The notes under the pieces: generated by a model
Database searches by the model: none
The model's input: the letters and a program-made list of their open reading frames with translations, nothing else
Told to the model about the DNA's origin: nothing
Shown: positions 1-40,103 of the stretch, piece by piece
How the letters are laid out: each line of letters starts with the position of its first letter
How positions within the stretch are numbered: the stretch's first letter is position 1
Made by a program: the position numbers and the translations under genes
IMG/VR virus record: IMGVR_UViG_3300042549_005625
Location: 1 to 40,103 of that record
Strand: one strand, 5' to 3'
From: a virus
DNA: 40,103 nucleotides

Positions 1-1
1 T

Positions 2-31
2 AAAGATGGTAAAATTCAAATTATCCGTTAA
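2..31 (+). CDS. C-terminal end of an upstream gene (partial)
   Basis: The window opens inside a reading frame that ends KDGKIQIIR followed by TAA at 29-31. A terminator hairpin follows 10 nt later, which supports this being a real gene end. Only nine residues are visible, so no function can be proposed. Confidence 0.5.
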   Translation, partial: KDGKIQIIR

Positions 32-40
32 TAAAATATA

Positions 41-67
41 ACCCCGCTCTTAGTAGTGGGGTTTTTT
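41..67 (+). terminator. Intrinsic terminator
   Basis: 8-bp stem ACCCCGCT (41-48) with AGTGGGGT (55-62), including one G-T pair, 6-nt loop, then six T. Ends the transcript of the partial upstream gene. Confidence 0.8.
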
Positions 68-98
68 ATGCCCACTTTTTTCTAATAAAATAATTTCT

Positions 99-106
99 TA
101 TCTTTG
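99..106 (+). promoter_or_regulatory. Host-type promoter box TATCTTTG
   Basis: TATCTTTG matches the Bacteroidota -7 element TAnnTTTG and lies 16 nt before the ATG at 123, just after a terminator. Confidence 0.6.
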
Positions 107-122
107 TAAAAAATTAGATATT

Positions 123-521
123 ATGGGTGAAGAAAATGAACACGAAACAACAACATATGAGTATGTACGCGATATTGAAATACCTGAAAGATTCAATACG
201 GTTGTTTTAAAAATGTGTCCTGAGGTTAGGGAGGTCGTCACCATTGGTTATAAAAGTAGAAGTGTTTATAACCCAACGACTTTTGAACCAACTTTTAATT
301 TTTTGGTTGCAATTAATTTATTTTTTAATGAGGACGATGTACCAAAAGGTGGTAAAGACCATTATGAAGGATTGTTTAATGATTATTTCAAAATGACCTA
401 TGGTAGTGAAATGGATTTTATTTCATTTAAAGTTGAATCGTTAATTGTTCCACCTGAGAAAACAAACCAAGATAAGTTTTTCGAATTATTTAAAAAGAAA
501 GTTGATGAAAAAAATAATTGA
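123..521 (+). CDS. Hypothetical protein, 132 aa
   Basis: No family recognised. The protein is soluble and mixed alpha/beta with an acidic N-terminus (MGEENEHETTT) and a lysine-rich C-terminal helix. It is the first gene after a terminator and a host-type TATCTTTG box, so it probably starts a transcription unit. Its last 17 nt overlap the ATG of the next gene (505), indicating translational coupling. Start chosen as the only ATG close to the promoter box. Function unknown. Confidence 0.75.
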   Translation: MGEENEHETTTYEYVRDIEIPERFNTVVLKMCPEVREVVTIGYKSRSVYNPTTFEPTFNFLVAINLFFNEDDVPKGGKDHYEGLFNDYFKMTYGSEMDFISFKVESLIVPPEKTNQDKFFELFKKKVDEKNN

Positions 522-1536
522 TAAATTAATTAATCATGCTATCAAAGGTGTGGACACCTATACTCACGTTGGTTCCACTTGGTTAATATTTACGGAGTCC
601 AAACAATGGGTGATTGAATTAACCGAGAGCAAAACTCTGTGGTATAACTATAACTTTTTCAAAGGGATGTTTGCTTATGCCTCAATGGATGTTGTGGAGA
701 ATCAACATTACATTACCCAATGGGTGGAAGATAATATAATCAATAAGGTTAAAGACACCATTTTGGAACAAAACATTACGGAAGGTGAAGTTGAAGGAAT
801 CATTGAAATGGCGGTGAAAGAAAACTCATTCTCTTTTGTTAGAATGAAGGTAGATTGTGAAAATGTTATTGAGAATGGGGTGAAGGAAACTATGTTTAAT
901 CGAGGACATAAACAACTCACAGTTAAAAATATAATTGAAAATGGGGTGAGAGATATTTCCCCAATGACACAATATACTGATTGGCAAGTTGAAGAAATAA
1001 TCGAAAATGGGGTGAAAAACATACGAGGTATAGAAAACGACCGTTCTTTTTTTATTGAAGATACACTTGAAGAGGGTATAAAACTTACCGGACGCATTCA
1101 TAAAGATTATACTAAAGTAGTTGAATATCTTATTGAAAATGGTATTAAAGAAACAAAGACACCCGGTAATGGTGATATTGCGTCAACCGATGAATGGATG
1201 AAAGAAAATAACTCAACTAGTTACCCAAAAATGATTGATGATGTTATTGAGAATGGAGTTAAGGAAACTCTCAACACCGAGTATATGCCACAGGTAATGG
1301 TTGAAGACACTATACAAAATGGCATTAAGAAAACTATTTTGAGACAAAACATTACTGATGGTAATGTTGATACTATTATTGAAACCGGTATTAAAGAAAC
1401 CCAACCATTACCTGACCAAAGTGGAGAACTAATAGGTTATGGTAATTATTATCACGGTAAAGAAGATAGAACAAAAGCGTTTTATAATTATCTTGAGGAA
1501 ACAATTAAATTTGGTGTGAAAGAAAATATTGGTTAG
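505..1536 (+). CDS. Tandem IENGVKET-repeat protein, 343 aa
   Basis: After a unique N-terminus (residues 1-70, containing WLIFTESKQWVIELTESK) the protein consists of about 11 degenerate copies of the 12-residue motif (V/I)-E-x-x-I-E-N-G-V-K-E-T, separated by spacers of about 12-25 residues, from VEDNIINKVKDT near residue 74 to LEETIKFGVKEN at the C-terminus. Each motif would form one amphipathic helix, so a solenoid or elongated rod is likely. An upstream in-frame start at 445 exists, but the ATG at 505 gives MKKIIDKL and only a 17-nt overlap with the previous gene, so I prefer it. Both strands lack stops here, an effect of the repeats. Function unknown; structural or adhesive roles are possible. 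Confidence 0.8.
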   Translation: MKKIIDKLINHAIKGVDTYTHVGSTWLIFTESKQWVIELTESKTLWYNYNFFKGMFAYASMDVVENQHYITQWVEDNIINKVKDTILEQNITEGEVEGIIEMAVKENSFSFVRMKVDCENVIENGVKETMFNRGHKQLTVKNIIENGVRDISPMTQYTDWQVEEIIENGVKNIRGIENDRSFFIEDTLEEGIKLTGRIHKDYTKVVEYLIENGIKETKTPGNGDIASTDEWMKENNSTSYPKMIDDVIENGVKETLNTEYMPQVMVEDTIQNGIKKTILRQNITDGNVDTIIETGIKETQPLPDQSGELIGYGNYYHGKEDRTKAFYNYLEETIKFGVKENIG

Positions 1537-1541
1537 TGAAG

Positions 1542-1550
1542 TATTTATAA
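1542..1550 (+). promoter_or_regulatory. TATTTAT box (longer spacing)
   Basis: TATTTATAA beginning 24 nt before the ATG at 1566; same box as the tight-spaced sites elsewhere in the window. Confidence 0.45.
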
Positions 1551-1565
1551 TTAAATGACTAAATT

Positions 1566-2156
1566 ATGGGGAAAATTATAAGGTTAACCGAATCAGAATT
1601 GGCCAATGTTATTAAAAGGGTTACTGATAAGCCTGAGATGAATGAACAAATATTAAGAAACATCTTACAAAAGATTTTTAAATTTGGTTCAAAACCTGCC
1701 GCCAAGGTGGGTGTACCATTAATGGGTCAATTACCAAGTAAGGTCCAAATGTTAATTCAATCATTCCCAAAAAAAGTTAAAGTTGGTGATAAGTTAAAAA
1801 ATGTATTTAACACCCATTCTTCTAATATAAAAAGTTTGGAACACTATTTAAAAAGCCAAGGTGGAAGTGGAATTGCTAACACCTATGCAAGATTATTGGC
1901 TAAAGATATATCCGCGGCTAAAGGTGGTGTTGTAGATTTAAAAAATATTTATTCTAATGCCCATATATTGAAAAAAGAATTGGAGAATATTAAATCTGCT
2001 ATTCCTGTACCGAAACAAGGTGGTGTATTAAATAAAAACCCAAACTACAAAAAACAAATGGGTGATTTGTATAATAAATTTTATACTGAAACAGCATCTT
2101 TAAATAATCTAATATCAGACTTGGAAAAAATCAAACCAATTTACAAACCTCGTTAA
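1566..2156 (+). CDS. LTES-type N-terminus protein, 196 aa
   Basis: Begins MGKIIRLTESELANVIKRV, one of the shared N-termini of this window, with a T4-like prohead-protease-compatible LTE|S. The rest is lysine-rich, helical and shows no known domain; hydrophobic stretches are too short for a membrane segment. A TATTTAT box lies upstream. Predicted basic charge would suit packaging with DNA. Function unknown; packaged internal virion protein is an inference from the N-terminus. Confidence 0.75.
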   Translation: MGKIIRLTESELANVIKRVTDKPEMNEQILRNILQKIFKFGSKPAAKVGVPLMGQLPSKVQMLIQSFPKKVKVGDKLKNVFNTHSSNIKSLEHYLKSQGGSGIANTYARLLAKDISAAKGGVVDLKNIYSNAHILKKELENIKSAIPVPKQGGVLNKNPNYKKQMGDLYNKFYTETASLNNLISDLEKIKPIYKPR

Positions 2157-2160
2157 ATAC

Positions 2161-2802
2161 ATGGAATCAATTTATGAGGACATAAAAGGTAGTGATACTT
2201 TAGTTGTTGCCTTTCAAGCTCATGAAAAAACGGTATTTGGTACCACAGTCGATGAGTTTAAAAAAACTTTGTCTGAATTAAGTTACGATACATTAAAAAT
2301 TAACGATACAACCGGATATTATTTTTTTAATGGTATTGATGGGACGTATGATTCAATGGAAAAAGTTTTGGGTAAGTTATCAGAATATATTTCGGGATAT
2401 ACCAAAACTATTTTTATGGGAAATTGTGGTGGAGGTCATGCGGCTATTCTGTATGGTACTATGTTAAATGTTGATAAGGTTATTGGATTTAATCCCGCAA
2501 CATATTTGGACCAAAAAACATTATTGTTAAATGAGGACGGTAGAGAAGACAGACTTATTTCTTTGGACCAATCAATAGAATATTTAAATCTAAAACCATA
2601 TTTGGATAATAAAATTTATGACACTAAAATTTATTCTATTGTTTCTCAAAATACTGATACACACGTAAAACAAAGTAATAATATTTTAACTTGTCCTAAT
2701 GTGAACATAGAGTTTGTTGATTGTAATAGTTCAATGGTTGCCGCTTATCTTAAAGAAAAAAATAAATTAATCTCTAAAATTGAAGAGATTATTGAAAATT
2801 AA
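2161..2802 (+). CDS. Alpha/beta hydrolase-like protein with Cys nucleophile (copy 1)
   Basis: 213 aa. The segment TIFMGNCGGGHAAILYG (about residues 83-99) has the form of an alpha/beta-hydrolase nucleophile elbow G-x-C-x-G with Cys89 in place of the usual Ser, followed by NVDKVIGFNP, the typical next strand. A His at 168 (TDTHVKQS) is well placed as the catalytic base. Cys nucleophiles are known in dienelactone-hydrolase-type members. It is clearly paralogous to the gene at 3203 (same elbow, same LDQ and THVKQS segments). Substrate unknown. It starts 4 nt after the previous stop, so it is probably co-transcribed with 1566. Acyl-ester or polysaccharide deacylation would be guesses. Confidence 0.7.
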   Translation: MESIYEDIKGSDTLVVAFQAHEKTVFGTTVDEFKKTLSELSYDTLKINDTTGYYFFNGIDGTYDSMEKVLGKLSEYISGYTKTIFMGNCGGGHAAILYGTMLNVDKVIGFNPATYLDQKTLLLNEDGREDRLISLDQSIEYLNLKPYLDNKIYDTKIYSIVSQNTDTHVKQSNNILTCPNVNIEFVDCNSSMVAAYLKEKNKLISKIEEIIEN

Positions 2803-2818
2803 ATAAAACGTTATTAAT

Positions 2819-3169
2819 ATGAAAAATTTTAAATTAGATAAAGACCAAATGAATGATTTGGAAAAGTTTAGTGACATGGCAACATCAGTTATGTTTAAAA
2901 TGGTGGGATGGATTAGTCGTATGATAACCTTTTTCTCTAAGAACAAAAAATTATTATACGGTATTATATTAATTTTCATTTTATTTAAAGTAGGTACTTA
3001 CGTAGTTGCTATTGAGCCAACGGGTGTTTACGAAATAACAACATCATCCGGTGTTGTTTATACTACCAATAAATTTGAGGTGAAAGATGGATGTGTTTAT
3101 TTTGACAGGATTAAAGATGGTCAACAAATTATTATTTGTGGTGGAGCGAGTATTGTGAAATCAAAATAA
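2819..3169 (+). CDS. Single-TM membrane protein, 116 aa
   Basis: A charged N-terminal helix (residues 1-40) precedes a hydrophobic segment about 41-65 (KLLYGIILIFILFKVGTYVV), followed by a beta-rich, probably extracytoplasmic or periplasmic tail of about 50 residues ending GGASIVKSK. It sits between the two paralogous hydrolase-like genes, 16 nt after the first, which suggests the three work together. No family recognised. Confidence 0.7.
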   Translation: MKNFKLDKDQMNDLEKFSDMATSVMFKMVGWISRMITFFSKNKKLLYGIILIFILFKVGTYVVAIEPTGVYEITTSSGVVYTTNKFEVKDGCVYFDRIKDGQQIIICGGASIVKSK

Positions 3170-3174
3170 CTTTA

Positions 3175-3181
3175 TATTTAT
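3175..3181 (+). promoter_or_regulatory. TATTTAT box (longer spacing)
   Basis: TATTTAT beginning 28 nt before the ATG at 3203. Confidence 0.4.
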
Positions 3182-3202
3182 CATTAACTTAAAAATGATA
3201 AT

Positions 3203-3889
3203 ATGCCACCAAGAGAAGTCTTATACGAAAATTTTAATAATAATCGTACCTTAATTGTAACGTTTCAAGCACATGCTGATAAAATATTTGCAAGTCCGGT
3301 TGAAGACGTTAAGGTAATGTTGAATTCTTTGGCATCAATGGGATATGATGTATTAAAAGTTGATGACACAAATGATTCTTTCTTTTTTCAAGGAATTGAT
3401 TCCGATAGAAATACACCTGAGAAAACATTAGATATGTTATCACAATACATGACGAATTATGATACGACTATTTTTATGGGTAATTGTGTGGGAGCTTACG
3501 TGGCCATCCTTTTAGGCACAATGTTAAATGTTGATAAAGTTATAGGGATAAACACAATAACTTATTTGGACCAAAATACTTTATTTGAACAAGGAGATGG
3601 GAGAGAGTCTAAAGTAAGCTTTTTGGACCAAAATATTTCTAAACTTAATTTAAGGAATCATTTATCCAATATAAATTATAATACTCAAATATATTCTATT
3701 GTAGACCAAAATACACCAACACACGTAAAACAAAGTCAATATATTCAACAATATCCTAATGTGAATATTGAATATGTGGATTCTCCAATCCCTCAGCTTG
3801 GTCGCCATTTATTACAAAATGGTAATTTAATAAATAAGATTATCGAAAAAATTGACACAAAGGGTGGAGGTTTTGAGGGTATAAAATAA
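3203..3889 (+). CDS. Alpha/beta hydrolase-like protein with Cys nucleophile (copy 2)
   Basis: 228 aa, paralogue of the protein at 2161. The elbow reads TIFMGNCVGAYVAILLG with Cys95, and the putative base is His174 in TPTHVKQS. Identity to copy 1 is high in the core (for example GTMLNVDKVIG) and low at the ends. The C-terminus ends in a Gly-rich tail (KGGGFEGIK) missing from copy 1. It has its own TATTTAT box. Retention of Cys and His in both copies implies both are active. Function unknown beyond hydrolase fold. Confidence 0.7.
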   Translation: MPPREVLYENFNNNRTLIVTFQAHADKIFASPVEDVKVMLNSLASMGYDVLKVDDTNDSFFFQGIDSDRNTPEKTLDMLSQYMTNYDTTIFMGNCVGAYVAILLGTMLNVDKVIGINTITYLDQNTLFEQGDGRESKVSFLDQNISKLNLRNHLSNINYNTQIYSIVDQNTPTHVKQSQYIQQYPNVNIEYVDSPIPQLGRHLLQNGNLINKIIEKIDTKGGGFEGIK

Positions 3890-3934
3890 AGATAGGTAAC
3901 TATTTTTTGGCATAATTTTTGAAAAAAATATATT

Positions 3935-4423
3935 ATGAAAAAATTTATATTATTATTGTTTTTGATTTTAACATTATCATCCTGTGGTAATTATCAAAAC
4001 GTGTCATCTCAACCAAGAATAACACATATCTTGGCTGTTAATGAATTGGGACAGCAAGTTCAAGTCCCATTATCTACATTTTCAAACCAATTAGACCCAT
4101 ATTATTACGATAATTGGAGATTTTATTGGGGAAATAATTGGTACTACGGTAATACTTGGTGGTTTTATTTTGATGACCCATATTGGAGACCAAGAATTCA
4201 TAACTATTATTATTCACATCCGGTGTATTATAACCGTGGACATAGAGTTGCGAGAAGTAATGGATATCGAGGAAGTCCCCAAGTGAGAACTGAATCTGTT
4301 AGACAACCATCAACAAGAACCGAAACTCCTTCAGTTAGACCACAAAGAGAATATAGACCTGAGACACCTTCAGTTAGACCACAAAGTGGTGGACGAGGAA
4401 CATCATCAGGAAGACGAGGTTAA
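3935..4423 (+). CDS. Tyr/Trp-rich lipoprotein, 162 aa
   Basis: A lipoprotein signal peptide ends in LSSC (Cys17), so the mature protein should be lipidated and membrane-anchored. Residues about 50-100 are very rich in Tyr, Trp and Asn; residues 105-162 are basic, with a duplicated ETPSVRPQ segment, and end in a GRGTSSGRRG tail. The composition suggests a surface-exposed, low-complexity protein. A strong terminator follows 8 nt after the stop. No homologous family named; similar short lipoproteins are common in Bacteroidota, so host origin is possible. Confidence 0.75.
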   Translation: MKKFILLLFLILTLSSCGNYQNVSSQPRITHILAVNELGQQVQVPLSTFSNQLDPYYYDNWRFYWGNNWYYGNTWWFYFDDPYWRPRIHNYYYSHPVYYNRGHRVARSNGYRGSPQVRTESVRQPSTRTETPSVRPQREYRPETPSVRPQSGGRGTSSGRRG

Positions 4424-4431
4424 TAAATTAT

Positions 4432-4457
4432 CCCACCCATTGAGGTGGGTTTTTTTA
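4432..4457 (+). terminator. Intrinsic terminator
   Basis: Stem CCCACC (4432-4437) with GGTGGG (4444-4449), 6-nt loop, then eight T. Confidence 0.8.
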
Positions 4458-4465
4458 TTGTTGAG

Positions 4466-4476
4466 TATTTATAATT
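4466..4476 (+). promoter_or_regulatory. TATTTAT box, 11 nt before ATG
   Basis: TATTTATAATT directly abuts the ATG at 4477 and follows a terminator, so it is the only room for a promoter. Confidence 0.65.
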
Positions 4477-4848
4477 ATGAAATACATAATAACTGAAAGT
4501 AAACTGGACGAAACAATCACCAATTACTTGGATAGTCTTTTTGATATAGATGATATTAATTGGACACATCCATTAGATTATGATTTAGAGACAGGTGAAG
4601 AATGGGATGATGTTAATCGGGTTGTGTTTTACATAGGGGACTATGAAGGAGAAGATGAAGGTTGTTTTTATTGGCACGAATGTGATTACTTTAATCCGGA
4701 AAGTCTTGCTAGAGAGATTTGTCCTATGGTCAGTATTGAGTATGATTATGAGATAAAATTAAACGGTTATTTTGGTGATATGTGGCACGAACCATTTAAA
4801 AATTGGTTTATGAAGAATTTTGATTTGCCAGTTAAAACAATCAACTAA
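4477..4848 (+). CDS. ITES-type small acidic protein, 123 aa
   Basis: Starts MKYIITESKLDETITNYL. The body is strongly acidic and aromatic; the C-terminus FKNWFMKNFDLPVKTIN matches a recurring WFxxxhxhxV ending. It is a close paralogue of the protein at 16999 (same start, shared INWTHPLD/INWTHLTD segment and C-terminus). First of three consecutive ITES genes (4477, 4850, 5172) with 1-nt gaps. Function unknown; a packaged virion protein is inferred from the N-terminus. Confidence 0.8.
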   Translation: MKYIITESKLDETITNYLDSLFDIDDINWTHPLDYDLETGEEWDDVNRVVFYIGDYEGEDEGCFYWHECDYFNPESLAREICPMVSIEYDYEIKLNGYFGDMWHEPFKNWFMKNFDLPVKTIN

Positions 4849-4849
4849 G

Positions 4850-5170
4850 ATGAAATATGTTATAACTGAATCTCAATACGTTTTATTAACAGAATCGTTA
4901 TCACCGGAAGTACGAAGAAGATTACCATTTAAAAACATGATGAATGATTTGGAGTGGGGAATCCTTGATGAAATGGACATATGTGAATATGATGATATTG
5001 GTGAATTTGTTAGTAATGCCTGTGATTCTTTGGTTGAAATGTATCACGATTACTTTGTTAATGACTTTGATTACGTTTTAAAACCTGAAGAAAATGATTC
5101 TCTCTACTATTATTTTGTAGACAAGTTTGGTGATTACTTGGTTAAATATCATAAGAACAAATGTGCTTAA
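4850..5170 (+). CDS. ITES-type small acidic protein, 106 aa
   Basis: Starts MKYVITESQYVLLTESL, carrying two candidate processing sites (ITE|S and LTE|S). The ATG at 4850 is chosen because it recreates the family N-terminus and leaves a 1-nt gap after the previous stop; a longer frame from 4820 would overlap. The body is acidic and helical. No known domain. Confidence 0.8.
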   Translation: MKYVITESQYVLLTESLSPEVRRRLPFKNMMNDLEWGILDEMDICEYDDIGEFVSNACDSLVEMYHDYFVNDFDYVLKPEENDSLYYYFVDKFGDYLVKYHKNKCA

Positions 5171-5171
5171 T

Positions 5172-5480
5172 ATGAAATATGTTATAACAGAAAACCAATT
5201 AGATAAATTTATTTCCAAATATATTGGAGGTTTTTTTGGTGGATTAAAAGAAATTGATGAACCAAGACTTCATTTAAAACATTTTGTTAATGAAAATAAT
5301 AAAGTGATTTTTTATTATTCCACGGATTCAGGTAATTTGTATATTGAAATACCGGGACTTAAAAAACATATTGTAAATCACCTTGAAAATGTTTTTGATT
5401 TAGGTTGGGTTAGAACCAAAACAACAATGGAGGAGTGGTTTTTGGAGAATTATGGGATTAAAGTTCACAAAATTTACTAA
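5172..5480 (+). CDS. ITEN-type small protein, 102 aa
   Basis: Starts MKYVITENQLDKFISKYI and ends MEEWFLENYGIKVHKIY, so it carries both the shared N-terminus and the recurring WFxxxhGhxV C-terminus. ATG at 5172 chosen for the same reason as its neighbour. Third gene of a tight three-gene run. Glycine-rich GGFFGG segment near residue 18-23. Function unknown. Confidence 0.8.
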   Translation: MKYVITENQLDKFISKYIGGFFGGLKEIDEPRLHLKHFVNENNKVIFYYSTDSGNLYIEIPGLKKHIVNHLENVFDLGWVRTKTTMEEWFLENYGIKVHKIY

Positions 5481-5571
5481 ATTTTCCATTAAAAAGTAAA
5501 AAATAAGGTTAATTGTCCTTTATTTTCCACTATAATAGGGTGTTTGACAATTATTTTCCATCATAACAAAC

Positions 5572-5580
5572 TATTTATAA
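5572..5580 (+). promoter_or_regulatory. TATTTAT box (longer spacing)
   Basis: TATTTATAA beginning 21 nt before the ATG at 5593. Upstream, 5481-5571 is AT-rich and contains two related copies of TTATTTTCCAnnATAA (about 5519 and 5551); no other feature seen. Confidence 0.45.
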
Positions 5581-5592
5581 TAAAACGAACAT

Positions 5593-5751
5593 ATGAAACA
5601 CATATTGAATAATTTATCTGAAGAAGAAAAAAATGCCATCCGTGAACAACACACAGGAGGAATGAAAGTTATGACTGAGAATTTCTCAAAATTAATTAAT
5701 TCTAAACTTGGTGACTCAAAACCATTAGTAAAAGAAGAAAATAAAAAATAA
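5593..5751 (+). CDS. Small LSEEEKN protein, 52 aa
   Basis: Short frame beginning MKHILNNLSEEEKNAIRE with a downstream second motif VMTENFSKL. N-termini of the LSEEEKNxI type recur on small proteins of marine and Bacteroidota phages (recalled, not checked). The start motif is a relaxed version of the window's ITES N-terminus. The protein is highly charged with a Lys-rich tail. A TATTTAT box lies upstream and a terminator about 100 nt downstream. Function unknown. Confidence 0.6.
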   Translation: MKHILNNLSEEEKNAIREQHTGGMKVMTENFSKLINSKLGDSKPLVKEENKK

Positions 5752-5834
5752 AAAAAGTATTGTATTTTTAGACAACTTACATATACTTATTATCGATGTA
5801 TAAAAAGAAAAAAAATAGAAATACAAATAATATT

Positions 5835-5852
5835 ACAACCGATATTGGTTGT
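5835..5852 (+). other. Hairpin preceding a terminator
   Basis: Perfect 6-bp stem ACAACC/GGTTGT with loop GATATT, 4 nt before the terminator hairpin. The 5752-5856 stretch holds no gene; together with the terminator it could be the 3' UTR of 5593 or a small RNA. Confidence 0.5.
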
Positions 5853-5856
5853 CTTT

Positions 5857-5887
5857 AATCCCTTCATTATTTGAAGGGATTTTTTTT
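5857..5887 (+). terminator. Intrinsic terminator
   Basis: 10-bp perfect stem AATCCCTTCA with TGAAGGGATT, 5-nt loop, followed by a run of T. Confidence 0.85.
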
Positions 5888-5931
5888 GCCGATATGTGAA
5901 CATAAATAAATAAATAAAAATCAAACAAAAA

Positions 5932-6741
5932 ATGAGAAACACAGAAACTTACCACGAACTGGTACAAAAAATGAGAACTTTTTTCCTTGAAAGAAACTTT
6001 AAGGAAGTCCCTACGCAAAGTAGATTATCAATCTTGGCAGCATGTGAAAATCCACATTCGGTAAAAACATTCGAATATAGTGGTGAAATATGGCCATTAC
6101 CACAAACCGGACAGATGTGGTTGGAGTATGAATTATTAAAAAACCCTGAATGGGACGGAGTATTTTGTATCTCAACTTCATATAGAGAAGAGAAAAATCC
6201 TATCCCGGGTCGTCATGAATTAATTTTCCCAATGTTTGAATTTGAATCTAAAGGTGACATGAACACAATGTTGAAATTAGAACAAGACTTACTTGAACAT
6301 CTTGGATTTGAAACACCGGTTGAGGTTAATTATGAAGATGTGTGTGAGGAATATGGTGGTGTTAGAATATTGGAAGATGAACACGAATCAAGAATGTGGA
6401 AAGAAAAAGGACCTATTGTATCACTTCAAAATTTTCCAATAAGAACTAATCCCTTTTGGAATATGAAACACGGGGAAGATAACATTTTTAATAAAGTTGA
6501 TGTTATTATGTTTGGGCAAGAAACAATTGGTTCTGCTGAGAGAAGTTGTGATGTTGAAAAGATGAGAGAAATGTTTTATACCATTGAAGGTGGAGGTTAT
6601 TCATCCAAGTTGTTTGAACTATTTGGTAAAGAAAGGGTTGAAAAAGAACTTGAAGAGTTTTTATCTCATGATTTCTTCCCAAGATTTGGTGCGGGAATTG
6701 GACTAACACGATTAGCTAGGGCTTACGAAATGTTAAAATAA
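5932..6741 (+). CDS. Class II aminoacyl-tRNA synthetase-like catalytic core (Asx/Lys type)
   Basis: 269 aa. Class II motif 2 is visible as SYREE...GRHELIFPMFEFE (residues 82-105) and motif 3 as FGAGIGLTRLARAYE (about 252-266), both in the AspRS/AsnRS/LysRS style. There is no anticodon-binding domain, so the protein is a stand-alone catalytic core, about half the length of a full AsnRS. Such cores can make amino acids or modify non-tRNA substrates (archaeal AsnRS-related asparagine synthetase, PoxA/EpmA-type), which may apply here. Flanked by terminators on both sides, it is an independent transcription unit. No clear promoter box is seen. Specific substrate uncertain. Confidence 0.8.
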   Translation: MRNTETYHELVQKMRTFFLERNFKEVPTQSRLSILAACENPHSVKTFEYSGEIWPLPQTGQMWLEYELLKNPEWDGVFCISTSYREEKNPIPGRHELIFPMFEFESKGDMNTMLKLEQDLLEHLGFETPVEVNYEDVCEEYGGVRILEDEHESRMWKEKGPIVSLQNFPIRTNPFWNMKHGEDNIFNKVDVIMFGQETIGSAERSCDVEKMREMFYTIEGGGYSSKLFELFGKERVEKELEEFLSHDFFPRFGAGIGLTRLARAYEMLK

Positions 6742-6746
6742 AAACA

Positions 6747-6773
6747 AACCCACCCTAATCGGTGGGTTTTTTT
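6747..6773 (+). terminator. Intrinsic terminator
   Basis: Stem AACCCACC (6747-6754) with GGTGGGTT (6761-6768), 6-nt loop, seven T. Confidence 0.8.
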
Positions 6774-6808
6774 ATTAAAGAAACTACTTATTATAAACTA
6801 AAAAAAAA

Positions 6809-7675
6809 ATGGAAAAAATTTTTAAAATTTACGAACAAATTAAAAAACTATTCGGTTGTAATAAAAAATCGTCATTATCATCATTAACAACTTACAATGT
6901 TACATTTGAAGAAGATTGGACCAGTGATTGGTGTAACGCAACTCCAATAATTGAAAATTCAACTGTTACCTTTAATGCCGGTAGAGTTGTTTCAACTCAT
7001 GGGTTTAAAAACATTTCTAAAATTACCGCGACAATTGATTTATCAGGTTTAGTACCAACTGAGGTTCAAAAAAATAATTGGTTAAACGCATCGTTTTACA
7101 TGGTGAATAGTTCAACTCAACCTAAAGGAACTAACTATTGTGATGCCGGTAATAATGGTGCACCGTATTGTAATGAGATTGACTTTTTAGAAACCAATGG
7201 AAATAGAATATTCCAACAAACGATTCATTTAAACAATCAACAAAGATTTGAATATTCATATACTGAGGCATTAATGGATGATGATTGTTACACTCAAAAT
7301 AATTTATCTAATAACTCATCTAACGGAACTCATAGTTTAGTTGATATTATTGATGTAACTATTCCATTTGATATGGAGATTGATTTTAACTCCGATTATA
7401 CTAATATGACAATCACCGTTTCCCAAAATGGAAAAAGTACTGTAATATACGATGTGTTAAATAATGGTGGTGCAGATGGAACTACTATTAATATGTCTTC
7501 ATTAAAATCAAGTATGTCAGTTGGATGGTGGATAACCCCATCATATTGGGAAGGGTACTCACCTAAAGGTCCTTATAATAGCCCATGGTTTACCGGAGAT
7601 TGTTATAATGACAAATTATGTAATGCAGGTTGGGAATTATCAAATGTTGTGGTAGTTGCTGAATCACAAATATAA
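6809..7675 (+). CDS. Glucanase-fold-like protein with EIDFLE motif, 288 aa
   Basis: After an N-terminal basic helix (1-25) without a clear signal peptide, the protein is rich in Asn, Thr and Ser and looks all-beta. CNEIDFLETN (residues 121-130) has the E-x-D-x-x-E catalytic pattern shared by GH7 and part of GH16, on the concanavalin-A-like fold; Glu123, Asp125 and Glu128 would be nucleophile, helper and acid/base. Paired Cys (111/121, and CNDKLCNAGW near the C-terminus) recall GH7. A polysaccharide-cleaving virion or depolymerase role is inferred. It might instead be a non-catalytic lectin. Own transcription unit after a terminator. Confidence 0.55.
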   Translation: MEKIFKIYEQIKKLFGCNKKSSLSSLTTYNVTFEEDWTSDWCNATPIIENSTVTFNAGRVVSTHGFKNISKITATIDLSGLVPTEVQKNNWLNASFYMVNSSTQPKGTNYCDAGNNGAPYCNEIDFLETNGNRIFQQTIHLNNQQRFEYSYTEALMDDDCYTQNNLSNNSSNGTHSLVDIIDVTIPFDMEIDFNSDYTNMTITVSQNGKSTVIYDVLNNGGADGTTINMSSLKSSMSVGWWITPSYWEGYSPKGPYNSPWFTGDCYNDKLCNAGWELSNVVVVAESQI

Positions 7676-7690
7676 TTAAAATAGCCGTGG

Positions 7691-7702
7691 TATTTATTGA
7701 AT
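7691..7702 (+). promoter_or_regulatory. TATTTAT box, 12 nt before ATG
   Basis: TATTTATTGAAT abuts the ATG at 7703. Confidence 0.65.
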
Positions 7703-8005
7703 ATGAAATACATTATAAAAGAAAGTAAATTAAACGACCTAAGAAAAGAATATATTGAAAATAGGATTGGGTATGAATCTGACTTCGAAGAGTTTATTAT
7801 TATCTATCATCCTGGTGAAGTAGATGATATTGAAGATGAGGTTATGATGGAATATGACCATACTGATGGAAGACTATATGTTAATAGTTCGTTTGGTCGT
7901 GGATTCTCGGATTTATTTTTCCCTAACGATGAAGAGGCATATAAATTTATCTCTGAATGGTTTGAATGGAAGTATGGTGTCGATGTAAAATTTACTCAGT
8001 CTTAA
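7703..8005 (+). CDS. IKES-type small acidic protein, 100 aa
   Basis: Starts MKYIIKESKLNDLRKEY and ends ISEWFEWKYGVDVKFTQS, thus both family termini. A TTG two codons upstream could also serve, but the ATG follows the box at the standard 12 nt. Strongly acidic middle. Its 3' end overlaps by 4 nt the convergent gene at 8002. Function unknown. Confidence 0.8.
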   Translation: MKYIIKESKLNDLRKEYIENRIGYESDFEEFIIIYHPGEVDDIEDEVMMEYDHTDGRLYVNSSFGRGFSDLFFPNDEEAYKFISEWFEWKYGVDVKFTQS

Positions 8006-8394
8006 TATTCTCTTTTAAAAAACCATGAAGAAGGAGTTTCATCAAATACAAAATCCAACCCATTTGAACAAATAAAAAATTTAATATTATATTCAACCCC
8101 TTTGTAAGATTTGAATTCGTAACAATTCCCACATTGGTTTGGATTTGGGTTTCCCGTAGTTAAATTAAGGTATTTAAGTTCGGTCCCCCCTACAAGTTCA
8201 GAATTGGAGACAATCATCCAAAAATTATCATCACTTTCGGAAACTATTTCTACCCACTCATCCCAACCATTACGAGTTAATGGTAATAGTTTTCTTTGAT
8301 TAACTCCATTTATGTTAGGTGTAAGTTCGGTTTCAGTAAAATCCGCAAACCAAAATTTATTACTTTTTATAAAATTTACTCTGTGTGTTCCCAT
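8002..8394 (-). CDS. Hypothetical protein, 130 aa
   Basis: Starts MGTHRVNFIKSNKFWFADF at 8394, immediately after a TATTTAT box on the minus strand; the frame remains open further upstream but that part overlaps another gene and the promoter. Contains a CGNCYEF pair of Cys and a predicted beta-rich core. No family recognised. An isolated reverse gene among + strand genes. Confidence 0.7.
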   Translation of the reverse strand: MGTHRVNFIKSNKFWFADFTETELTPNINGVNQRKLLPLTRNGWDEWVEIVSESDDNFWMIVSNSELVGGTELKYLNLTTGNPNPNQCGNCYEFKSYKGVEYNIKFFICSNGLDFVFDETPSSWFFKREY

Positions 8395-8405
8395 ATTAAT
8401 AAATA
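8395..8405 (-). promoter_or_regulatory. TATTTAT box, 11 nt before ATG
   Basis: Minus-strand TATTTATTAAT abuts the ATG of the 8002-8394 gene. Confidence 0.65.
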
Positions 8406-8438
8406 TTGATTGAGGTTTTTTTATATGAAAACTTTTTA

Positions 8439-8446
8439 TATCTTTG
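8439..8446 (+). promoter_or_regulatory. Host-type promoter box TATCTTTG
   Basis: TATCTTTG, 33 nt before the ATG at 8479, in the divergent gap. Confidence 0.55.
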
Positions 8447-8478
8447 TGGAATAATTTATAACCTAAAAGAAAAATAAA

Positions 8479-8646
8479 ATGACACAAGAAATTCAGAACA
8501 AAGTTAGAGAGTATGTATTGGCACGTTACAAACAAACATTCACTCCGGATTCGACAATGATTATTAAAGAGTATGATTCTCATTTCACGGTTGCTAATCA
8601 TAAAACCTCATCTCCACTTATTTTAGGAAAGAAAATTTTAGAATAA
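8479..8646 (+). CDS. Small hypothetical protein, 55 aa
   Basis: Short frame MTQEIQNKVREYVLAR ... LILGKKILE, with an N-terminal amphipathic helix and mixed charge. It is supported by a TATCTTTG box at a suitable distance and by a divergent neighbour. Function unknown. Confidence 0.6.
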   Translation: MTQEIQNKVREYVLARYKQTFTPDSTMIIKEYDSHFTVANHKTSSPLILGKKILE

Positions 8647-8664
8647 GAAATGATTTATGTTTGA

Positions 8665-8672
8665 TATTTATT
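8665..8672 (+). promoter_or_regulatory. TATTTAT box (longer spacing)
   Basis: TATTTATT beginning 24 nt before the ATG at 8689. Confidence 0.45.
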
Positions 8673-8688
8673 ATTAAAATATAATATT

Positions 8689-8985
8689 ATGTCAACAATA
8701 AGTTTTGTGGTTTCATCTGCCAGTACTGAAGAAGATGCTTTTAATACTTTAGAACCAACTTTCACAATATACGCTGAGGATTTGGGATTATGTGATTCTT
8801 GTAATCAAATTGTCGGTAATTGTTATCCATGTTTACAAACAAGTCAAGTGGTATATTCAGACCCTGCATTAACCATTGAGGTTGGAAATGGATACTATCA
8901 TTACATTGACCCTGTTAATACCGATTATAGTGCGGTTTGGCATATATTTGACGGATATCCGGTTGGAGAAGGATTCTACAATTAA
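8689..8985 (+). CDS. Cys-cluster protein, 98 aa
   Basis: Contains CDSCNQIVGNCYPC (about residues 35-48), a four-Cys cluster that could bind zinc or form disulfides, followed by YSDPALTIEVGNGYYHY, a pattern like repeat units in phage tail-fibre or virion surface proteins. No signal peptide. Followed at 8 nt by the next gene. A structural role is a weak inference. Confidence 0.65.
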   Translation: MSTISFVVSSASTEEDAFNTLEPTFTIYAEDLGLCDSCNQIVGNCYPCLQTSQVVYSDPALTIEVGNGYYHYIDPVNTDYSAVWHIFDGYPVGEGFYN

Positions 8986-8993
8986 AAATTATT

Positions 8994-9248
8994 ATGGTTG
9001 AAACCTCTTTAAAAAAATTATTACTTACAATGTTGAAGGATGAATATCCCAAAATTAAAGATATTCGTATTTCATCAACTGATATGGGTTATGCTATTCT
9101 ATATCGGGTTGGAATTGGTTTAGAGTACGGTGACTTACCTGAACTTAAAGAAGATATTCAACTTAAATCAAGAGTCAAAGAATTATCAAAATACATTTTG
9201 GATAACAGGGGTATGATAGAACAGACTTTTTATTACGACCCAAGATAA
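8994..9248 (+). CDS. Hypothetical alpha/beta protein, 84 aa
   Basis: An N-terminal helix (ETSLKKLLLTMLKDEYP) is followed by a beta hairpin (IRISST...AILYRVGIGL) and a helix ending with a short strand, a pattern repeated in several small proteins of this window (13196, 15287, 17361, 20498, 21213). Co-transcribed with 8689. No named family. Confidence 0.65.
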   Translation: MVETSLKKLLLTMLKDEYPKIKDIRISSTDMGYAILYRVGIGLEYGDLPELKEDIQLKSRVKELSKYILDNRGMIEQTFYYDPR

Positions 9249-9272
9249 AAAAATTAATTATTTCGTAGTGAG

Positions 9273-9280
9273 TATTTATT
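9273..9280 (+). promoter_or_regulatory. TATTTAT box (longer spacing)
   Basis: TATTTATT beginning 22 nt before the ATG at 9295. Confidence 0.45.
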
Positions 9281-9294
9281 GTGAAATACTTAAC

Positions 9295-9411
9295 ATGTCA
9301 AAATCGAAAAAACCCGGGAAACCAAAAAAGAACAGAGCAAACACTCTAAAAGATTTAAAACGAATGGATAAGAACAACGAAATTCTTAGTCGTTTGAAAA
9401 AAGAACTTTAA
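9295..9411 (+). CDS. Very small basic protein, 38 aa
   Basis: MSKSKKPGKPKKNRANTL ... LSRLKKEL: nearly half Lys/Arg, an unstructured basic N-terminus and a C-terminal helix. Preceded by a TATTTAT box and closed by a terminator 7 nt after the stop, which supports expression. A nucleic-acid-binding or DNA-packaging role is plausible from charge alone. Confidence 0.6.
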   Translation: MSKSKKPGKPKKNRANTLKDLKRMDKNNEILSRLKKEL

Positions 9412-9418
9412 AATATCG

Positions 9419-9446
9419 ACCTCGTCAATTGGCGGGGTTTTTTTTT
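9419..9446 (+). terminator. Intrinsic terminator
   Basis: Stem ACCTCGTC (9419-9426) with GGCGGGGT (9431-9438) including G-T pairs, followed by nine T. Confidence 0.75.
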
Positions 9447-9467
9447 GTTTATAAGAAATAAGTTTCA

Positions 9468-9475
9468 TATATTTG
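9468..9475 (+). promoter_or_regulatory. Host-type promoter box TATATTTG
   Basis: TATATTTG, 21 nt before the ATG at 9497 and just after a terminator. Confidence 0.55.
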
Positions 9476-9496
9476 TGAAGTAAATTTTAGAGAATT

Positions 9497-9640
9497 ATGT
9501 TTGGTTGGTTTATTTGGTATATGTTAATGATGAGTGATAGTTCTCGGGGAGGAAGATTATTGCCAACACCTCCAAGACATCTAATGTCAACAAGACCGGA
9601 AAGACCTGTTAAAAAAAGTAAAAAGAAAAAAAAGAAATAA
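9497..9640 (+). CDS. Small membrane-associated protein with poly-Lys tail, 47 aa
   Basis: MFGWFIWYMLMM gives a short hydrophobic, aromatic N-terminus; the rest is Arg/Pro-rich and ends in SKKKKKK. Supported by a host-type promoter box after a terminator and by a 3-nt gap to the next gene. The N-terminus could insert in the membrane. Function unknown. Confidence 0.55.
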   Translation: MFGWFIWYMLMMSDSSRGGRLLPTPPRHLMSTRPERPVKKSKKKKKK

Positions 9641-9643
9641 GAT

Positions 9644-10111
9644 ATGGCGGCAAGACAGAGTAGTATCATAGATAGATATCAAGAATTGATGGAACAACAA
9701 CAGTTGGGAGGTTGGATTACTAACAACCCTTGTAATATTAGTCCGGTTTTATCTACTGTTGGATTGGAAAGAAGTTATGTCCGTAATGAATTTGAATTGG
9801 ATATAACACCTTTAAATAAATTTGTTAAGAGGATGTTTCCATTTGTTATTGATGTATCATTCTTAAAAGTTAATGAATCGAAATATACGGATGGGAGAAG
9901 AATACTTGATAATCCTCAAATAAAATTAATTGTATCTCCCACCCATAGGGCAGAACTTTATAGTGAGGATATTGAAGATAAAGTTAAAAACCATATTCGT
10001 AAGAAATTAATCCCCTTACTAAAAACTATGTATGAAATTAGTACGGGGTTTGGACTGGAGATATATTTTGGAAGTGAACGTTCGGAGACAATATTAGAAC
10101 ATTTAGATTAG
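9644..10111 (+). CDS. Hypothetical protein, 155 aa
   Basis: Starts MAARQSSIIDRYQELMEQ. The C-terminal two thirds alternates beta strands (FVIDVSFLKV, IKLIVSP, LEIYFGSE) with a helix (KVKNHIRKKLIPLLKTMY), the same layout as several small neighbours. The stop overlaps nothing but the next ATG follows at once (10112). No family recognised. Confidence 0.65.
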   Translation: MAARQSSIIDRYQELMEQQQLGGWITNNPCNISPVLSTVGLERSYVRNEFELDITPLNKFVKRMFPFVIDVSFLKVNESKYTDGRRILDNPQIKLIVSPTHRAELYSEDIEDKVKNHIRKKLIPLLKTMYEISTGFGLEIYFGSERSETILEHLD

Positions 10112-10375
10112 ATGACAAAAATTGAAAAAGAGATTGTAAAACTCATTGAGGAAAAATTTGGTTATCCTTATATGACTTATGACAAGGCAGAACAAACTTG
10201 GACTAATAATTATTTTCTATATGATATTAAAAGTGAAACAATTTATAGTTCCGACAATGTTAAACTTTATTTATCAAAACGATTTGGAACCAAATATATC
10301 GAGAACAATTATTTTAATTTAATATCGAAATGGTTTAAGATGAGTAATAAATATGATGTGAAGCACGTTGTGTAG
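10112..10375 (+). CDS. Hypothetical protein, 87 aa
   Basis: Lacks the ITES start but has the family C-terminus, LISKWFKMSNKYDVKHVV, seen in the ITES proteins at 4477, 5172, 7703 and 16999. It begins directly at the previous stop. May be an unpackaged relative of the short ITES proteins. Function unknown. Confidence 0.7.
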   Translation: MTKIEKEIVKLIEEKFGYPYMTYDKAEQTWTNNYFLYDIKSETIYSSDNVKLYLSKRFGTKYIENNYFNLISKWFKMSNKYDVKHVV

Positions 10376-10387
10376 TATTTATTGTAT
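10376..10387 (+). promoter_or_regulatory. TATTTAT box, 12 nt before ATG
   Basis: TATTTATTGTAT lies exactly between the preceding TAG (10373-10375) and the ATG at 10388. Confidence 0.65.
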
Positions 10388-10753
10388 ATGGAACTTAACA
10401 AAATCATAAAGAAAGTATTACGGGAATCAATTATTAATTGGGAGTTACATCATAAGATTAACAAAACCCCAAATATTATTGAAACCGAATCCAAATATTC
10501 TCCTGAAGAAAGAAAATTGAAACTAATCCAAAAATATTTGGATAATGTATTAACACCACAAAATGAATTGATACATGATGCAAAGGTTTATAGGTTAACT
10601 GATAGAGATGAATATGCCATCACAATTTGGGTTAATACTGAAAGACCTCTTAATAGAGATGAATATGATGGATTGGTTGATAATACTTGGGACGAGATTG
10701 TCAATATGTTCGATGTCCCGGTTTCAATTCGAAGAATTCCGACAAAACGTTAA
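10388..10753 (+). CDS. Protein with IIKKVLRES N-terminus, 121 aa
   Basis: Starts MELNKIIKKVLRESIINW; LRE|S fits the (I/L)-x-E cleavage pattern and the amphipathic IIKKVLRE helix resembles the second half of the longer LTES-type leaders. The C-terminal half has a beta-alpha-beta pattern (AITIWVNTERPL ... VPVSIRRIP). A TATTTAT box sits at 12 nt and a terminator follows 7 nt after the stop. Function unknown; virion packaging is inferred. Confidence 0.75.
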   Translation: MELNKIIKKVLRESIINWELHHKINKTPNIIETESKYSPEERKLKLIQKYLDNVLTPQNELIHDAKVYRLTDRDEYAITIWVNTERPLNRDEYDGLVDNTWDEIVNMFDVPVSIRRIPTKR

Positions 10754-10760
10754 AATACAC

Positions 10761-10785
10761 AACCCTTCACCTTGAAGGGTTTTTT
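10761..10785 (+). terminator. Intrinsic terminator
   Basis: 9-bp stem AACCCTTCA with TGAAGGGTT, 3-nt loop, six T. Confidence 0.85.
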
Positions 10786-10802
10786 ATTTAGAAAATATTT
10801 CA

Positions 10803-10810
10803 TATCTTTA
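10803..10810 (+). promoter_or_regulatory. Host-type promoter box TATCTTTA
   Basis: TATCTTTA (one mismatch to TAnnTTTG), 15 nt before the ATG at 10826. Confidence 0.45.
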
Positions 10811-10825
10811 CCCAAAATAATATTC

Positions 10826-11269
10826 ATGGAAAACTCACACATAGAAGAATGGGACTTAAGAGGTTGGATGGGTGTTGAAGAACCAACCCCACACGCTCAA
10901 CGAGAGTGGAATAAAACACTTATCAACAAAATAATGATGGTGTCAAATAAGATACATCAATCATCAAGACGAGTTGGTGCGGATACAATAATAATGCATC
11001 CGGAACTTGAGATATTATTACACCCTGACCAATACGATGATTTTAGAAAAAAATTGTCAAATGGAATTGATGTCATCTTGGACCCGACCATGGAGAAAGA
11101 CCGAGTTGAAATCAATTGTAGAAAGGTGTTAGATGATTTACAATTCATTACATTCTCGAGTGAGGATGAGAACACAATCGATTTTAAACCTCTTATTTCT
11201 TGTTCAGAAGATGAAGTTATAAAATACATTGAAGGTCTTGTTGGATTTGTTTTAATTGATAACATTTAG
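10826..11269 (+). CDS. Hypothetical protein, 147 aa
   Basis: Start at 10826 is chosen because the longer frame from 10772 runs through the terminator and promoter. Contains HQSSRRVGADTIIMHPELEILL (about residues 43-64 in two parts: HQSSRRVGAD, then TIIMHPELE), which resembles the RRG-x-x-x-x-hhhSP segment of T4-like capsid proteins; the resemblance is short and may be chance. The rest is mixed alpha/beta. Next ATG follows at 11274. Confidence 0.65.
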   Translation: MENSHIEEWDLRGWMGVEEPTPHAQREWNKTLINKIMMVSNKIHQSSRRVGADTIIMHPELEILLHPDQYDDFRKKLSNGIDVILDPTMEKDRVEINCRKVLDDLQFITFSSEDENTIDFKPLISCSEDEVIKYIEGLVGFVLIDNI

Positions 11270-11273
11270 AGAC

Positions 11274-11459
11274 ATGGAAACGGAAAACGCATATAGTGAC
11301 TTACTATCCCATTACAATAATGTTTGGGGTAATCTTCTAAGTGACGCATTAATTAGAGAAATCAATTCATTTCAGGGGAATAGTAATCCTTGTTGTGAAA
11401 TAGAATTACCGAAAGAAAAGAAATCAGAAAAACCAAGATTTAATCAAACCAAAAAATAA
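11274..11459 (+). CDS. Small hypothetical protein, 61 aa
   Basis: METENAYSDLLSHYNNVW start chosen 4 nt after the preceding stop. A helical N-terminal part is followed by two adjacent Cys (NPCCEIELP) and a Lys-rich tail. No family. Probably co-transcribed with 10826. Confidence 0.6.
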   Translation: METENAYSDLLSHYNNVWGNLLSDALIREINSFQGNSNPCCEIELPKEKKSEKPRFNQTKK

Positions 11460-11492
11460 TTCTTAACTACAAGGGTTTTTTAATTATAAATC

Positions 11493-11504
11493 TATTTATA
11501 GGTA
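11493..11504 (+). promoter_or_regulatory. TATTTAT box, 12 nt before ATG
   Basis: TATTTATAGGTA abuts the ATG at 11505. Confidence 0.65.
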
Positions 11505-12365
11505 ATGAAAAGAATACACACACTTACCGAATCTGACCTTAATAGAATTGTAAAAACCGTTTTGGAAAATTTTAATGCAAGTGAATACGAGGATGAAGAC
11601 TTTATTGAGGTTTTTCTTAGTTATTTTAGGCCGTGGGTTAAAAAAACACATGGAGATGAAATAGGTCAATATCCGCTTTCTTTATTGATTAAAACTCATA
11701 TTGAAGAATTTGCTAAAGATTATGCTCTTGAAGATTTTACCCCTAGATATTATAGTTCTTATCGTAATATGAGTATTCTTGGGAGGTCATTGGCTGAAAA
11801 AGGCATTCACCAAATGCCAAATCTTAGAAACAAAGGGCTTTTTCTTGAAAAATATAAAAAGTCGATTACTTTTTTTATTGAAAGGTTAAAACTACCTGAA
11901 TGGATAACTCTTAATTTAACTGAAGAGTCTCCTTATATTGTACGTGGTTATTTTAAAGTTGATTGGGATAAAGCAATTCGTGACAAATCTGAAGAAAGTT
12001 ATAACGCATCAAATTTATCACAAGAATTTATTGATGGATTAACTAATTTTACCGGTATAGAACTTGGTAGTCCAGCTCATGGAAGATTGGATTTAAATAT
12101 AAGAGGTTCATTTGAATATGATGGTGTTGATGAATGGATTAAAAATACATTAAATAAAGAAATAAAAAAGAAAATTAGAGCACTCCCTAATTCCCATGTA
12201 TTACACTCAGTAAAATTTGTATTATCAGGTGGTAGTGCTGGAGGGTATATCACATTAACTTATAAAAGTAACGGATGGAGATACTCGAGTGATTTTACTA
12301 AAGATGTTCGTGAATTATTAGGTAATTTAGGATACAATACGGACATATTAAGAGTAGGTAATTAA
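11505..12365 (+). CDS. LTES-type protein, 286 aa
   Basis: Starts MKRIHTLTESDLNRIVKTV, the longer form of the shared N-terminus: a basic start, LTE|S and an amphipathic DLNRIVKTVLENF helix. The body is mixed alpha/beta; the C-terminal 60 residues repeat the beta-strand pattern (SVKFVLSGGSAGG, then helix, then TDILRVGN) of the small alpha/beta proteins. No catalytic motif seen. Box at 12 nt. Inferred virion-packaged protein. Confidence 0.75.
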   Translation: MKRIHTLTESDLNRIVKTVLENFNASEYEDEDFIEVFLSYFRPWVKKTHGDEIGQYPLSLLIKTHIEEFAKDYALEDFTPRYYSSYRNMSILGRSLAEKGIHQMPNLRNKGLFLEKYKKSITFFIERLKLPEWITLNLTEESPYIVRGYFKVDWDKAIRDKSEESYNASNLSQEFIDGLTNFTGIELGSPAHGRLDLNIRGSFEYDGVDEWIKNTLNKEIKKKIRALPNSHVLHSVKFVLSGGSAGGYITLTYKSNGWRYSSDFTKDVRELLGNLGYNTDILRVGN

Positions 12366-12366
12366 C

Positions 12367-12555
12367 ATGGAATATAAAATCAACAGTCAAGACAAAACAA
12401 TAACCATTTTTAGTGAAGGTGGTAATGTGGAAGAAATTAAAGCAATAATGGAAACGTTTAAGGGATATACACTTTTAACCGGGCCTCAAAAAGAAAAAAA
12501 AGAATGTGTTTGTAACCCTAAAAAAGGTGGTGACGGCATTTGTAAATGTGATTAA
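12367..12555 (+). CDS. Small Cys-tail protein, 62 aa
   Basis: A beta-alpha N-terminal part (KTITIFSEGGNVEEIKAI) resembles a small RNA/DNA-binding-like or HMA-like half-fold; the C-terminus KECVCNPKK and GICKCD carries four Cys arranged C-x-C...C-x-C, likely metal-binding or disulfide-bonded. It starts 1 nt after the preceding stop and ends 1 nt before the next ATG. Confidence 0.65.
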   Translation: MEYKINSQDKTITIFSEGGNVEEIKAIMETFKGYTLLTGPQKEKKECVCNPKKGGDGICKCD

Positions 12556-12556
12556 T

Positions 12557-12934
12557 ATGTGGAACGTAAATGTAACAATTAAGAATAATACCGATTATAC
12601 AATAACTACGGTAAATAATTATTCACCTCAAGAGGTAATACAACCTAATGGTGGTGAATTCAGTTGGAATACAACTGAACCAAACAATTCAACATCAATT
12701 AGATTTTGGAAAGTACCAAATCAATGGTATATGCAAGGCGGAGTTAGTTTTGGACCTGAGGCAGGTGTTTATGTTGATAGAGGATGGATGGCAAGTGATG
12801 ACCAAACAATTTCTATGACGGCAGTTGCAAATGGAAAAAGTTGGAGCCAAACTTCTAATGGTGGGGAAACCCTTTTATCTTGGGATGAGTTTGAGCAAGG
12901 TGGTGACATTGAATTAACATTTGATAAAATATAA
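12557..12934 (+). CDS. Beta-sandwich-like protein, 125 aa
   Basis: MWNVNVTIKNNTDYTI start chosen at 12557; the longer frame overlaps the previous gene. The sequence is all-beta with many Asn, Thr, Trp and Gly and no helix, resembling aegerolysin or actinoporin-like small lectin/pore-forming folds in composition and layout (IKNNT near the N-terminus, W-rich middle). No signal peptide. The assignment to such a fold is tentative; a virion surface lectin is equally possible. Confidence 0.6.
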   Translation: MWNVNVTIKNNTDYTITTVNNYSPQEVIQPNGGEFSWNTTEPNNSTSIRFWKVPNQWYMQGGVSFGPEAGVYVDRGWMASDDQTISMTAVANGKSWSQTSNGGETLLSWDEFEQGGDIELTFDKI

Positions 12935-12983
12935 AATGCTCAATTCATTATTCCTTATTTTCATAAAATGATTATAATTAAAT

Positions 12984-13145
12984 ATGAGTGATACAATAGG
13001 AACAATCCAAGTAGAAGAAAATGAAATTATCTTAAAACCTTTTGAAGGCCCCGAAGAAACTTGGGAAGCGTCCAAAGCGTTAATCAACACAGTCGGGACA
13101 AAATTTATCTTTTTTGAAGGTAAAAAGTATTATCCAAAAAAATAA
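12984..13145 (+). CDS. Small hypothetical protein, 53 aa
   Basis: MSDTIGTIQVEENEIILK ... FIFFEGKKYYPKK: acidic, beta-rich, with a Lys-rich end. A terminator follows 3 nt after the stop. No promoter box is clear in the 49-nt gap upstream, so it may be read from 11505. Function unknown. Confidence 0.6.
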   Translation: MSDTIGTIQVEENEIILKPFEGPEETWEASKALINTVGTKFIFFEGKKYYPKK

Positions 13146-13148
13146 TAG

Positions 13149-13172
13149 AACCCACCAATAGGTGGGTTTTTT
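13149..13172 (+). terminator. Intrinsic terminator
   Basis: 8-bp stem AACCCACC with GGTGGGTT, loop AATA, six T. Confidence 0.85.
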
Positions 13173-13183
13173 ATTTATCATCG

Positions 13184-13195
13184 TATTTATAACAT
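13184..13195 (+). promoter_or_regulatory. TATTTAT box, 12 nt before ATG
   Basis: TATTTATAACAT abuts the ATG at 13196, just after a terminator. Confidence 0.65.
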
Positions 13196-13513
13196 ATGAC
13201 AAGAGAAGAAGTAAATCAGTCACTCAAAATGTTTGAGAAATTTTTAGAATCTGAAAAAGGTCTTGAAATTGCTCATAGATATTCTGATGATATTTGGTTT
13301 AAATTAGATGATATCCAAACAATTACCGGAGTTAGGGATACTTTATATCCTTCAGGGAAATATAACATTTTTATTGAAGTTGGTCATCCGTTTGATTCTA
13401 ATGTTATGATAAAATGGAAAGATGTTCCAAAAAAGAAAGATATTGAAAAAGACTTAGAACAATATCTTCCATATTTTGGTTTTAGTTCTCAAGTAGGGAT
13501 TGCAATAATGTAA
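13196..13513 (+). CDS. Hypothetical protein, 105 aa
   Basis: An N-terminal helix (MFEKFLESEKGLEIAHRY), strands and a C-terminal helix-strand unit (DLEQYLPYFGFSSQVGIAIM) that resembles the end of the protein at 17361 (RRLLPYLGIDNDKTSIRF). No known family. Convergent with 13518, 4 nt between stops. Confidence 0.7.
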   Translation: MTREEVNQSLKMFEKFLESEKGLEIAHRYSDDIWFKLDDIQTITGVRDTLYPSGKYNIFIEVGHPFDSNVMIKWKDVPKKKDIEKDLEQYLPYFGFSSQVGIAIM

Positions 13514-13517
13514 TGAA

Positions 13518-13967
13518 TTAAAGTTTTACCTCAAAACGATTCTTCATTATTTTCAATTTATCTTCCGGAACCCCATGTTCATTAACACCATCGTGTCTAT
13601 TTTCAACGATTAAAGAATAAACTCTATATCCGTATTTTTCAGCTAAGTCAAAATATGGTTTCATTTCCCACTCCTGTGTAAATGTGTTTGACACTACAAT
13701 ACGAGACTGGTTTAAAACTGTCATACCTTTTTCAACACCTTCTTGACACCATTGATGTGCATCTTTTAATCTAGTAATATCAAACTGATATTTATTATCT
13801 TTCATAAAATACATATCCGCTTCAAAATGAATACCACTTATTGATTTTGCCAATGTTGACTTACCACTTCCCGGTAATCCTCTTAATAGAAATAATTCTT
13901 TAGTTGTCCCTTTAGTTGTTTCAATATCCGTTATGGCCTCCGATAAGTGATTATTTATGTTTCTCAT
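13518..13967 (-). CDS. P-loop polynucleotide-kinase-like NTPase
   Basis: 149 aa. Walker A GLPGSGKST (residues 30-38), then FEADMYFM (acidic residue after strand 2), FDITRLKDAHQWC and VVSNTFTQEWEM, the order of the NEDD4-binding-protein-2-like kinases related to phage T4 polynucleotide kinase. It lacks a phosphatase domain and is shorter than PNK. Predicted role: phosphorylation of 5' ends or another small substrate, in RNA or DNA repair. A short leader RNINNHLSEAITDIETTKG precedes the NTPase core. Overlaps no other gene; a membrane protein gene precedes it by 4 nt in the same operon. Confidence 0.85.
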   Translation of the reverse strand: MRNINNHLSEAITDIETTKGTTKELFLLRGLPGSGKSTLAKSISGIHFEADMYFMKDNKYQFDITRLKDAHQWCQEGVEKGMTVLNQSRIVVSNTFTQEWEMKPYFDLAEKYGYRVYSLIVENRHDGVNEHGVPEDKLKIMKNRFEVKL

Positions 13968-13971
13968 AATG

Positions 13972-14181
13972 TTATTTACCTTTAAATAATTCTTTCATTA
14001 ATTTAGTGGTCATTTCATTTAAATCTTCAGGAGAGTTTGGAATATTACCCCAAGTTGGATTCATTTGAGATGGGAATTGTTTAAATTTATTTTTATACTC
14101 CTTCACTAAATAAATGGCTAATATAAGAAAAGAAATTAAAATAAGACAAAGGACGGTTAAAATTACATTTAAGTATATCAT
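13972..14181 (-). CDS. Single-TM protein, 69 aa
   Basis: Residues 3-26 (NVILTVLCLILISFLILAIYLV) form one strong membrane helix; the remaining cytoplasmic tail is charged and Pro/Asn-containing. First gene of a two-gene reverse operon with the P-loop kinase. A T-rich leader (14182-14193) precedes the ATG. No family recognised. Confidence 0.7.
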   Translation of the reverse strand: MIYLNVILTVLCLILISFLILAIYLVKEYKNKFKQFPSQMNPTWGNIPNSPEDLNEMTTKLMKELFKGK

Positions 14182-14241
14182 AGTTTTTTTTTTTAGAATA
14201 ATATTAAATAATGATTAATAAGTCAAATATGGTTATTTAGG

Positions 14242-14253
14242 TATTTATAAAAT
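14242..14253 (+). promoter_or_regulatory. TATTTAT box, 12 nt before ATG
   Basis: TATTTATAAAAT abuts the ATG at 14254. Confidence 0.65.
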
Positions 14254-15285
14254 ATGAAATATATCATTACAGAATCACAATACAAATTACTAACCGAAGA
14301 CTTAGGGGTTTCCCGTGCGTCTATCCCATTTACAAATCTAATTTACGACTTTGTTAGTGGAAAAGTTAAGAGTTTATTTAATTCAGATAAAAAAATAGAG
14401 GAAACACTTAAATTATCTCTAAAAGATATTTTCCCAATTTATAAATCTAATTTGGAAGATTTTATTGAACTACCAATTGAAGAAATTATAATCAAATTTT
14501 CTTTTGAAAGATTGGATGAGAATCCAATCCCTGAAGGATTCCAAGTTTTAGCTTATGCAGATATGATTGATAATGGTTCTTATATAAAAGAACCTAGCAA
14601 ATATTTACCAAAAAGTTTTTCGGATGAGATTCATATGTCATTGGTTGCAGGTTTTGAGTTTCAATTTATAATCAATAAAGATTTTGAAGATATTGATGAG
14701 ATGATGTATGATTTTAGGGATTCTGTATTACATGAACTCAATCATATGTATGAATATTACAACAGAGCATTAAAAGGTGAAAAAGGTTTGGATACCACTT
14801 TATCATTTATGAAAAAACCTTTTGAGATGTTTGACACCGGACTAAACGAAGAAGTTCTTTCTGTTTGGAAACAATTTTTATCTTTATTGTATATGTCTGA
14901 ACCTTATGAAGTAAGAGCGATGTCTCAAGAAGCGTATAGTAAAAGATTGAGAATGCCATTTGAACAATTCAAAACTACCAAATATTGGCAATATTGTCAG
15001 GGGATGATTAACTTTGATGCTAGCGATTATTATGAATATATTTTGGAACTTATTGAAGATTTACCTCAAGAAGAACAAAATACCCTTTTAAAAACACTTC
15101 ACACGTATTTTATTGCTTACTATGAATTTAGTAAAAAGACGGGATATAACAATCCTTTGGATAAAAAAATAATGAACACCGAAAATATCTTGGATTTAAT
15201 GAAATATTTCCAACCAACAATAAATAAGATGGGTGAAAAGTTAAGAAGAAATTTCATTAGGTTATATTCGTTAAATCCTGAATAG
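14254..15285 (+). CDS. ITES-type protein with HExxH zinc-peptidase motif, 343 aa
   Basis: Starts MKYIITESQYKLLTEDLG. Residues 157-170 read SVLHELNHMYEYYN, a classical HExxH zinc site (His160, Glu161, His164), and SEPYEVRAM (215-223) offers the third ligand (Glu219 or Glu216) 52-55 residues later, as in gluzincin-like peptidases. The rest is helical. The combination of a capsid-targeting-like leader with a zincin suggests a protease carried in the virion and injected. Substrate unknown; catalysis unproven. Box at 12 nt; the next gene follows 1 nt after the stop. Confidence 0.75.
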   Translation: MKYIITESQYKLLTEDLGVSRASIPFTNLIYDFVSGKVKSLFNSDKKIEETLKLSLKDIFPIYKSNLEDFIELPIEEIIIKFSFERLDENPIPEGFQVLAYADMIDNGSYIKEPSKYLPKSFSDEIHMSLVAGFEFQFIINKDFEDIDEMMYDFRDSVLHELNHMYEYYNRALKGEKGLDTTLSFMKKPFEMFDTGLNEEVLSVWKQFLSLLYMSEPYEVRAMSQEAYSKRLRMPFEQFKTTKYWQYCQGMINFDASDYYEYILELIEDLPQEEQNTLLKTLHTYFIAYYEFSKKTGYNNPLDKKIMNTENILDLMKYFQPTINKMGEKLRRNFIRLYSLNPE

Positions 15286-15286
15286 T

Positions 15287-15553
15287 ATGGATGTTATTAT
15301 TAGTGAAAAACAAAAAGAAAGGATAAAATCCACAATTAAAGAAATCGTTGAGGATATTAAGGTTCCATTGTCAATAAAAGTTGGTGTTGAAATGACGGAT
15401 AACGGTTCCATATATGTTTTAATTAAATTGAAAAATTATTTAATGAGTAAATCAAAAACAAAATACCAATTATTAATTCGTGATAAAATAAAAAATTATG
15501 TTGGTTTAGATGTTGAAGTTATAATGATTGAGAACTCAGACATTGATTCTTAA
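15287..15553 (+). CDS. Small protein with IISEKQ start, 88 aa
   Basis: Starts MDVIISEKQKERIKSTIK, a divergent version of the shared N-terminus (ISE|K). The rest is a beta hairpin (SIKVGVEMT, IYVLIKLKNY), a helix and a closing strand (LDVEVIMIEN). Its last nine codons including the stop are duplicated directly downstream (28-bp repeat). Likely co-transcribed with 14254. Confidence 0.7.
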   Translation: MDVIISEKQKERIKSTIKEIVEDIKVPLSIKVGVEMTDNGSIYVLIKLKNYLMSKSKTKYQLLIRDKIKNYVGLDVEVIMIENSDIDS

Positions 15554-15583
15554 TAATTGAGAACTCAGACATTGATTCTTAAT
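15527..15583 (+). repeat. 28-bp tandem direct repeat (period 29)
   Basis: 15527-15554 and 15556-15583 are identical and begin ATTGAGAACTCAGAC. The first copy encodes the last residues and stop of 15287; the second is non-coding. Looks like a recent slippage duplication. Confidence 0.95.
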
Positions 15584-15605
15584 TGACAAAATAAAATACT
15601 TTTCA

Positions 15606-15613
15606 TATATTTC
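15606..15613 (+). promoter_or_regulatory. Host-type promoter box TATATTTC
   Basis: TATATTTC (one mismatch to TAnnTTTG), 14 nt before the ATG at 15628. Confidence 0.45.
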
Positions 15614-15627
15614 TAAAAAGATAAAAT

Positions 15628-16062
15628 ATGACTAAAGTAAAAATTTCTACAGACAAAGGAGATATGATTGCCGAACTATACGACAATGAAACTCCAATCA
15701 CAGTAAACAACTTCAAAGATTTAATTGGTAAAAAATTCTATGATGGATTAAATTTCCATAGAGTTATTCCTAATTTCGTAATCCAAGGTGGATGTCCTAA
15801 TGGTACAGGTACCGGTGGTCCGGGATATAACATCCCTTGTGAGGTTACTTCATCAAACCAATTCCACGATAGAGGAGTATTATCTATGGCACATGCCGGA
15901 AGAAATACAGGTGGTTCACAATTCTTCATTTGTCATAGTAGACAAGGTACTCAACATTTAGATGGTAACCATACTTGTTTTGGGAGAGTAACTGAAGGTT
16001 TAGAAATTGTTGATTCAATTCAACAAGGTGATAAAATCAACTCAATTACCATATTAAATTAA
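15628..16062 (+). CDS. Cyclophilin-type peptidyl-prolyl cis-trans isomerase
   Basis: 144 aa, the length of minimal bacterial cyclophilins. Diagnostic segments are FHRVIPNFVIQGG (active Arg), GTGGPGYNIPCE, LSMAHAGRNTGGSQFFI and HLDGNHTCFGRV. Catalyses proline isomerisation in the cytoplasm; no signal peptide. It has its own promoter box and terminator, isolated from the ITES genes around it. Phage-borne cyclophilins are uncommon; folding of a phage or hijacked host protein is inferred. Host acquisition is likely. Confidence 0.95.
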   Translation: MTKVKISTDKGDMIAELYDNETPITVNNFKDLIGKKFYDGLNFHRVIPNFVIQGGCPNGTGTGGPGYNIPCEVTSSNQFHDRGVLSMAHAGRNTGGSQFFICHSRQGTQHLDGNHTCFGRVTEGLEIVDSIQQGDKINSITILN

Positions 16063-16063
16063 A

Positions 16064-16085
16064 AAAACCCCCGTATGGGGGTTTT
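16064..16085 (+). terminator. Intrinsic terminator
   Basis: 9-bp stem AAAACCCCC with GGGGGTTTT, loop GTAT. Symmetric but no convergent gene. Confidence 0.8.
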
Positions 16086-16106
16086 GTTATATTTATATAA
16101 TAAAAC

Positions 16107-16117
16107 TATTTATAGAT
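16107..16117 (+). promoter_or_regulatory. TATTTAT box, 11 nt before ATG
   Basis: TATTTATAGAT abuts the ATG at 16118. Confidence 0.65.
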
Positions 16118-16726
16118 ATGGGAAAAAAATATAAAGTTAGGTTAACTGAACAAGATTTAATTGATATGATTTCAAAACAAGTAACAGGTAAAGGTGCTGC
16201 TGACATCATTAAAGATTATGTAGGTAAAATATTGAATCCTAAATCATCCACTTCTACAGATTCAACTGATAAAATTAAGGACAATCCGTCAATGTTAGGT
16301 GATAAAGAAAGTGATATAAAATCAATAACAACAACAGATGATGATTTCTATAAAGAAGTTTTATCATGTGTTGGTGCAAAACCTACTAAAGATAATATGT
16401 CATTTATGTATGCTTGGAGACAAGCGGAAGGTGGTAAGGCCACTAATAATCCATTTAACACTACACAAAAAATGGCTGGTGCAACAAATTATAATAGTGT
16501 TGGTGTAAAAAATTACCAAACACAGGGAGATGGTATTCAATCTACTTGTAAGACATTAAAAAATGGAAGATATAATGATATTATTGATGGACTTAAAAAT
16601 GATGTAGGTCTATTTGAATTATCTAGAATGAAAGGACTTAAAACTTGGGGTACAGGTGATTTATTGGCCAAAGTTGCAGATGGTTATTTAAAAGGAAGTA
16701 GTCCAAAACCACCATATATCGCATAA
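16118..16726 (+). CDS. Lysozyme-like protein with capsid-targeting-like leader, 202 aa
   Basis: Leader MGKKYKVRLTEQDLIDMI is the LTE|Q variant of the shared N-terminus. A Ser/Thr/Asp linker (42-75) leads to a domain at about 76-200 with FMYAWRQAEGG, NNPFNTTQKM and TNYNSVGVKNY, the signature of a lysozyme/transglycosylase-type domain found in phage lysins and virion peptidoglycan hydrolases; Glu104 would be catalytic. The endolysin proper is at 26370, so this one likely acts during entry. Box at 11 nt. Two genes follow at 1-nt gaps. Confidence 0.75.
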   Translation: MGKKYKVRLTEQDLIDMISKQVTGKGAADIIKDYVGKILNPKSSTSTDSTDKIKDNPSMLGDKESDIKSITTTDDDFYKEVLSCVGAKPTKDNMSFMYAWRQAEGGKATNNPFNTTQKMAGATNYNSVGVKNYQTQGDGIQSTCKTLKNGRYNDIIDGLKNDVGLFELSRMKGLKTWGTGDLLAKVADGYLKGSSPKPPYIA

Positions 16727-16727
16727 C

Positions 16728-16997
16728 ATGAAAAAGGATAGTAAAAAAGTTGAAAAATTATTAGACGCTTTTTTTGCTCATAGTACTGTTCACCCACAAC
16801 CAGTTCTTAATATCATAAAAGAAATGAGGTCAACTTATGATGGTGATTACCCTTATTTTGAATTGGTTTATGATGCCAGTAATTACAACAACGGAAATGA
16901 AATGGATAAGTTAATTGAGTCTGTTACCGGATATACCGGATTAAGAGAAGGTCGTGACTATTGGTTAGGTGTGACTTGGCAATATTTAGAAGTTTAA
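16728..16997 (+). CDS. Hypothetical protein, 89 aa
   Basis: Starts MKKDSKKVEKLLDAFF 1 nt after the preceding stop and ends 1 nt before the next ATG, so it is part of the 16118 operon. An N-terminal basic helix and a Tyr-rich acidic body. No known motif; no ITES leader. Confidence 0.7.
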   Translation: MKKDSKKVEKLLDAFFAHSTVHPQPVLNIIKEMRSTYDGDYPYFELVYDASNYNNGNEMDKLIESVTGYTGLREGRDYWLGVTWQYLEV

Positions 16998-16998
16998 A

Positions 16999-17364
16999 AT
17001 GAAATACATAATAACGGAAAGTAAATTAAATCAAACGGTTAAAAATTACCTAAACAACACTTTGGATGTTGAGAATATTAATTGGACTCATTTAACTGAT
17101 GATTGGGGTCAGGAACAAGACGCAATTGAATTTTATTTAGGTGATTATATGGATGATGAAACATTGTTCAGGTTATATGGTGAAGACTATTGGACCGGAG
17201 CTTCAGATTACCGAAAACCATTAAGTCCAATGTTGTATGTTGAAGACCAAGGACTTCTTAACTCATTAGAAGGTTATTTTAACGATAATTGGAAAGAAGG
17301 GTTTAAAGAGTGGTTTGTTGAAACGTTTAAAATTCCCGTTAACACAATAGATTATTACTTATGA
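16999..17364 (+). CDS. ITES-type small acidic protein, paralogue of 4477
   Basis: 121 aa. Starts MKYIITESKLNQTVKNYL and shares with the protein at 4477 the INWTH segment, an acidic FYLGDYxxxE block and the end FKEWFVETFKIPVNTI. Nucleotide identity over the first 30 bases is almost complete, indicating duplication. Overlaps the next ATG by 4 nt (ATGA). Function unknown; inferred virion-packaged. Confidence 0.8.
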   Translation: MKYIITESKLNQTVKNYLNNTLDVENINWTHLTDDWGQEQDAIEFYLGDYMDDETLFRLYGEDYWTGASDYRKPLSPMLYVEDQGLLNSLEGYFNDNWKEGFKEWFVETFKIPVNTIDYYL

Positions 17365-17702
17365 TAAACGATTTTCAAATTAAAGGACTTGAAAAATTAG
17401 TTAATAGTGATGTTATTAAAAGCATCTACCCTATTGTTGGTGAAATTGAAGTCCACAATAGTGATAACCCTTTTGATGTTCTTGAAGATACTTTACACCT
17501 TAACATTTATTTGAACATTTATTTGAATGAACCAAAAGAAGAAGATGATTTATGGGATAAATTTAATTTTGATGAACATTGGATGGTTGACCACCATATT
17601 AGGAGATTATTACCTTATCTTGGTATTGATAATGATAAAACATCAATAAGATTTAGTGTATACGATGCTAATATGGATATGATTAAAACTAACGATTTTT
17701 AA
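17361..17702 (+). CDS. Hypothetical protein, 113 aa
   Basis: Overlaps the previous stop by 4 nt (ATGA), so it is translationally coupled to 16999. Contains LNIYLNIYL from a 12-bp tandem duplication, and the ending RRLLPYLGIDNDKTSIRF related to 13196. No family recognised. Confidence 0.7.
   Translation: MINDFQIKGLEKLVNSDVIKSIYPIVGEIEVHNSDNPFDVLEDTLHLNIYLNIYLNEPKEEDDLWDKFNFDEHWMVDHHIRRLLPYLGIDNDKTSIRFSVYDANMDMIKTNDF
17502..17525 (+). repeat. 12-bp in-frame tandem repeat
   Basis: AACATTTATTTG occurs twice in a row (17502-17513, 17514-17525), duplicating four codons (NIYL) in the 17361 gene. Confidence 0.9.
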
Positions 17703-17703
17703 T

Positions 17704-17901
17704 ATGGATTTTTTAAAATTTGCAATAGTTTGGATGGGTTCCAATTTAGCGGTTCCATTTTGGGTTGTTGGTCATGTTCATTTAACTGTGAATGTCTATG
17801 AGGATATCCATGAAATAATTGCATCATTCGGAATGAATATTTTGGTACTGATGGCTTTTTGGTTGGAATGGAAAAAACATAAAAAAGAAACAAAAGAGTA
17901 G
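17704..17901 (+). CDS. Two-TM membrane protein, 65 aa
   Basis: Two hydrophobic segments (about 3-25 and 40-56) joined by a short loop containing HVHLTVNVYEDIHE, then a basic tail (EWKKHKKETKE). Size and topology allow a small holin-like or other membrane role, but nothing specific supports it. Starts 1 nt after the previous stop. Confidence 0.65.
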   Translation: MDFLKFAIVWMGSNLAVPFWVVGHVHLTVNVYEDIHEIIASFGMNILVLMAFWLEWKKHKKETKE

Positions 17902-17922
17902 TTACAATCTAAAAAAAAATAA

Positions 17923-17930
17923 TACATTTA
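17923..17930 (+). promoter_or_regulatory. Possible host-type promoter box TACATTTA
   Basis: TACATTTA (one mismatch to TAnnTTTG), 16 nt before the ATG at 17947. Confidence 0.35.
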
Positions 17931-17946
17931 ATAAAAAGACAAAAAT

Positions 17947-18138
17947 ATGGCGAATTTAACCCAAGACGAAAAAGCAAGATTGTATAATGATATGATAATG
18001 AGATATCAAAGAATGCAAGAAGAAGTAAGACAAATTAAAGCTGAAAATTTTGAGGTTTCAGATGTTGACCAACAAAAAATCAATTTAATCGAAGCTAAAA
18101 TGAAAAGACTCTTTAACGATTCACAAAAATTATATTAA
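17947..18138 (+). CDS. Small coiled-coil protein, 63 aa
   Basis: MANLTQDEKARLYNDMIM start; almost entirely heptad-like charged helix (RYQRMQEEVRQIKAEN, KINLIEAKMKRLF). Followed immediately by a strong bidirectional terminator. No family. Confidence 0.7.
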   Translation: MANLTQDEKARLYNDMIMRYQRMQEEVRQIKAENFEVSDVDQQKINLIEAKMKRLFNDSQKLY

Positions 18139-18140
18139 TA

Positions 18141-18166
18141 AATAACCCCTCCGAAGAGGGGTTATT
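18141..18166 (+). terminator. Bidirectional terminator between convergent genes
   Basis: 11-bp perfect stem AATAACCCCTC with GAGGGGTTATT, loop CGAA (a UNCG-family-like stable loop), with T-rich flanks on both strands. Confidence 0.85.
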
Positions 18167-18808
18167 TTATTTTACATTAAATTTAAATCCGGTTAACTTC
18201 TCAATGACTTCAATTTTAACTAAATTATTTTCAATACCATCTGGTTTATTTGTAGTGTTATCAAAAAGATATGAGTAGTATGTGTTACTTTTTTTTATGT
18301 AAACAACTTTCCAACATTGTTTAGGAACCGATACTCTACCAATTCTCTTAATCTCACCAACATTCCCACACCAAACTTTAATACTATCTTGTTCGGTAGC
18401 TAACTTACGAGTTAATGTTTCTAATGATTTCCAATCACCAGCATTTAACGAATGATATTGTGCCGACATATTTGAAAAGTAGAAACACTCATCTTGAACT
18501 TGTGGTGTTTGACAAAGATTATCTGCTGCTGGCATCATATGACCTCGGTCGGTACCACTACCAATATAATCTTTTAATAAATCTGTTTCTTTTGGTAATT
18601 GAGGGTCCGGTTTAAAGTTATCTTTTCGTTTGAGAGGTGTTTTACAAGTCACCATAGACTTTGTTGTCCACCATTCAACTAAGACCGGGTAATGTTTAGT
18701 TTTACTAAATACGGTTGTATAATTAGTGTGTTTAATTCTAATAGTATCTTGGCTAAATAATAGTGAAGACATCAGAATAAATCCTAAAGTTAAAATAATG
18801 TTTTTCAT
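18167..18808 (-). CDS. Secreted DNA/RNA non-specific endonuclease (NUC1 type)
   Basis: 213 aa. A signal peptide (1-20, ending LLFSQ) is followed by a beta-beta-alpha-metal nuclease domain: TDRGHMMPAADN (residues 86-97) holds the catalytic His90 in the conserved DRGH, and YFSNMSAQ supplies Asn113 for the metal. Related enzymes cut single- and double-stranded DNA and RNA. Export to periplasm or medium fits nucleotide scavenging, biofilm DNA removal or destruction of competing phage DNA; all inferred. A minus-strand TATTTAT box at 11 nt precedes it; it is divergent from the sulfotransferase with only 17 nt between the two ATGs. Confidence 0.9.
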   Translation of the reverse strand: MKNIILTLGFILMSSLLFSQDTIRIKHTNYTTVFSKTKHYPVLVEWWTTKSMVTCKTPLKRKDNFKPDPQLPKETDLLKDYIGSGTDRGHMMPAADNLCQTPQVQDECFYFSNMSAQYHSLNAGDWKSLETLTRKLATEQDSIKVWCGNVGEIKRIGRVSVPKQCWKVVYIKKSNTYYSYLFDNTTNKPDGIENNLVKIEVIEKLTGFKFNVK

Positions 18809-18819
18809 ACCAATAAATA
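18809..18819 (-). promoter_or_regulatory. TATTTAT box, 11 nt before ATG
   Basis: Minus-strand TATTTATTGGT abuts the nuclease ATG; the 17-nt divergent gap leaves almost no room for a second promoter. Confidence 0.65.
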
Positions 18820-18825
18820 CTTAAT

Positions 18826-19551
18826 ATGAACATTTCTCACAAACATAAAACAATTTGGTGGGCACCTGAAAGGTGTGGGACTAAAGCAACTGCCCATATT
18901 TTTAGACATTTTGATTTTGACTACACAGGAGTGTTGGGTAACAAAGATTTACCTAAAAGTGCTCAATACCAATCTCATGTGTTAACATTACCAACAAATG
19001 AATATTCTGATTATAAAGTGATTTGTAGTATTCGGAACCCTTATGATAGAATGTTAGGTGTTTTTTTGTATTTTGTTGGTTCAGGTAAATCATTGGTTTA
19101 TTTTAAAGATAAACATAACTTAATGGTTGATAATTTTACAATTTTCATAAATGAATTATTTTCTTATAAAGAAATAAAACCAAAATTTGGGATTGAGTCT
19201 AAAAGGGATAAAGTAATTCTTGACAGTTACATTTCAAAATATAATTTTGATGTAACTATTCCATCTGATTTTATTAGAATGGAAAACATTATAGAAGATA
19301 TTAGTAAAATTGATTTTATTAAAGATAGTGCCCTATTATCTTCAGGGTATATTGATAATTTTTTATCCAAAAATAACTATATTAGTTCTCGACCATATAA
19401 ATTTAATTCACTTTATACTATGGAAACCGCTAAAAAAGTTTATGAATATCATAAACAATTTTTCCTAACTTTAGGGTATGACCCATTCTCTTTTACAACA
19501 GAAGAACTAACTAACGAAGAAAAAATGAGGTTTCTTCATGAAATAATATAA
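18826..19551 (+). CDS. Sulfotransferase-like protein, 241 aa
   Basis: WWAPERCGTKATA (11-23) matches the PAPS 5'-phosphosulfate-binding loop (P-K-S-G-T-type) and VICSIRNPYDRMLGVF (65-80) the 3'-phosphate motif R-x-P-x-x-R. The order and spacing are those of carbohydrate sulfotransferases. Soluble, no signal peptide. It would transfer sulfate from PAPS to a sugar or other acceptor, possibly host surface glycans; the acceptor is unknown. Promoter not obvious because of the 17-nt divergent gap. Confidence 0.75.
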   Translation: MNISHKHKTIWWAPERCGTKATAHIFRHFDFDYTGVLGNKDLPKSAQYQSHVLTLPTNEYSDYKVICSIRNPYDRMLGVFLYFVGSGKSLVYFKDKHNLMVDNFTIFINELFSYKEIKPKFGIESKRDKVILDSYISKYNFDVTIPSDFIRMENIIEDISKIDFIKDSALLSSGYIDNFLSKNNYISSRPYKFNSLYTMETAKKVYEYHKQFFLTLGYDPFSFTTEELTNEEKMRFLHEII

Positions 19552-19560
19552 TTATTGATA

Positions 19561-19571
19561 TATTTATAGAC
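19561..19571 (+). promoter_or_regulatory. TATTTAT box, 11 nt before ATG
   Basis: TATTTATAGAC abuts the ATG at 19572. Confidence 0.65.
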
Positions 19572-20072
19572 ATGGGAACTAAAAGATTTACAATTACGGA
19601 ATCAGAAATTGACTCAATCAAAAAACTTTATATGATTGAACAATCTGAAGAAAAAGAAGATAGAAAATTCTGCCACGGTGGAAATGTTAAAACATTGGAT
19701 GATATAATGGGTGACGATGAGTCAGAAGATTATATTGATGGTGTTACAATTAGAAGAAATGGTGTTAACGGATTAGTTGATAAACTTGAGTTATTGAAAA
19801 CTCTTAGATTACACCCAAAAGTTTCGGATGGTGGAGAACATTTAGCGTCTGAAATTATGAATCATTTAAAGGGTTTCAAACCTTACAACTATTTTGATGA
19901 AACAAAGAAAGAGTGTAATAAAGCCATGGATAAAATCATTGAACTTTACAAGGAGAATGAACATGGTGAAGAGTTAGTTAAAGACATCGAAAAGGTTTAT
20001 ATGATGAATCATGTATCTGCAAGAGCTAAAGAATTCTTAAAACATGGAATCTCAATGATTAAAGGTCAATAA
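19572..20072 (+). CDS. ITES-type protein, 166 aa
   Basis: Starts MGTKRFTITESEIDSIKK, then LYMIEQSEE, a second I-x-E/Q-like site. The body is charged and helical with a conserved-looking KFCHGGNVKTLDD segment (one Cys-His pair) near residues 36-48. No named domain. Box at 11 nt; a terminator-like hairpin 32 nt after the stop. Inferred virion-packaged protein. Confidence 0.75.
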   Translation: MGTKRFTITESEIDSIKKLYMIEQSEEKEDRKFCHGGNVKTLDDIMGDDESEDYIDGVTIRRNGVNGLVDKLELLKTLRLHPKVSDGGEHLASEIMNHLKGFKPYNYFDETKKECNKAMDKIIELYKENEHGEELVKDIEKVYMMNHVSARAKEFLKHGISMIKGQ

Positions 20073-20103
20073 GTTGAACTTTCAAAAAATATAATTTATA
20101 ATT

Positions 20104-20132
20104 AGTGTTCCAATTAGGGACACTTTTTTTTT
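20104..20132 (+). terminator. Hairpin with T-run ending at the next ATG
   Basis: 8-bp stem AGTGTTCC with GGGACACT (one G-T pair), 5-nt loop, then nine T that run straight into the ATG at 20133. Either the terminator of 19572 or an attenuator for 20133. Confidence 0.75.
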
Positions 20133-20516
20133 ATGTCAACACAATCACACATCGACAAGGTAGAGTTAAAGGCGAATTTACTTTCGTACCCATCTCATGT
20201 TGGTGCACCAAAGATAGATGTCCCCGACTTAACATCATTTAAGAAAAACGGGACCGACCGGGTGAACAAAATTTATGACACAAAATATAAAGAACTCATG
20301 AGAGACGCAGAGAACCTTTATAATTCATTTATTCTTAACCAAGAGGTCTATGAGTCATCTTATCGTTTTGAACCCATTATTGGTCAAATTTACCACCTCT
20401 ATGAAGATGTTAAAGGTAATAAGTTCTTATCTCTCATTGAACCCAATACGTGGAGACAGAAACACGTTTATTCTGTCATTTTAAATTCAGATATGACATG
20501 GACAAAGATAGAGTAA
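20133..20516 (+). CDS. DUF2452-like protein, 127 aa
   Basis: The pattern KANLLSYPSHVGAPKIDV, PDLTSFKK, YRFEPIIGQIYHLYED, FLSLIEPNTW and a closing W-x-K-I-E matches, from memory, the DUF2452 family of Bacteroidota and phage proteins; function unknown. The initiation codon directly follows a T-run. The end overlaps the start of the next gene by 19 nt. No membrane or export signal. Confidence 0.75.
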   Translation: MSTQSHIDKVELKANLLSYPSHVGAPKIDVPDLTSFKKNGTDRVNKIYDTKYKELMRDAENLYNSFILNQEVYESSYRFEPIIGQIYHLYEDVKGNKFLSLIEPNTWRQKHVYSVILNSDMTWTKIE

Positions 20517-20749
20517 AACGATTATGTGAAACGGTTTTAGGGATTTCATATAGCGGGGTTACAATATGTGATTTTGATATGACACCCACGTTTAAGTATG
20601 ATAAAAATTTAAGTAAATGGGTTCCGGATTCATTTGCATTGTTTGTCCAAATTAAATCACCATTACCGAGAGAATCTTATAGACCAACAAATGTCCAAGA
20701 AACTTTGGAGGGTGTGTTAGGTTTTGAATGTTGTGTAGATTTCGCCTAA
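20498..20749 (+). CDS. Hypothetical protein, 83 aa
   Basis: MDKDRVKRLCETVLGISY start at 20498, overlapping the previous gene by 19 nt; a longer frame exists from 20450. Beta-alpha pattern (FALFVQIKSPLP, helix, CCVDFA) like other small proteins here. No known family. Confidence 0.6.
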   Translation: MDKDRVKRLCETVLGISYSGVTICDFDMTPTFKYDKNLSKWVPDSFALFVQIKSPLPRESYRPTNVQETLEGVLGFECCVDFA

Positions 20750-20904
20750 CTAGTTCTAGTACTAGTGCTTATTTTTTTTTTTAGTTTTTTATTATATTTT
20801 ATTGTTATATTATTATTCTTTTAAGAATAATAATTATTCGCTTCTCGACCAAAGTACCATTTTTTTATTAACAATGGTATATTTATTTAGAAATAGTTTA
20901 GAAT
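20750..20904 (+). promoter_or_regulatory. Hairpin-rich AT region upstream of 20905
   Basis: Gene-free 155 nt with an ACTAGT repeat forming the palindrome CTAGTACTAG (about 20755-20765), a run of T, a perfect hairpin ATTATTCTT/AAGAATAAT (about 20811-20830) and a further TACCAT/ATGGTA pair. It ends with a TATTTATT box at 20880-20887. Confidence 0.45.
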
Positions 20905-21216
20905 ATGCAAAACGAATCAGTTTGGACCGTCTTAATTACCGCATTGACAGTATTAGGTTCCGCAAGTGCTTGGAGATTTTACGAAAAAAGAGCGTTAAGA
21001 AAAGAAAAAGATGAAGATTTTATCAGACATGATTGTAGAGATAGAATTGGGAAATTAGAAGTTTTATTACAAGAAAGTAGTAAAGAGAAGGATATTATGA
21101 GAGAAACTATCTTAAAATTAACCGAATCCGTTGCTCAATTAGCAATAAAAGTTGAGTTCTTACAAAAAGAGAATAATGAACTTCATGACTCTTTAAAAAA
21201 ATCTAGAATAGCTTAA
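20905..21216 (+). CDS. TM plus coiled-coil protein, 103 aa
   Basis: Residues 5-24 (SVWTVLITALTVLGSASAW) form one membrane helix, followed by a basic patch (RRALRKEK) and a long coiled coil (about 45-98). This is the topology of inner-membrane spanins (Rz) and of phage membrane-anchored coiled coils; no partner o-spanin lipoprotein is obvious next to it. The stop overlaps the convergent gene 21213 by 4 nt. Lysis function is only a guess. Confidence 0.65.
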   Translation: MQNESVWTVLITALTVLGSASAWRFYEKRALRKEKDEDFIRHDCRDRIGKLEVLLQESSKEKDIMRETILKLTESVAQLAIKVEFLQKENNELHDSLKKSRIA

Positions 21217-21500
21217 ACGTCAAATCTAACATAGGTACTAATTTTAGAATCCGGGAAAAAATACACAATGGAATCTTGAATTAAAACATGAGCAAGTGTA
21301 TCATTCATCACATCTTCATTGATGATATCACCTAAATAGATAACAACCTCCAACATAATAGAATTATCTGTTACTCCGGTTTTCATCGAGTGAACGATAA
21401 TTCGTGCCTTATCCCCATAGAATTCTCTAACCGCGTCTCCACGGAAATCGTTAATGTAACTTTCGATTAGGCGAAAGAATCTTCGTTTCTTATCTAACAT
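21213..21500 (-). CDS. Hypothetical protein, 95 aa
   Basis: Starts MLDKKRRFFRLIESYIND. Beta strands (ARIIVHSMKTG, IMLEVVIYLG, STYVRFDV) separated by one helix, the same layout as several small proteins here. Convergent with 20905. No known family. Confidence 0.65.
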   Translation of the reverse strand: MLDKKRRFFRLIESYINDFRGDAVREFYGDKARIIVHSMKTGVTDNSIMLEVVIYLGDIINEDVMNDTLAHVLIQDSIVYFFPDSKISTYVRFDV

Positions 21501-21539
21501 AATAAGAAATATAGTTAATTTTTTTGATTTGAAAACAAA

Positions 21540-21686
21540 CTATTTACCTTGTCCTTTGTATGACTTCTTGTAGTTTTTAGATTGTTTTAACTTAGATGTC
21601 TTAGTTTTTGAATGAACACCCGGACGACTAACTTTTGAAGTCTCTAATTTAACTGATGAGTTTGAACCTGTATTAACTTTTGCCAT
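21540..21686 (-). CDS. Small basic protein, 48 aa
   Basis: MAKVNTGSNSSVKLETSK, then SRPGVHSKTKTSK and KNYKKSYKGQGK. Strongly basic and probably disordered. The RPGVH-x-K-(S/T)-K-(T/x)-S-K pattern recurs in small proteins of Bacteroidota phages and hosts (recalled, not checked). A minus-strand TATTTAT box lies upstream. Nucleic-acid binding is possible. Confidence 0.65.
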   Translation of the reverse strand: MAKVNTGSNSSVKLETSKVSRPGVHSKTKTSKLKQSKNYKKSYKGQGK

Positions 21687-21702
21687 GTTATAAGTTTTTT
21701 AG

Positions 21703-21709
21703 ATAAATA
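21703..21709 (-). promoter_or_regulatory. TATTTAT box (longer spacing)
   Basis: Minus-strand TATTTAT, 16 nt before the ATG at 21686. Confidence 0.45.
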
Positions 21710-21721
21710 GTGTTTTTTTGA

Positions 21722-21729
21722 TATTTATT
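21722..21729 (+). promoter_or_regulatory. TATTTAT box (longer spacing)
   Basis: TATTTATT beginning 30 nt before the ATG at 21752; back to back with the divergent box at 21703. Confidence 0.4.
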
Positions 21730-21751
21730 GTTAAGTAAATTACCAAATACT

Positions 21752-22003
21752 ATGAAAAAATTTTTTAGCGAGTTATTCAATGATAGTAACTCAATTAATG
21801 AGAAAAGTGTTGTTGGCTTTTTAGCCTTCATCATGATGACTGTATTCGCAATTGCGGATATTGTCACAGGTTATTTAGGTCAAGACCTAGTAATAAACGA
21901 GTTTATCTTCAACGCCTTTATGTGGTTAGTTTTAGGTTCATTTGGTATCGGTTCGGTAGACAAATGGATTAACAAAGGTAAAGGTGAAGAAACTGAAGAG
22001 TAA
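21752..22003 (+). CDS. Two-TM holin-like membrane protein, 83 aa
   Basis: Start ATG at 21752 (a TTG at 21728 is possible). Two hydrophobic segments, about residues 20-42 (SVVGFLAFIMMTVFAIADIV) and 50-70 (FIFNAFMWLVLGSFGIGSV), then a charged C-terminus (DKWINKGKGEETEE). Size, two helices and charged tail suit a class II-type holin; the endolysin lies 4.4 kb away on the other strand. No sequence family recognised, so holin remains a proposal. Confidence 0.7.
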   Translation: MKKFFSELFNDSNSINEKSVVGFLAFIMMTVFAIADIVTGYLGQDLVINEFIFNAFMWLVLGSFGIGSVDKWINKGKGEETEE

Positions 22004-22010
22004 ATTAACT

Positions 22011-22036
22011 AACCCCTCCTAATCGAGGGGTTTTTT
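22011..22036 (+). terminator. Intrinsic terminator
   Basis: 8-bp stem AACCCCTC with GAGGGGTT, 6-nt loop, six T. Confidence 0.85.
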
Positions 22037-22047
22037 ATTTATTGAGG

Positions 22048-22058
22048 TATTTATAAAT
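22048..22058 (+). promoter_or_regulatory. TATTTAT box, 11 nt before ATG
   Basis: TATTTATAAAT abuts the ATG at 22059, after a terminator. Confidence 0.65.
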
Positions 22059-23039
22059 ATGAAAATTAAAATTACCGAATCTCAATTTAATTTATACTTA
22101 AAGGAACAAAATATTGTAGATGTTGCAAAATCTTTAGAGGTTGTTATGCCGACAATTTCCCCAATTCCAAAAAGTAAAACACAAGCGGCTAAGGTTATAC
22201 CAAAAATATTAAATTCTGAGGGTATTGGTACTTATGATTTTTCTACTGACGGGACTGACGTTAATTTAAATTTAGATGTTAAAAAAATGGTTGATAGAAT
22301 TCGATTTTATCAATATTTTATTAGTTTACAAGAGGAAACTGATGGTCGTGGGTTCTTCTTTGAAGGTTTGATGGCTGGGTTATTTACCGGTGGAGTTGCA
22401 ATACCAACAACTGAAGGTAATCGAGAAGGTACTATGGCTGACATTATGATTGAAGGGGTTCCTTATTCTGTTAAACTCACAATTCCCGGGGAAAGATATT
22501 CACTAGGGTCATTAAATAAAGGTTTAAAAGTTGCGTTACAAGGTATTTCAGAAGATGATACATTATCAGTTGAAGGTATTAAAAAACCATATGATTTAAT
22601 GAAAAAAGGACCTGAATATGATTTTTATAAAAATCAAATGATGCAAGTTTCTTTTAATAATGTAAATTGGATATTTGGAGTATTACCTAAAACGGGAAAT
22701 GTTATTGAATACACTGTAAAAAATAACGAAGAAGTTATGGATATGTTGTTGAGAAAAGCAAATTCAGGTAAAGTTAGTTCTTCGATATCATTATCTCATA
22801 ATGATGCTCTATCAGGAAATAGAAAAACTATTACTTTTCCGATTATAGATGTAAATAAAATAAATAACTTTAGGTATAACAAAGAAAGAGGTCAAAAAGT
22901 TGATAAAATTGCTGAATTATTTGGAAAATATTCAAAAAATATTCGTTATGATGTTTTGGAGTATATTAGAAAAAATCCTGACGCTTTCTTAAAAAGAGTT
23001 ATAAATTTATATGGTGACAGATTGAAAGATTTAATATAA
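22059..23039 (+). CDS. ITES-type protein with PD-(D/E)XK-like nuclease signature, 326 aa
   Basis: Starts MKIKITESQFNLYLKEQN. Residues 98-140 hold GFFFEGLMAGLF (Glu102 on a helix), MADIMIEG (Asp128) and PYSVKL (Ser137-x-Lys139), the spacing of a PD-(D/E)XK nuclease core in which Ser replaces the second acid. The following region LGSLNKGLKVALQG is basic. Predicted DNA cleavage is inferred from this pattern only. With the capsid-targeting-like leader it could be an injected nuclease attacking host or rival DNA. Box at 11 nt, own transcription unit. Confidence 0.7.
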   Translation: MKIKITESQFNLYLKEQNIVDVAKSLEVVMPTISPIPKSKTQAAKVIPKILNSEGIGTYDFSTDGTDVNLNLDVKKMVDRIRFYQYFISLQEETDGRGFFFEGLMAGLFTGGVAIPTTEGNREGTMADIMIEGVPYSVKLTIPGERYSLGSLNKGLKVALQGISEDDTLSVEGIKKPYDLMKKGPEYDFYKNQMMQVSFNNVNWIFGVLPKTGNVIEYTVKNNEEVMDMLLRKANSGKVSSSISLSHNDALSGNRKTITFPIIDVNKINNFRYNKERGQKVDKIAELFGKYSKNIRYDVLEYIRKNPDAFLKRVINLYGDRLKDLI

Positions 23040-23044
23040 TTTTA

Positions 23045-23052
23045 TATCTTTG
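23045..23052 (+). promoter_or_regulatory. Host-type promoter box TATCTTTG, leaderless spacing
   Basis: TATCTTTG ends 5 nt before the ATG at 23058, so transcription would start about at the AUG. Confidence 0.6.
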
Positions 23053-23057
23053 CACCT

Positions 23058-23285
23058 ATGGCAATAGAAGTTACTAAAAACACAAAAAGACAAGTAGTTT
23101 ACGAGGATGAACAAACAACTACCATTTGGAAGTATGACTCATCTGTAACAACTTTTGGACCCGTAGAGGTCGAAATTCGGTATAAAAAGGGGTATGAATG
23201 GTCTGACCCATCGAAGAAAAAAACTTTAGGCGAATTAGCTAAAGAAGATAAAAAAAGAACTACAAGGAAATCAAAGGTTTCTTAA
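23058..23285 (+). CDS. Hypothetical protein, 75 aa
   Basis: Starts MAIEVTKNTKRQVVYEDE; beta-rich N-terminal half and a Lys/Arg-rich tail (TTRKSKVS). Overlaps by 15 nt the convergent gene 23271. No known family. Confidence 0.65.
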   Translation: MAIEVTKNTKRQVVYEDEQTTTIWKYDSSVTTFGPVEVEIRYKKGYEWSDPSKKKTLGELAKEDKKRTTRKSKVS

Positions 23286-23906
23286 TTGTTTGTCTATAAG
23301 GAATTTTAGACTAACAAGAGTGTCTTTGTCTAATTTAGGTATGAGTTTTTCAGTGTTTTCTAATAATTTTCTTGGATTACGAGATTCTCGTAGATTATTT
23401 GGTGCGTCTTTAACTATATCAATTTCCCAATCATTCATTTCAAAATTATCATATTCGGTATCTTTTAAAACACCGGAATAAATATCCCAATCATCGTTGT
23501 TTCTTTGTAAATATAAAGAATCTCTCACCCAATCTTTATCATAACATGAGAAAAGAGTTTCATAATATTCGATATATGTACAACTACCTTGAGAAGTGTA
23601 TTTAACCAAATAATCTTTGGGTTGTGGAATTATAAGTTGTTCTATAATTGACTTATCTCCATTAGATATTCGAGAAAGTAAACCACTATTAATTTCTAAA
23701 AATTTAATAAAAAACTGAACATCTTCTTCGACCACTGATTCGTTAAAATACGTGGATACTTGTTTAAGTATATCTTCATTAGAGTCGTATATGTCCTCAT
23801 AATTATGAGTAATATCATCCCATTCAAATCCGTCTTCGATAAGTTTATTCGCAATAAAAACTAATTGTTTTTTTGGGAATCTTGAAAAAGTACTTTGGTC
23901 TGCCAT
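23271..23906 (-). CDS. Hypothetical protein, 211 aa
   Basis: Starts MADQSTFSRFPKKQLVFI. Acidic, helical, Tyr/Asp-rich with two Cys. No catalytic motif or membrane segment seen. A minus-strand TATTTAT box at 11 nt provides its own start, although it lies downstream of the reverse block 24214-25916. Function unknown. Confidence 0.7.
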   Translation of the reverse strand: MADQSTFSRFPKKQLVFIANKLIEDGFEWDDITHNYEDIYDSNEDILKQVSTYFNESVVEEDVQFFIKFLEINSGLLSRISNGDKSIIEQLIIPQPKDYLVKYTSQGSCTYIEYYETLFSCYDKDWVRDSLYLQRNNDDWDIYSGVLKDTEYDNFEMNDWEIDIVKDAPNNLRESRNPRKLLENTEKLIPKLDKDTLVSLKFLIDKQLRNL

Positions 23907-23917
23907 ACTAATAAATA
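23907..23917 (-). promoter_or_regulatory. TATTTAT box, 11 nt before ATG
   Basis: Minus-strand TATTTATTAGT abuts the ATG of 23271-23906. Confidence 0.65.
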
Positions 23918-23930
23918 CAACAAAAGGTGG

Positions 23931-24230
23931 TTATTCACCACCTTTATGTTCTCTTTTTAAATAATCAACTAATTCTTGTAATTTGTCCGAATCTTCCGGG
24001 TTAAAGATAAATTCATCAAAAGCTCCGTATTTACATTGCCTCCCAAAGATATATCTCAAACCATAAGCAACTCGTTCCCAAAAAGGTCGTTTGTTTAAAT
24101 GAATGTGAAAATAACACATAGGGTGTGCTAACCCATTATCTAATTCATCTTCTTCATAAAGAATGACTAATTGATGTTCAGTTGAATGACAACTACAAAT
24201 TAATAAATCTTTTTTATTTTCCATCTTCAA
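23931..24230 (-). CDS. Hypothetical protein, 99 aa
   Basis: Starts MKMENKKDLLICSCHSTE (or at the second Met). CSCHSTEH and CYFHIHLN could form a Cys/His metal site; KRPFWERVAYGLRYIFGR, CKYGAFDEFIF looks like a conserved phage-protein block, but I cannot name it. Overlaps the metallophosphoesterase stop by 17 nt, so the two are translationally coupled. Confidence 0.7.
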   Translation of the reverse strand: MKMENKKDLLICSCHSTEHQLVILYEEDELDNGLAHPMCYFHIHLNKRPFWERVAYGLRYIFGRQCKYGAFDEFIFNPEDSDKLQELVDYLKREHKGGE

Positions 24231-24918
24231 TAAAATTTACTTCGTTTGTGTCCGGATTCCAATCAATAGTCATTGGTCTTTGTGCGTAATTATATCTTTC
24301 ATCTAATACTGCAGAATTAAAATGATGAGTATTATTTTTCATAACATAACCATATCCTGTGTGGATATGACCAACATTGTGAAGTTTAACATTCAATCTT
24401 TCTAATCTTTCTGCCAATAGTTCACAACCTAAATTATTGTGTCTTCTACCTTCAACAGTGTCTAATATACCAAACGCAGGTCCGTGAGTAAGTAAGATAT
24501 CAGTATCATCAGGAATTCCTTCCCATTTACCTGACAAAGCAATACCATTTTTTTGTAAATTGAAAGCCCAATCGTGAAACCAAGGTTGCCAAGGACTACC
24601 GTAGATTTTTACTTCTCTTTCATCACCAACTTTGATTACCAATTCACTATCTTGAAGGTATGTAATTCCGGTGTAGAAATCTAAAATCTCTTTTACCTTC
24701 TCAACATTGTCTTGGAAACCCCAATCGTGGTTCCCTGCGATGAATACCTTGTGAGTATAACCTTCAATGTTGTTAAACCATTTACAGAACTCTCTAATTT
24801 CGTGTTCGTAACCCATAGATGATATATCACCACTATGTACCAATAAATCACCACCCGGTAAATCACCGGTAATTTGTTTGTGTTTGTTGTGTGTGTCTGA
24901 AATAAGTGTTACTCTCAT
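24214..24918 (-). CDS. Calcineurin-like metallophosphoesterase, 234 aa
   Basis: All the motifs are present in order: DTHN (8-11), GDIS (about 30-33), GNHDW (61-65), LLTHGP (about 143-148) and GHIHTGYG (about 187-194), each supplying metal ligands. Related enzymes cleave phosphodiesters, 2',3'-cyclic nucleotides or 5' ends; the substrate here is unknown. Cytoplasmic. First gene after a host-type TATCTTTG box, coupled to 23931. Possible function in RNA or nucleotide metabolism together with the P-loop kinase at 13518. Confidence 0.9.
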   Translation of the reverse strand: MRVTLISDTHNKHKQITGDLPGGDLLVHSGDISSMGYEHEIREFCKWFNNIEGYTHKVFIAGNHDWGFQDNVEKVKEILDFYTGITYLQDSELVIKVGDEREVKIYGSPWQPWFHDWAFNLQKNGIALSGKWEGIPDDTDILLTHGPAFGILDTVEGRRHNNLGCELLAERLERLNVKLHNVGHIHTGYGYVMKNNTHHFNSAVLDERYNYAQRPMTIDWNPDTNEVNFIEDGK

Positions 24919-24934
24919 TAGTTCTAATTTTTTA

Positions 24935-24942
24935 CAAAGATA
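24935..24942 (-). promoter_or_regulatory. Host-type promoter box TATCTTTG
   Basis: Minus-strand TATCTTTG, 16 nt before the ATG of the metallophosphoesterase. Confidence 0.6.
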
Positions 24943-24954
24943 ATAAAAAGATTT

Positions 24955-25149
24955 TTAATCTTCATCATAATCTTTCCTATCTTCATCTTTATCCCAAAGA
25001 TTAATATCTAATTTGTCATCTTCATTCCAATCTAACCAATCTTCTCCTTTATAATCAGGGTGATTTTTTTGCATATTTGTAATTGCGTTAACCCATAAAA
25101 TGGATATAACAAGAACAACAATAAACATCAATAAATAAACTTTCCACAT
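24955..25149 (-). CDS. Single-TM protein with acidic tail, 64 aa
   Basis: Residues 3-22 (KVYLLMFIVVLVISILWVNA) form a membrane helix; the tail is rich in Asp, Glu and Trp (DWLDWNEDDKLD). Two nt after the stop of the 31-aa membrane protein. Unknown function. Confidence 0.65.
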   Translation of the reverse strand: MWKVYLLMFIVVLVISILWVNAITNMQKNHPDYKGEDWLDWNEDDKLDINLWDKDEDRKDYDED

Positions 25150-25151
25150 AA

Positions 25152-25247
25152 CTATTTCTTTTTAATTTCGTCTACAATTAAGGCTATAACCATGGTTGCA
25201 ATTAATGACCCCATAATAACTAAACCAATGTAAGATTCTGATTCCAT
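25152..25247 (-). CDS. Tiny single-TM protein, 31 aa
   Basis: MESESYIGLVIMGSLIAT, then MVIALIVDEIKKK: one membrane helix with charged ends. Supported by an upstream TATTTAT box and tight linkage to 24955. Unknown function. Confidence 0.5.
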   Translation of the reverse strand: MESESYIGLVIMGSLIATMVIALIVDEIKKK

Positions 25248-25262
25248 ATTTACAATTTACTG

Positions 25263-25269
25263 ATAAATA
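25263..25269 (-). promoter_or_regulatory. TATTTAT box (longer spacing)
   Basis: Minus-strand TATTTAT, 15 nt before the ATG at 25247. Confidence 0.4.
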
Positions 25270-25280
25270 TGGTGGTCAGA

Positions 25281-25916
25281 TTAATCCCACCATCCTTCGA
25301 TGTTTTCTTCCATTATTTTAAACAACAATTTTCTAACTCTATCGTGATTGATGTATCCGATATTCATAGCAATTAATTGTTTATCATCCTCACGTCCTTC
25401 TCTATCAATAGGACCTTCACCATTTAACACTCTTTTGTAAATTAATGGGTATTTTTTGAAATAATCATCAAAATTCTCTTCCAATGTTCTTGATTCCCAA
25501 GATGATAATCTTTCGTCACCCGGAATTGGCTCAAACCAATGTTTTGTTTTATGATAATCTGAGTATTCTGACGAATAAAACTCATCTTGAACCAATTTCA
25601 TTAGTTTAACACACAATTTCATTCTTTTTGCGTCTAACTGAGCTCGAGTATGTAAATCTCTACGACCAATATAGTCGGATTGAGACGATAATTTGTGTTT
25701 CATTATCTCAAAAATGTAATGACTATCCCAATTTCGGTCTTTCCATATGATTGGGAACCAATAAATTAGGTTTTTTACACCTCTTTTGAATTCAAGATGT
25801 AAATATTTCCCTTCGTGGTCCCACCATAATGGAATAAACCGTAATTTTCTTACAATCCATGGTTGTTTTTCACGTTTTTCCGCCCATTGTTCAAATATGT
25901 CTTTTTCTGGTTCCAT
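25281..25916 (-). CDS. Conserved-looking phage protein, 211 aa
   Basis: Starts MEPEKDIFEQWAEKREKQ. Blocks FKRGVKNLIYWFPIIWKD, WDSHYIFEIMKHKL and RMKLCVKLMKLV resemble, from memory, a conserved hypothetical family of large phages and bacteria, without known function. Trp-rich and basic; no membrane helix despite WFPIIW. Host-type promoter box upstream. Confidence 0.75.
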   Translation of the reverse strand: MEPEKDIFEQWAEKREKQPWIVRKLRFIPLWWDHEGKYLHLEFKRGVKNLIYWFPIIWKDRNWDSHYIFEIMKHKLSSQSDYIGRRDLHTRAQLDAKRMKLCVKLMKLVQDEFYSSEYSDYHKTKHWFEPIPGDERLSSWESRTLEENFDDYFKKYPLIYKRVLNGEGPIDREGREDDKQLIAMNIGYINHDRVRKLLFKIMEENIEGWWD

Positions 25917-25932
25917 TTTTTAATATTTTTTA

Positions 25933-25940
25933 CAAAGATA
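25933..25940 (-). promoter_or_regulatory. Host-type promoter box TATCTTTG
   Basis: Minus-strand TATCTTTG, 16 nt before the ATG at 25916. Confidence 0.6.
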
Positions 25941-25950
25941 GTAAAAAAAT

Positions 25951-25980
25951 AAGACCCGTCAAAATAAATTTACGGGTCTT
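25951..25980 (-). terminator. Terminator upstream of the 25281 unit
   Basis: 9-bp stem AAGACCCGT with ACGGGTCTT, 12-nt loop, followed on the minus strand by a T-rich run. Separates the 26055 unit from the 25281 unit. Confidence 0.7.
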
Positions 25981-26046
25981 TTGGAAAAAGATATATGAGA
26001 ACACTCTCAAAGGAGTGGTGTGTATGAATAAATACACTAATATTCT

Positions 26047-26088
26047 AAAAAAGTTCAGTTAGTCGTATTGTGAACGAACTTTTTTTTG
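26047..26088 (-). terminator. Long-loop hairpin with T-runs on both strands
   Basis: 10-bp stem AAAAAAGTTC (26047-26056) with GAACTTTTTT (26076-26085), 19-nt loop. Overlaps the end of the 26055 gene. Confidence 0.5.
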
Positions 26089-26318
26089 AATGTTATAGAA
26101 ATTCTTTTTTGATGAAAACTACTCCAAAAATTATTTCTCAATCTTCTTAAGAATTTTGATTCAATACTATTAACTCCGGTATCCAAATGATTAATAACCC
26201 AAAGATTAAAACATTTTTCTGCACAGTCTAAATGTTCTCTTGTTTGAGAAGATTCTAAAACTTTTACCGTCCATTTATAGTTGGTAAGTGCCACTTTTAA
26301 GTTAGTAGATATTGCCAT
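26055..26318 (-). CDS. Hypothetical protein, 87 aa
   Basis: Starts MAISTNLKVALTNYKWTV. Basic and helical; the middle EHLDCAEKCFNLWVINHL has two Cys. No known motif. Host-type TACCTTTG box upstream, long hairpin at its end. Confidence 0.65.
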   Translation of the reverse strand: MAISTNLKVALTNYKWTVKVLESSQTREHLDCAEKCFNLWVINHLDTGVNSIESKFLRRLRNNFWSSFHQKRISITFKKKFVHNTTN

Positions 26319-26336
26319 AGTTTTATTTTTTTTTTA

Positions 26337-26344
26337 CAAAGGTA
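26337..26344 (-). promoter_or_regulatory. Host-type promoter box TACCTTTG
   Basis: Minus-strand TACCTTTG, 18 nt before the ATG at 26318. Confidence 0.55.
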
Positions 26345-26369
26345 ATGAAAAAAATAAAATATCAAAAAA

Positions 26370-27191
26370 TTATTTTAATAAATTATAATATTCTTTAAAA
26401 TGTTTAATTCTATCAGGTAAACCAATAGTTCCACCATTCACTCTTTTAGTTACTGCCGTTACTGTTGCGTCGTCAGCTCCTTTATCACAAATAGACCAAA
26501 GTTTGTTTGAGTCAAAGAAGAATGCCGCAGATGCTAATGGATATTTTGTTGCAACCAAATCAGGATTTGATACAGTATCTTCACCGATAAATTTCGCGAA
26601 GTTTGTATAGTTTTGTTTTCCTGTTAATTGAATATAACCTCTACCTCTGAATTTAAACCCATCTTTTGTTGATTCATCACCATTACCCATTCTTCCACCA
26701 TATACTTTTGATGCAATTTTTTCAGGGTTTCTTGCGTAAGATTCTGCTAAGTTGCCCGGAAAGTATTTTGGGAAGATTTTTTTAAGACCATCCGCAGAAT
26801 AATTTACATTTTCAGAAACTGCTTTAAATCCACCTGATTCATGACCACATTGTGCCAAGAAATGAGCTAATCTTAATGGATTAGTGATGTTGAATTTTTT
26901 TGCAGTGTCAGGTATTTGAGCAATTACTGATTCCGGAATGTGTCCTTTTAATTTTTCTAATTTGAATGGTCCTCCCGATGGAATAACTACATCTTCTTTA
27001 ATGATTTCCCCCGGAAACATCTTTTTCCAAGTTCCATCACCAACAATCCCGTCAGATGTTAATCCATTTTTAGTTTGCCATTCTTTAACCAATTTCTCAG
27101 TTCCAGGTCCAAAAACACCATCGGGTGTTGTTCCTAATTTTGATTGAAGTTTTTTAACTTCTTCGCCTTTTGAGCCATTTTTTAGTATCAT
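26370..27191 (-). CDS. Endolysin: peptidoglycan-binding domain plus GH19 domain, 273 aa
   Basis: Residues 4-60 form a PGBD1 repeat (GSKGEEVKKLQSKLG ... TPDGVFGPGTEKLVKEWQ). Residues about 85-270 are a GH19 chitinase/lysozyme domain: AHFLAQCGHESGGF with catalytic Glu118 and FRGRGYIQLTGKQNY (181-195). It cleaves beta-1,4 bonds in peptidoglycan at lysis. No signal peptide, so it needs a holin. Ordering N-terminal binding then C-terminal catalysis is standard. Minus-strand TATTTATA box 22 nt upstream suggests late expression with the neighbours. Confidence 0.95.
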   Translation of the reverse strand: MILKNGSKGEEVKKLQSKLGTTPDGVFGPGTEKLVKEWQTKNGLTSDGIVGDGTWKKMFPGEIIKEDVVIPSGGPFKLEKLKGHIPESVIAQIPDTAKKFNITNPLRLAHFLAQCGHESGGFKAVSENVNYSADGLKKIFPKYFPGNLAESYARNPEKIASKVYGGRMGNGDESTKDGFKFRGRGYIQLTGKQNYTNFAKFIGEDTVSNPDLVATKYPLASAAFFFDSNKLWSICDKGADDATVTAVTKRVNGGTIGLPDRIKHFKEYYNLLK

Positions 27192-27212
27192 AGTAATTTA
27201 CGTTTTTATTAC

Positions 27213-27220
27213 TATAAATA
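27213..27220 (-). promoter_or_regulatory. TATTTAT box (longer spacing)
   Basis: Minus-strand TATTTATA, 21 nt before the ATG of the endolysin. Confidence 0.5.
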
Positions 27221-27228
27221 CTTTAACT

Positions 27229-28203
27229 TTAGTCCTTTTTACCCGTTCTTATTAAATAAAAATTTGAGGACCCACCATTTATTGGGGAATTAATGGTAAA
27301 ACTTTGAACACCGGGATAAGAATTTCTCAAATCATTAGTTGAAGAATTTAGTATTGAATATTGAGATGGTATTAAAATTCTTGAGTCAGGAATTGAATTT
27401 GTCCAAGAAGAAAATCTACCTGATTTTTTCATAAAAATGTAATATGAATCTGATATATTAATTCTACCATCATTATTAACATCATATCTATAATAATCTA
27501 ATGATGTTAATGTTCTTGATATTGATTTGGTGTTTGATTGTTGTGCGTCAATATTTTCTAATGAAGGTGGAGTGGATGGGGTACTAATTTGTAAATACCA
27601 TTCAACTGAAGGGTTTGAAGCTTCATTAATTGAGTATCTCCCATTGGAATCTGTGTAAACACTTTTTACGTATGCCCATTCCGTAAATGTTACAATATAC
27701 TCAAACTCCAAAACATATGGTAATGAAATATTAGGTAAATCATTCCATTTACCACCACCAACAAATTGAATATAATCTTCATTACCTGCGTTATTTGGTT
27801 CCCCACCATTCCAATTAGACCAAGAAAAGGGTTCATTTGTAACCCATCTCCAAGTACCTTCTGACACTTCATCTGTTAATCCAATCCAACCATTTGGCCA
27901 TAGATTAAATATAAAGTTATTCTCAGCGGGTGAAGTTACAGTAACTAAATGACCTCCCATGTTTAAACACGCCTGTCTTGCATCCGTCCAAGTCATAGAA
28001 CCGGTTGAACGATAATATGAATGTCCGTTATAATTATTTTGAGAGGTAAACCCATTTAAAGTTGGTGTTGTTCTTTTATACAACTTTACTTCCATATTTT
28101 GAATACCACCACCTACCGAGTTATAGATATAACCCGAGTAAGTAAAATTTTGACTCCAAGAGATTGTTGAAAATAAAAGTAATATGTAGAATAACTTTGT
28201 CAT
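27229..28203 (-). CDS. Secreted C-type lectin with dockerin-like EF-hand, 324 aa
   Basis: Signal peptide 1-18 (ends SWSQ). Residues 60-168 are a C-type lectin domain with WIGL (106-109), EPN (135-137, a mannose-type sugar-ligand motif) and WND (153-155). Residues 240-267 hold DVNNDGRINISD, a perfect Ca-binding dockerin/EF-hand loop, followed by the block SGRFSSW shared with the 627-aa protein at 32026. The C-terminus (RTGKKD) lacks a T9SS domain. Last gene of the exported cluster. A sugar-binding, possibly cell-surface-anchored adhesin is inferred. Phage C-type lectin folds are otherwise known in tail fibres and diversity-generating cassettes; no repeats of that sort are seen here. Confidence 0.85.
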   Translation of the reverse strand: MTKLFYILLLFSTISWSQNFTYSGYIYNSVGGGIQNMEVKLYKRTTPTLNGFTSQNNYNGHSYYRSTGSMTWTDARQACLNMGGHLVTVTSPAENNFIFNLWPNGWIGLTDEVSEGTWRWVTNEPFSWSNWNGGEPNNAGNEDYIQFVGGGKWNDLPNISLPYVLEFEYIVTFTEWAYVKSVYTDSNGRYSINEASNPSVEWYLQISTPSTPPSLENIDAQQSNTKSISRTLTSLDYYRYDVNNDGRINISDSYYIFMKKSGRFSSWTNSIPDSRILIPSQYSILNSSTNDLRNSYPGVQSFTINSPINGGSSNFYLIRTGKKD

Positions 28204-28650
28204 TTATAGTTCTAATGCGTTTTGTATTGCTTTTTTTAATGCCGAAGAAAATGCCGATTTTTCAAAAGGGAGATTTTCATCCTGTAATTCTATAAATGTT
28301 GATTTTACATCAGTATTTGAATCACCAACACCTTTATATTCTTTACCATCTTTAGTGATAATTAAAGTAACTATTGTTTTTTTTCTTTTTCTTTCAAATG
28401 GCCCTAATGATATACCGGTTGACGGAGCTTCAATACTTTCTATTAATACTGAAACAGGTTTACCGTCTTCGCATATTGTATTGTTAACTGATAATATTTC
28501 TTCAGTAATTTGTTTAACTCCTAAAGTGAATCTTTTTGGGTTAACACCTTCGATATCTCCATTGTTTTTAACTTCTTTAACTGTATAACAATTTTGAGAG
28601 AAAGATGTTAGTGAACCTAACATCAATAATGTAATTAATAATTTTTTCAT
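28204..28650 (-). CDS. Small exported protein, 148 aa
   Basis: Signal peptide 1-19 (ends TSFSQ), one Cys soon after (NCYTV). Mature part is beta-rich with the segment TIVTLIITKDGKEYKG and a C-terminal amphipathic helix (FSSALKKAIQNAL), a layout reminiscent of periplasmic accessory proteins of secretion systems such as CsgE/CsgF partners, but no sequence proof. It ends directly at the start of 27229 and lies 2 nt below the next gene in the cluster. Confidence 0.7.
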   Translation of the reverse strand: MKKLLITLLMLGSLTSFSQNCYTVKEVKNNGDIEGVNPKRFTLGVKQITEEILSVNNTICEDGKPVSVLIESIEAPSTGISLGPFERKRKKTIVTLIITKDGKEYKGVGDSNTDVKSTFIELQDENLPFEKSAFSSALKKAIQNALEL

Positions 28651-28652
28651 AT

Positions 28653-29438
28653 TTAAAAATCTAAATTTCCACCTATTAAGATATTATTCATAATACCAAA
28701 TTTCGGTGTTGTGTTTATGTTCATTCTCCAATTAGTATTCATTTTAAACGATTTTGATATGTTTACCGATAAAGAATTTCCGACCACTGAATTGAATGTT
28801 GTTGAAGTTCCTAATGTTCCCAAACCTAAATCGTAATATGGTGAACATATTGTTATAAATGTTTCTGGAGTCCATTTAATTTTGTTGGATATTTTAATTT
28901 CTTTATTTGCCATTAATACCGTATAAGGGACTAATATAAAATAAACGTATTTATGGTCTTCAAGCACTGTAGAACCTATTTGAACTCCAAAATTTATTTT
29001 ATCAGTTAAAAACATTTTAGTAACACTACCCCCTAAATTAATCGTAGTACCCATCTTACCAAAATTAAAATGGTAATACAAGTTTTTATTTTTATAGTAA
29101 GAAGAATAGGATTGTTGTGTTAAATCAAATGTTAAAACCGCATTAACCCCAAACCCTTTACCTTCATTTATTTTACTCCATCCTAAACTTGTACCATGTC
29201 TCCATCCATCTTCATATGTTGGATTTTGAATTAATGCGAAATCGGCAGATGTTAACATAGGGTTAGGTTTAATTATAGAACCACCCCCAAATGATTTAGA
29301 TTGAGTTCCAATTATATTATTTTGGGAATTTCCAAATAGTTCAGTAGAACTTGGTGTTGAACTAGATGGAGGAGGTGCGGGTTGACCGAATAAATTCCCA
29401 CAAATTAATAAAGGTATTAGTATTAATAATTTTTTCAT
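28653..29438 (-). CDS. Outer-membrane beta-barrel-like protein, 261 aa
   Basis: Signal peptide 1-18 (ends LFGQ), a Pro/Ser-rich linker (20-40), then about ten alternating hydrophobic/polar strands (for example FGVNAVLTFDLTQQ, YYHFNFGKMGTTINLGG), with a terminal Phe (IGGNLDF), the usual outer-membrane barrel C-terminal signal. Possibly a BAM-inserted barrel. Part of the cluster (2-nt gaps). Function unknown; could be a surface anchor or pore partner. Confidence 0.7.
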   Translation of the reverse strand: MKKLLILIPLLICGNLFGQPAPPPSSSTPSSTELFGNSQNNIIGTQSKSFGGGSIIKPNPMLTSADFALIQNPTYEDGWRHGTSLGWSKINEGKGFGVNAVLTFDLTQQSYSSYYKNKNLYYHFNFGKMGTTINLGGSVTKMFLTDKINFGVQIGSTVLEDHKYVYFILVPYTVLMANKEIKISNKIKWTPETFITICSPYYDLGLGTLGTSTTFNSVVGNSLSVNISKSFKMNTNWRMNINTTPKFGIMNNILIGGNLDF

Positions 29439-29440
29439 AG

Positions 29441-30898
29441 TTATAAAAATGCTTTAGCTCCAAGTAATACTTGGTAGTTTAGTGGTTGGTCGTTTATTTG
29501 TTGTACCCCACTAAAACTTAGGTTTAGTTTAAATTTTTTAGTTAATTTATAATCGACAGCAACAAATGGAACTGCTAATAGACCTGATTGATACCATATT
29601 CCCTCGTAATAATATACAAAAGGGGAATATACAATAACAAACATTGTTGTCATACCCATTTTTTTATTAACATTAAAACTACCAAATGCTCCACCTAATG
29701 TAGAGATACTTTGAAATTTAGATTCCCCTAAATTCCCTGTTGTGTAGTTAACCCCCACGGTTGTGGTGATTTTTTTTATTTGGTACGACTCCATTACAGA
29801 GGTTGTGTTAAAAAAATCTTTATCAAAATTCATCATAGATGAATTTGCAATAATAGTTGTTAATTTTTTATAACGATATGATGCAAATAATGTGATATTC
29901 GTGTTGTTAACTTGACTTGTATAATTAACCAACGCTCCTTTTGCAAATGTGTTTTTTGTGTTTGATGAAATGATACTCGTATTTACTCTTATTTGAGAAG
30001 GGTCAGTTCCTGCGGCGCTTCCTATTACTACAATATCTCCTGTCATCATTAAACTACCTTTTTTAACTGCAGCGACTTTACTTTTAGTTGATGAAGAGGT
30101 TGTTGATGATGAGGATTGTGCGTCATCAAGTTTTTCTTTATCTGATTTTTCAGTATTGTCTAATTTGACAGAATTAATCCCTCCTGTGATATTACTTACA
30201 CCCGAGGAGTTATTAGTATTTTGTGTTGTGGAGTTATTAGTATTTGGTGATGTGTTATTACCGGAAGTTACAGGTGACTGAGACGACTGACCTCCTGTTG
30301 TAGTTGGGTTATTTGGATTTGAAGTCGTTCCTCCTTGCGGATTAGTTCCATTTCCAACTCCTGAACCATTGTTTTGATTTCCCCCGCTTTGCGAAGTTCC
30401 TGAATTTGTGTTAGTAGTTGTTGTACTTCCTCCGTTAATATTAATTGTTGCATTATTTTCTATTTTGGTTTTATCCTTCTGTCTTTCATTATTAGATGAT
30501 ACTTTTTCATCTGCTTGAATAATACCTTCCACATTTGACATACCTGCGGATGATATTGAAGACATTGAGGTTAATACAGTAGTTAATACTTGTATGTTAT
30601 TGGCAGCAATTGTTGCGTTAACCGATGTGTTCAGTTGAAGACCTACACCACTACAAGGACCTGAAGGATTTTGAGAATTTACCTCATTTATCCATTGTTC
30701 CATTGCACCTGATTGAAGTTGAGCATATGTAAAACTTTGTACTGACCCATTATATGATAACACCACACTTTGTGATGGATTTGGAATAAAAATTTCCTTG
30801 GTTTTGGAAGTGCAAGGGTCTGCATACGAATATGTAAACCCTTGACCTAATACCATGGTTGTAAATATAAGAAATAAAAATGAGAATATCGTCTTCAT
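29441..30898 (-). CDS. Large exported protein: low-complexity linker plus barrel-like C-terminus, 485 aa
   Basis: Signal peptide 1-18 (ends VLGQ). Residues about 20-140 hold a mixed domain with two Cys; residues 150-250 are extremely rich in Asn, Thr, Ser and Gly (NTNSGTSQSGGNQNNGSGVG-like). Residues about 275-485 form amphipathic strands ending in LLGAKAFL, an outer-membrane barrel-type C-terminus. The long flexible stretch may span periplasm or project outward. Its start overlaps the CsgG-like stop by 1 nt (TAATG), so they are coupled. Function unknown. Confidence 0.75.
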   Translation of the reverse strand: MKTIFSFLFLIFTTMVLGQGFTYSYADPCTSKTKEIFIPNPSQSVVLSYNGSVQSFTYAQLQSGAMEQWINEVNSQNPSGPCSGVGLQLNTSVNATIAANNIQVLTTVLTSMSSISSAGMSNVEGIIQADEKVSSNNERQKDKTKIENNATININGGSTTTTNTNSGTSQSGGNQNNGSGVGNGTNPQGGTTSNPNNPTTTGGQSSQSPVTSGNNTSPNTNNSTTQNTNNSSGVSNITGGINSVKLDNTEKSDKEKLDDAQSSSSTTSSSTKSKVAAVKKGSLMMTGDIVVIGSAAGTDPSQIRVNTSIISSNTKNTFAKGALVNYTSQVNNTNITLFASYRYKKLTTIIANSSMMNFDKDFFNTTSVMESYQIKKITTTVGVNYTTGNLGESKFQSISTLGGAFGSFNVNKKMGMTTMFVIVYSPFVYYYEGIWYQSGLLAVPFVAVDYKLTKKFKLNLSFSGVQQINDQPLNYQVLLGAKAFL

Positions 30899-31614
30899 TA
30901 TTCTTTAAAAACCCCTTTTTTAATTAATTTAGAAACAACTCTTGAAGATGCGGTTTCTAACGATTTTTTTGTTGATATACCAATTGTTGATTGGTTAAAT
31001 TTAATTTCATCAACATCATCTAATAACGATGATGTTTTCACTGTGTTAGACTCACCTAACCCACTACCAGTTATAACTTCACCGGTTTGGGCATCGACAA
31101 ATCTAATCTGTAAACCTAAACGAGTTGTTTGAGTTATTTTAGCACCTTCACTTCCTTTAATCACTTCGTCTTCTGAGACACTGAAATCGTAAACTTCTAT
31201 GTAAACAAAATAGTTAGCTAAAATTACATTACCTTTAACTTCTATTTTATTACTTGAAATTCCTTTATCAGACGCCTTATCTTGGGCAATCATTTTGTTT
31301 TTGATTTCCGCTTTATCCTCAGTGAATTTAAATCTATCTGTTGATTCTAAATACTCTAATACAATATTCGCAACCCCAAGACCTACTCGTTTATCTTTTA
31401 GTTCAGGATACATCTCATATACCTCATCGTTGATACCAATTTTTAATATTTGGATTGGTATTACAATGTCACCATTATAATCACTGACAACATCTAAAGA
31501 TTGTTTTTTTTCAAAATCTGCTTTATAGTCCTCAGTTTTTATGGTTCCAATAGTTTGGGATAATCCAATACACGAAAAAAGTAAAAAAGGTAATAGTAAT
31601 ACTATTTTTTTCAT
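30898..31614 (-). CDS. CsgG-like outer-membrane secretion lipoprotein, 238 aa
   Basis: A lipobox LLFSC gives Cys15, so the mature protein is lipidated like CsgG. The order GLGVANIVLEYLESTDRF (helix and strand), then ITQTTRLGLQIRFVDAQTG and VITGSG, then STIGISTKKSLETASSRVV, follows the CsgG/curli-channel family (LxLRVVDxxTGxV, TxxGxAxxxA). CsgG forms a nonameric outer-membrane pore that exports unfolded protein. The start is set at 31614, giving a true signal peptide; a longer frame runs upstream through the neighbour. One nt separates it from 31616. In this phage it could secrete the cluster's proteins or permeabilise the outer membrane; both inferred. Confidence 0.75.
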   Translation of the reverse strand: MKKIVLLLPFLLFSCIGLSQTIGTIKTEDYKADFEKKQSLDVVSDYNGDIVIPIQILKIGINDEVYEMYPELKDKRVGLGVANIVLEYLESTDRFKFTEDKAEIKNKMIAQDKASDKGISSNKIEVKGNVILANYFVYIEVYDFSVSEDEVIKGSEGAKITQTTRLGLQIRFVDAQTGEVITGSGLGESNTVKTSSLLDDVDEIKFNQSTIGISTKKSLETASSRVVSKLIKKGVFKE

Positions 31615-31615
31615 A

Positions 31616-31957
31616 TTACCAAGGGTCTTCTTCCGTTTTTGGTTTAGCAGGTGCTGGTTGTGCTGCTGGTTTTTCCACAACTTTTTCTCTGATAATTGTG
31701 TTAGTACCACCACCATTGTTTTGTTGTTTTTGTTGGTTTGTGTTGTTGTTTTGTAGATTGATAACTACAGGTGCGGCTGCAGGTTGTGCAACTTGTTCTG
31801 TTTTTGTTTCTTCTTTATCGTCACCATGACCTCCAAACAATTGTGTTGATAACCATATACCACCACCACCAATAACAGTAGTTAAAGTACCTATTATTGT
31901 TTTCTTTAATCCTGACCAAGTACCATCATTTTGTGTTTCTTGTGTTTCTTCTGACAT
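31616..31957 (-). CDS. Single-TM protein with Pro/Ala/Asn-rich tail, 113 aa
   Basis: A short charged N-terminus (MSEETQETQND), a Gly-rich hydrophobic segment (about 19-43: IIGTLTTVIGGGGIWLSTQL), then a low-complexity tail with QNNNTNQQKQQNN and PAAQPAPAKPK. Topology suggests a membrane anchor with a long periplasmic arm reaching toward the cell wall or outer membrane, like TonB- or spanin-type spacers. Directly precedes the CsgG-like gene. No family. Confidence 0.65.
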   Translation of the reverse strand: MSEETQETQNDGTWSGLKKTIIGTLTTVIGGGGIWLSTQLFGGHGDDKEETKTEQVAQPAAAPVVINLQNNNTNQQKQQNNGGGTNTIIREKVVEKPAAQPAPAKPKTEEDPW

Positions 31958-31999
31958 TTTAATTTAATTTTAATTGTTTATTTCCTTCTTATAGGCTTT

Positions 32000-32020
32000 G
32001 GTGTCACAAATTGTGACACC
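32000..32020 (-). other. Perfect hairpin between 32026 and 31957 genes
   Basis: 8-bp stem GGTGTCAC with GTGACACC, 5-nt loop, 6 nt after the stop of the T9SS-cargo gene; no T-run follows, so it may protect or process the mRNA rather than terminate. Confidence 0.6.
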
Positions 32021-32025
32021 ATAAA

Positions 32026-33909
32026 TTATTTACGGATTATCTTATTAGATTCTATTTCCGTACCTTTTTTAAGAGTAACTATGTAAGTTCCTGAAGGAAG
32101 GTAACCAACATTTGTACTATATCTGTGTTCACCTGAATGTAAATCAGTGTTAACGATTGTTTGAATTTCTCTACCACCCAAATCATATAAAGATAACCAA
32201 ACATTACCTTCTTTTTCTACAGTAAATTTGACAGTGATGTCATTATCAGTTGGATTAGGGTATGTCACCATATATTCTAAATCGGTTGGTTTCATAACTC
32301 TCATGATTTGAATAATCCCATTTGTAGGTATTATTTTCAAATCTCGAGCGATTGAATTTCCTGAGAATTTTTTTGTAACATATAAAGGACTTACACCCCA
32401 TTGACTTTGAATTTCTTTCGATGTGAATTGTAGTGTGAAAGCTAATTCGTTGTCATTTAATAATTTTGTATTTTTTGTTGGGTCATAGCCACCCCACTCA
32501 ACAATATTATCATTTGTATTAACATAAGTTATCCATCCACTAACTTTATTCTCAGCTCTAACACCTGTAAAATCTAATAGATTACTATTGTAATTTAATG
32601 CCAGTTGTAAAGAACCTAATTGAATTCCATTTGTTTTTACAAGAACAGGAACCTCAACTCTACTATTTTCATTTACCGTTAAACTTGGATAGTTTAATTC
32701 GATGGTTTGTAATGTTGGGTTGTCATAAGTTGTTGTAACATCAATAATATTTGATGGTGCGTTTAACGGGTTTACAATTTCAATTGGTGTCATACGAGCC
32801 ATATTAAAACCTGTACCATTAGCATCTCCTTTAACTAACACATAGAAAGTAACTGTTGTTGTACCCGGTAAAATGTTGTAAACAAGATTCGTTACACCCG
32901 GAATTGTAGATTGTAAAGATGATGTTGAACCATTAATAGAAGTGTATTCTGAATCTGAGAAGAATTTAACATCTTTAACCGAGTTAGGCCAAGAACTAAA
33001 TCTTCCTGATACTCTACCAAACACACCATACACATCAGAAATTGATATGTTGTTGTCACCATTAACATCAGATGAATAAAAATCAAATCCTGTCGGAGTA
33101 TCTTGACCTAAAACAAATCTGTTGATTTTTTGTGAGTCAGATGTTGAAATGATATTTGCTATTGATAGTGATTCACCATCTACTCTAATACGAACGTCAT
33201 AACTTGTAACGTCTAGTGGTACATCTGTAAATGTGAAAACACCAGCGTTATTTGTTTGTGTTGTTGACGCTTGAATCCAAGTTGAAGATGTCATTAATTT
33301 TTTCTCTAAAATAACCGGAATTAGTTTTGACCCCGTTCCTGTTACGTTAGTGAATGTACCACTAAACGAAAATAGTTGAGGTAAAAATGCTCCACCAAAG
33401 TTTTGTAAATTTAAAGTATAGTCAGAACCATTTTGTTTTGTTGCGGTTTGTGGGAATGTTTGAACACCACTAAATGTCATGGGTTGAACAGACGACAAAC
33501 TCGCAAAATTCGCTGAGTGTACTAAATTTAATTTTACAAATGACCCATTTGATAATTCAAAATTCGAGTCATTACCTGTATAAGTTAGAGTAATCGTAAC
33601 ATATCCATTTGCAGGACTATCCTGAAATTGAATATATTGGGGGAACGATGTATTTGACGATACGACAGAAGACACTGATGTGAATGCTGAGGTATCATAA
33701 AACACTCGAAACTGAACAGCCGTAATCAATTCGGTAGTATTGTTAAAAAAACATAAACCTACTTCAGTATTACCAGCAGATGCCGGTGCTAATTGATAAG
33801 TTGCGTCTAATGTAACAAAAACTCCGGTAGTTGTCGGTGTCGGACAAATTTGGGAATAACCCAGTGAAGTCATCACAAGGAATGACAGCACCATAAAAAG
33901 TTTTTTCAT
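32026..33909 (-). CDS. T9SS-secreted cohesin/dockerin-like surface protein, 627 aa
   Basis: Signal peptide 1-20 (ends LGYSQ). Domain order: a cohesin-like beta-sandwich at about 40-150; a carboxypeptidase-regulatory-like strand block (180-245); a dockerin-type EF-hand DVNGDNNISISD (281-292) with the SGRFSSW block; a second cohesin-like sandwich at about 405-535; and at 548-627 a type A T9SS sorting domain (YPNPTDNDITVKF, LYDLGGREI, LPSGTYIV, end SNKIIRK). The T9SS domain directs export across the outer membrane and usually surface attachment. It opens the exported cluster, with a TATTTATA box and a hairpin leader. Adhesin or scaffold is inferred. Confidence 0.85.
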   Translation of the reverse strand: MKKLFMVLSFLVMTSLGYSQICPTPTTTGVFVTLDATYQLAPASAGNTEVGLCFFNNTTELITAVQFRVFYDTSAFTSVSSVVSSNTSFPQYIQFQDSPANGYVTITLTYTGNDSNFELSNGSFVKLNLVHSANFASLSSVQPMTFSGVQTFPQTATKQNGSDYTLNLQNFGGAFLPQLFSFSGTFTNVTGTGSKLIPVILEKKLMTSSTWIQASTTQTNNAGVFTFTDVPLDVTSYDVRIRVDGESLSIANIISTSDSQKINRFVLGQDTPTGFDFYSSDVNGDNNISISDVYGVFGRVSGRFSSWPNSVKDVKFFSDSEYTSINGSTSSLQSTIPGVTNLVYNILPGTTTVTFYVLVKGDANGTGFNMARMTPIEIVNPLNAPSNIIDVTTTYDNPTLQTIELNYPSLTVNENSRVEVPVLVKTNGIQLGSLQLALNYNSNLLDFTGVRAENKVSGWITYVNTNDNIVEWGGYDPTKNTKLLNDNELAFTLQFTSKEIQSQWGVSPLYVTKKFSGNSIARDLKIIPTNGIIQIMRVMKPTDLEYMVTYPNPTDNDITVKFTVEKEGNVWLSLYDLGGREIQTIVNTDLHSGEHRYSTNVGYLPSGTYIVTLKKGTEIESNKIIRK

Positions 33910-33925
33910 AGTTTAATAATATCTT

Positions 33926-33939
33926 GGTAATTTATTACC
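33926..33939 (-). other. 14-nt palindrome in leader of the exported cluster
   Basis: GGTAAT-TT-ATTACC lies between the box (33940-33947) and the ATG at 33909; it would form a 6-bp hairpin at the 5' end of the mRNA. Confidence 0.5.
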
Positions 33940-33947
33940 TATAAATA
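33940..33947 (-). promoter_or_regulatory. TATTTAT box of the exported cluster
   Basis: Minus-strand TATTTATA, 30 nt before the ATG at 33909; the only box of this type in front of the seven-gene run. Confidence 0.5.
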
Positions 33948-33978
33948 TTCGTATAAAAGTTTGACACCCTAAACCCAC

Positions 33979-33986
33979 TATTTATT
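33979..33986 (+). promoter_or_regulatory. TATTTAT box (longer spacing)
   Basis: TATTTATT beginning 20 nt before the ATG at 33999, divergent from the box at 33940. Confidence 0.5.
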
Positions 33987-33998
33987 TAGAAAAAAAAC

Positions 33999-34457
33999 AT
34001 GAGAATTATCATATTATTAATGTTGTTTTTTACCACTCAATCGTTTTCACAAATAGTCATTGATGATGTTGGAGAAGGGTGGAAAAAAAATGTGGAGAAA
34101 AGTTTGGAAGTGATTAAAAAAGTGGATTCACCCAAGTACGACATAGTGATTAAACAATGTAAACGAATAGGGTTTTGGAATAATAAGTTCTCAACCACTG
34201 AAGGTAATGATGTTATATTGATATCTAAACAAGACATTCAATCAGGTAATATCAATAATTTATCTGCCATAATAATTCATGAATCAAAACATTTATATTA
34301 TAGGAATAATAACATATTTTTAGATGAGAGGGATGAAGAAATTTTATGTTATCAATATGAATTGGATTTCCTTAAAAAAATACCTTTAGTTGAAAATTGG
34401 TTGATTAAACATTGTGAAAATATGATTAACTATTATCGTGGTTTAAAACAACAATAA
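33999..34457 (+). CDS. Secreted HExxH metallopeptidase-like protein, 152 aa
   Basis: Signal peptide 1-18 (ends QSFSQ). AIIIHESKHLYY (90-101) has the zinc site His94, Glu95, His98, followed by DERDEEILCYQYELDF (109-124), where Glu121 could be the third ligand. Small size suggests a minimal zincin. Divergent from the exported cluster, so it may act with it (processing or cell-wall access). Activity is inferred from the motif alone. Confidence 0.75.
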   Translation: MRIIILLMLFFTTQSFSQIVIDDVGEGWKKNVEKSLEVIKKVDSPKYDIVIKQCKRIGFWNNKFSTTEGNDVILISKQDIQSGNINNLSAIIIHESKHLYYRNNNIFLDERDEEILCYQYELDFLKKIPLVENWLIKHCENMINYYRGLKQQ

Positions 34458-34463
34458 TTGAAG

Positions 34464-34471
34464 TATTTATT
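34464..34471 (+). promoter_or_regulatory. TATTTAT box (longer spacing)
   Basis: TATTTATT beginning 22 nt before the ATG at 34486. Confidence 0.45.
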
Positions 34472-34485
34472 ATAAAATAGAATAT

Positions 34486-35112
34486 ATGAATAATTTAAGA
34501 CAAATAATTAAAGAGACATTAGAGTCCCACTTAGATAAGACTTTAATATTAAAAGAAGACGTTGAAGTATCAGAATCACTATCTTACCATATTAATGAAG
34601 GTATGTCGTTAACTGATAATGTTTTTAGAGCGTACTCTCAAAAATATTTTGATTTGGTTAACGAAGTTAGAAAACTATGGAATGAAGGTAAAATAGACCT
34701 AAATGAAGAAGATAAAATGATGGTTGAGTCTGATTTGGGTATTAAAGTTAAAATAGGTAATGAGTATGTTTATTTGGACGCTCCTTACATCTATGAAACT
34801 GAAACTGAAGAAGATATTTTACAAGAGGCAATGCACAGAGGAAAAAAGGTTCAATTAAATAAACCTAAAAGAACTCCCGGAGGTCCTAAGAAATTCGCCG
34901 TTTATGTTAAAACACCAGGAGGTGGGGTTAAAAAGGTGACTTTCGGAGACCCTAACTTAAAAATCAAAAATAAAAATAAAGGGGCTGCCAAATCATTCAG
35001 AGCACGTCATAAATGTGACCAAAAGAAAGATAGAACAACTGCAGGATATTGGTCTTGTAATGTTGGACGATACGCAAAACAATTAGGGCTTTCTTCTTCA
35101 AACTCTTGGTAA
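34486..35112 (+). CDS. Virion-type protein with processed propeptide, 208 aa
   Basis: An N-terminal part MNNLRQIIKETLESHL resembles the shared leaders; at about 112-117 the sequence DILQEAMHRG contains LQE|A, a good prohead-protease site. The following basic module (KKVQLNKPKRTPGGPKKF, VYVKTPGG, KKVTFGDP, FRARHKCDQ, YWSCN) is, from memory, common in proteins of marine T4-like phages, often right after an (I/L)-x-E|A site. So the propeptide is likely removed during head maturation and the basic domain kept inside. Precise role unknown. Confidence 0.8.
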   Translation: MNNLRQIIKETLESHLDKTLILKEDVEVSESLSYHINEGMSLTDNVFRAYSQKYFDLVNEVRKLWNEGKIDLNEEDKMMVESDLGIKVKIGNEYVYLDAPYIYETETEEDILQEAMHRGKKVQLNKPKRTPGGPKKFAVYVKTPGGGVKKVTFGDPNLKIKNKNKGAAKSFRARHKCDQKKDRTTAGYWSCNVGRYAKQLGLSSSNSW

Positions 35113-35378
35113 TGGATTTCCCATTTGAACAAATAATTGAAAATGGTAAACTAGTAAGAACTTTTTATCCGGATGTTGAAGATGAAGAATTAAAGTGGCA
35201 TCAGGACTTGAAAGATAGACGAGTAACCATAATTGAAGATGGTGGGTGGCAATTTCAAATGGAAGATGAATTGCCGAATAAGTTGTCAATTGCCGATAAA
35301 CTTATTATTCCAAAACTTTCTTGGCACCGAGTAATTAAAGGTGATGGTAAATTAGTTGTTGAAATAGAAGAATTTTAA
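35112..35378 (+). CDS. Small phage-conserved-looking protein, 88 aa
   Basis: MDFPFEQIIENGKLVRTF start overlaps the previous TAA by one base (TAATG). The pattern DVEDEELKWHQDLKDR, WQFQMEDELP, and KLIIPKLSWHRVIKG resembles a small cupin-like phage protein family (recalled, not checked). Ends 5 nt before a strong terminator. Confidence 0.75.
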   Translation: MDFPFEQIIENGKLVRTFYPDVEDEELKWHQDLKDRRVTIIEDGGWQFQMEDELPNKLSIADKLIIPKLSWHRVIKGDGKLVVEIEEF

Positions 35379-35383
35379 ATAAA

Positions 35384-35414
35384 AAAATACCCCGTAATTG
35401 GGGTATTTTTTTTT
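35384..35414 (+). terminator. Bidirectional terminator between convergent genes
   Basis: 10-bp stem AAAATACCCC with GGGGTATTTT, 6-nt loop, T-runs on both strands. Confidence 0.85.
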
Positions 35415-36600
35415 ATTCTGGACTTTGTGTACAATCTTCTTCATAACCGATTTCTTCACCAACTTGATGAGCTCCTCCGATTTCAATGTTTTGTAATCTA
35501 ATTCCCATTGATTCTCTAAGATTCGAAATTCTTCTTCTAAGAGGTGATATAGTTTCTTCAGTAATATCTTCACCAATTTCTTCCATGATATTGTTCATTT
35601 CTTCTCTAATTTCTCTACCTAAAGGTCTTAATTGAACAACTCGAGGTTCAACACGTCTTTCTTCCATGTTAAAATTAATTTGTGGAATTGCCTCTTCCAT
35701 CATTGGTGTTTCCACCTCATACATTGGTCTTTCTACCTCTTCTTCGTAGTACGTGTCTTGCCTAACTAATTGTTTCTCAACTGGACGACCACATTCTTTA
35801 CGAACTTGTGCTCTAATTTTAGTTGAAGACAAATCTCTATTGGTTTCTTCCGATTTCAAAATTTGTTTAATAATTGGGAACATATAATCATCTATATCTA
35901 ATTCCAAGAAATCGACTCTTTGGTCCGCAGCATTCCAAAAACTTAATTCTTTATCTCCATCAAGAGCTTTGAATACGGCAAATTTTAATCCGGTGATTTT
36001 ATTAATAAAATAAACTAAAATACCTCTTTTCCAATATCTTTCAAAATACTGTTTATCATTTTGGTAAGTTGTACACCATTTAGTTGCCGCTCCGTATTTG
36101 GATGATGCTCCAAATGTTAATGGTCTTAACGCTAACCAAGTTTCGTCATCGTGTTCTCTAATGATTTGAGACCTTAATTCTTTCTCATCTTCTTTTAGAG
36201 AGGCTAATCCAACAGACGACATGATTTGTTCAAAATTTTGGTAAGAAGTGACATCATTATTTGGTATTAAACCTCTTTCATTATATTTTCGAAATGAGGC
36301 TAAAAGCTGCATATCTTCATTACTAAAATGGTCTGATAAACAATAATGAGCGTAAATTTCATTATTTGACATACCATTATAATTTAAACCCATAAGGTCC
36401 AATCTTTCTTTAATATGATTCATTTCACTTTCTTCGTCACGTTTGTGCCATAATTTATTCACTTGGAATCTTGATGAAAGTAATTTACACATTAAAGGTA
36501 AGTATTTGTTTGTTTTGGTACTATCCATTTTTGAAAACAAATCGATTATCGATATGTTTAACTCAGGATACTGGTTTTTAATTTCTGAGATTTTTGACAT
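35413..36600 (-). CDS. KWCT-domain phage protein, 395 aa
   Basis: The central block LTFGASSKYGAATKWCTTY and YFERYWKRGILVYFINKI (about 160-200) matches a domain frequent in large phages (KWC-T followed by Y-x-x-Y...L-Y-x-h), function unknown to me. The C-terminal 130 residues are strongly charged, Glu/Arg-rich and probably coiled-coil (EEEVERPMYEVETPMMEE). Host-type TACATTTG box 52 nt upstream. Structural or scaffold-related role cannot be excluded. Confidence 0.7.
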   Translation of the reverse strand: MSKISEIKNQYPELNISIIDLFSKMDSTKTNKYLPLMCKLLSSRFQVNKLWHKRDEESEMNHIKERLDLMGLNYNGMSNNEIYAHYCLSDHFSNEDMQLLASFRKYNERGLIPNNDVTSYQNFEQIMSSVGLASLKEDEKELRSQIIREHDDETWLALRPLTFGASSKYGAATKWCTTYQNDKQYFERYWKRGILVYFINKITGLKFAVFKALDGDKELSFWNAADQRVDFLELDIDDYMFPIIKQILKSEETNRDLSSTKIRAQVRKECGRPVEKQLVRQDTYYEEEVERPMYEVETPMMEEAIPQINFNMEERRVEPRVVQLRPLGREIREEMNNIMEEIGEDITEETISPLRRRISNLRESMGIRLQNIEIGGAHQVGEEIGYEEDCTQSPE

Positions 36601-36652
36601 AAGTTATTTAGTTTGATTAAATTATAATTTTTTTAATTAAATGGGTCAAATA

Positions 36653-36660
36653 CAAATGTA
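36653..36660 (-). promoter_or_regulatory. Possible host-type promoter box TACATTTG
   Basis: Minus-strand TACATTTG, 52 nt before the ATG at 36600. Confidence 0.4.
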
Positions 36661-36700
36661 AATTTTAACATTTTAATTTTTATAGTATGATTAAATGTAG

Positions 36701-36708
36701 TATATTTG
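36701..36708 (+). promoter_or_regulatory. Host-type promoter box TATATTTG, leaderless spacing
   Basis: TATATTTG ends 4 nt before the ATG at 36713; transcription would begin at the AUG or just inside. Confidence 0.55.
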
Positions 36709-36712
36709 CATT

Positions 36713-37138
36713 ATGAAAACAATAACCTCACTTTTATTTTTATTGATTCCATTTATGGGATTCTCTCAGGATGCGGACTTAATGTATGTACCGGACCAAA
36801 ACACGATTGTAGCAACTTATAACAGCAATTACTCTCCAATTGGGTATTATGTTGGTGGGTATGTCACAACGACCCGTCCACAACCTTACATCTACACAAC
36901 ACCGATGTCGATTTTGAATCGTGTTGGGATTAGTTTAACCAATCACAAAGTTAGTGTTATGGGGGGTGTATTTATTGAAACTTATATTGATGAAATTAAA
37001 ACTAAACCGGATGTATGGGTTAAAATTTACCCATTGAGAATTATTACAAATACTGAAAAAGGGTTTGATTTCACTGTTGGTGTAAATTACATGGAAGGTT
37101 TTAGATACGGAGTCGGTGTTGTAATTCCATTTCGATAG
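36713..37138 (+). CDS. Exported beta-barrel-like protein, 141 aa
   Basis: Signal peptide 1-19 (ends GFSQ). A Tyr-rich, beta-strand pattern (PIGYYVGGYVTTT, VSVMGGVFIETYI, GFDFTVGVNYMEGFRYG) ends VVIPFR, with a penultimate Phe as in outer-membrane barrels. Small size would allow an 8-strand barrel. Function unknown. Followed by a box that starts right at its stop. Confidence 0.65.
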   Translation: MKTITSLLFLLIPFMGFSQDADLMYVPDQNTIVATYNSNYSPIGYYVGGYVTTTRPQPYIYTTPMSILNRVGISLTNHKVSVMGGVFIETYIDEIKTKPDVWVKIYPLRIITNTEKGFDFTVGVNYMEGFRYGVGVVIPFR

Positions 37139-37150
37139 TATTTATCGATA
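37139..37150 (+). promoter_or_regulatory. TATTTAT box, 12 nt before ATG
   Basis: TATTTATCGATA lies exactly between the preceding TAG and the ATG at 37151. Confidence 0.65.
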
Positions 37151-38125
37151 ATGGAAGATTTAAATTTACCAATAGAGAGACTTAATAACTTTTTATCTCA
37201 ACATGAGTTTAAGGTGGACGACCCTTTGGGTGATGTTGCCCCTCGAGAAATGTACGCGGTTGTTAAAGTTGAACTTACAGGTATTAAAGAGATGTATCGT
37301 GCTGGTGATAAAATGACATTTATCACTTACACAACATTTATACAACCTTCTAGCCCGATGATGAATACTCTTACAGATTTATTAATGAGAGGTCACAAAG
37401 AACTTGAACTTGATAATCAAGATTTAACTTTTTATGTTTTAAATAATCGAATAAGTGACCAATTACAAAGGTTTTTATTATATTGGGGTATTGAAAACCC
37501 GGTGATTTGTACAAAAGTAATTAATGAAACTAATAATAACATAAACGAAAGTTTAATTATGGAAGGAAAATATGATAGAATTGTTAGACAAATTGTTAAT
37601 GATATCTTAAGTGTGTTTAAAACTAAAAAAGTTGGAAATTACCAGCTACCTGATGATTTGAGAGAGACGGAATCTTATTATGATTATTCTGAATTAGGTA
37701 AAGGATATAGTTTAAACTTGTCAATTAAAGAAAATGAAGATGTTGAAACTTTTGAAGTAGAGGGTGATTTATATTATAAAGATGATGTAATTGATATTGA
37801 AATTTTAGTGAACCCTAATTCAGGTAATGAAATATTAAATGATTTAGTTAATGAATTGAATGAAGTTGTTAGACATGAAATTGAACATATATTACAATAT
37901 CAAGGAGGTAGAAGAGCTAGAAAGGAAGTATCAGACAAATATAAATATTATACCCACAAATATGAATTGGGGGCGCAAAAAGCCGGATTCAAAAGAAGAG
38001 CAAGAAGGGAAAAAAATAATATGGAAACTTTGGTGAGAAATTGGTTTAAAAAATATCCTCACAAACACACTTTAAATCCTGAACAACAAGAGAGAGTTAT
38101 CCAAAAAATTCTTTCTGAAAAATAA
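37151..38125 (+). CDS. Two-part protein with HExxH zinc-peptidase motif, 324 aa
   Basis: N-terminal domain 1-125 has the alternating strand/helix layout of the small alpha/beta proteins. Near 131-155 an internal leader-like segment (INESLIMEGKYDRIVRQI) holds LIME|G, compatible with prohead-protease cleavage. The C-terminal domain has VVRHEIEHILQYQ (239-251; His242, Glu243, His246) and a third-ligand candidate Glu272 in KYELGAQKAGF, then a basic tail. Looks like a fusion of a packaging part and a zincin. Catalysis unproven. Confidence 0.75.
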   Translation: MEDLNLPIERLNNFLSQHEFKVDDPLGDVAPREMYAVVKVELTGIKEMYRAGDKMTFITYTTFIQPSSPMMNTLTDLLMRGHKELELDNQDLTFYVLNNRISDQLQRFLLYWGIENPVICTKVINETNNNINESLIMEGKYDRIVRQIVNDILSVFKTKKVGNYQLPDDLRETESYYDYSELGKGYSLNLSIKENEDVETFEVEGDLYYKDDVIDIEILVNPNSGNEILNDLVNELNEVVRHEIEHILQYQGGRRARKEVSDKYKYYTHKYELGAQKAGFKRRARREKNNMETLVRNWFKKYPHKHTLNPEQQERVIQKILSEK

Positions 38126-38126
38126 A

Positions 38127-38747
38127 TTACCTAAATTTTTTAAGTATTTTTCTAATTGTTACTGTTAGTGCTTGACCACTTAACGCAATAACACCTGACG
38201 CTAATAATCTTTCGGTAATTTGTAATGCTGTTTGACGTAAATTTGTTGATGATTCGCCAAGTGAGTAAATATCAAAAATAATTGGTACTAAAAAACTATA
38301 GGCGGCAATCTCAATTAAAGACCCAACTGTAATGTTGACAGATGATAGAAATCCAATAAATGCTGATTTCAATTCTTGCCCTTTAGATAAAATTTGTTCA
38401 AATTGAGGTAGAATTCCTTCCTCTTTAATTTTTTCCATTAATTTAGTCATCCCTCTTTTATTCTCAAAAAATAGTGTTGCGGCAACGGCAACAAGAATTA
38501 AAGATTCTTGTTGTTCGTTTAAATCGAAGTTTCCGGATTTAATAAAATTATCTAATGGCATCATTAATCCACCAACTGAAGTACCCCATGTTAATAACAT
38601 TTTAAGGTTTAAACCATATATTGATTTAACCCGATTAACAATATTTTCAGTGAACGAATATAATTCTTTCATGTATTCGGTCATCTTAGATTTGTCCTGT
38701 TCCGTTAAAATTGACTTTAGTTGTGTCTCTGTGATTAAAAATTCCAT
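38127..38747 (-). CDS. ITET-type membrane protein, 206 aa
   Basis: MEFLITETQLKSILTEQDKS start (ITE|T and LTE|Q) set at 38747; a longer frame reads into the divergent gene. Three or four hydrophobic segments (about 52-70, 88-104, 138-160, 180-196) indicate a membrane protein, unusual for the ITES group. It could be an injected pore-forming protein; this is inference. Convergent with 37151 (1-nt gap). Confidence 0.75.
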   Translation of the reverse strand: MEFLITETQLKSILTEQDKSKMTEYMKELYSFTENIVNRVKSIYGLNLKMLLTWGTSVGGLMMPLDNFIKSGNFDLNEQQESLILVAVAATLFFENKRGMTKLMEKIKEEGILPQFEQILSKGQELKSAFIGFLSSVNITVGSLIEIAAYSFLVPIIFDIYSLGESSTNLRQTALQITERLLASGVIALSGQALTVTIRKILKKFR

Positions 38748-38758
38748 AATAATAAATA
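38748..38758 (-). promoter_or_regulatory. TATTTAT box, 11 nt before ATG
   Basis: Minus-strand TATTTATTATT abuts the ATG at 38747. Confidence 0.65.
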
Positions 38759-38767
38759 TATTGATTA

Positions 38768-38778
38768 TATTTATAAGT
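38768..38778 (+). promoter_or_regulatory. TATTTAT box, 11 nt before ATG
   Basis: TATTTATAAGT abuts the ATG at 38779; back to back with the minus-strand box at 38748 in a 31-nt divergent gap. Confidence 0.65.
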
Positions 38779-39384
38779 ATGAAAGGACAATTAAATCCGC
38801 CATTAAAAGTTGGTGATAATATAATGTGTTTCCATATGGAACACGAAACAACCGTTCCACCGGGGACAAAAGGTGTTGTAACCAAAGTTCAAAGAGACCC
38901 ATTTGAACCAAACGAGGATGATGTCATTATTAGTGTTAATTGGGAAAATGGTAGTAAATTATCTTTAGTTAGTGCCACTGACGCTTGGAAGAAAATTTCT
39001 GAAAAAAGAATCGAGGAACAAACCGGTAGTAAAGAGTATGACTTCTTCAAAAAAAATCCTGACATTTTTGAAAACTTTAATTATAGATTCCTAAAAGAAT
39101 ATCTTAAGAAAGTTCAAAAAGCAGGTCCTGTGAATATGTTTCAAGCAGGACCGTTATTGTACTCAGGTAAAAAATGGATTGACCGATATTATGGTGAAAA
39201 TAATGAAGACAATGAAGATTTCCAAGAAATGTTGGACAGCTCTGAAGAGGCTAAAGACATAATGATTCAAGGTACTTTAAAATGGATGGAATCACAAGGT
39301 AAAGAAATTGATTTAGATGATGTCAATCGAACTATTAAAAGACTATCCCAAAAAATTGTTGAATTATACATGAAATTTTATTAA
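38779..39384 (+). CDS. Protein with SH3-like N-terminal domain, 201 aa
   Basis: Residues 8-70 (LKVGDNIMCFHMEHETTV, GTKGVVTKVQRDP, ISVNWENGSKLSLV) form a small beta-barrel of SH3/KOW type found in phage proteins. The rest is helical and acidic (ENNEDNEDFQEM). Start at 38779 chosen from the box; the frame remains open upstream. Overlaps the ThyA stop by 4 nt. Function unknown. Confidence 0.7.
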   Translation: MKGQLNPPLKVGDNIMCFHMEHETTVPPGTKGVVTKVQRDPFEPNEDDVIISVNWENGSKLSLVSATDAWKKISEKRIEEQTGSKEYDFFKKNPDIFENFNYRFLKEYLKKVQKAGPVNMFQAGPLLYSGKKWIDRYYGENNEDNEDFQEMLDSSEEAKDIMIQGTLKWMESQGKEIDLDDVNRTIKRLSQKIVELYMKFY

Positions 39385-40103
39385 TTACTCAAAGGAGCTT
39401 TAATTACCGGATGTGATTCATAGTTCTCAATTTGAAATTGGGCAATTGATTGATATTCCATATCAATTCCGGTTATTGGACAAGGTGAGAATTTCAATGT
39501 AGGTAAATCATAAGGTTCTCTTGTTTCATATGGAATTTTATAATATTTGTAAAATTCACTCATACCCCCACCAAACGGAACAAGTTCTGAAAGTTCTTTA
39601 TTATACTTATCAATACCCATCTTGTCTTTCAACATTTCCGTTCTTTCGTCAAATGTTAATTTTCTACCAAGTTGTTCTTTTGCTTGTTCAATATGATTTA
39701 AATAAAGGTGAACATCACCAAGATTTCCAATCAATTCATCCGGAACCATATTAACTTCTTTTGCAATGATTTCTAATAACAATCCATAAGATGCGATATT
39801 AAATGGTAATCCTAAGAATGTATCTACACTTCGTTGATTCCACATTAGAGATATTGCTCTTGTCGGTGTTGGTGTATAATAATCATTATCAAAATCAGGT
39901 AAATTATTAGGGTCAAAAAACCTTTCCATACCAGTTTCATAATTGTTATTAAACCATATGTTATATCTTCTTTCCAAACTCAACTCTCTTGTATAAACTT
40001 GAAATCCATAATGACAAGGTGGAAGAACCATTTGGTCTAATTCTCCAACATTCCAAGCATTAACCATTAATCGTCTTGAGTCTGGATTTGATTTAAGGTC
40101 GTT
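39381..40103 (-). CDS. thyA: Thymidylate synthase (ThyA type), C-terminal part
   Basis: The frame is open to the window edge and reads SRRLMVNAWNVGELDQ; the N-terminus lies outside. LPPCHYGFQVY carries the catalytic Cys; RSVDTFLGLPFNIASYGLL, GDVHLYLNHIEQ and the end SHPVIKAPLSN are canonical. It methylates dUMP to dTMP with methylene-tetrahydrofolate. Two insertions relative to E. coli ThyA are visible: about 40 residues between FQVY and LMWNQRS, and about 40 between the HIEQ helix and the C-terminal strand. Phage nucleotide metabolism, as in T4 td. Confidence 0.95.
   Translation of the reverse strand, partial: NDLKSNPDSRRLMVNAWNVGELDQMVLPPCHYGFQVYTRELSLERRYNIWFNNNYETGMERFFDPNNLPDFDNDYYTPTPTRAISLMWNQRSVDTFLGLPFNIASYGLLLEIIAKEVNMVPDELIGNLGDVHLYLNHIEQAKEQLGRKLTFDERTEMLKDKMGIDKYNKELSELVPFGGGMSEFYKYYKIPYETREPYDLPTLKFSPCPITGIDMEYQSIAQFQIENYESHPVIKAPLSN

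Follow-up and report, generated by a model that had tools for sequence, protein, structure and literature searches.

Why would a bacteriophage carry a run of seven genes for envelope and secreted proteins, with a type IX secretion (T9SS) cargo, a CsgG-like protein and a lectin among them? This question is raised by a 40,103-base IMG/VR virus record, the whole of which is called the window here. The reading that we favor, with some reserve, is that of a phage-specific envelope module, expressed late, by which a glycan-binding protein would be displayed on the surface of Bacteroidota cells during infection. Gene calls in the window confirmed seven consecutive genes on the reverse strand, in the order COH, p113, CsgG-like, p485, p261, p148 and lectin (LEC). 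The gap between COH and p113 measures 68 nt, and the remaining junctions range from a short overlap to a gap of 2 nt. As the preliminary description had stated, one TATTTATA box stands ahead of the whole run. The features are listed in Table 1.

Table 1. Features of the seven-gene run and its immediate surroundings in the window.
Feature	Position	Strand	Basis or remark
Late-promoter-type box TATTTATA	33940..33947	-	Begins 38 nt upstream of the COH ATG
COH, 627 aa, candidate surface scaffold	32026..33909	-	Pfam/NCBIfam matches
Intercistronic hairpin GGTGTCACAA/TTGTGACACC	31999..32021	-	AAAGCC comes next, and the coding strand has no T run there; found at the same site in relatives
p113, candidate inner-membrane anchor reaching the periplasm	31616..31957	-	Sequence
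CsgG-like exported protein, 238 aa, candidate periplasmic ring	30898..31614	-	Predicted CsgG fold
p485, candidate outer-membrane channel	29441..30898	-	AlphaFold2 model and Foldseek
p261, exported beta-rich protein	28653..29438	-	Sequence and homologues; some relatives lack p261
p148, exported protein	28204..28650	-	C-terminus resembles that of the CsgG-like protein
LEC, 324 aa, candidate displayed glycan binder	27229..28203	-	Pfam and tail homology
GH19/peptidoglycan-binding endolysin	26370..27191	-	Domain matches; own late box 27213-27220; neighbor, not a core part

The origin of the cluster was analyzed by scanning viral and prokaryote genomes. A scan with the CsgG-like protein of the window found 83 viral relatives, and an alignment-based scan found the protein encoded in at least 569 IMG/VR stretches. 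With the same alignment, a single locus was matched in 84,980 bacterial and archaeal genomes. This locus lies on a 254-kb MAG contig, where the genes adjoining the module are phage-like by eye and include T4-like topoisomerase-type and tail-collar-type proteins. The module is almost absent from bacterial genomes and is phage-specific. These counts rule out a host chromosomal locus or a misassembly, and the earlier assignment to a phage holds. The T4-type capsid gene gp23 was found on 15/26 records tested, and a terminase gene likewise on 15/26. Both are missing from the window; its nearest relative (74.5 kb) carries the terminase. Among GenBank phages, matches were found only in isolates of Flavobacterium phage immuto, a cultured phage of Flavobacterium sp. 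LMO8, in which the module corresponds to gp013-gp019, with gp013 as the lectin, gp016 as p113 and gp017 as the CsgG-like protein. The hosts of module-bearing viruses seem to be Flavobacterium-like lake and coastal bacteria, that is, aquatic Bacteroidota.

The preliminary description proposed to look for the same gene order in other phages, and it was readily found. About 70 distinct contigs share the synteny of the module, and many of them have T4-type capsid and terminase genes. Synteny was counted in 80 distinct loci, and each denominator comprises the loci with enough flank. Upstream of the CsgG-like gene, 68/69 loci have a member of the COH/lectin family and 77/79 have p113, and a barrel-protein gene follows downstream in 69/69. 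Since these partners recur, the cluster is beyond chance. Presence of p148 with the CsgG-like gene was counted in 59/67 distinct loci, a softer number because the p148 profile picks up CsgG-like proteins too. A second arrangement (L066-L082) has small membrane-protein genes between p113 and the CsgG-like gene.

Pfam matches and family scans bore out the claim that the products of the run are envelope and secreted proteins, with a T9SS cargo and a lectin among them. COH consists of a Sec signal, an N-terminal beta domain, an X-dockerin-like region (about aa 197-364), a cohesin domain (aa 408-498) and a T9SS type A sorting domain (aa 550-627). The T9SS tail (E=5e-10) and the cohesin (8e-7) both exceeded their Pfam cut-offs; the cohesin match to PF00963 scored 29.7 bits against a cut-off of 24.1, and TIGR04183 matched at 8.8e-10, again over the cut-off. 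COH combines the signal peptide and the C-terminal sorting domain of a T9SS type A cargo. In the family scan the T9SS tail (PF18962) was present in 24/24 proteins, the cohesin in 20/24 and a dockerin in 8/24. In immuto, COH is split into gp014 and gp015.

LEC has a C-type lectin head (aa 69-157; Lectin_C 3e-16, over the Pfam cut-off) and an X-dockerin-like tail (about aa 161-324); a T9SS tail was not detected in it. This tail and the middle of COH are homologous (blastp 4e-20 within the window, profile-profile 5e-29). It matched PF00404 at 0.047, below the Pfam cut-off, and the homologous COH modules reached 1.4e-5 at best. Across relatives, the heads in the lectin slot vary on a constant X-dockerin-like tail, with Lectin_C in 15/23 proteins, LamG in 3, GEVED in 2, and LCCL and PA14 in 1 each. 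Read by eye, L066-L080 have a lectin-like and a cohesin-like domain in a single polypeptide. LEC and COH are laid out like an adhesin that plugs in and the socket that receives it, and we regard them as a candidate cohesin-dockerin pair. In cellulosomes, a cohesin likewise sits in a cell-surface scaffold and an X-dockerin-like tail on the protein that plugs in. Unlike the cellulosome, the module is phage-borne, has no enzymes and carries glycan-binding heads, and its candidate pairing is read from sequence. The preliminary description had missed the cohesin/dockerin logic, the homology of the LEC tail with the central part of COH and the exchange of lectin heads.

Export signals were called with a heuristic of our own and not with SignalP. 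Signal-peptide-like N-termini were obtained for the CsgG-like protein (51/51), p485 (51/51), p148 (36/36), COH (43/44) and the lectin-slot proteins (88/88), and as a comparison for none of 26 endolysins. Of the earlier statement that six of the seven products have Sec or lipoprotein signals, the export signals on six stand, but a lipobox was seen in 9/51 CsgG-like proteins, and their lipidation is therefore not a conserved trait. These signals bear on the idea that the lectin and its partners are built into the virion as decoration or for receptor binding. Lectin-like adhesins are frequent in phages, and the promoter class of the run is one that structural genes share. However, T4-type virions assemble in the cytoplasm, whereas nearly all products of the module have Sec signals and every COH protein scanned has the T9SS tail. 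The immuto module also lies far from the structural block, beside replication genes. Because of the export signals, incorporation into the virion is very unlikely.

How such proteins might leave the cell was approached through the remaining genes. The CsgG-like gene starts at a conserved ATG at 31614, which gives 238 aa and not the 272-aa frame. CsgG entries were the top Foldseek matches of its model (pLDDT 74), with TM 0.42-0.50, probability 1.00 and E=2e-7 for 4uv2; PelC came next at 3e-6. PF03783 did not match the window protein; 4/29 members matched, the best at 8.5e-5, and one member exceeded the cut-off. The hairpins comprise 24-25 and 26-29 aa, compared with 32 and 37 in E. coli CsgG. 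They fall 7-11 residues short of the CsgG barrel hairpins and are much less amphipathic, with a best hydrophobic face, computed from sequence only, of 1.16 and 1.48 versus 2.08 and 3.0 in E. coli CsgG. The two amphipathic transmembrane hairpins that characterize CsgG were not found in this protein. The preliminary description had spoken of a CsgG-like pore. The CsgG fold is supported by Foldseek, but the pore is doubtful. Because the membrane hairpins are short and polar, we read the protein as probably a periplasmic ring like PelC, and a channel, if any, is more likely formed by the separate barrel p485.

The p485 protein has a signal peptide, a small N-terminal domain (aa 20-85), a helix (89-118), a disordered Asn/Ser/Thr/Gly linker and a C-terminal barrel (aa 282-484). 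AlphaFold2 predicted a 12-strand barrel, with an overall pLDDT of 57 and better values in the barrel part, and Foldseek matched NanC (2.9e-7), FapF (7e-7) and KdgM (5e-6). The second of the two barrel-like proteins described earlier, p261, is a probable outer-membrane barrel. The C-termini of p148 and the CsgG-like protein aligned in hhalign with E=3e-5 over 42 columns. PDB profile searches with the CsgG-like protein, p148 and p485 returned nothing useful, and matches of p148 to ribosomal S1 look like chance. The CsgG fold together with a separate 12-strand barrel supports a ring-plus-barrel arrangement, since this is the PelC/PelB layout. In the PelB/PelC export complex (PMC12141448), a CsgG-fold ring protein without membrane hairpins lies under a separate outer-membrane barrel; that system, in contrast, exports a bacterial polysaccharide, and its likeness to the candidate ring is at the level of fold. 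Lastly, p113 has a short N-terminus, one TM helix and a Pro/Ala/Asn/Gln tail with an invariant C-terminal Trp (87/87 distinct homologues end in W), which suggests that the very C-terminal end contacts a partner. Profile searches with p113 for a known holin found no convincing family.

A CsgG fold could also point to curli-type (T8SS) amyloid secretion or to a nutrient-uptake pore, as for pelagiphages. Some members do match PF03783, and pelagiphage CsgG operons are known (PMC7029224, PMC9599517). However, PF10614 (CsgF) matched none of 16 p485 members, and hhalign against single-sequence E. coli targets, a comparison of low sensitivity, aligned mostly the signal peptide for CsgF and nothing for CsgE. 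The shortened, polar hairpins and a candidate cargo that resembles lectin and cohesin proteins also speak against curli. By eye, the run contains no CsgA/CsgB repeats. We give this explanation very little credence. The N-terminus of p485 was considered as a CsgF because of a look-alike FTYSYxDPC start and was rejected without a PF10614 match or hhalign support; p148 as a CsgE found no support and is nearer to the CsgG-like C-terminus. A search of 60 genomes gave CsgG matches in 9.

CsgG/CsgF modules, some with CsgA/B, have been described in pelagimyophages, pelagipodophages and the Methylophilales phage Melnitz, and aggregation ("sibling capture") or lysis has been proposed for them (PMC7029224, PMC9004378, PMC9599517). 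As here, a phage-borne cluster surrounds a CsgG-fold protein, is mostly missing from hosts and occurs in several T4-like phages. In those modules, however, CsgG matches E. coli CsgG directly (37-40%) and CsgF is present, whereas the present module has no CsgF/CsgE match, reduced hairpins, a separate 12-strand barrel and cohesin/lectin-like exports. Cryophage encodes T9SS type A cargo and has a PA14 protein in its set of variable genes, and a role in superinfection exclusion or competition was suggested (PMC7468147). Its cargo genes are separate and variable, unlike here, and CsgG and lectins are not mentioned. The marine Bacteroidetes T4-like virus TARA_ERS488589_N000003 has curli-annotated and surface-adhesion genes for which aggregation was suggested (PMC7198788); this is one genome known by annotation, and the likeness is one of description. 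A phage-made outer-membrane secretion apparatus with an adhesin, called unusual before, thus has precedents for its parts. Curli pores and T9SS cargo have each been reported from phages on their own; in a search of open-access literature, we found neither their combination nor a phage module of cohesin, dockerin and lectin described.

The timing of expression was assessed from the TATTTATA box, which many relatives also have in front of COH, at about -27 to -42. In immuto, 15/82 CDS in the virion block have TATTTATA at 9-45 nt upstream, compared with 8/150 elsewhere (Fisher p=0.0025), a comparison that is motif evidence and uses gene starts in part transcribed manually from the annotation. Among the virion-block genes marked are terminase, portal, sheath, tube, hub and tape measure. 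The lectin gene and the gene that opens the annotated holin/endolysin operon are among the eight outside the block. In the window, TATTTATA precedes COH, the endolysin and eight plus-strand genes, and never in the wrong orientation. The total is not above chance (15 versus 9-10 expected), and the non-randomness lies in position and orientation. A late promoter upstream, as in T4-like late genes, is present as a sequence motif at COH and at the immuto virion genes. Because TATTTATA marks late genes in immuto, namely virion genes and the lysis operon, late expression of the module is probable. Small genes at 67-74 kb of immuto carry another motif, GTTG...TATATTTAGGTATCAATAATTAA, which looks like its early promoter.

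Late expression next to an endolysin leads to the main rival, a lysis module, which ranks first on account of the neighboring endolysin and the small genes for membrane proteins. Here, p113 and outer-membrane or periplasmic partners would work in the manner of a spanin or disrupt the outer membrane, in time with the endolysin, and the lectin and COH would either ride along or help to loosen the surface. The placement of p113, in the inner membrane with a tail across the periplasm and the invariant Trp, would suit such a role. In the window the endolysin adjoins the module and has the same class of box, and a GH19 endolysin lies within 8 kb in 19/33 distinct loci, but 14/33 are without one nearby. 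In immuto, the annotated holin/endolysin operon (gp190-gp192) is about 30 kb away from the module. The small membrane proteins inserted between p113 and the CsgG-like gene, some with TM and coiled-coil, include one with a weak PHROG holin match (0.0058), and a pinholin/lysis role was proposed for the Melnitz CsgGF (PMC9004378). The lectin, the cohesin and the T9SS tail have no obvious lysis role, yet they are conserved like the rest. We consider lysis unlikely and keep it as a rival only, not as an explanation of the whole run.

Surface display is supported by the synteny, the phage specificity, the T9SS tail with the cohesin, the constant tail with variable heads and the export signals. From the computed gene content, conservation, export signals, folds, shared module and promoter class we infer an export route, cohesin-dockerin binding, display and a purpose as follows. 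The phage-type late promoter TATTTATA would switch on the run late, alongside virion and lysis genes, and all products but p113 would cross the inner membrane by Sec. COH would cross the outer membrane via the host type IX system, to which its type A tail directs it, and would then be anchored at the surface. LEC, without a T9SS tail, would exit through a phage-built route, a ring of CsgG-fold subunits in the periplasm, with p148 as a helper, beneath the 12-strand barrel p485 (sometimes p261), with p113 tying this exporter to the inner membrane. The dockerin-like tail of LEC would bind to the COH cohesin, and the dockerin that COH itself carries may link COH molecules together, which would give a lectin-studded coat or short fibers. 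Such a coat could bind glycans on neighboring kin cells and hold the next hosts near the burst. Alternatively, it may bind glycans on the envelope of the infected cell itself and so hide receptors from superinfecting phages and sticky debris.

Several points weigh against display. Passage of a LEC-sized protein through ring and barrel is conjectural, the dockerin matches of the window are below the Pfam cut-off, profiles against the E. coli proteins found no CsgE/CsgF homologue, and the overall confidence of the p485 model is low. The adjacent endolysin and the inserted small membrane genes could point to lysis instead. Among the functions proposed in the preliminary description, display with aggregation and superinfection exclusion fit better than outer-membrane disruption, and all remain candidates; late timing is less usual for superinfection exclusion. 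More tentatively, and with doubts outweighing our confidence, the module may represent a new viral organelle, in which a phage trans-envelope exporter (CsgG-fold ring, barrel and inner-membrane tether) and the host T9SS build a cohesin-dockerin coat with swappable lectins just before lysis.

If display is correct, a widespread group of T4-like phages of aquatic Bacteroidota, with at least 569 matching IMG/VR stretches, would devote about 7 kb of late coding to the surface of a doomed cell and not to virions, and the virus would combine the host type IX system with an exporter of its own. The gluing of kin cells or late receptor masking, long suggested for phages, would become testable in a cultured phage-host pair, as the module occurs in immuto.

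The intercistronic hairpin GGTGTCACAA/TTGTGACACC between COH and p113 recurs at the corresponding site in relatives, where bases on both arms change together, with 92% of cells paired and 5 pairs with two-sided changes.

Between COH, the first gene of the probably late module (cohesin with a T9SS-A tail), and p113, the one-TM protein gene that follows, a hairpin was detected with the arms GGTGTCACAA...TTGTGACACC and AAAGCC directly after. Its stem carries paired changes among 16 sequences, with a covariation score of 0.321 (shuffled 0.089). A T run is absent at this position. The hairpin could set a differing expression of COH versus the candidate export apparatus; alternatively, it could be a dyad site for a protein. 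The exported protein encoded next to COH has homologues at 44 related loci.

Features flanking COH
Feature	Window position	Strand	Remark
Hairpin, COH-p113 intercistronic	31999-32021	-	conserved, paired changes
Small exported protein, 152 aa	33999-34457	+	divergent from COH, adjoining

In phage immuto, two classes of promoter appear distinguishable from the sequence. The TATTTATA class lies close to virion and lysis genes, and the GTTG-N-TATATTTAGGTATCAATAATTAA class upstream of small genes at 67-74 kb.

Tryptophan is the last residue of p113 (31616-31957) in all 87 distinct homologues, and the tail ahead of it is variable. In the viral relatives L066-L082, small membrane proteins, including TM plus coiled-coil and two-TM types, occupy the slot between p113 and the CsgG-like gene, and two small lipoproteins are encoded upstream. 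No family assignment of these small genes was judged convincing; they are possible candidates for lysis or anchoring.

The sole matching locus among 84,980 prokaryote genomes, CAIWBA010000291.1, is a contig of a Bacteroidetes MAG and looks like a phage of >250 kb binned together with a bacterium. Tail-collar-type proteins adjoin its endolysin. GenBank record OR851715.1, 1,499 bases long and named Salmonella phage S.Kent 1-2-1, is probably host DNA submitted under a phage name, since the protein it codes for shares 96% identity with CsgG of E. coli.

Follow-up and report, generated by a model that had tools for sequence, protein, structure and literature searches.

HfaB, a component of the Caulobacter holdfast anchor complex, is a CsgG-like protein. 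Among phages, the pelagimyophages carry a curli-like csgG/csgF cluster for which a 'sibling capture' role has been proposed (PMC7029224), and the methylophage Melnitz carries a CsgG/CsgF cassette with a proposed role in lysis (PMC9004378). Phage-encoded cargo of the type IX secretion system (T9SS) has been published earlier for Cryophage (PMC7468147) and for the gut crAss-like cluster 2 (PMC6949934). The idea of phage T9SS cargo is not new, having been published in 2019-2020; the combined cassette context that we describe here appears to be undescribed, and we found no description of it in the open-access literature. Our study concerns a T9SS-tagged gene in the 40,103-base IMG/VR virus record IMGVR_UViG_3300042549_005625, analyzed over its whole length and referred to below as the window. 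We consider the cassette around this gene a more interesting finding than the tag itself.

The tagged gene and its sorting tail

The plus strand across 32026-33909 is riddled with stop codons, and the open reading frame of the tagged gene lies on the minus strand, a point on which the first-pass annotation was silent. The gene has the following features:

32026..33909, minus strand: T9SS-tagged protein of 627 amino acids, a probable cohesin/dockerin-type scaffold (open reading frame and profile searches)
33850..33909, minus strand: signal peptide, residues 1-20, MKKLFMVLSFLVMTSLGYSQ (inspection)
33370..33849, minus strand: N-terminal beta domain, residues 21-180, with weak cohesin likeness (two cohesin stretches, E<=0.1)
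32980..33369, minus strand: transthyretin/CarboxypepD-like module with a dockerin-like calcium loop, DVNGDNNISISD, residues 181-310 (profile searches)
32275..32697, minus strand: cohesin domain, residues 405-545, with the Pfam match at 408-498 (PF00963, 29.7 bits, cut-off 24.1)
32029..32262, minus strand: type A T9SS C-terminal sorting domain, residues 550-627 of 627 (TIGR04183 and PF18962)

When a profile of 46 scaffold sequences was compared with solved structures, it recovered cohesins (6kg8/6kgc), the ScaB dockerin 4uyp_B (E 0.0045) and T9SS sorting domains; the single protein gave no match against the PDB by phmmer. At E<=0.01, 38 of the 46 scaffold relatives match a cohesin and 16 of the 46 match Dockerin_1, and the dockerin-like segment of the window's own scaffold has no Pfam match above cut-off. 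From these profiles we classify the protein as a probable cohesin/dockerin-type scaffold, whose membership is supported for the cohesin family and in part for the dockerin family. A signal-peptide-like start was found by a crude script in 45 of the 46 representatives. The N-terminal domain could not be established as a further cohesin, and hhalign gives no link between it and the cohesin near the C-terminal end of the protein. An AlphaFold model of the scaffold, obtained from a 9-sequence alignment, reached a pLDDT of 35 and was set aside. Beside the scaffold gene, at 33999-34457 on the plus strand, lies a divergent gene for a secreted protein with an HESKH motif, which is kept in this position in close relatives.

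The type A hallmarks that had been read at the C-terminus are all present: YPNP at residues 550-553, LYDLGGREI, LPSGTYIV and the terminus ...ESNKIIRK, with the domain spanning 550-627. The search against the sorting-domain model that had been proposed as a check returned a clear match, with 38.4 bits for TIGR04183 (E 8.8e-10, cut-off 23), and PF18962 gave 39.9 bits (E 5.3e-10, cut-off 27). The domain was found in 46/46 representative scaffold homologues, and PF18962 was above cut-off in none of the 14 control genomes. A single PF18962 domain is above cut-off in every one of 32 viral records, the longest of which has 308 kb, and it always lies in the scaffold gene; there is one tail per locus in all 83 cassette loci examined, the window included. 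To avoid circularity, further contigs were reached by starting from the CsgG-like gene of the cassette, and in all 37 of those with enough upstream sequence the tail and the cohesin lie on the same open reading frame. Purifying selection acts on the tail (omega 0.16-0.51) less strongly than on the cohesin and dockerin parts, and the remainder of the protein evolves more slowly. A tblastn search of the phage collection with the tail alone recovered only the phage immuto (E 0.03), in a mode that is too insensitive to give the frequency of phage T9SS tails.

Cassette neighbours, lectin and expression timing

The scaffold gene opens a cassette whose order is nearly fixed: scaffold, small protein with one transmembrane segment, CsgG-like protein, barrel-like protein, and then a short CsgG-like protein and a lectin in either order. 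The arrangement is kept in the isolated phage immuto as well. In the window, its members and neighbours are:

33940..33947, minus strand: late-promoter-like TATTTATA (TATTTAT motif), 31 nt upstream of the scaffold start codon (motif search)
31616..31957, minus strand: small Ala/Pro/Asn-rich protein with one transmembrane segment, kept adjoining the scaffold gene
30898..31614, minus strand: CsgG/PelC-fold secreted protein, the most conserved cassette gene (VIA-align, Foldseek, PF03783 in relatives)
29441..30898, minus strand: secreted protein with a conserved N-domain, an Asn/Ser/Thr/Gly-rich linker and a C-terminal beta-rich part (cassette conservation)
28653..29438, minus strand: extra secreted protein, barrel-like and not a constant cassette member (homologues in three other loci)
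28204..28650, minus strand: short CsgG-related secreted protein (hhalign 95.9% to the CsgG-like family)
27229..28203, minus strand: secreted C-type lectin with a C-terminal dockerin-like module (PF00059, 60.4 bits)
26370..27191, minus strand: endolysin adjoining the cassette (phrog_181, E 5e-67)

The predicted model of the CsgG-like protein (pLDDT 60) aligns with CsgG 6lqh_A over 146 residues (VIA-align Z 10.1, 3.2 A), with PelC and LptE-type folds nearly as close, and the second barrel hairpin is not clear in it. A search of a viral fold library placed first a phage protein that bears the name CsgG (E 1.1e-3). PF03783 (CsgG) is matched by 3 of 31 relatives (best E 8.5e-5), and the window copy has no match. 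The lipoprotein cysteine of CsgG is not conserved in the family: a cysteine lies near the end of the signal peptide in the window and in some relatives, is missing there in L011 and in immuto, and is unaligned in others. On this modelled fold, the protein should be called CsgG/PelC-fold, a name that does not include pore formation. No Pfam match to CsgA/CsgB or to CsgF/CsgE was obtained among the cassette proteins. The protein at 29441..30898 has no Pfam match either, and its C-terminal part appears from its sequence to be outer-membrane-barrel-like. Among the first 83 loci, the extra barrel-like gene occurs only in the window, L081 and L082; it is also present in L088 and is missing from close relatives.

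The timing of expression was approached through immuto (160 kb; host Flavobacterium sp. LMO8, Baltic Sea), a cultured phage that is the scaffold's closest annotated relative and that carries T4-like gp20, gp23, prohead protease and tail sheath. With its genes classed as late/structural or early from annotation, 18 of the 49 structural or late genes have TATTTAT in the 60 nt preceding them, versus 1 of the 58 early genes (Fisher p 1.3e-6). The same motif precedes the scaffold gene in 28 of 44 non-redundant relatives, with a mean of 2.9 and a maximum of 9 in shuffles, which suggests that the scaffold gene is expressed late. No clear enrichment next to TATTTAT was seen for TATAAATA, the usual orientation of the late motif of T4. 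A late-type motif is also what structural genes carry, and the cassette proteins could be imagined to decorate the particle, with the sorting-domain fold serving merely as a structural beta-sandwich; we regard this as very unlikely, given that nearly all cassette proteins have signal peptides, that the immuto cassette comes after DNA-metabolism genes and is distant from the structural modules, and that the tail closely resembles the tails of host cargo.

Several other open reading frames of the window were recorded. Nine on the plus strand (at 1566, 4477, 4820, 5127, 7697, 14254, 16999, 19572 and 22059) start with a peptide like M-K-Y-I-I-T-E-S-Q/K-L, which resembles a T4-type capsid-targeting leader; the motif lies in the first 30 amino acids of 9 of 65 open reading frames versus 4 of 288 in background windows, and several of these genes have TATTTATA about 12 nt upstream of their start. 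Two similar neighbours at 2161-2802 and 3203-3889 (plus strand) are hydrolase-like, with a GNCGG/GNCVG motif, and appear to be paralogues. The product of 5932-6741 (plus strand) looks aminoacyl-tRNA-synthetase- or AsnA-like by eye and has a strong phrog_29758 match.

The endolysin lies directly downstream of the cassette in the window and near it in about half of the relatives, and this position, together with the late-type motif and the lysis role proposed for the CsgG of Melnitz (PMC9004378), invites the explanation that the CsgG-fold and barrel-like proteins perforate the outer membrane in concert with the endolysin, with the scaffold and the lectin stripping or destabilizing surface glycans. 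We consider such a lysis device unlikely: the immuto endolysin is located elsewhere, beside an annotated holin; lysis would require neither a dedicated anchor at the surface nor lectin heads that vary; and the model of the CsgG-like protein lacks a clear second barrel hairpin.

The lectin of the window contains an EPN...WND motif, which we take to be the classical calcium-dependent sugar site, and a DVNNDGRINISD loop. A transthyretin-dockerin-like module is common to this protein and the scaffold (hhalign 99.9%), and by eye the C-type lectin domain appears to be inserted in one of the loops of the transthyretin-like domain, a loop that runs without interruption in the scaffold. Against Dockerin_1 the window lectin scores 14.3 bits, below the cut-off of 22.9, and 6 of 31 lectin relatives match at E<=0.01. 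The dockerin-like end is retained across these relatives while the heads vary, with Lectin_C in 23/31, LamG in 9/31 and GEVED in 2/31, some proteins having more than one. Because the mean identity of head and tail is similar (0.44 vs 0.42), the variability of the heads rests on domain exchange and spread and not on mean identity. The lectin protein has no T9SS sorting tag.

Variable sugar-binding heads and T9SS surface anchoring would also suit superinfection exclusion, which has been suggested for the T9SS cargo of Cryophage (PMC7468147); the displayed lectin would then mask or cross-link surface sugars that are the receptors of competing phages. The promoter motif is nevertheless of the late type and not of the early type, and PADLOC returned no defence match. 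Exclusion factors are usually early genes. We judge this explanation improbable.

Distribution among phages and the host side

Relatives of the CsgG-like cassette gene are present in at least 569 IMG/VR contigs. Two peptide patterns led to 227 viral contigs, the best 80 of which were kept, with relatives at 43-97% identity. Among 32 cassette-bearing viral records, the immuto capsid protein is matched in 15 and the immuto terminase in 14; the window itself has a 17-bit match to the immuto capsid, which covers 43 residues and probably does not mark a capsid gene. A scaffold-based scan of 84,980 GTDB genomes recovered no relative, and a CsgG-based scan of GTDB recovered three MAG contigs with the cassette or parts of it, two of which hold recognizable scaffold genes with a tail and one of these also a T4-type portal. 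A chromosomal or contamination origin was considered and rejected from the distribution of the cassette, and the scaffold family is, as far as seen, phage-borne. The reading of the protein as phage-encoded is borne out: immuto, which is a cultured phage, has the same cassette, and so do contigs on which T4-like genes for capsid, terminase and portal are found.

Two variants bear on how the parts are held together. In immuto the scaffold is split into genes 14 and 15 (L012 10527-13422), whose products are secreted separately: one comprises the N-terminal and dockerin parts and lacks a tail, and the other comprises the cohesin part and the tail; a tail on the cohesin half only is as expected if the parts join non-covalently. 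Contig L089 of a Flavobacterium MAG encodes, at positions 4412-6578, a diverged cohesin protein without a tail, followed by a small lipoprotein-like gene whose product reads IIAGC-SDLE... and has a tail-like end. The SDLE stretch presumably resembles the surface-export signal of Flavobacterium lipoproteins, and we treat it as a lead. A missing tag together with a separate lipoprotein-like gene agrees with selection acting on surface anchoring, and both variants fit a non-covalent assembly in which surface anchoring matters. Elsewhere in immuto, 18607-37015 (L012, L013) is annotated with queuosine-type 7-deazaguanine synthesis and DpdA, which points to DNA base modification, and 49172-59988 is a glycosyltransferase cluster.

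G038 is a Flavobacterium MAG that contains a relative of the cassette, and on the host side the family profile was run against 199 genomes of its genus. Host proteins were matched almost only at the tail (query ~528-630, E down to 5e-16), and none of the matches listed was a full-length scaffold relative. Sampling of 61 genomes of this genus gave SprA above cut-off in 60, and SprA is absent from the viral records tested, so that the phage supplies the cargo and not the machine. Taken at the level of sequence, these observations strongly imply that the scaffold would be exported by the host T9SS. The first-pass annotation had proposed that the phage routes its own adhesin through this system; this proposal is partly supported, in that the tail is genuine and conserved and belongs to one family with the tails of host cargo. 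The word adhesin is right only indirectly: the protein is probably a scaffold, and sugar binding would fall mainly to another cassette protein, the dockerin-like lectin.

The same sorting tag is abundant in host genomes, and a host-derived passenger gene that kept it by accident and is useless to the phage should be weighed. The spread of the CsgG-like cassette gene over at least 569 viral contigs, the nearly fixed gene order, the purifying selection, the lack of a full-length relative among the matches listed in the 199 genomes and the recovery from GTDB of MAG contigs only, one with a T4-type portal, make this explanation scarcely credible.

Proposed function and comparison with known systems

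The explanation that we favour, and consider rather probable, is that of a phage adhesin scaffold that is exported and anchored by the T9SS late in infection and onto which the lectin docks. Sec would take the scaffold across the inner membrane. The type A sorting domain would then lead the host T9SS to export the scaffold and anchor it on the exterior of the infected Bacteroidota cell. Its cohesin would be the dock for the dockerin-like tail of the lectin from the same cassette, and the CsgG-fold and barrel-like proteins may help in the export or the outer-membrane anchoring of the parts. The outcome would be a phage-made sugar-binding coat on the late-infected cell, which most likely would keep neighbouring host cells or envelope glycans near during the release of progeny. 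We place moderate confidence in the cohesin-dockerin docking of scaffold and lectin, and weak to moderate confidence in adhesion or capture as the purpose of the displayed lectin. More tentatively, large Bacteroidota phages may build a cellulosome-like platform, in which a dockerin-tagged and exchangeable glycan-binding head is plugged into a T9SS-anchored cohesin scaffold, altering the stickiness of the host late in infection. If this is true, a widespread group of aquatic phages uses a host-specific secretion machine for a multi-part sugar-binding display just before release. Immuto and its Flavobacterium host offer a cultured system for testing phage CsgG-type cassettes, which are as yet unexplained.

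Compared with curli type VIII secretion, the CsgG fold was found here and a conserved lipoprotein cysteine, CsgA/CsgB and CsgF/CsgE were not. The pelagimyophage and Melnitz clusters share with this cassette a CsgG-type protein, secreted partners without assigned function and a possible role in aggregation or lysis; in contrast to them, no CsgF or CsgA/B was detected here, a T9SS scaffold, a lectin and a barrel-like protein are added, and the phages are those of Bacteroidota. The Caulobacter holdfast anchor complex lies at the outer membrane (PMC6707917). It likewise combines a CsgG-type outer-membrane protein with adhesin partners, and differs in being chromosomal, in serving a polysaccharide holdfast and in having no T9SS. 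As in the cellulosome, a cohesin lies on an anchored scaffold and a dockerin-like module on a carbohydrate-binding partner, a pairing that is predicted here; unlike the cellulosome, there are one well-supported cohesin, a degenerate dockerin and no enzymes, and the system is phage-encoded and, by prediction, T9SS-anchored. Host T9SS type A cargo has the same signal peptide, the same extreme C-terminal type A tail above curated cut-offs and the same modular beta-rich body, whereas the protein described here is phage-encoded in a conserved cassette and its body is not found at full length in the host genomes searched. Cryophage and the crAss-like cluster 2 also encode proteins with T9SS sorting domains that are thought to use the host machine; their cargoes consist of enzymes, a PA14 protein or BACON proteins, and have been described as highly variable in Cryophage, whereas the cargo found here is one cohesin/dockerin-type protein, a constant member of a multi-gene cassette that many phages share.
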